DNA of 26,594 bases, taken from positions 1 to 26,594 of the IMG/VR virus record IMGVR_UViG_3300037572_000344. One strand, given 5' to 3'. The notes beneath the pieces were generated by a model, which made no database searches, was not told the origin of the DNA, and worked only from the letters and a program-made list of their open reading frames with translations. Shown here in pieces: positions 1 through 26,594 of the stretch; the stretch's first letter is position 1; every line of letters begins with the position of its first letter. The stretch comes from a virus. Both the position numbers and the translations under genes were made by a program.

Positions 1-3000
1 AGATACGATATTAGCCAGGTAGTCATTTGATATGTCTTTTTCTTTTAATTTTGAAATAACATAACTTTCAAAAGAACGCGCTGCCATTTCTCGCATGGTT
101 CCCCAATAATCTTTTGTCCGCTTGCCATCGAGTATCCTTGCGCGTTTTGGCAGACCTGATTCTTTAATTGCATCAGATATGCCTTTAAACCTTGCTACCA
201 TCGCAGGACGGATGGATTTATTTAACAGTTCTCGTGGGCGCTCAGTAACAAAGGACGCGCCTTCACCACGTATTCTTGAGAAATAATTATCTAAGCCATG
301 AAACCACTCGTGAGCAAGCGATCCGGCACCATCTTTCTTAGTCAGATTGATGACGATTTTATCTTGCTCATAATGCGCTTTAGCTGCATCTTTACCACCA
401 ATTCCACGCGCACCAAAGGCTAAACCAAGTTCTCCATTCAGCGATAATGATTTAGGCGGTATATCCAGAAGTTTAGCCAGATCCATCAGCCCATCGTAGG
501 CATCGTTAATGTCTTGCTGGCGTTTTTCCTGACCAACCCAATTACCAAATTCAACGCCACGGAACCCGAATGTATCTGCAAATTCTTCAGCCGTTACATT
601 CTTACCGTTACGATAATCTTCACCTAAACGAGCAGTATTAACGTCTTTCCTATGTTTTGGAATCGCTTTGAACTTTTCTAACTTATCTTCTATTTCCTGC
701 TGGTTTTCATTAACATAAGCCCTTGCTTCAGCCGATGTTTCAAACCCTTCTGCAAGGTCAGCATGGTTCCGCCCGATCTTTTTACCAATTATCCAGCCAC
801 GACTACCCTCTGTGCCACGGTACTTATATACATCAAACTTTGTTACACGCTTACCTTTTGGCTGATTTTCTATTGTCTCTGCATGTTTTTTTAATGCAGC
901 AATGGCTTCTTCTCGTGTATCGGCTTGTATAATATTTCCACCCATGCCGCCAAACGATTCCTTACTTTTAGCGGTAACATCAACCACCCATTTTGTTACA
1001 TTTTTCTCACCATTCCAGATAGTATAATGCACTTTTTCGAGCGTCACGCCTTTTAAGCTGGCACCGCTTTCAGGAAACCCGAACTCAATCAGCAAATCAA
1101 TACGGTCAGCTAGTTTAGATAGGTTTTCATTCTCACGCAGACCAGAAATGAATTTATCGGCGAAGCTATCACTATCAAGAATACTATTAGCAGTATTACG
1201 CGCCAACTTAACCGCTTCAACATAACGTGCTTTTTTGTACAGAGTTCGCCCTTTTGTTGGTATCTCGTCACGCATTACCTTGATAGCCGCAAGCGCCGTT
1301 TTATCCGCACCATTAGCTGCCAATGCTTTATAGTTTGGCTCAGGAAATGACTTGCTTAGTGGCAAAGTTTCAAGTTCATCTTGAGATAGATTCTTGCCTA
1401 CCTGCTCTCTAAATCCAGACCATGCATCTTTTCTGGAACCGCCTATTTTCTCACCGAAGTCTTCAATCTTCTCACCAGAAACTTGATCCATATCATCTTT
1501 TTTTGTTTCTTGGTTAGCTTTTGATTTAACGGCTTTATTGTCAGCCTTGTCAATTACGGCTCCAGTCTTTATTTTATTTTCTTGACTGGTTTTTGATTCT
1601 TTATCAACCGTATCAGTTTTTACCTCTGTTTCTTTATTTTGAGTTTTGTCAGCAGGGTAAGCCGCTTTCAAATCATCCAGCGTGTATTCACCACTGCGAA
1701 ATTTGCTAATAGCATCAAGGCGGTCTTTTCCGGTAATGGCAGCGTCATCAAGTACTTTAGTTGCAGTTAGTTCGTTAGATTCTTTTGTCTTGGCTTCTTC
1801 CTGTTTTGTTTTTTCTTGAGTTTTGCCAGTTTCTGTCTTAATGCTTTTGTTTATGTCGGTAACAGGGGTAGTTTCCGACTTAACAGTGGGTTCAGCTTGT
1901 TTTGCGGCTTCTGTTGTAAAGGTTTGTGTGTTTGATTGTAAAGGTTTGGCAGCTTCGTTGAATGTATTAGCCCATTGTTTCGCCAATGTGTCATTATTTT
2001 CAAACAAGATTGCCTTAATATCTTTAAGTGATTTGTCACCGTTTGTTACTTTTTCAACCCATCCTTTAACTGCTTTAATGTCGCTTGCTATGCTTTGCAA
2101 TACTTGCCCATGTTTTTTACGATTGAGTTTTCCAATATTTACTTTATTGCCATTATCGAATTCGATGTTTCCTTTATGATCTTTTGGCGCATTACCTGAA
2201 ACTGTTTTGTGCTGTGACTCAAGAAACGTAATAACAGCGTTTAATTCTGCAATATCTTTATCCCTGTTGCCTGCGTGGTCAGATACTTCTATAGGTTTTT
2301 TATTTTTTGTATCATTGCCGTCGTTGAAGAATGTATCTAGTAGGTCGCTCTCGCTGTCCTTTTTCCCTTCTGGATTTGCCCTGTCAATAGCTCTTTTTAA
2401 AGAAACCGCATCTAATGTAAGTTTAGCGCGTTTATTGCCAAGTACGCCGGTTACTACATAACCATCATTTGTAATTGAGTCAATCGAGACACCACGAATC
2501 ATTTTTCCTGTGTTTGGTGTTATTTTTCCTATTTTTTGACCAACAACAAAATTAAGTTTAGTTTTCGTTTCTACTATTTTTTTCTTAAAATTTTGATTAT
2601 CAATATATTGCCATGCGTTAGATATTTCTGTTTGAACTGCACCGCCATCTACGCCATTTTCAATGTTTTCAGGGATGAAGTCACCCAGGTCTTTTCTAAC
2701 AAAATCGACGGCTTCTCTATATGATTTAACGCCACTTTCTTTTGCTTTTTGTACAGACTCGATTAGTTTAATGTCTTTTTTATCAGGCGTAGTACGTTCA
2801 AGATTAATGTTGCGCCATTTATTATTCGACTCTGTAGATGTTTTACTAAGTTGATAGATGTTGCTGGTTTCGGCTTCTTTTTGTCCAGTGGCAGGCTCAA
2901 CCAGATTGTTTTCAGGGCTGGTCGCTGCTTCGTGTGCCGCTTTATCAATCAGCTTTTTCTTTTTTAAGTTCCCTGATTTTGCTCTTTCTGGCTTGATTGT

Positions 3001-5652
3001 TTCTGCTTCCGGCGCTGTCTGCGCTGGTGCAATACGTGCATTGCTACCAGGTTCACTTTGCTCTTGTCGATTTTCCTGTCCTTTTTCATTGGTTTTATCC
3101 TCACTAATAACTAATTCATATAAAGCACGTGCAATGTCTTTTGTTTCAACACCTTCTGTACCCAGCGCATCTACAACGGCATTAGTTTGAGCTTCCCCGA
3201 CTTTTTCTTCTGCCAGGTCTGCCAATCTTGCTAAGGCATCGGCTTCTTTGCTTATTTTTTCCGACTCAACCGAATCAAGCGAAGTTGTATACTCAGTATA
3301 ATCATTTTCATATTCGTTTAAATCATTATCTGTTGCTTCCCATTCATTGTAGGCTTCTTCAAATGAATCGTTATCACGGCGATTGTTGTACATAAAATCA
3401 GCAACATCAACACCGTATTTTTCTTTTAATTCTTTATAGTCTTTAAAGTCTTTTATTCGTGACTCGCCTTTTTTAATTAATGGCCGAATGTAATCCAGCG
3501 TTGCATTCGCGTCTGCCTGTGCCACAGCTTCTTCAGGTGAATAGGTTTTTTCTCCATTAATACCCGCATGAAGAATTTCTAATACTGCGTTTTTATCTAA
3601 CCGTTCTCCATCTTCACCGGCAAAGCCGTATTCATGCAGTAGCTCACCAATATCGTCAACCCCCCTGCCGCCATTATGCGGAAACACTGTCTTGCCAAAT
3701 ACCGGCGCTTTCAGTTTTTTAATGTCTTCTGGATCTACGCCTTCGTCAATGGCACTTTGCCGATCAACCCCACCAGCTTGTGCAATGATGGAAAACGCAT
3801 CATTACCACCTTTGGATAGCTCTTTTTCCTGTTTGCGTAACTGCCTTAATCCACTGCGTACATCACGAGAATTGTGCGACTCAACCAGTTCATCGAAACT
3901 ACGTTCCTTTTGTTTTGGTGTTTCGTAATCAATCTGGTGTGCCGCATCAAACCAGTCTGAAGCAGACTCCGGCGCTTTCTTTTCACCCGTTTTAGTATCA
4001 ACATACTCAAAATCAATACTGTTATTGTCTTTTATGCCTTGTTGGTTTTTGGCTACAAGCGTTAGTTTATCTTCTTGATCTGCCTCAATATCTGACTCGT
4101 TAAAATCAATACTGTTCTCTGTTTCACCGGCTGCCCCTTTTGCTCCCCTTACAGGTTTGCCAAAGTCACTGGTATCAATACTTGAAATTTCTTTTTCTGT
4201 TTCGCCAATCTTTTTATTATCCGCTTTAACTAATTCAGAAACATCACTATCAGGCGCAAACCTGGCTTTGATTCGTTCGTTACCTGCTTTAACCAATTCA
4301 GGATCAATATCAGTCGAAACAGGCATATCACCTTCAACGGCGGTAATATCCTCGGTATTATCGCTTTTTTGCTTAATATCTTTATTAGTGCCACCTCTTG
4401 ATGCAAGCTCCCCCTTTAGTGCGCTTATTGCATCTTTTAACTTTTCGTCGCCTTTTCTTCGATTAAAAACATCTTCAGCGCTGCTAATAATCGTGTTTAG
4501 TTTTTTGGTAGGTATTAACTCAAGATTTCCCTCTAGTGTTGAGGCTATAATAATTTTTGCTTTTTTAGGGTCGCCTATTGTTCGGTTGTAACCATAAACG
4601 CCAGTGCCTACCGTTCCCCCCATGACAGTTGTTAATAAAAAAGTTGCCGGGGCGATTTCTTTAAACGCTTCAAAAACATCAGCAGGGCTTGTAAACGATC
4701 TTTTTTCTTTATCGCTCAATCCAGCATCAACGGCAACATTACCCTGCCCGATTTGGGTCACCGTTTCCGTGGCAAACTCTACGCCATATACTGAACTTAA
4801 TTTTGTTACTAGCCGTGATGCAACGTTTTTTCCTAAAAACTGCCTTAAAGGCGCTGTAATTATTTTTAATCCAGCAACGTTACCAATAGCTTCCGGCACT
4901 GCTTCCCAGTAACCAGATTCATTAGCTAACCCTCTTATTGTTTTTGTGTATGATTTGGTTTCGGCATCGGTCATCGGCGATTTGCCAGTAAACTCGCGCT
5001 CTCTATTTTTAACATCAACCGCTGATGTTAAAAATTCATTTGTTGCCATTCTTTGCGCTGCCACTCCTGACGCTAATCCACCGCCAGCCCATGATGTACC
5101 AGGCACAGGGATTGGTGCGGCAGCTATAGCGCCAGTAAGCCCAGCGGCCATTGAAACAGTTGAAAAAGCAAGATTATTGCCTAATTCTCTGAAGTCTTTA
5201 GCCGTATAGCCAAATAATATTTTTTCATTAACGCCGGGTTCTGAGATACGTTTTTCGAGCAACTCGCCTGCTTCTTTTCGCCATTCATCCATCCGATTGT
5301 ATTCAGCGTAAGGAGTATCACCTTCAATAACAGAGGCTACTTTACCCTTAGCATAAGTTGGCACATCGGCAATCGTTCGGGCAAATTCACCAATAAGACC
5401 ACGACTTCCAGTTTTTTTCGCCACAGGCTCTTGTTCAAATGAGGGCAGGTTATTAAGCAAAGACGCATCAAAATTTGATTCATCAGAGTATGGCGCAAAA
5501 GCGTTATTTTGATTTTTGCTATCATCTGTTTCTGAGTCGTTTGAAAAGAAACCAGAAGAATCATACTGTACTAAGTCTGTAGATGGGCTACTTTCCTCTT
5601 CAAAGAAAGAAGAAGAGTCGTATTTACTGGCTTGAGCGCTGTTTTCGGGCAT
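1..5652 (-). CDS. Giant polyvalent-type virion protein with LPD-like domains and a zincin motif (partial, C-terminus beyond window)
   Basis: One frame stays open from the ATG at 5652 to base 1 (1884 codons, no stop), so the C-terminus is outside the window. Residues 1 to about 75 are acidic and rich in Ser, Asp and Asn, with two similar YDSS-x-FF motifs. Two hydrophobic Gly/Ala-rich stretches follow (about 155-210 and 335-358). Around 660-720 is a GGRGVDDIGELLHEYGF-type segment resembling a short domain common in phage giant proteins. About 720-1500 is mostly charged, low-complexity linker. Residues about 1535-1695 look like LPD5, and about 1695-1830 like LPD1 (FGNWVGQEKRQ, LGLAFGARG). The zinc-protease motif HEWFH is at 1781-1785, with Glu1862 a possible third ligand. 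Such polyvalent proteins are known from phages and conjugative elements and are thought to enter the host with the DNA. It follows the ejection-protein genes after a terminator. The ribosome site is weak. Domain names come from memory of the families. Confidence 0.88.
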   Translation of the reverse strand, partial: MPENSAQASKYDSSSFFEEESSPSTDLVQYDSSGFFSNDSETDDSKNQNNAFAPYSDESNFDASLLNNLPSFEQEPVAKKTGSRGLIGEFARTIADVPTYAKGKVASVIEGDTPYAEYNRMDEWRKEAGELLEKRISEPGVNEKILFGYTAKDFRELGNNLAFSTVSMAAGLTGAIAAAPIPVPGTSWAGGGLASGVAAQRMATNEFLTSAVDVKNREREFTGKSPMTDAETKSYTKTIRGLANESGYWEAVPEAIGNVAGLKIITAPLRQFLGKNVASRLVTKLSSVYGVEFATETVTQIGQGNVAVDAGLSDKEKRSFTSPADVFEAFKEIAPATFLLTTVMGGTVGTGVYGYNRTIGDPKKAKIIIASTLEGNLELIPTKKLNTIISSAEDVFNRRKGDEKLKDAISALKGELASRGGTNKDIKQKSDNTEDITAVEGDMPVSTDIDPELVKAGNERIKARFAPDSDVSELVKADNKKIGETEKEISSIDTSDFGKPVRGAKGAAGETENSIDFNESDIEADQEDKLTLVAKNQQGIKDNNSIDFEYVDTKTGEKKAPESASDWFDAAHQIDYETPKQKERSFDELVESHNSRDVRSGLRQLRKQEKELSKGGNDAFSIIAQAGGVDRQSAIDEGVDPEDIKKLKAPVFGKTVFPHNGGRGVDDIGELLHEYGFAGEDGERLDKNAVLEILHAGINGEKTYSPEEAVAQADANATLDYIRPLIKKGESRIKDFKDYKELKEKYGVDVADFMYNNRRDNDSFEEAYNEWEATDNDLNEYENDYTEYTTSLDSVESEKISKEADALARLADLAEEKVGEAQTNAVVDALGTEGVETKDIARALYELVISEDKTNEKGQENRQEQSEPGSNARIAPAQTAPEAETIKPERAKSGNLKKKKLIDKAAHEAATSPENNLVEPATGQKEAETSNIYQLSKTSTESNNKWRNINLERTTPDKKDIKLIESVQKAKESGVKSYREAVDFVRKDLGDFIPENIENGVDGGAVQTEISNAWQYIDNQNFKKKIVETKTKLNFVVGQKIGKITPNTGKMIRGVSIDSITNDGYVVTGVLGNKRAKLTLDAVSLKRAIDRANPEGKKDSESDLLDTFFNDGNDTKNKKPIEVSDHAGNRDKDIAELNAVITFLESQHKTVSGNAPKDHKGNIEFDNGNKVNIGKLNRKKHGQVLQSIASDIKAVKGWVEKVTNGDKSLKDIKAILFENNDTLAKQWANTFNEAAKPLQSNTQTFTTEAAKQAEPTVKSETTPVTDINKSIKTETGKTQEKTKQEEAKTKESNELTATKVLDDAAITGKDRLDAISKFRSGEYTLDDLKAAYPADKTQNKETEVKTDTVDKESKTSQENKIKTGAVIDKADNKAVKSKANQETKKDDMDQVSGEKIEDFGEKIGGSRKDAWSGFREQVGKNLSQDELETLPLSKSFPEPNYKALAANGADKTALAAIKVMRDEIPTKGRTLYKKARYVEAVKLARNTANSILDSDSFADKFISGLRENENLSKLADRIDLLIEFGFPESGASLKGVTLEKVHYTIWNGEKNVTKWVVDVTAKSKESFGGMGGNIIQADTREEAIAALKKHAETIENQPKGKRVTKFDVYKYRGTEGSRGWIIGKKIGRNHADLAEGFETSAEARAYVNENQQEIEDKLEKFKAIPKHRKDVNTARLGEDYRNGKNVTAEEFADTFGFRGVEFGNWVGQEKRQQDINDAYDGLMDLAKLLDIPPKSLSLNGELGLAFGARGIGGKDAAKAHYEQDKIVINLTKKDGAGSLAHEWFHGLDNYFSRIRGEGASFVTERPRELLNKSIRPAMVARFKGISDAIKESGLPKRARILDGKRTKDYWGTMREMAARSFESYVISKLKEKDISNDYLANIVS
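298..312 (-). other. Zincin active-site motif HEWFH in the giant protein
   Basis: Codons for His1781, Glu1782, Trp1783, Phe1784 and His1785 form an HExxH motif inside an LPD1-like stretch (GAGSLAHEWFHGLDNYF). In zincin metalloproteases the two His bind zinc and the Glu activates water. About 80 residues on, in a REMAARSFESY segment, Glu1862 (bases 67-69) is a plausible third zinc ligand. The motif is read directly. Protease activity is inferred. Confidence 0.75.
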
Positions 5653-5688
5653 TTTCAATATCTCAATAGATTTATCTAAGAATTTAAC

Positions 5689-5717
5689 CTTATATTAAAT
5701 CAGCTTTCTACCATTAA
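5689..5717 (-). promoter_or_regulatory. Weak candidate promoter for the giant gene
   Basis: On the minus strand a TATAAG box (5689-5694) lies 17 bases downstream of TTAATG (5712-5717), about 37 bases ahead of the ATG at 5652. The -10 matches five of six sigma70 consensus bases but the -35 only three. The terminator immediately upstream makes a separate promoter for the giant gene plausible, but the motif is weak and could be chance in AT-rich DNA. Confidence 0.2.
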
Positions 5718-5740
5718 AAAGCCCGAATTAACGGGCTGTA
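5714..5740 (-). terminator. Rho-independent terminator before the giant gene
   Basis: Minus-strand stem AGCCCG/CGGGCT (5732-5737 with 5720-5725), loop TTAATT, followed directly by a run of T (5716-5720). It lies between the stop of the 93-aa gene (5779) and the ATG of the giant gene (5652), in a 126-base gap that holds no other gene. It probably ends or attenuates the late transcript here. Confidence 0.75.
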
Positions 5741-5778
5741 GAGGGTTTAGCTATGGAGGATAAAATATTATGTCAAAA

Positions 5779-6060
5779 TCACAAAGCAGACTTAACAATC
5801 GCTTGTTCAGTGTCAACATGCATGGTTTTTTTAAGTTCATTAATTTCTTTTTGAAGATCAGCATTTAATGCATTGGCATCATAAAGTTGAATCGCAATAT
5901 CTTCGTCAATACTAAACGCTTCTTCAAACAACGGATCAACCTTCACTTCTTCTACATCACTTGTATGTTCAACAATTTTTTGTATTTCACAAAGCGGTTT
6001 AAAAACTATATAGCCATGTTTTTCAAGATACCCTTTAAGCATATTATTTATTAATTTCAT
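5779..6060 (-). CDS. Small phage protein of unknown function (93 aa)
   Basis: I do not recognise this protein. The start at 6060 (MKLINNML) is chosen because AGAGG (6069-6073) sits 8 bases upstream. A longer frame from 6105 would overlap the upstream gene and has no better ribosome site. The N-terminal 20 residues are basic and amphipathic. The rest is acidic, with a likely helix near the C-terminus (ALNADLQKEINELKKTM). It lies directly after the 545-aa internal protein and before a terminator, so it is the last gene of this transcript segment. A role as a small virion or chaperone protein for the ejection proteins is only a guess from position. Confidence 0.7.
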   Translation of the reverse strand: MKLINNMLKGYLEKHGYIVFKPLCEIQKIVEHTSDVEEVKVDPLFEEAFSIDEDIAIQLYDANALNADLQKEINELKKTMHVDTEQAIVKSAL

Positions 6061-6073
6061 TTTTTTAACCTCT

Positions 6074-7711
6074 TTAATTATTACTTGCAATTGTGATTTT
6101 CTCACTATTGAGATACTTACGAATAATGGCTATTTTTTTCTTCGTTAATTTTCTGACTAACGAACTATCAAGCAAGGCAAGCCGGACTGTCTCAGGCGAC
6201 AAGCCTTTCAAATTACCTGTTCTGCTATTTAATCGTTGTTTGACCTGCCGCGCCGCACCTCTAACCTTATTACCGTGTACCTGTCTTTTTCTGATCTGAG
6301 AAATGCCCCCTCCAAAATCGGGTTCCTCTGGCAATAAATCCTGTATATCTGCTTTAATTGCGTCCAGCTTTGATTTTGATTTTGTAATACCAGACGAATA
6401 CCCGCCTGATAACCCCTGATCTGGCTTTTCTGGTTCGCTAATTTCGGTATCATCAGCCATTGCAACAACCGTTGTATCTAAAGCCTTGTCCAAGGTATCC
6501 TTTGCTGGGTCAATACCCGTCTGACCATGCTCTAACCCACCCTGTGCCACTGCATTTTCTGGCGCAGGCGTTTCAATTGGAGCGTTATTGGCCTTTGTTT
6601 CAACTTTATTTGCCTTAATATCTTCCTGCATTTTTTGCTGGATTATATCGTCTGGCCAACCGAGTTTTTTTGCTTTTTCATAGTATTGCTCCTGCGTCAG
6701 TTTTTTAGGCTGTGTTTCGCTTTTTGTGTTAGTTGTACCGGTCTGCTGTAGTTGGTTTAAGCGTTCATCGACAATGGATTCCAGCACAAGCCTAACTCGC
6801 TCCTCTTTCCATTCATCTTCCGGGATAACGCCTATTTCAACACCTTCTTCAAACTCTTCGTTTACAATCTTTTCTGCTTGTTTTGCATATACAAGCAAGT
6901 CTCTTTGTGCGTCACGCGATGCACCGGCTCTATCGCCATTTCTAGCAATCTCGTAAGCCACACCAAGCACCCCTATCCGGGAAGAAGCGTCAGCTTTAGA
7001 TACATACTGAAAGCCCATTGTATCTAGTGCTGTCTGTGTAATATCGCCTCTTTTTGTGTGATAATCTACCCGCTCCTTACTTATTTTATTCTGTTGTGCC
7101 TGTGCTTTGCTTGCCCCGGTCTCACCACCAGCTCTAACGTTGGCAACGGCTAAACTACCGGTATTTTGCAAACCTATTTGCGCTAATTTGTCTTCCTGTG
7201 CTCGCACTGCTTTCGCTTGCTCTGCTTCCATTCTTGTTATTTCATTAGGATTTGTTATGCCTGTAAGAGCCATGCCGATTTCATCACGACTCATAGGCGC
7301 TGTTTTATCTTGACCATTTATCTGAAAAGTAATTAAATACTTACCGTTTTTGGTTTTTGGTTTTTCTATGTTTGTGATTTGGTTGCCATCATCTATCGAG
7401 TTATAAAGTGGCATTATTCCAGAAATATCACCAGAGATCATAAAAGCGCTTCTGACCTTTCTTCCCATCTCCGCTCTCTGGTAGGTTTTTTCTTGTCTGC
7501 CATAATTTACATCAGCCCGTACATAAGAATCATCGTTCCTTTCATCTAAAACTTGCTGGCGTTCACGCCGACTTTGTTGGTATTCGCGTGATCGCTCTGC
7601 ATCTTCTAACCCCTGATTATAAGTTTCATCAGCACGATAATCGGCCTTAATGTTACGCATTGCGCGTGATGCACCTGTTAATACACTACCTAAACCGTAT
7701 GTGCTACTCAT
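6074..7711 (-). CDS. Internal virion (DNA ejection) protein, coiled-coil type (545 aa)
   Basis: A long hydrophilic protein with an N-terminal Arg/Glu/Gln-rich helical region (about residues 20-85, e.g. SREYQQSRRERQQ). A mixed region (about 90-150) resembles a small folded domain (GKYLITFQINGQDKT). Long helical stretches follow to about 340, then a Pro/Ala/Asn-rich linker (about 375-420) and a basic C-terminus (KLTKKKIAIIRKYL). No enzyme motif is visible. This composition, the position after a 270-aa Ala/Gln-rich protein and the position before the giant protein match the internal/ejection proteins of short-tailed phages (T7 gp14-16 and P22 gp7/16/20 are functional analogues, not clear homologues). 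The start is supported by AAAGG about 9 bases upstream; the gap to the 270-aa gene is 11 bases. Confidence 0.75.
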   Translation of the reverse strand: MSSTYGLGSVLTGASRAMRNIKADYRADETYNQGLEDAERSREYQQSRRERQQVLDERNDDSYVRADVNYGRQEKTYQRAEMGRKVRSAFMISGDISGIMPLYNSIDDGNQITNIEKPKTKNGKYLITFQINGQDKTAPMSRDEIGMALTGITNPNEITRMEAEQAKAVRAQEDKLAQIGLQNTGSLAVANVRAGGETGASKAQAQQNKISKERVDYHTKRGDITQTALDTMGFQYVSKADASSRIGVLGVAYEIARNGDRAGASRDAQRDLLVYAKQAEKIVNEEFEEGVEIGVIPEDEWKEERVRLVLESIVDERLNQLQQTGTTNTKSETQPKKLTQEQYYEKAKKLGWPDDIIQQKMQEDIKANKVETKANNAPIETPAPENAVAQGGLEHGQTGIDPAKDTLDKALDTTVVAMADDTEISEPEKPDQGLSGGYSSGITKSKSKLDAIKADIQDLLPEEPDFGGGISQIRKRQVHGNKVRGAARQVKQRLNSRTGNLKGLSPETVRLALLDSSLVRKLTKKKIAIIRKYLNSEKITIASNN

Positions 7712-7722
7712 AATAATTACCT

Positions 7723-8535
7723 TTAATAATAAGCATTGTAATCTGCTTCTGTGACACCGTAATCATCCCATGCATTAGTAGCGGGAGCTCTCATGTTATA
7801 TATCTGACCAGCAAGCTCTAAACCACCCTGCACAATACCGCCTGCGTTCGCGGCATTGTTGTTTGCTATATTGCCGTATTGGCTGGCTATGCCGCCGTAT
7901 GCGGAAAGTGAAGCCGTTGGCGATAAACTGGTTCCACCAGAGGCTTGCGTTGGCCTGTTGCCACCAGGGGCGCGACCACTGGCAACCGATAAGCGGCTAA
8001 AGTTTTCATTTTCAACCCGGTCTTTTTCATTCTCACGCGCAAGGTTAATAGCGCCAGAACTGGCTTTTGCCTCAGCTAGACCATATTGACGCTCATTACT
8101 GCGGTACGCTCCTGAATCTGGACGAACACCACGGCGCTCTAAGTTTCTTTGTTCGGTTCCACGTGCAACATCAAATTGACCGGCTACGGTTTCAGCGGCT
8201 TCACGAGTAGCCCTGTCAGTCTGATCGCGCACCCCCTCCTGAGCCATCGTAGCGAATTGTTCTTGAACCGGGCGGTAAAAGTCAGTGTATAGCTTATAAT
8301 CATCCTCCCCGCGCTGTTGTGCTAGTTTTCGTGCATCAATCCCCAGCTCTTGCGCTTCTATTTCAAGCGGCAGAATGTTTTCTGAGTATTGCTCCCACTG
8401 TTCTCGTGCAAGCTGGTTTTGTTCATTTAATGCTGCCTGTTGCGCTCTCGCTGCATCACTTGCATCACCTTGCGCTTCTGCGCCCATAAGCAGGCTTGCC
8501 CCGCCTATCGCTATACCGGCTATTGCTGCTGACAT
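7723..8535 (-). CDS. Internal virion protein, ejection-protein type (270 aa)
   Basis: The N-terminus has a hydrophobic Gly/Ala segment (AAIAGIAIGGASLLMGAEAQG, residues 3-23 less the last few), followed by a long Ala/Gln/Arg-rich helix (ARAQQAALNEQNQLAREQWEQ region, 28-120) with LPLEIEAQELG. The middle is Arg-rich (RGTEQRNLERRGVRPDSGAYRS) and the C-terminus is Gly/Asn/Ala-rich. This layout is typical of short internal virion proteins in podoviruses, which leave the capsid with the DNA and can form part of a trans-envelope channel. The hydrophobic N-terminus fits membrane contact. The ATG overlaps the upstream cupin-like gene by 16 bases and has GGAGA 6 bases upstream. Family assignment rests on composition and gene order. 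Confidence 0.75.
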   Translation of the reverse strand: MSAAIAGIAIGGASLLMGAEAQGDASDAARAQQAALNEQNQLAREQWEQYSENILPLEIEAQELGIDARKLAQQRGEDDYKLYTDFYRPVQEQFATMAQEGVRDQTDRATREAAETVAGQFDVARGTEQRNLERRGVRPDSGAYRSNERQYGLAEAKASSGAINLARENEKDRVENENFSRLSVASGRAPGGNRPTQASGGTSLSPTASLSAYGGIASQYGNIANNNAANAGGIVQGGLELAGQIYNMRAPATNAWDDYGVTEADYNAYY

Positions 8536-9086
8536 AATAAATCTCCAATATTTCCAACTAAATTCAAATCTTTATGTGAATTAAAAAATAACGCCTTTTC
8601 TGCCTCAGTCACCGTTGTTTTATCGGTGTGATGAACATCCATCCATACTGTGTCTTCTAAAATATATGCAATACGCTGAACCCCTGCTTTTGATACAAAT
8701 TGCGCTGGAGCAGTTACCATCTTAATACCAAATTCATCAGCAACAAGTAGTTTCCCTTTCATCACATAAACCATGCTTTCAAAACGATGTATTTTGCCAA
8801 CAATAATATGTCCCGCAGGAATATGAATTTCACGCGAATAAACCCCGTCAGCAAATACATGGAATAATGGATATGGATTTTCGCCTAAATTTTCGGGCAA
8901 CGATTGTATGTAATCAGCAAATGTCGTTATATCTTTTCGATTATGATACGGGCTATTAAAAAAGGTCTCAGCAACCCTTCTAATTTTGTCTTTATGACTA
9001 AGCGCTACTTCTTTACAACCAAAAGTAACAACAACAGGGTTAAAACGATAAGCTGTAACTGGATTAAGAAAACATTGGGCATTCAT
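8520..9086 (-). CDS. Cupin-like phage protein (188 aa)
   Basis: The central part (about residues 85-155) reads like a cupin beta-barrel: HIPAGHIIVGKIHRFESMVY, then KGKLLVADEFG, then a turn and DTVWMDVHHTD. Several His residues (HIPAGH, KIHRF, DVHH) could bind metal, though the exact cupin motif spacing is not complete. Proteins with this fold occur in the structural modules of several podoviruses, where their job is not established; sensor, enzyme and virion roles are all possible. The ATG overlaps the stop of the 67-aa gene (ATGA), indicating translational coupling, and the 3' end overlaps the next gene. The N-terminal 80 residues contain no motif I recognise. Confidence 0.65.
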   Translation of the reverse strand: MNAQCFLNPVTAYRFNPVVVTFGCKEVALSHKDKIRRVAETFFNSPYHNRKDITTFADYIQSLPENLGENPYPLFHVFADGVYSREIHIPAGHIIVGKIHRFESMVYVMKGKLLVADEFGIKMVTAPAQFVSKAGVQRIAYILEDTVWMDVHHTDKTTVTEAEKALFFNSHKDLNLVGNIGDLLCQQQ

Positions 9087-9286
9087 TTTATTTTATCCGC
9101 GTTTACCACGCCAGCATCTATCATATCCTGCACACTCGGGCGCTTAATGCTCGTGCCTACCCGGTTAACATCTCTTTGCATCCCTTCAACTTGTGCTTTT
9201 ATCGCCAATAAAAACCGTTTTAAATTCGGGTCTTGTATTGATGACAAAGTAGATATTGACGGTATTTGTGTTAGTTTTTTACTCAT
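9083..9286 (-). CDS. Small conserved-type phage protein (67 aa)
   Basis: A 67-aa protein joined on both sides by ATGA overlaps: its ATG overlaps the stop of the 677-aa tail protein, and its stop overlaps the ATG of the cupin-like protein. The sequence has the form DPNLKRFLLAIKAQVEGMQRD followed by a basic link and PSVQDMIDAGVV. I associate this pattern (a helix, a basic turn, then a VxDLxDAG-like ending) with small proteins lying between tail hub and internal protein genes in other short-tailed phages. Function is unknown. Close coupling suggests a fixed stoichiometry with its neighbours. Confidence 0.7.
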   Translation of the reverse strand: MSKKLTQIPSISTLSSIQDPNLKRFLLAIKAQVEGMQRDVNRVGTSIKRPSVQDMIDAGVVNADKIK

Positions 9287-11316
9287 GCTTTTTGTAAATC
9301 TGAAATGCTTTCAGCAATCGTTACTTCATGGAAGTTCATCCCACTTCCAGACAGTTCAATTTCGTATTCATCAGCGTTATAACCACCGGGCAATCTAAAC
9401 GGTCTGGAATCAGTTAATGGCTGTTCATAATGCAGTTCACCATTAACATAAAGTTTAAAGGTTGCTGAAAGACTGCTGCCGCTAATATCTTTTGTTGTGT
9501 CAATGTAGGGGCCAGAACCCACCGCAAACTCTCCAACGGCATGACCACCAAATGATCCATTAACAGAATTATCTTTAGCGTCCAAAAATGCCACAACTTT
9601 GGCAATTTCAGCCGGTTTGTCTACCAGGGCAATACCACCGGCAGCCGAAAACTTAACCTGGGCTGCCTGCATGGTTGTTTGCGTTCCCAGGATAAAACGT
9701 TTTGATTTCCATTGTGCGGTAATAAAACCGCCGCCTTTGCCAAAATTAACAATAAAATCGCCATCAACTAAATATAAATTACCGTCTTCTAAATGATTAT
9801 AAGCGGCTGTTGCGTAGACGCTTAATACGGTTAAGGTTGAATCTGGCTCTGAGGGATCGAAAACAAGCGCCCCCCTTCGCGAAGCCCCGCCATCATTATC
9901 CAGACCACCTTCAAAAAACACATAATAACGGTCGTCATGGACTACTGCATTCATTGACGAAGGATTGTATTCACGCCAGTCAATTTCTTTTAACCAGTTG
10001 CGGGTAATAATGCTGGGCGCACCAGATGAAGATATGTAAGCCAAGCCATCCGGGCAGGCGTATATCATGCCGTTTTTTATACTAACAATTGAACGCTTAG
10101 AAACACATGCCTGGAAAAAATCCAGTTCATCAGCACCCATAAACGCAGGATCATTGCCGGTTACGATATAAGGATTACCCTTTGTGGTAACGATAATAGT
10201 TGAACCGACTGTAGCAAGACCAACAATCTCATAAGAGAAATTTTGATCATAACCTGTCGGGAACGCATGTGGCATGAAGGGCTCAGATAAATACAAAGTA
10301 TTGCCTTTAAACCCGGCTATTACCCCATTAGTTAAACCAATCAACCCTTTTATATCTTGTGGTGGACTGGTCCAGTCAATACTCGGCAGCTCTTCGCCTA
10401 AGAGCGTGTCATCAAGTGTATCGTTATGAGTGGTTTGCGCGACGGGTATTTCAGTAACGAAACGAAACTTGCCCGATACCGTCCGGTAAATCCGCTTAGT
10501 CATATTGGTCACTTGTAGATTAGCTTCACGTGTCCACGTGCCACCAGATGTATAAGTGCCAGAAGGTGACAAGGCTACACTAAACGTGGTGGCCGTTAGC
10601 CGAGTGACAGGTAAAGGATTGGCATTATTGAAGGTATCCGGTAAATCACCGGTACCAACAATGTTACTAAAATTAACATAGTCACCTGTTTCAAGAAAAT
10701 GCGCGGCACTCACCGTAAAAGTGGCGACTCCACCACCTATAGCAATGTTTGTAATCGTACCGGTATTTAATGGCGCAATATCCATGACGGATAAATCCCA
10801 TGAGCCATCAACAAAACCCGTTATGGTGACATGGGGCGAGGGCGCGCTTTCTTCACCCCATGCAGTGACGTAGGTGTAAACGTAATCACGGGTAATGGTG
10901 GTGCCAGAACCACCGGTCACGCTTAATGCTGGCGCATTATCCGGCGCAGGCAAGCCCAAACGATACCAGTCAAGCGGGTAGTTTGTCCCTGCGCCATTAC
11001 TCGCTAATGTTAAATTAGTCGATTTAATACCATAATGACCAGAGTAATATATTCGGTCACTATCACTGGATGATAACGGGGAGCGAACCACATCAACATC
11101 TTCATTCCAGTGTAAAAATAATGGCCCGAGCTTGTGTATCGTTTGAATGTCGCCCTCTTTACCGGGCACGTCAACAATCACACTGCTGCGTAATGAGCGG
11201 ACTTCATTACTCCATAAATCACAGTTTAATGCTTCTTGTGCAAATGAAGGGTGCAGTTTTCGTTTTGCATATCTTGGCGCAATACCGTTAAACTTTTTTA
11301 TGCTGATTATCGACAC
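9283..11316 (-). CDS. Tail hub/nozzle-like virion structural protein (677 aa)
   Basis: The N-terminus (KKFNGIAPRYAKRKL ... ALNCDLWSNEVRSLR) is typical of large tail-tube or nozzle proteins of short-tailed phages. About 122-180 looks like a fibronectin-type strand set (YVTAWGEESAPSP). It is interrupted at about 185-264 by a beta insert (FLETGDYVNFSNI ... TTFSVALSPSGTYTSGGTW) resembling E1-FCCH-like inserts seen in phage proteins. From about 300 there are repeated beta-propeller-like strands (GNTLYLSEPFMPHAFP, SIKNGMIYACPDGLAYIS). The final 150 residues are beta-rich. A function comparable to P22 gp10 or T7 gp12 is inferred from size, fold pattern and order. The start is a GTG with no strong ribosome site, 5 bases after the upstream stop, so the exact start is uncertain. 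Confidence 0.72.
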   Translation of the reverse strand: MSIISIKKFNGIAPRYAKRKLHPSFAQEALNCDLWSNEVRSLRSSVIVDVPGKEGDIQTIHKLGPLFLHWNEDVDVVRSPLSSSDSDRIYYSGHYGIKSTNLTLASNGAGTNYPLDWYRLGLPAPDNAPALSVTGGSGTTITRDYVYTYVTAWGEESAPSPHVTITGFVDGSWDLSVMDIAPLNTGTITNIAIGGGVATFTVSAAHFLETGDYVNFSNIVGTGDLPDTFNNANPLPVTRLTATTFSVALSPSGTYTSGGTWTREANLQVTNMTKRIYRTVSGKFRFVTEIPVAQTTHNDTLDDTLLGEELPSIDWTSPPQDIKGLIGLTNGVIAGFKGNTLYLSEPFMPHAFPTGYDQNFSYEIVGLATVGSTIIVTTKGNPYIVTGNDPAFMGADELDFFQACVSKRSIVSIKNGMIYACPDGLAYISSSGAPSIITRNWLKEIDWREYNPSSMNAVVHDDRYYVFFEGGLDNDGGASRRGALVFDPSEPDSTLTVLSVYATAAYNHLEDGNLYLVDGDFIVNFGKGGGFITAQWKSKRFILGTQTTMQAAQVKFSAAGGIALVDKPAEIAKVVAFLDAKDNSVNGSFGGHAVGEFAVGSGPYIDTTKDISGSSLSATFKLYVNGELHYEQPLTDSRPFRLPGGYNADEYEIELSGSGMNFHEVTIAESISDLQKA

Positions 11317-11321
11317 GAGGT

Positions 11322-11870
11322 TTAATACTCTACGATAAATTCTTTTATTACATTAATGTCGGCGATATTTTCAATATCGTTCAAATATTGTTGTTTACGC
11401 GCTAATTTCATTTGATAATTACTGCCAATAATAAGCACGATATTTTTTGCTTCATTCAGCGTCAGTTTTTGCGCGGTATTATCTACCGCATAAAAAACAA
11501 CATTATCAACCTTTGCCATTACTGCCAGGTTTTTAGCTTCATTTAATCTCACCCACGATTCAAAATCGCCGTGGTATTCAACGCCGTCTATCACAATAGG
11601 CTCTAATGTCGCCTGTTTGAATTTGTAACGGATTTCATTGTTTGCGGCCTGTTTTAAATAAGGCAGCGGGTCGATATCGACTACCGGTTCAACATAGTCA
11701 ATCCACTTACTGCCTGTCCATTGCTGTGCCAATGCGTCTTTATTGTGTCGATTAAAAATACTGGCAGGCATATGTACCATGCCTTTTGGTATTTCATCGC
11801 TTTTATGGCCCTTTGATGTTATAAAATAAACATCAGGCACACCGTTTTTATCTACTTTTGTATAATACAT
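11322..11870 (-). CDS. Tail fibre assembly chaperone-like protein, DUF4376-like (182 aa)
   Basis: The C-terminal half follows the DUF4376 pattern: RYKFKQATLEPIVIDGVEYHG, then helices with LNEAKNLAVMAK, ending in MKLARKQQYLNDIENI. The N-terminal part (residues 1-60) is a small domain containing AQQWTGSKWIDY, as often seen in fibre assembly proteins, where it resembles a fibre tip mimic. It follows the 427-aa fibre gene by 8 bases with a clear AGGAAG ribosome site. In known phages such proteins help the fibre fold and may remain attached at its tip. Confidence 0.7.
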   Translation of the reverse strand: MYYTKVDKNGVPDVYFITSKGHKSDEIPKGMVHMPASIFNRHNKDALAQQWTGSKWIDYVEPVVDIDPLPYLKQAANNEIRYKFKQATLEPIVIDGVEYHGDFESWVRLNEAKNLAVMAKVDNVVFYAVDNTAQKLTLNEAKNIVLIIGSNYQMKLARKQQYLNDIENIADINVIKEFIVEY

Positions 11871-11878
11871 TTTTCTTC

Positions 11879-13162
11879 CTAAGCATAAATCTTTTTAGCT
11901 AGAACAAGGTTTTCTAAATTAAACCCCTTTATTCTTACGTTAGTGCCGTCAGAGATTACTTGCGCTGAAGCCCTTGTTTCAGTAGTAAAAAATACTCCTG
12001 TGTCATCGTCTTCTTCCGTGTGAGAAAATAGCGTAAACAGTGCTTGCCAATCACCTGTTGGCCCATTGTGAGTTTCAACCACAACTGAATAGTTTCTTAT
12101 CGAAGGATTAAGCCGATTAAATACTCTGTTTTTACCGGTTATATTCCATACCCCGACAGGTACCAATACACCGGAAGTGTTAAAAGATCTATCACTGCTT
12201 GAATCTGTGCGGTTTAAATCATCGGCAAATGTCAGCGTATTATCTTGAATATGGGATGAATTGATTGAATCGGCAGCTTGAGCTGCATTAATAGTAATAT
12301 TAGCGGAGCCATCAAACGCAGCATCGCCACTGACACTGCCGCTAACGGCAATGGTTCTTGCGGTACTTAATGTATCTGCTGTGCTGGAATTGCCGCTAAC
12401 GTCACCGGCAAAGCCCTGTTGTGTGCCAGTAAATAACCCGTTTTCTACTGTTTTATTACTAAGGATTTCTGTGCCGCCAATCGTTGCAACATCGGTACTT
12501 GCTGACCCTGCGGCCACTCTTTTTATTTGCTTATTAAGCGCATCAAATGCGGTGTCGGTTAAAGCTAATCCCACTGGCCGGAATATATAAGCCGTCCCGT
12601 TATCAACAAAGGTATGGATTTTACCGGCCTTAATTGAATTGGCCGGTGGGTTTGAGCCATCTTCCATAATGACTGACCTGGCAGCTAAAGCGTCCAGTTT
12701 GAGCGTACAGGCACCACCCGTACTGTTATTACCGGTTCCTATTTTAATCCGTACTTCCTGTCCTGCCGTAAGTGTGAGTGCTGTAGGGGTCATCGCAGCA
12801 AGATAACTATCCGGCGCCCCCGTATCGACGCCATAAAAGTAACTGCCGCTCTGAATGCTCGCGCCAGTGATACTGCTTAGGCTGTTATAAAATTCACTGC
12901 TTGGCCTGTTTTCAACTATATCGCCTGCATTAAAGGCCACTGTTGTTGCTGCACAGGTAAACACATCACCAAGGCGTGACGTGACTACAACAAATTCATA
13001 TTCAGCGGTGATTTTATTAAACAAAAGCGCCCGGAAGAAATCACCGCCTGATGGAGCGGGAAACCTGGAACCTTCTCCGGTTTGTACAGTTAGAGCAGTT
13101 GAGCCTATTGCCGCATTACCCACTAATGTACTTGTACCAAAATTTGTAAATATTTCAGCCAT
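11879..13162 (-). CDS. Tail fibre protein (427 aa)
   Basis: The N-terminus (about 1-100) looks like a virion-attachment domain (SALTVQTGEGSRFPAP, ALLFNKITAEYEFVVV). A middle beta region follows (about 115-205). Next is a fibre-like repeat stretch with LSNKTVENGLFTGTQQGFAGD and TARTIAVSGSVSGDAAFDGS (about 235-290), a pattern shared by many trimeric tail fibres. The C-terminal 110 residues (from about SSHIQDNTL) probably form the tip that contacts the host. It lies between the adaptor gene and the fibre chaperone, so fibre and chaperone are co-transcribed. Which host receptor it binds cannot be seen. GAGA lies just before the ATG. Confidence 0.8.
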   Translation of the reverse strand: MAEIFTNFGTSTLVGNAAIGSTALTVQTGEGSRFPAPSGGDFFRALLFNKITAEYEFVVVTSRLGDVFTCAATTVAFNAGDIVENRPSSEFYNSLSSITGASIQSGSYFYGVDTGAPDSYLAAMTPTALTLTAGQEVRIKIGTGNNSTGGACTLKLDALAARSVIMEDGSNPPANSIKAGKIHTFVDNGTAYIFRPVGLALTDTAFDALNKQIKRVAAGSASTDVATIGGTEILSNKTVENGLFTGTQQGFAGDVSGNSSTADTLSTARTIAVSGSVSGDAAFDGSANITINAAQAADSINSSHIQDNTLTFADDLNRTDSSSDRSFNTSGVLVPVGVWNITGKNRVFNRLNPSIRNYSVVVETHNGPTGDWQALFTLFSHTEEDDDTGVFFTTETRASAQVISDGTNVRIKGFNLENLVLAKKIYA

Positions 13163-13171
13163 GTTTATTCT

Positions 13172-13828
13172 CTACAAGTTCTCAATAACTTTCGGATCAA
13201 CCGTTGCATCTACGGCAACTTTCTCACCCAATATCTGAAAAAATTGTGAATAATGTTTTGCCGCTCTTGCATAATTAGGCGATTTTTCACTGTCTCGACT
13301 AAATAAACGATACAAACACCATTCGACTAATGCCGGTGTATATTGCTCAATGATGGGCACATCTGTATTTTCATCCACCACCGCCACATGATTGGTAGCA
13401 AGGCGCATCTCAACATAAACAGCAGTGATGGTATGGACGGGTGGCGTAACATAATAATGTAACGGGCTGGCCGCGTTGTAGATATACTCGCTTATCTCGG
13501 TAACAGCCAGGTCATTGTGCCAGTCTGGATTAAAGGTATCGAGTTCTTCTTGTGCAATAGGGCCACGTACCGCTTTACCCGGAATTGCTCCATTCGTTCC
13601 CATGTTCCTGATAATACCCATTAGTTTATGGGTATCGCCTGGCAGCGCCTGTTTAGTACCGGGCACTAACCGTACACTGCGAAGCTCTACCAGAGCATCA
13701 GGGCGCTTTGATAGTAATACGCGAACAGCATCATCAATCCAGTTGAACACCTGTGTAGACGAGTAGGTAACGCCGCGCACATCATTAATAACTTCTTGCA
13801 CTGCATCCAATATAAATTTAACCTTCAC
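13172..13828 (-). CDS. Head-tail adaptor protein, DUF6682-like (218 aa)
   Basis: The sequence has the DUF6682-type layout: an N-terminal helix with VINDVRGVTYSSTQVFNWIDDAVR, then a beta part (RLVPGTKQALPGDTHKLMGI), then HYYVTPPV and a C-terminal helix pair with ARAAKHYSQFFQILG. These proteins are phage adaptors that join portal to tail. I place the start at the GTG at 13828 because GGAGG (13837-13841) lies exactly 8 bases upstream. A run of ATG codons at 13849 is the longer alternative (225 aa) but has no such site. The gene overlaps the 3' end of the preceding adaptor by 11 bases, which suggests coupled translation. Confidence 0.82.
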   Translation of the reverse strand: MKVKFILDAVQEVINDVRGVTYSSTQVFNWIDDAVRVLLSKRPDALVELRSVRLVPGTKQALPGDTHKLMGIIRNMGTNGAIPGKAVRGPIAQEELDTFNPDWHNDLAVTEISEYIYNAASPLHYYVTPPVHTITAVYVEMRLATNHVAVVDENTDVPIIEQYTPALVEWCLYRLFSRDSEKSPNYARAAKHYSQFFQILGEKVAVDATVDPKVIENL

Positions 13829-14492
13829 GTGCAATTCCTCCATCATCAAAATTGATTATCTGATTACTTTTTACTTCTTGGTTCATGGCTTCATTAATGC
13901 CTGCAATAAATTTAGCATGGTAATATTTAACCATGGCATCGTTCGTCCATTCTTTTTTCGGCATTGCCATTAATTCTGCTTTAGCGCCAGCGGCCAACGC
14001 ATCAAAAAACTGGTTATAGAGGTCTTCATCAATAACAGTTCCGTCTGGTAAGGGCTTGACTGAAACCGTGCCAGTTAAACCATTTGTTTTGCTAATACTT
14101 GGCTTCGGGAATAATCTCACTTCACTTAATCGCGGCTGATAAAAATATTCAGCTTGTGAACCGGAAAAGGTGCGCCATGGTGCAAACGCGGTACTTGATC
14201 CTGATCGCGGCCAATGGGCATCCATTTGTTTCTCACTTTTTGCATAGATAGGCATATCTTTATCAAACAGGGTTTTTATGCCAACAATTTGTGTTTCTGC
14301 CGGTATATCCAGGGTATAAACTGACTGACCTGGCGTTATGTTTATCGCCGTCATGTCATGCCGCCATGCTTCTGATATGCTGCAAAACTCAATCACTTTA
14401 GTCACAATTTTGTTATTAACTAACGCAGTCGGGCAGCCGGGAACCTCGGGTACAACAAATTTATTTAAAAGACTTAAATTAACTAATGCCAT
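13818..14492 (-). CDS. Connector/adaptor protein, short copy of a tandem duplicate (224 aa)
   Basis: This protein is a clear paralogue of the C-terminal half of the preceding 421-aa protein. Starting at PEVPGCP about 53 of 84 residues match by my count, including NNKIVTK, IEFC, SEAWRH, ETQ, VGIK and AKSE; further shared blocks are FYQP, VRLFP, GLTGT, VKPLPDGT and KFIAGI. It keeps the whole domain and has only a 15-residue leader before it. Position before the DUF6682-like adaptor and after the head genes points to a head-tail connector role. I do not recognise a named family with confidence. The gap to the upstream copy is 15 bases. Confidence 0.75.
   Translation of the reverse strand: MALVNLSLLNKFVVPEVPGCPTALVNNKIVTKVIEFCSISEAWRHDMTAINITPGQSVYTLDIPAETQIVGIKTLFDKDMPIYAKSEKQMDAHWPRSGSSTAFAPWRTFSGSQAEYFYQPRLSEVRLFPKPSISKTNGLTGTVSVKPLPDGTVIDEDLYNQFFDALAAGAKAELMAMPKKEWTNDAMVKYYHAKFIAGINEAMNQEVKSNQIINFDDGGIAREG
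13837..13841 (-). promoter_or_regulatory. Shine-Dalgarno GGAGG that decides a GTG start
   Basis: GGAGG on the minus strand, inside the last codons of the upstream 224-aa gene, is 8 bases ahead of GTG at 13828. It lies downstream of the ATG triplet at 13849, so it cannot serve those codons. This favours GTG as the start of the DUF6682-like adaptor. Confidence 0.7.
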
Positions 14493-14507
14493 TATTGTTT
14501 ACTCTGT

Positions 14508-15773
14508 TTAAGACCAGGTTCGGGTGCGTCCTGTTGTGTTATTTGTTGTCTGGTTGCTTCTTGCTTCCTTGCCACGTGCATGACCAATACCTGCAATAAA
14601 TTTACTGGTATAAAAACTAACCATTTCAAGATTTGTCCAGTCCTTGCCCGGCATCGCCATTAAATCGGCTTTTACGCCTGCGGTAATCGCGTCATAAAAT
14701 TGGTTGTATATGTTTCGACTGAGGTTTGTACCATCTGGCAATGGTTTGACTACGATTGTGCCGGTCAGCCCTTTTAGTTTGTTTTGATCTGGCGTAGGGA
14801 ACAATCTCACCTGATGTATTTCCGGCTGGTAAAAATGTGTAGCTCGGGCACTGGACGCTGTGCGCCATGACTGACAGGGCGAATCTGATCCAGCGTGATA
14901 ATCTAATGTTGTTTTTAATTGCGGCCAGTTACTATCTATTTGCTGTTCACTTTTCGCGGCAATAGAACAATCATTGTCAAACAGGTTTTTTATGCCAACG
15001 ACCTGTGTTTCAGGTGGTGTATTGAGCAGATATAACGATTTACCAGCAATAATATCTATTGGAATTATTGTGTGTCGCCACGCCTCTGATGTCTCACAAA
15101 ATTCAATGGTCTTGGTAACGATTTTATTGTTAATTAAAGCCATCGGGCAGCCGGGAACTTCGGGCGCAATGAATTTTATTAAATCACTGAGTTTTAAATC
15201 CGTGTTGTAATAAACGACAACATTATAAGAAATAAGGTTTAATGAAGCGGTCGTTGCATTTATTGCAACCGGCACATCTACATTAACGATCACATCAAAA
15301 GCAACCAGATTTAAAACCGGTGTTGATACATTAATTAAAACCGGCGTATTAAGATTAATTACCGCATCAAACGAGGTTAATAATAAACTTGCGGTGGTTG
15401 CTTGTATATCTGCAACGGTATCACCCGTTACTATCGTACCTGCTATGTTAGAAGTTGTTAATACGCCATCAACGTATAAATCCCATTTCCACCCAACAAT
15501 ACAATCATCCGTTATTGTTAAATCAAAACTGGTATCTTCGTAAGCGGTAAAATTTGCTATTGATCCAGGCCCTAAAACAACAAAGGGTTCAGTCGTAATC
15601 AGCCCCTGTATTTCAAGTAAATTATCAGCAGGCAATACCAATGAGTCATAAGCATAAGCCGCGCCGTGTGCGCCAGTAGCGGGTATATCCTGCCCTGGAA
15701 TACCCAAACCACCATTACTGCTAACGATATGAGCATTAGCAATTAAAGCGCCATTACCAACCCGGTGAGACAT
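14508..15773 (-). CDS. Connector/adaptor paralogue fused to an N-terminal beta-repeat domain (421 aa)
   Basis: Residues about 196-421 are the paralogue of the next gene (PEVPGCPMALINNKIVTK onward). Residues 1-125 form a separate domain: Gly/Ala-rich at first, then GPGSIANFTAYEDTSFDLT and WKWDLYVDGVLTTS, which looks Ig-like. Residues 127-195 hold three beta-rich repeats of 24 residues. The fusion suggests that one copy of a duplicated adaptor gained a surface-exposed module. It could decorate the neck or hold fibres while the short copy keeps the core role. The start is 2 bases after the upstream stop, with GGAAG upstream. Function is inferred from context only. Confidence 0.75.
   Translation of the reverse strand: MSHRVGNGALIANAHIVSSNGGLGIPGQDIPATGAHGAAYAYDSLVLPADNLLEIQGLITTEPFVVLGPGSIANFTAYEDTSFDLTITDDCIVGWKWDLYVDGVLTTSNIAGTIVTGDTVADIQATTASLLLTSFDAVINLNTPVLINVSTPVLNLVAFDVIVNVDVPVAINATTASLNLISYNVVVYYNTDLKLSDLIKFIAPEVPGCPMALINNKIVTKTIEFCETSEAWRHTIIPIDIIAGKSLYLLNTPPETQVVGIKNLFDNDCSIAAKSEQQIDSNWPQLKTTLDYHAGSDSPCQSWRTASSARATHFYQPEIHQVRLFPTPDQNKLKGLTGTIVVKPLPDGTNLSRNIYNQFYDAITAGVKADLMAMPGKDWTNLEMVSFYTSKFIAGIGHARGKEARSNQTTNNTTGRTRTWS
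15189..15395 (-). repeat. Three 24-residue beta repeats in the 421-aa protein
   Basis: Protein residues 127-150, 151-174 and 175-195 align as TASLLLTSFDAVINLNTPVL.., TPVLNLVAFDVIVNVDVPVA.. and TASLNLISYNVVVYYNTD... The period is 72 bases. Alternating hydrophobic residues suggest stacked beta strands. Confidence 0.75.
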
Positions 15774-15775
15774 TG

Positions 15776-16441
15776 TTAGTCTTCCATTTTATTAGCCATT
15801 GCAATATCAATGCGCTCAACTGTGGCAACATCAGGGCCAACCAGTAATTGAATCACATCAAGTTGCGGCATACCTGTTTTTTCATCATAGAAACCCGAAT
15901 CAATACCGCCCAGCATATCAATCGCCTGCGAGACCGCTTCTTCTGGATCATTTGAAAAGTTGCCTGTTTGAGCAAGGGCAACTAAAGGTTGTAATTTTTC
16001 AGTGATTTCAATGCCGTTGAAAGTATTACTTTTGCTCTCGTCCGTTTCTTTTTTAGCTAACACTTTATTGTCAGCAAGCAAAGCCATATGCTCACGTGCG
16101 CGAGATAACATCGTGGCTATTTTCGGATTACCTCTAAAAGTAAGATTAAATTCTTCTTTTAAGTAATCACGAATTTTATCGACATTATTCAATTCATTTA
16201 ATACATTGATAACATCATCAATTTCAGATGGATCACTGGCCGTAGAACTGGCTATTACATCTTTGTCTGTACATTCCCCCCATACATCAGGGTGTAACTG
16301 CACTAATTTACGACCAATAGAAACCGGCAGTTCAACAATGTCGCCTTTCCCGTTCCAGATAGCGCCAGAGTTTAATATGTTATCTTTTTTCTTCGGCTTG
16401 TCGCCCAGGTATTCAACCAGCATTGTTTCTTTATTAGGCAT
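15776..16441 (-). CDS. Virion assembly protein of unknown function (221 aa)
   Basis: I do not recognise this family. The N-terminus contains VEYLGDKPKKKDNILNSG and VELPVSIGRKLVQLHPDVWG, which reads like a small beta domain. A helix-rich acidic middle follows (residues about 70-130: DVINVLNELNNVDKIRDYLK). The C-terminal part (about 150-221) has short helices. No enzyme motif is seen. It is the first gene after the terminator behind the head genes and is only 2 bases from the 421-aa connector gene, so it probably takes part in connector or neck assembly. GAGGA lies about 8 bases before the ATG. Confidence 0.7.
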   Translation of the reverse strand: MPNKETMLVEYLGDKPKKKDNILNSGAIWNGKGDIVELPVSIGRKLVQLHPDVWGECTDKDVIASSTASDPSEIDDVINVLNELNNVDKIRDYLKEEFNLTFRGNPKIATMLSRAREHMALLADNKVLAKKETDESKSNTFNGIEITEKLQPLVALAQTGNFSNDPEEAVSQAIDMLGGIDSGFYDEKTGMPQLDVIQLLVGPDVATVERIDIAMANKMED

Positions 16442-16463
16442 TTTGCATATCCTCAGTTAATGA

Positions 16464-16493
16464 TAGAAAACCGCCCCGAAAGGCGGTTTTCTA
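16464..16493 (-). terminator. Strong intrinsic terminator after the head genes
   Basis: A perfect 12-base stem (16464-16475 with 16482-16493, core AAAACCGCC/GGCGGTTTT) with a 6-base loop. The stem ends in A/T runs on both sides, so it could act in both directions. It starts 7 bases after the stop of the small head protein gene in the minus-strand direction. It probably limits read-through from the highly expressed capsid genes into the connector genes. Confidence 0.85.
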
Positions 16494-16499
16494 TTTAGC

Positions 16500-16946
16500 T
16501 TACTTTTGGCCGGTATAAATGTAATCTGCCAACACCTGTAAAGCAGCGGTAGTGATTACATTATTAGCACCTGCCAGTGTGGCAGTGATATAAACATCAC
16601 CATCCAATACCACAGAAGCCAGTGGGCGATTACCAGTCAAAAGACCTGTTGCAGACAGAGCCGCACCAGCAGCAATGAAATAATCAGGATCATCAAGACC
16701 TTCCGATGCAGTGACATATTCATAACCGAATGAAGCCGTGGTTGCAGCGGTCATAGCGACTGTTTTAACCACGGTTAGATCAGCCGGGCTGATTTCTGCA
16801 CCTTTAGGGATAACCCCCAATCGAAGCACATCACCGACACTGGTTGCACCGGGTACAAAAGTAGGTGGTCGAGTAGCGGATTTATTGCCAAAAGTACCGG
16901 CATGTGGAATATCATAAGATAGTCCGGGAGCGTCAATATTAGCCAT
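16500..16946 (-). CDS. Small head protein, probable capsid decoration protein (148 aa)
   Basis: A 148-aa Ala/Thr/Gly-rich protein directly downstream of the major capsid protein. The N-terminus (ATRPPTFVPGATSVGDVLRLG) is extended. The rest looks beta-rich (VIPKGAEISPADLTVV, GYEYVTASEGLDDPDYF, RPLASVVLDGDVYITATLAG). The phrase VGDVLRLGVIPKGA...DLTVV is one I associate with small virion proteins next to DUF4043-type capsid genes. A decoration or head-stabilising role is inferred from position, size and composition. A strong terminator follows the stop, so it is the last gene of the head transcript. Confidence 0.72.
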   Translation of the reverse strand: MANIDAPGLSYDIPHAGTFGNKSATRPPTFVPGATSVGDVLRLGVIPKGAEISPADLTVVKTVAMTAATTASFGYEYVTASEGLDDPDYFIAAGAALSATGLLTGNRPLASVVLDGDVYITATLAGANNVITTAALQVLADYIYTGQK

Positions 16947-16974
16947 TTTCTTTTTCCTATATAAATTAAGTTAA

Positions 16975-17004
16975 TTAACCGGCGACCCGAAGGCAACCGG
17001 TTAA
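16975..17004 (-). promoter_or_regulatory. Hairpin between the capsid and small head protein genes
   Basis: Perfect 8-base arms TTAACCGG (16975-16982) and CCGGTTAA (16997-17004). On the minus strand the loop contains CC-TTCG-GG, a very stable tetraloop type. No T-run follows, so full termination is unlikely. It more likely protects the capsid mRNA 3' end or lowers downstream expression. It lies between the capsid stop (17011) and the next ATG (16946). Confidence 0.6.
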
Positions 17005-17010
17005 ATACGA

Positions 17011-18249
17011 TTAAGCGTTAGGGTCAACCGCGTAGGAATCAATTGTGATAACACCGTGATCGGTAGGTATACCATCAACTTCAAAACGCAACTTAGACTT
17101 ACCGCCCATCATCGCTACGGAAACCTCAACGGTATTGCCGTGGTCAGTTTCTTCTTCATGCCAGTTATAGTAATAACCTGACTTCTGATGGCGACCATAA
17201 ACCTCAGCCAGTGCTTGTGCGCCCAGTAATACAGAACGATCAACGTCAACCGCTGTCTGCACTGTTTGAATAACATTGCTTGTATCGTACTGGCGAACAT
17301 CACTGCCCGTTGGGAAGCGACAAGCACGACCGGTCTTTTTAATCAAGATGCCGTTCCACATGCCAACCGTACCCATAAACAACGGATGATTAAAACCACG
17401 AGAGCGTTCATGCGCCGCAGCTAAGAACGTGCGCCATGCAGTTGCACCGGTATTGCTTTCAATTTGATGCCATACACGACTGGATACCTGCAAGCAGTAC
17501 AGTGGATTATCATCAGCCTGTGGATCCATATTGCCTTTTACGTCCATTAATTTAATGGGCTGCAAAGGGTGTACCGTTTCATCAAGAAAGACGCGAAATT
17601 TGTCGATTTCAGTCAACGACAATATGTCAGCCGAGTCGATATTTTCAACGCCGGTAGCATCACCAGCAAAGAAACGACGATTACGTGTAGGAGGCAGAAC
17701 GGTATTAACCATGATTTCAGCAAAATCAGGATCAGTTTCCAGCGGGATTTGCCAGTCAACACCAGAATCAAAGCCACGTGCGCCATAAATATGTACCTGG
17801 CATAACTGATCTTCCAGGTTAGAAACCCAGCCGCCCAGATTCGCCAGTGCCAATTTACGCAAGTTATGCACTGTACGTTGCTGTGACATGCGACCACCTG
17901 GGTCAACACCACCACGAGCCTGGTTGATTTTAATATCCTGTGATGAATAGGTCATATCCATCATTGAACCGGCCAGTTTTTTGTCGCCCATCACAGGTTT
18001 GCCCTGAATGATGTTGAACAAGTCAACCGAAACCGACTCACCCTGCTCTTTTGACAGATCAGTTACCCGAACAAACGGATAATCCGGTGAGGTTTGATTT
18101 TTTAGTTTACGTTCGGCATCGGTCTGCTTTGGCGCAGGCCCGACCATGTTTTTACGGAATGAAGGCTTACGGTTTGTTGATGCAAATAATGCAACCGAAT
18201 ACTTCTTAGCTGCCAGCGCAGAGCCGACACCAATAGTTGTTTGTCCCAT
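17011..18249 (-). CDS. Major capsid protein, N4 gp56/DUF4043 type (412 aa)
   Basis: The sequence fits the DUF4043/N4 gp56 major capsid family throughout. The N-terminus is TTIGVGSALAAKKYSVALFA; then come EQGESVSVDLFNIIQGKPVMGD and SSQDIKINQARGGVDPGGRMS with QQRT. The helix LRKLALANLGGWVSNLEDQL follows, and the C-terminus has LLGAQALAEVYGRHQKSGYYY and WHEEETDHGNTVEVS. Length is typical. HK97-fold capsid assembly is established knowledge for this family. It follows the scaffold gene by 41 bases, with AGAGG 8 bases before the ATG, and precedes the small head protein. Unlike many HK97-type phages, no separate maturation protease gene is seen between scaffold and capsid in this window. Confidence 0.92.
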   Translation of the reverse strand: MGQTTIGVGSALAAKKYSVALFASTNRKPSFRKNMVGPAPKQTDAERKLKNQTSPDYPFVRVTDLSKEQGESVSVDLFNIIQGKPVMGDKKLAGSMMDMTYSSQDIKINQARGGVDPGGRMSQQRTVHNLRKLALANLGGWVSNLEDQLCQVHIYGARGFDSGVDWQIPLETDPDFAEIMVNTVLPPTRNRRFFAGDATGVENIDSADILSLTEIDKFRVFLDETVHPLQPIKLMDVKGNMDPQADDNPLYCLQVSSRVWHQIESNTGATAWRTFLAAAHERSRGFNHPLFMGTVGMWNGILIKKTGRACRFPTGSDVRQYDTSNVIQTVQTAVDVDRSVLLGAQALAEVYGRHQKSGYYYNWHEEETDHGNTVEVSVAMMGGKSKLRFEVDGIPTDHGVITIDSYAVDPNA

Positions 18250-18290
18250 GACTAATACCTCTAATCAAAATGCGATTAAAGACAGTGGGG

Positions 18291-19283
18291 TTATCCAGTA
18301 GCAAGCCATGCGTCCAGTTGAGCTGGGTTCATGTCTTCTAATCTACCTTCAATTTGTGTTACCGATAAATTTGTACCACTTTGTATGGCATCTGTGTCGA
18401 TAAAATCACCACCGTCAAGATCAGATATGGATGTTGGGCTTTTTCCGCTTGCGTTACGCAATGCGTTATCAACCTGACTATCCAGATCACCTTTTTCAGT
18501 AGTAGTAATGGATTTGTCACCCATTTGTCTGCCAATTTCCTGATACCGTTCTTCGTAACTTTTGCTGTTCCACAAAGGATTTATACGTAATGACTTGTCT
18601 ATGGCTATTGCCGTTTTCCAATCATCACCGCCTTTTGCTTGTAGCTCTGCTATAAACGGCACGTTATCAATAGCATCTTGAACAGAACGGGCTATATTTT
18701 CCTGCTCAGACCGCTCATTCTTAGTGATAACATTTTCAAACTTTTCAGATAGTTCATCGACTTTTTTTAACGCGGCCTGTGTCGTGTTGTGCATGGCGAC
18801 CATGGTATCAACCACATCATCGTCATATTCTTCACGCAACTTTTCAATGTCCAGCTCACCAGTATTGGTTAATGGCGCATTTTTGTCTTTGTGCAATTCC
18901 TTTTCAGCAGCGGCACTTTCGTTTTCCAGATCCTGAATTCGGCTTTTTGTTTCATTCAACTCAGTACGAGTATCATTTAACTCATTGCGCGTATTTTCCA
19001 GTACCCCGTATGGCAGCGTATGCTTACCATTCTTGCTTTCAATCGGCGGCCTGGTTGACTTATCAACTTCACCACCTTTATCAACATTGTCTTCAGTTTT
19101 TTCCTTATCACCGGACGTCGCCTCATCTTCCTTAATTATTTCACCCTGCGTTTGTGGAATGGCATTGATTGAATCAATATCTTCCGGCATTTCATCAGGG
19201 TTGGCTTCATAATAAGCCATGGTTTTTTCCGGCTCTTGTTCGATTTCGTTATCTGTTATTGTTTGATCTTCTAAAATTGTCAT
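18291..19283 (-). CDS. Capsid scaffolding protein (330 aa)
   Basis: A highly acidic, helical protein immediately before the major capsid gene, as expected for a scaffold. Residues 1-90 are Glu/Asp/Thr-rich and probably disordered. Then comes the typical motif ESKNGKHTLPYGVLENTR (about 92-110). A long coiled coil follows (about 110-140 with ELNDTRTELNETKSRIQDLE, and 155-200). The C-terminus has short helices and an ending QLDAWLATG that may contact the capsid protein. Scaffolds guide procapsid assembly and then leave the head. The ATG has AAGGCGG 6 bases upstream. Confidence 0.85.
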   Translation of the reverse strand: MTILEDQTITDNEIEQEPEKTMAYYEANPDEMPEDIDSINAIPQTQGEIIKEDEATSGDKEKTEDNVDKGGEVDKSTRPPIESKNGKHTLPYGVLENTRNELNDTRTELNETKSRIQDLENESAAAEKELHKDKNAPLTNTGELDIEKLREEYDDDVVDTMVAMHNTTQAALKKVDELSEKFENVITKNERSEQENIARSVQDAIDNVPFIAELQAKGGDDWKTAIAIDKSLRINPLWNSKSYEERYQEIGRQMGDKSITTTEKGDLDSQVDNALRNASGKSPTSISDLDGGDFIDTDAIQSGTNLSVTQIEGRLEDMNPAQLDAWLATG

Positions 19284-19347
19284 TTACTACCGCCTTCTAT
19301 CGCTCAGGTTGCGAAAATTTACGAGTTATCGGTCACGTAAAACGAAT

Positions 19348-19401
19348 GGAATAAATTAATATTTGTTATTCCTGAATCCTTTTTAACAAAACAGGGTTCA
19401 G
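19348..19401 (-). promoter_or_regulatory. Two small inverted repeats between the lysis and head genes
   Basis: The 127-base gap 19284-19410 contains GGAATAA/TTATTCC (19348-19354 with 19366-19372). Beside it is an imperfect hairpin with CTGAA/TTCAG ends (19372-19376 with 19397-19401) and an AT-rich inner stem. There is no clear T-run, so it is not a convincing terminator. A promoter for the head genes may lie in this gap, but I see no good consensus pair. No gene is visible here. Confidence 0.35.
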
Positions 19402-19410
19402 TATCAAGCG

Positions 19411-19656
19411 TTATTTTTCAAAATGTTTAAAATAATCAGCAATTTGCTGATTATGAAACTTTAATTTGTTTCGCATTGAATTAGTGTACGCTTTATATAG
19501 CTCTATATCATCTTTATATATTCGTATATTGCGTTGCGCGGGTTCTTCTGTCTGCTGGAACGCAAACGGTTCAGGCTTTATGTAAACCGTTTTAGGCGTA
19601 ATACAGGCAGTCAGGCTACTTATTAATAACAGGAAAATCAGTATCTTGTTTAGCAT
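19411..19656 (-). CDS. Rz1: Rz1-like outer-membrane spanin lipoprotein (81 aa)
   Basis: The N-terminus is a lipoprotein signal (MLNKILIFLLLISSLTAC) with the lipobox LTAC and Cys18 as the lipidation site. The mature part is short (about 63 residues) and contains a Pro/Glu/Gln stretch (PEPFAFQQTEEPAQ) followed by a helix. The ATG lies inside the end of the Rz-like gene in the +1 frame, with 41 bases of overlap, the usual Rz/Rz1 arrangement. In known systems Rz1 joins Rz across the periplasm to fuse inner and outer membranes in the last step of lysis. The mature part is less Pro-rich than in lambda. Confidence 0.85.
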   Translation of the reverse strand: MLNKILIFLLLISSLTACITPKTVYIKPEPFAFQQTEEPAQRNIRIYKDDIELYKAYTNSMRNKLKFHNQQIADYFKHFEK

Positions 19657-19933
19657 TATTTTTTAACCTGTTTTTATCCCGTAATTTATCAATCAAATCT
19701 AGTTTGCTTTCGTCATTAACTTTTGATGCCGCTAATTTTTGCGTTGCTTCAAAATGAATTCGTGCTATATCAGCTTCGTGAATCTGATCTTGTGTTTCTG
19801 CATTTGATTCCAGTGTGTCAATTTCTTGTTTGTGATGTTTGTTTCGCGTTAATAAAAACTTAATGATTACACCAGCGGCAGCTAACAGTGCTGCGCCGAC
19901 TAATAACAATTTATTTTTAATTGCGCTAAACAT
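19616..19933 (-). CDS. Rz: Rz-like inner-membrane spanin (105 aa)
   Basis: A single N-terminal membrane segment (about 9-28, LLLVGAALLAAAGVIIKFLL) is followed by a charged, coiled-coil-like periplasmic part (about 30-85, e.g. KHHKQEIDTLESNAETQDQ). This is the standard i-spanin topology. Its ATG overlaps the stop of the upstream 102-aa gene by one base (TAATG), and its 3' end overlaps the Rz1-like lipoprotein gene. Together with Rz1 it should form the spanin complex that disrupts the outer membrane after the peptidase has opened the wall. Confidence 0.85.
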   Translation of the reverse strand: MFSAIKNKLLLVGAALLAAAGVIIKFLLTRNKHHKQEIDTLESNAETQDQIHEADIARIHFEATQKLAASKVNDESKLDLIDKLRDKNRLKNNAKQDTDFPVINK

Positions 19934-20241
19934 TATTTTCTAATTATGTCCTTAATATGACTCAATAATTTTTCATTTTGAGTTTCAACATGTGCAAATA
20001 GTTTTTCATCTCGCCTGTCCATTTCTTCATGTACCGCCATGATTACCGCTTGTTTACATATTATTATCCGATGTTCAACTTCTTCTTCTGAGATCGGAAC
20101 GATGACGCTTTCTAATTTTTTGCCTTTTGCTTTTAATAACCAGCCCGTCAAAATCATAACTGATCCGCTTAATATTTCCTGCCACCATCTTATAAAAAAA
20201 ACGGTATGTTCGACATCGTCTGGGGTTACGTGCGAAGCCAT
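19933..20241 (-). CDS. One-helix membrane protein in the lysis cassette, holin candidate (102 aa)
   Basis: There is one clear hydrophobic segment near residues 15-37 (FFIRWWQEILSGSVMILTGW), with a basic KAKGKK right after it and an amphipathic, charged C-terminal helix (about 52-100, RRDEKLFAHVETQNEKL). Small proteins with one N-terminal membrane helix and a long charged tail occur as class III-like holins or as accessory lysis proteins. Position between the M15-like peptidase and the Rz gene supports a lysis role. The 20-base gap to the peptidase and the 1-base overlap with Rz indicate one operon. It may instead be an antiholin. Confidence 0.65.
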   Translation of the reverse strand: MASHVTPDDVEHTVFFIRWWQEILSGSVMILTGWLLKAKGKKLESVIVPISEEEVEHRIIICKQAVIMAVHEEMDRRDEKLFAHVETQNEKLLSHIKDIIRK

Positions 20242-20261
20242 TATTGTTCCTTTATTCGTTA

Positions 20262-20591
20262 TTATTGATTAACTACTATTGATTCAGGATGTACCTGCAC
20301 ATGCAAATGCAAATTTGCACCATCACCATGTAGCATACAGATTTTTTTATTCAGTCTAGCCGGATCATATTCATATGTTGAATTAATATAATGCTCGACA
20401 ACCCTGCCTACTTTTATATCGCGGCAACGCAAATCAATGCCACGCAACGGTAATTGTCCGTGTACACCTTTATCACCAATACGATACAAACTGGTCACGG
20501 TAAATTCAAACCCAAAACGATGCTCAACATCTTTGACAATGCTGCGTAATAACGGATTAATAAATTCGAGCTGTCCTATGTCTATTTTCAT
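20262..20591 (-). CDS. M15-like peptidase, probable endolysin (109 aa)
   Basis: A short protein with the M15/VanY-like layout: TSLYR, then GVHGQLPLRGIDLRC with His44 and Asp53 as likely zinc ligands, then LHGDGANLHLHVQVHP with His97 (or His95) as the third ligand. These enzymes cut the peptide part of peptidoglycan. The expected catalytic Glu close to the last His is not obvious, and Asp90 or another residue may replace it. There is no signal peptide, so a holin is needed. The start overlaps nothing; GGTGA from the end of the 27-aa gene lies just upstream. The length is short for an endolysin but usual for this compact type. Confidence 0.7.
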   Translation of the reverse strand: MKIDIGQLEFINPLLRSIVKDVEHRFGFEFTVTSLYRIGDKGVHGQLPLRGIDLRCRDIKVGRVVEHYINSTYEYDPARLNKKICMLHGDGANLHLHVQVHPESIVVNQ

Positions 20592-20595
20592 TTTT

Positions 20596-20679
20596 TCACC
20601 ATAATAAATAACCTAATAAAACACCTGTTAAAAAAGGGATTGCTGCAAATAAAATTAAACCACCGCAGAATTTAATCAC
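20596..20679 (-). CDS. 27-aa membrane peptide upstream of the peptidase
   Basis: A small frame from GTG at 20679 to TGA at 20596-20598, preceded by AAGG 9 bases upstream. It encodes almost only a membrane helix (IKFCGGLILFAAIPFLTGVL then LGYLLW). It fills the gap between the large fibre gene and the M15-like peptidase and ends 4 bases before that ATG, so its translation could couple to the peptidase. It is a candidate small holin or pinholin-like peptide, but a leader role cannot be excluded. There is no charged tail. Confidence 0.5.
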   Translation of the reverse strand: MIKFCGGLILFAAIPFLTGVLLGYLLW

Positions 20680-20707
20680 TGGGTATTACCTTGTTTTAAG
20701 ACCTGAT

Positions 20708-22318
20708 TTAAGCCGCCACGTACTCTTTATTGCCAAACAAACCTGCACCGTTATCAATATCAACCCGATACGTCACACTTGCTACAATATTATTATCAGT
20801 AATAACCAGTATGCCGTTTACATCAGTTGATAAATTGGTCAATCTGGCAACTAATACGCCCGTTGTTTTATTGTATATATTTGCAACCCAGCCAGATTGA
20901 CTTGCCTGCACTGCTCCAGAATAATTTTTTATTGTATCCGTAGTAATGGTTGCACCAGCACTAGGTACTTGACGAGTTATCTGAAAACCCGTTAAATTAT
21001 TATTACCTGCATTGTCAATTACAAATACAAAGGCGGTCTGACCTTCTGCTACTGGCAGATCAGCAGTGAAATCCAGACTGGTATCAGACCAGGCGTTTAG
21101 CAATTGCGTGATAGCGGCAGAATCAAAAACATCATCAGTTGGACTAATAATCAACCTGTTTAAAACACCATTAGTTTTAAAACTTGTACCCGTAATAATG
21201 ATGTTTGCTTGACCTTGTAGAACAATTTCGTCCGTATCAACGTCAGTAATTACCGGTAGTATTGAAACTATCTCCCTGGTTATTTGAAAGCCAGCAGAAA
21301 AAGCACCAGAATTGTTTTTAACAAATACAAAACAGACGTAGCCTTCTGGAACAGGTAGATTTGCGGTGAGCTGTAATGAAGTATCAGACCAGCTTGTTAT
21401 TGTTTGCGTGATTGCGCCAGCGTCATTTACATCATTGGTTTGACTGATTTTTACTAACCCAATTCCCTGGCTTGCTCCAAAATCAAGACCCGTAACCGTT
21501 ACGCCGGTTTGTCCTTGAGTAACAATTTCGTCCGTATCAATGTCAGTAATTGATGGTGGAGCCCCCCACCAGTTAACGTCATTATTAGCCAAAACATTAG
21601 TATGACTATCAAGACGCTCTTGCGTAGTTGATGTACCTGTGAATAATTCAGCGTAATAAATTTGACCCTGGATATTACGCGTTCTATCCGATGTATTACC
21701 TATATTAAAATCATGTGATAATGCAGGATTAAAATATAAAGCGGCATTTAATGGTAAACGCGCTGCCCCGGAAGGTGGAATTAATACATTATCAACGTAC
21801 AGCTTACAACGATCATCCTCAGCCGCCTGTGTTGTGTCTATATCAAATCGAATTGTATTGATTGTTGCTAATGTAAGGCTGTTGTATTCAACAAAAGATA
21901 AACCGTCTACATCTTCGGAAAATTCTACCTTGAGTGCCGTTGTACCTATTGCATTGAGTAAAAATGTTGACTCCCATGAGTCCACACCTCTGCCAAAAGA
22001 CATTAAATGTCCTTGTACCGCATTACCAACTAAGTTTTCTACATTAATAAAAATAGAAAATGTGGTAGCATTATTTAATGATGAATATATAGTCCCGTTT
22101 ACATCTATATCGCTTAATTCTATCCTTGCAGTTTGAGCAGTACTAGGTACAGCAACAAAATCAAGTCCATTACCTGCTGCGTTACTTGTCCAGTTTGCAT
22201 CTGCCGTGTTGTAATTAATCGTTAAATTATTACCATTACCCGTATCATCAGCGACCGTAGTGGGTATTTGTCCACTACTTGCTTCATTAAATAACCATCT
22301 TGCTATTGATATTGCCAT
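20708..22318 (-). CDS. Fibre/adhesin with LamG-like domain and two IPT/TIG-like repeats (536 aa)
   Basis: Residues 1 to about 250 look like a concanavalin A/LamG-like domain (RWLFNEASSG, DDTGNGNNLTINY, CKLYVDNVLIPPSG, GQIYYAELFTG). Two similar units of about 100 residues follow, each starting with ITD-x-DTDEIV, then an IPT/TIG-like core (GVTVTGLDF or NIIITGTSF) and ending with GFQITR. The last 85 residues form another beta domain (SGWVANIYNKTTGVLVARLT). The overall picture is a surface protein binding a glycan or the cell surface. It starts one base after the stop of the 722-aa protein, so both are co-made. Enzyme activity is not visible. Confidence 0.75.
   Translation of the reverse strand: MAISIARWLFNEASSGQIPTTVADDTGNGNNLTINYNTADANWTSNAAGNGLDFVAVPSTAQTARIELSDIDVNGTIYSSLNNATTFSIFINVENLVGNAVQGHLMSFGRGVDSWESTFLLNAIGTTALKVEFSEDVDGLSFVEYNSLTLATINTIRFDIDTTQAAEDDRCKLYVDNVLIPPSGAARLPLNAALYFNPALSHDFNIGNTSDRTRNIQGQIYYAELFTGTSTTQERLDSHTNVLANNDVNWWGAPPSITDIDTDEIVTQGQTGVTVTGLDFGASQGIGLVKISQTNDVNDAGAITQTITSWSDTSLQLTANLPVPEGYVCFVFVKNNSGAFSAGFQITREIVSILPVITDVDTDEIVLQGQANIIITGTSFKTNGVLNRLIISPTDDVFDSAAITQLLNAWSDTSLDFTADLPVAEGQTAFVFVIDNAGNNNLTGFQITRQVPSAGATITTDTIKNYSGAVQASQSGWVANIYNKTTGVLVARLTNLSTDVNGILVITDNNIVASVTYRVDIDNGAGLFGNKEYVAA
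20962..21561 (-). repeat. Tandem 300-bp coding duplication (IPT/TIG units)
   Basis: The two IPT/TIG-like units of the 536-aa protein are exactly 300 bases apart at their best-kept point: the same 20 bases occur at 21221-21240 and 21521-21540. Next to these are GTCAGTAATT at 21242-21251 and 21542-21551, after one differing base. The rest has diverged at DNA level but the protein frames stay parallel. Confidence 0.8.
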
Positions 22319-22319
22319 T

Positions 22320-24488
22320 TTATAATAATCCTATAAATGCATTGCCCGCAGCATCTATAGCCGCTGGTACACTAGATGTAATAACTACATCATCGACATA
22401 GCATGTCTGTGTTGCAGTTGAACCATCATCGGGGTTAACAAGACCGTTCCAATACGTATAAAAATACACAAAATCAGACGTGGATGATGCAGAGCGTAAA
22501 GTTGGTGTTAGTAAATCTTCAAATATTAAAATACCGTCCTGCCAAACACGGTAAATTCCCTGGTTGGCTTCCGAATGAAATTTAATTTGCATTTCGTAGG
22601 TAATCCATTGGTCGCGCGCAGCGGGTGTTCCTAGCCCCCTAGGGGAATTTGGATCATTCTCAGGCCAGATAGGGTTGTTGTCCCAGAAAGTTGTATCCAC
22701 TTCTGTATTAACATTGATTAGTCCGCCTGTAGACCCACCTTTTATTAAAGTGCTGTGATATCCTTCATTTGCACCGCCTGAACTTCTGACGTGGATACGC
22801 ATAAACTTCATACCCTCACCACCAGCAGCAAAAGTCCATCCTGCTGGATAAAATACGCGTACCCGCCACCGCACTTCATCTCCTTGACCTAATTGCTCAG
22901 GGAAATTCCACGCACCGCCCCAGCGACCAAACCCCTGGTCTCCAGCGACGATAGAACAACTACCTGCCTGTGAACCGGAATAAACCGGTGAACTAACAAT
23001 TTTGCTATCGTCAGCAGTGCCATGAAATGCATCCGCAGTCGTAGGTAACTGTGCATTATCACCAGGGTTACCACTTTCAAAATCAGCAGTTATTGTCCAG
23101 CCATCTCCTGGAACCGGTGCAACATCAATAAATATATTCGCAGCATTTGTTGTTGCACTGTCAATTATATTTGTTCCAGTAATTGAAATATTTGATAATG
23201 TTTGCAATGTTGTGGGCGCACCGCTTATTACGCCTGTTGATGTATTTAAACTCAAGCCTGCTGGTAACGTACCGTTAAGCGTATAGGTGTCAACTGCACC
23301 GCCAGTAAACAGGCCTGATGTTGAATATGTGTAAGCAACATCAATAAATCCATCTGGCGGGTTAAATATGCCGGAGGCAATTGGCGCAGACAATGGCTCT
23401 TCATTTTTTAAGCCAATATAGCTATTAGAAATAACCACGTCATCAATATATAAATGGTGATCGCTTAAAGCAACTGGTTCGCCGCCAAAATAAAAATCCA
23501 TCCAGATAGAATATATTTTTAACGCCGGAGTATCTCTGAAACGCATATCCAGTCGCTCATGCGCTAAAACGCCATCTACCCAACCTCTCATAATGCCGTC
23601 ATTTATTGTTGGAGTGTTTAGTTTTATGTATTGCTCAATACAGTACCAACGATTATTATCTAAATTAGCTACGTTATTATTAAGCCAATCGGACTCAGTA
23701 CCCCACTGATCAAATTGATCAACATGGTAAATATAATTACTTAGTTGAGTTTTACCTGCATTTTGTTCTTGATATAACCCTCTTGCTGACCAACCGTTAA
23801 AGCCGTCTGCCTGCCTGCCGCCCCATCCTGCAACCCAGTATGTACCTGAGATACCAGGTAATTTACCACTTGTAGCAGGATCCCAGTCATTAGCTAAACG
23901 TAAATAATATCTAAAATATATTTCTTCGGGTTCCACCACACCCCTGTCTGCAAATTGATAAGACCAACTTGCGCCTTCGTGTGCGCCTTGTGCAAATTTA
24001 ACTTTTAACGCATTACCTTCTAAAGCAATAAAACCCAGTGACGGATCTGAACTAATTAATGATGTATTGCCAGGCGTAGATGTTAAACCCCAGTCGTTAA
24101 ACCATGCTGTATTGCTAAAATCTGTGGTTAAAATATGTTGTGCTGTGGCATTAATCGCTATATCGGCAACATTAGTTGCTATGCTGTTAGTGATGTTTGT
24201 TGCTGTAACTGCAATGCCGACCATTGTTTGGCTTGTTGTTGGTATGCCGCTAATGTTGCCCGTTGTTGCATTAAAAATTAAACCATCTGGTAAATCACCG
24301 CTTAATGCAAATAAATCAACTGCGCTGCCGGTAAATAAAAAAGCGGTTGCATAAAAATAATTAACACCAATTACACCATCCGGCGGGTTAAATACACCGG
24401 ACACCGTTAGTCCACGGACGATTTTACCGCCAGCGATGTTTTTAGTGCCAGAAGTTATGCTAATGCTATAATTAACACCGGTCGCCAT
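22320..24488 (-). CDS. Large fibre-like protein with duplicated Ig-like and jelly-roll modules (722 aa)
   Basis: The protein consists of two similar halves. Residues about 30-112 and 370-455 are putative Ig (He_PIG-like) domains with the phrase FNPPDG, then TGGAVDTYTLNGTLPAGLSL and TGVISGAPTT. Each is followed by about 240-260 residues of beta-rich, jelly-roll or polysaccharide-lyase-like sequence. In the first this includes FRYYLRLANDWDPAT and LYIDDVVISNSYIGL. In the second it includes WRVRVFYPAGWTFAAGG, YEMQIKFHSEANQGIYRVWQ and CYVDDVVITSS. It is probably a virion surface protein that binds or degrades host polysaccharide. Catalytic residues are not recognisable. It lies 4 bases downstream of the 155-aa gene and is followed by the LamG-type protein. 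Confidence 0.75.
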   Translation of the reverse strand: MATGVNYSISITSGTKNIAGGKIVRGLTVSGVFNPPDGVIGVNYFYATAFLFTGSAVDLFALSGDLPDGLIFNATTGNISGIPTTSQTMVGIAVTATNITNSIATNVADIAINATAQHILTTDFSNTAWFNDWGLTSTPGNTSLISSDPSLGFIALEGNALKVKFAQGAHEGASWSYQFADRGVVEPEEIYFRYYLRLANDWDPATSGKLPGISGTYWVAGWGGRQADGFNGWSARGLYQEQNAGKTQLSNYIYHVDQFDQWGTESDWLNNNVANLDNNRWYCIEQYIKLNTPTINDGIMRGWVDGVLAHERLDMRFRDTPALKIYSIWMDFYFGGEPVALSDHHLYIDDVVISNSYIGLKNEEPLSAPIASGIFNPPDGFIDVAYTYSTSGLFTGGAVDTYTLNGTLPAGLSLNTSTGVISGAPTTLQTLSNISITGTNIIDSATTNAANIFIDVAPVPGDGWTITADFESGNPGDNAQLPTTADAFHGTADDSKIVSSPVYSGSQAGSCSIVAGDQGFGRWGGAWNFPEQLGQGDEVRWRVRVFYPAGWTFAAGGEGMKFMRIHVRSSGGANEGYHSTLIKGGSTGGLINVNTEVDTTFWDNNPIWPENDPNSPRGLGTPAARDQWITYEMQIKFHSEANQGIYRVWQDGILIFEDLLTPTLRSASSTSDFVYFYTYWNGLVNPDDGSTATQTCYVDDVVITSSVPAAIDAAGNAFIGLL

Positions 24489-24492
24489 TGAA

Positions 24493-24960
24493 TTAAGCCT
24501 TAATTATTTTAAAGATCCCGTTATCGCTAAACGTTACATTTATATCGCTGGCAACCATGCTTAATGCGGTTATACCATCGGTTGTTAAATCAATATAACC
24601 AATTGCATCAACTACACCGGCATGAGTAACGTTATAAATCAGTGCTGAACGTATATTAATCGGGCCAGCGGCATTTTTCAGCCATTGAATAGTGCCCGAT
24701 GTCACTTTAAACGTAGCAATGCCGCTTACCTCAGTAAACGTGACAGTAATCGCTTCACCACCTGGCGTATAACCTGTGCCGACTGCTTCTATATAATCTG
24801 AGCTGTCCGGCGTTGTATCCGCAGCAGAAATAGTCGGCGTTGCTCCACCAACCGTATTACTCAGCAACATAACTTTAAACGCATCATTGTCTAAGTCGTG
24901 AGAACCATCAGCCATGCTTTTTGTAAACGCATTAAAAACTGTTAATGTACCTTGTGCCAT
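24493..24960 (-). CDS. Small virion protein upstream of the fibre genes (155 aa)
   Basis: A Thr/Ala/Gly-rich, beta-predicted protein starting MAQGTLTVFNAFTKSMADGS, with DNDAFKVMLLSNTVG, then GEAITVTFTEVSGIATFKVT, AGPINIRSALIYNVTH and a C-terminal ASDINVTFSDNGIFKI. I associate this layout with small phage structural proteins encoded next to tail fibres, whose job is not established. There is no signal peptide. AGAGG lies about 8 bases before the ATG. It leads the block of large fibre genes, so an attachment or adaptor role for those fibres is a reasonable guess. Confidence 0.7.
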   Translation of the reverse strand: MAQGTLTVFNAFTKSMADGSHDLDNDAFKVMLLSNTVGGATPTISAADTTPDSSDYIEAVGTGYTPGGEAITVTFTEVSGIATFKVTSGTIQWLKNAAGPINIRSALIYNVTHAGVVDAIGYIDLTTDGITALSMVASDINVTFSDNGIFKIIKA

Positions 24961-25028
24961 TTTTTACGCCTCTTTTTGTCTTTTGCCGATTGTGGTACTT
25001 TTACCTTTCTAAAATCAGCTTTCAATGA

Positions 25029-25232
25029 TTATTTTTCACTTAACGGTTGTATCGTTACTTTACGAAAATGCACACCACCCATGCTATGCAATACGCCAAT
25101 TACAGCCGTTAATATTGCAAAATATTCTGGCTCCATCAAAGGCATAAATAACGCTAAATTAGCATGTATCACCCAAACCAATTTCATTATATTGTTAAAA
25201 TTTATAGTCCTTGATTTTGATATAACGCTCAC
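25029..25232 (-). CDS. Small two-helix membrane protein, holin-like (67 aa)
   Basis: The start is a GTG at 25232 with AGAGG 7 bases upstream. An inner ATG (residue 16) has no comparable site. After a charged leader (SVISKSRTINFNN) two hydrophobic segments follow (about 16-34, KLVWVIHANLALFMPLM, and 37-55, YFAILTAVIGVLHSMGG), ending in a basic tail (HFRKVTIQPLSEK). The topology resembles a class II holin, but it lies far from the peptidase. It overlaps the membrane-anchor frame at 25195-25398 by 38 bases. It may work together with the exported protein upstream. Confidence 0.55.
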   Translation of the reverse strand: MSVISKSRTINFNNIMKLVWVIHANLALFMPLMEPEYFAILTAVIGVLHSMGGVHFRKVTIQPLSEK

Positions 25233-25398
25233 GTACCCACCTCTTTAATTGTTGCCATTTTAATGTAATCCATGCTGTTAATGATGCAAACAACGCAGCT
25301 ATGGCAGTGAGCCAATTGTTGCCGTCAACCCCTTCGGGCTGTTGGGGTTGGTCAGTCGCTTTACTATTGCAGTCACAACCTCCGGCGAGTCTATTGAT
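25195..25398 (-). other. Open -1 frame encoding a membrane anchor without its own start
   Basis: Between a TGA just above 25398 and a TAA at 25195-25197 the -1 frame relative to the 147-aa gene is open for 67 codons. Its end encodes WLTAIAALFASLTAWITLKW plus a basic tail (QLKRWVRERYIKIKDYKF). There is no ATG or GTG in the frame, and the only TTG lies within the helix without a ribosome site. The likely reading is a -1 frameshift fusion with the upstream secreted domain, programmed or due to an error in the sequence. Confidence 0.5.
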
Positions 25399-25742
25399 TC
25401 ACGATTGTCTGTATCTAATGCAGTAACACTGTAAATATATGTTGCATCAGATACATTACTCATATCGTAAACCTGTCTACATGCAGTATTGTTACTACCT
25501 GCTGCTGTCCTGGCTCCGTCTTTTGTCACATAAAAATTAACCTGTGCAATCTCATTAAGAGCCAGTGCTGTACCGTCTGTGCGAGCAATCGGGTACACAC
25601 ACTCAATCGTAAGTTGTTGCTGCTCTGGTAGTGACGGATCAATGTTTAACGTCACTGCAAATGCAGCTTTGTAAAATGCAAATGATGTAAACAGAATTAA
25701 TGCAAATAGGATTGATTGTACTATGTTTATTGATATTTTCAT
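25299..25742 (-). CDS. Exported protein with a fibronectin III-like fold (147 aa in the main frame)
   Basis: A clear Sec signal peptide (residues about 1-29: basic MKIS, hydrophobic SILFALILFTSFAF, cleavage after AFA) precedes a domain of about 110 residues. That domain resembles fibronectin III (VNFYVTKDGARTAAG, ATYIYSVTALDTDNRES, SPEVVTAIV). The main frame ends in NSPKGLTATIGSLP and stop. The overlapping -1 frame encodes a membrane helix and a basic tail, so a full product may be a membrane-anchored periplasmic protein. The ATG overlaps the stop of the preceding gene (ATGA), with GAGG 5 bases upstream. Exported phage proteins of this kind can act in superinfection exclusion or adhesion; neither is shown here. 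Confidence 0.65.
   Translation of the reverse strand: MKISINIVQSILFALILFTSFAFYKAAFAVTLNIDPSLPEQQQLTIECVYPIARTDGTALALNEIAQVNFYVTKDGARTAAGSNNTACRQVYDMSNVSDATYIYSVTALDTDNRESIDSPEVVTAIVKRLTNPNSPKGLTATIGSLP
25326..25350 (-). promoter_or_regulatory. Stem-loop in the frame-overlap region, possible frameshift stimulator
   Basis: Minus-strand arms CAACCCC and GGGGTTG (25344-25350 with 25326-25332) form a 7-base stem with an 11-base loop. About 8 bases upstream is TAAAG (…GTA AAG CGA), where a P-site slip AAG to AAA is possible. A G-run (25329-25332 on the complement) offers another slip point. No classical X XXY YYZ heptamer is present. Confidence 0.3.
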
Positions 25743-26062
25743 TTTAGCCTCGTTAGTGGTTTAATTGATTTGATGGGTTTTACGTGATTGACATTGAGTG
25801 TGTTATTACTTAAAACATCAAGTGACACCACATGAGTATATTTTTTTGTTTGAATATACCTTTTTATGACAATATTATTGTTATCAACAACATTCCCATT
25901 TTTTATTTTAATAGGCTGTAGTGATTTAGGACTTTTAATCCTCTTTGCATCTAATACAAAATGGACAATAGCGTTTTTATTTAAAACTCCATCTGTAAAA
26001 ATACGGCCATCATCATGTATGATAGTGTCATTCTGTGGGTTTGTGTGTTGCATAATTATCAT
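25739..26062 (-). CDS. Small basic protein of unknown function (107 aa)
   Basis: I do not recognise this protein. The start overlaps the stop of the BspA-like gene and the end overlaps the start of the exported 147-aa protein (both ATGA), so it is translated in a chain with its neighbours. The N-terminal part contains DGRIFTDGVLNKNAIVHFVL. The C-terminal part is Lys/Asn/Val-rich, with KNGNVVDNNNIVIKRYIQ and IKSIKPLTRLK. No signal peptide or membrane segment is present. An alternative start 4 codons downstream (MQHTNP) is possible. Confidence 0.6.
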   Translation of the reverse strand: MIIMQHTNPQNDTIIHDDGRIFTDGVLNKNAIVHFVLDAKRIKSPKSLQPIKIKNGNVVDNNNIVIKRYIQTKKYTHVVSLDVLSNNTLNVNHVKPIKSIKPLTRLK

Positions 26063-26594
26063 AATGCGCCCCCATCTGTTATTGTCCAGCTATTCGGGGG
26101 ATCTGTTAATACTAATCGTGCTGTTGTTTCAGTGTATTGTGCTGACCCGGCATGTAAATTTACCGCTGTTTGTAATGTAAGCAATGACCATGAGGCAAGT
26201 AACAAATCATAATTTGTATTTGAAAAATTAGATAGATTAAACATAGAACCCATATCAGTAACTGCGCTAACATTCCAGTTTGATACATCTGGGTTTGCTA
26301 CAGATGCCTCTCTAAACATATAACCCATATTAGTAACTGCGCTAACATTCCAGTTTGATACATTTGGGTTTGCTACAGATGCATTATAAAACATAGCACC
26401 CATATCAGTAACTGCGCTAACATTCCAGTTTGATACATCTGGGTTTGCTACAGATGCATTAAAAAACATAGCATACATATTAGTAACTGCGCTAACATTC
26501 CAGTTTGATACATTTGGGTTTGCTACAGATGCATTATAAAACATATAACCCATATTAGTAACTGCGCTAACATTCCAGTTTGATACATTTGGGT
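26059..26594 (-). CDS. BspA-like repeat protein, C-terminal part (partial, starts beyond right edge)
   Basis: The frame is open up to base 26594 and continues the repeat pattern there, so the N-terminus lies outside the window; the ATG at 26553 is internal to a repeat. At least four full repeats of 25 residues of the form SNWNVSAVT(N/D)MxxMFxxA and SVANP(D/N)V are seen, the BspA/DUF285 leucine-rich-like repeat. The C-terminus (LSNFSNTNYDLLLASWSLL, then FHAGSAQYTETTA-like and NSWTITDGGAL) is the usual capping region of this family. Members are surface proteins that bind host matrix or other cells; in a phage it would most likely be a tail-tip or cargo adhesin. It is transcribed before the exported 147-aa protein. 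Confidence 0.8.
   Translation of the reverse strand, partial: PNVSNWNVSAVTNMGYMFYNASVANPNVSNWNVSAVTNMYAMFFNASVANPDVSNWNVSAVTDMGAMFYNASVANPNVSNWNVSAVTNMGYMFREASVANPDVSNWNVSAVTDMGSMFNLSNFSNTNYDLLLASWSLLTLQTAVNLHAGSAQYTETTARLVLTDPPNSWTITDGGAL
26251..26594 (-). repeat. Near-identical 75-bp tandem repeats coding for BspA-like units
   Basis: The unit containing GTAACTGCGCTAACATTCC repeats every 75 bases (for example from 26251 and 26326), for about four and a half copies up to the window edge. Differences are few: cat versus cct type changes and TATCAG versus TATTAG. The copies are closer to each other at DNA level than needed to keep the protein, which suggests recent expansion or gene conversion. 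Confidence 0.85.

What the first reader, a model, noticed from the sequence alone, without database searches (positions are those of the whole stretch)
1..5652. Giant LPD-type polyvalent protein as the last gene of a virion operon
A frame of at least 1884 codons, cut by the window edge, carries LPD5/LPD1-like domains, a zinc-protease motif HEWFH and long disordered linkers, next to two internal (ejection) protein genes. Polyvalent proteins are proposed to be packaged and injected to protect the incoming genome. Here the placement after the ejection genes suggests delivery from the virion. Bcep22-like podoviruses are known to have a very large virion protein, so this could be a distant relative with a different domain set.
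Basis: partly seen in the sequence, partly recalled or inferred. Interest (0 to 1): 0.85.

Follow-up and report, generated by a model that had tools for sequence, protein, structure and literature searches.

The report
Giant injected multi-domain phage virion protein
This is a 3,640-amino-acid phage protein, the last gene of a virion-gene block and most likely packed into the virus particle and injected into the bacterium with the DNA; it belongs to a known class of giant injected proteins but carries its own set of predicted enzymes.

Summary
The frame runs off the window's left edge (minus strand). An IMG/VR contig identical to the window over 13,548 nt extends it to a complete 3,640-aa (405 kDa) protein, followed by opposite-strand genes including an integrase, so the phage is probably temperate. 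LPD5 and LPD1 are confirmed by Pfam and LPD38 is added.

The HEWFH motif is a genuine zincin: all catalytic residues are invariant in 72 diverse relatives and the predicted fold is a metallopeptidase. LPD1 carries the probable third zinc ligand. A second zincin (HEXXXH) follows, then a module Pfam does not recognise with a GNAT-like predicted fold, then an LPD38 C-terminus.

The structural block is collinear with Bcep22-like phages DC1 and JC1. The giant's last ~800 aa are homologous to JC1 gp69 (E 8e-62), which published mass spectrometry found in purified virions. The DarB methylase-helicase and lytic transglycosylase of those phages are absent.

It is a new member of a known kind: polyvalent proteins of Bcep22/Stx-type podoviruses. 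Packaging, injection and self-processing are inferred, not shown. A terminator-like hairpin lies just upstream of the gene.

The parts
1..5658 (-). Giant polyvalent protein gene, residues 1-1886 of 3640 (3' part lies outside the window; complete in L003:7891-18813). TTG start at 5658 or ATG at 5652.
4579..5391 (-). N-terminal module, aa 90-360, alanine/glycine-rich hydrophobic segment near aa 163-200; shared with L060 and, for aa 186-363, with Klebsiella phage LASTA 'PLxRFG' protein
3454..3861 (-). Module aa 600-735, shared with Vibrio phage giant proteins; function unknown
571..999 (-). LPD5, aa 1554-1696
   Evidence: Pfam E 8e-34
1..642 (-). First metallopeptidase (zincin), aa 1673-1940 (to aa 1886 in the window): H1762, HEWFH 1783-1787, D1790, E1857/E1864
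   Evidence: invariant in 72 relatives; predicted fold matches zincins of family M34 at Z 9.0, rmsd 4.1 over 183 aa
298..312 (-). HEWFH motif, aa 1783-1787
1..132 (-). LPD1, aa 1843-1929 (cut by window edge); holds E1857/E1864, probable third zinc ligand, so it is likely the C-terminal part of the zincin rather than a separate domain
   Evidence: Pfam, conservation, fold alignment range; zinc geometry not measured
5720..5737 (-). Intrinsic-terminator-like hairpin between the 108-aa gene and the giant gene
   Evidence: stem 6 bp, 5 G-C; fold z -2.15
5779..6105 (-). 108-aa gene; its paralogue (95 aa, 45% identity) lies just past the giant gene in opposite orientation (L003:18952-19239)
6074..7711 (-). 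545-aa gene upstream of the giant gene; positional counterpart of JC1 gp68; no sequence relatives found
7723..8535 (-). 270-aa internal virion protein candidate, homologous to JC1/DC1 gp64
   Evidence: phrog_8003 E 1e-12; blastp E 4e-8
9283..11316 (-). 677-aa internal virion / head-closure protein, homologous to JC1 gp61
   Evidence: phrog_511 E 5e-130; blastp E 5e-42
17011..18249 (-). Major capsid protein (Phage_capsid_3), homologous to JC1 gp48

Best explanation
The gene encodes a 3,640-aa (405 kDa) phage polyvalent protein of the Bcep22/Stx-type podovirus lineage. It is made late with the structural proteins, packed in the head and ejected with the DNA. Shown here: the full frame, the modular order, homology of the C-terminal LPD38 module to a giant protein known to be in virions, and conserved catalytic residues in two zincin domains. 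Inferred: the N- and C-terminal modules handle packaging and transit (the C-terminal one is the part shared with JC1 gp69); the zincins cut the chain into working pieces in the head or after entry; LPD5 and the GNAT-like module then act on host proteins during the first minutes of infection to blunt defence or redirect host functions.
For: The complete frame comes from a contig identical to the window over 13,548 nt, with a second contig agreeing. Modules by Pfam: LPD5, LPD1, LPD38. The structural block is collinear with JC1: capsid to gp48, 225 aa to gp51, 224/421 aa to gp52, 427 aa to gp56/57/59, 677 aa to gp61, 270 aa to gp64, giant aa 2757-3541 to gp69 (E 8e-62) (DC1). JC1 gp48, gp51, gp52, gp56, gp61, gp64, gp68 and gp69 were found by mass spectrometry in CsCl-purified virions; gp69 had 51 unique peptides (PMC9144972). 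Among complete giants with a neighbour, 116 of 133 have the upstream gene on the same strand, and the 270-aa family lies about 2 kb upstream in 61 loci, always on the same strand. H1762, H1783, E1784, H1787, D1790, E1857, E1864 are invariant in 72 sequences; H2035, E2036, H2040 and E2089 of the second zincin are 97-100% conserved. Fold matches: first zincin to family M34 (Z 9.0), second to Certhrax (Z 8.2) and IrrE (Z 6.0). The GNAT-like module's VIA matches are all or nearly all GNAT-superfamily proteins (best Z 10.2). The core is under strong purifying selection against L015 (dN 0.27, dS 2.6, saturated). P1 DarB is directed to the capsid by its N-terminal 30 residues (PMC9024508).
Against: No virion proteomics for this phage. 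The module shared with JC1 gp69 is only the last fifth of the protein. A terminator-like hairpin and a separate 108-aa gene precede the giant gene, so co-expression with the virion genes is not certain. Foldseek itself gave no PDB match under E 1e-3 for either model, so the fold assignments rest on VIA-align Z values of 8-10. N4 vRNAP carries a similar MPTase yet is packaged uncleaved (PMC5512222), so self-processing is not a given.
Confidence: 0.72

Rival explanations
1. It is a structural or ejectosome protein: its main job is to form or line the channel through the cell envelope, with the zincins used for assembly, and not an effector against host defence.
For: It sits beside internal virion protein genes, has a hydrophobic N-terminal segment (aa 163-182) and a helical C-terminal module shared by diverse phages with otherwise different effector domains.
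Against: Close relatives swap enzymatic domains freely: L015 has DdrB-ParB, GGDEF and ART; L173 has H-NS, RadC and ART. That fits effectors better than a channel. The two roles are not exclusive.
Confidence: 0.15
2. It is an N4-like virion RNA polymerase. The related giant ORF30 of Pseudoalteromonas phage vB_PunP_Y3 appears to be the one listed as a virion RNA polymerase hallmark (PMC11654794).
For: Similar size (about 3,500 aa) and virion position; the Y3 paper links ORF30 to N4-like RNA polymerase by PSI-BLAST; Y3's giant is 42% identical to ours over aa 1396-2113.
Against: The full protein matches no PDB chain at E up to 1, and none of the PHROGs it hits is named RNA polymerase. The stretch shared with Y3 is the LPD5-zincin-LPD1 region, and N4 vRNAP also contains an MPTase (PMC5512222), which could explain the PSI-BLAST link.
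Confidence: 0.04
3. It is a cytoplasmic late or lysogeny-linked protein that is not packaged; its place after the virion genes is accidental, and the hairpin and nearby integrase mark a separate unit.
For: Terminator-like hairpin at 5737-5720; integrase gene about 1.8 kb past the giant gene; paralogous small genes on both sides of it.
Against: The same gene order recurs in Bcep22-like, Vibrio, Achromobacter, Pseudoalteromonas and Ruegeria phages, and the JC1 counterpart is in the virion.
Confidence: 0.09

Closest known systems
JC1 gp69 / DC1 gp67 / Bcep22 gp75 'DarB-like' giant virion proteins (Lessievirus)
   Same: Homologous LPD38-containing C-terminus (27% over about 845 columns, E 8e-62 to JC1), same place after collinear structural genes, opposite-strand small genes follow.
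   Different: JC1/DC1 carry a lytic transglycosylase, methylase, COG4646 helicase and LPD3; ours carries LPD5, two zincins and a GNAT-like module instead.
PHROG 616 giant proteins of Stx-type podoviruses (Traversvirus/Oslovirus), annotated 'LPD5 domain-containing'
   Same: LPD5-zincin-LPD1 core (37% identity) and C-terminus (29%); major capsid protein 41% identical.
   Different: About 2,793 aa; the GNAT-like module (aa 2377-2733) was not matched in them; different N-terminal part.
Pseudoalteromonas phage vB_PunP_Y3 ORF30
   Same: 42% identity over aa 1396-2113 incl. LPD5, zincin, LPD1.
   Different: Adds DdrB-ParB, ART and methyltransferase domains; a separate ADP-ribosyltransferase gene follows.
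P1 DarB
   Same: Very large head-packaged protein believed to enter the cell (PMC9024508).
   Different: DarB is defined by a methylase-helicase pair (PMC5512222); none detected here.

Membership tests
Polyvalent proteins (Iyer et al. 2017) | Several distinct domains in one very large polypeptide, including LPDs and a zincin MPTase | tested here: met
   LPD5, LPD1, LPD38; two zincins; predicted GNAT-like module
Polyvalent proteins (Iyer et al. 2017) | Phage-type MPTase with a conserved His before HEXXH and an Asp three residues after it | tested here: met
   H1762 and D1790 invariant in 72 sequences; text
Polyvalent proteins (Iyer et al. 2017) | Encoded among late virion genes | tested here: met
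Polyvalent proteins (Iyer et al. 2017) | Packaged and delivered into the host | not testable with these tools
   only by homology to JC1 gp69
Bcep22-type giant virion protein | Homologous LPD38 C-terminus | tested here: met
   E 8e-62 to JC1, 2e-63 to DC1
Bcep22-type giant virion protein | Collinear place in the structural block | tested here: met
   545-aa gene by position only
Bcep22-type giant virion protein | Lytic transglycosylase, methylase and helicase domains | tested here: not met
   no Pfam hit in 3640 aa at E up to 10
DarB antirestriction protein (P1) | DNA adenine methylase plus SF2 helicase | tested here: not met
N4-like virion RNA polymerase | T7-like RNA polymerase domain | tested here: inconclusive
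   no PDB match at E up to 1 and no PHROG named RNA polymerase; aa 1-1390 and 2750-3640 were not folded
Zincin metallopeptidase | HEXXH plus downstream third ligand in a zincin fold | tested here: met
   activity and zinc binding not tested
GNAT acyltransferase (aa 2370-2740) | GNAT fold | tested here: met
   VIA matches all or nearly all GNAT superfamily, best Z 10.2, rmsd 2.7 over 132 aa; Foldseek none under 1e-3
GNAT acyltransferase (aa 2370-2740) | [RQ]xxGx[GA] acetyl-CoA motif | tested here: inconclusive
   conserved QxGRxxGY at 2493-2500; R-x-x-G-x present but last position is not G/A in this protein

The most novel reading that the evidence does not exclude
A virion-delivered, self-processing effector string in which two different zincins (HEXXH and HEXXXH) release a divergent GNAT-like acyltransferase that Pfam does not recognise and that is widespread in phage contigs, so that phage particles acylate host proteins at the moment of entry; and LPD1 is not an independent domain but the zinc-ligand end of the first protease.
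Probability: 0.25. Interest if true: 0.7.

Novelty: new member of a known kind. Interest (0 to 1): 0.45.

Why it matters
It extends the Bcep22/Stx-type giant virion proteins with a fully resolved architecture that keeps the C-terminal module but replaces the DarB methylase-helicase with LPD5, two zincins and a GNAT-like module.

Tried and rejected
N4-type RNA polymerase: no PDB match and no RNA-polymerase PHROG; kept as a minor rival. Anti-phage defence protein: no PADLOC hit. PKI hit in Pfam: below cut-off and E 5.5 in the full protein, discarded. RNA elements: no Rfam match in the window. The 545-aa gene: no relative found by iterated HMM search in the fetched loci. Rest of the contigs for the capsid gene: not found in L003, L015 or L016 records, uninformative for fragments. 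Genomes of Stx phages were not fetched; only tblastn coordinates were used.

Full report
OBSERVATION. The window holds a minus-strand frame from TTG 5658 (ATG at 5652) to base 1 without a stop, 1886 codons. Shuffled copies of the window gave at most 189 codons. Pfam finds LPD5 (E 8e-34) and the start of LPD1 (E 3e-12). The window is itself a whole IMG/VR record, so the gene was extended through another record: L003 is identical over 13,548 nt and carries the complete gene, 3,640 aa and 405 kDa; L002 agrees. Past its stop come genes on the other strand: 95 aa, 191 aa, 203 aa (endonuclease VII-like), a 346-aa tyrosine integrase and a DNA methyltransferase. The phage is therefore probably temperate.

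ARCHITECTURE. Mapping against 155 giant-bearing loci shows a mosaic: aa 90-360; aa 600-735; a core at 1349-1940 holding LPD5, the first zincin and LPD1, found in essentially all core-selected loci; a second zincin module about 2000-2150; a short module at 2174-2264 and the 'EVQSDWHQ' module at 2354-2740, rare in the core-selected set but matched in all 80 loci fetched with it as query; and a C-terminal LPD38 module at 2760-3620. The loci were fetched with the core or the EVQSDWHQ module as query, so those two counts are biased by selection. The same order recurs in L065. Close relatives replace other parts: L015 (70% in the core) has DdrB-ParB, GGDEF and ART; L173 (Methylophaga MAG, 57%) has H-NS, RadC and ART. 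Complete giants in this set have a median of 2,777 aa and reach 4,950, so size alone is not unusual.

ENZYMES. In 72 relatives H1762, H1783, E1784, H1787, D1790, E1857 and E1864 are invariant; H2035, E2036, H2040 and E2089 of the second site are 97-100% conserved. These match the two MPTase types described by Iyer et al. (PMC5512222): one with a His before HEXXH and an Asp three residues after it, and one of the form HEXXXH. An AlphaFold2 model of aa 1390-2260 (pLDDT 82.8) aligned by VIA to zincins: aa 1673-1940 to family M34 (Z 9.0, rmsd 4.1, 183 aa), aa 1953-2151 to Certhrax (Z 8.2) and, over part of it, IrrE (Z 6.0). This is shared fold, not shared function or target. The first match spans LPD1, whose Pfam start is aa 1843 and which contains E1857 and E1864, so I infer that LPD1 is the C-terminal part of the protease. 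The model of aa 2150-2750 (pLDDT 75.5) aligned by VIA to all or nearly all GNAT-superfamily proteins (Z up to 10.2). Foldseek alone found no PDB match under 1e-3 for either model. In BFVD the second model matches uncharacterised phage proteins, some named ART-PolyVal-like or large polyvalent protein. GNATs in polyvalent proteins are already on record; I could not test whether this is one of those families.

VIRION LINK. Window genes match JC1 in order: capsid gp48 (7e-38), gp51 (3e-26), gp52 (1e-10), fibres gp56/57/59, gp61 (5e-42), gp64 (4e-8) and the giant's C-terminus to gp69 (8e-62); DC1 gives the same picture. The JC1 paper lists gp48, gp51, gp52, gp56, gp61, gp64, gp68 and gp69 as virion-associated by mass spectrometry, gp69 with 51 unique peptides. 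This is homology-based evidence that the present protein is packaged. P1 DarB offers a precedent for a large head-packaged protein.

WHAT DOES NOT FIT. Between the 108-aa gene and the giant gene lies a 6-bp, T-tailed hairpin (5737-5720), so the giant gene may not simply be the operon's last cistron. The 545-aa gene is an orphan. The JC1 homology covers the last fifth of the protein. Methylase, helicase and transglycosylase, which mark the Bcep22/JC1 giants, were not found at E up to 10, so 'DarB-like antirestriction' should not be carried over as a function.

MECHANISM. Most likely the protein is packed in the head with the ejection proteins and delivered with the DNA; zincins then release pieces, and LPD5 and the GNAT-like module act on host proteins. 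Packaging is supported by homology; processing and targets are inferred.

VERDICT. A real, well-conserved new member of a known kind, with a domain set that differs from the Bcep22 giants.

Noticed in passing
window 5779-6105 (-) and L003:18952-19239 (-): Two paralogous small genes (108 and 95 aa, 45% identity, E 6e-19) flank the giant gene in opposite orientations; no relatives found in the fetched loci.
   Followed up: partly
window 5720-5737 (-): Terminator-like hairpin between the 108-aa gene and the giant gene; the giant may have its own promoter or depend on read-through.
   Followed up: partly
window 13818-14492 and 14508-15773 (-): Two adjacent paralogues (224 and 421 aa, 56% identity) both matching JC1/DC1 gp52; the longer one has about 190 extra N-terminal residues. 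A dual tubeA arrangement is reported for Bcep22-like phages (PMC10386132).
   Followed up: no
window 22320-24488 (-): 722-aa protein with two polysaccharide-lyase domains (PL14 family, E 2e-16, and PF14099, E 2e-8) plus Ig-like repeats, next to a 536-aa TIG-like protein; possible capsule-degrading tail component.
   Followed up: no
window 26059-26592 (-): Start of a protein with DUF285/BspA-type repeats (E 1e-43), running off the right edge.
   Followed up: no
L015:4765-14259, aa 1047-1155: The closest relative in the core carries a GGDEF domain in the giant protein, beside DdrB-ParB and ART; GGDEF in polyvalent proteins is already on record.
   Followed up: no
L173 and L016 giants: RadC-like domains in giants, one of them on a 56-kb IMG/VR contig, although RadC was reported only from conjugative-element polyvalent proteins.
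   Followed up: no
L005:13107-23372: The giant ORF of phage vB_PunP_Y3 appears to be the one described as an N4-like virion RNA polymerase (ORF30, PMC11654794); its Pfam domains are those of a polyvalent protein, so that label may be mistaken.
   Followed up: partly
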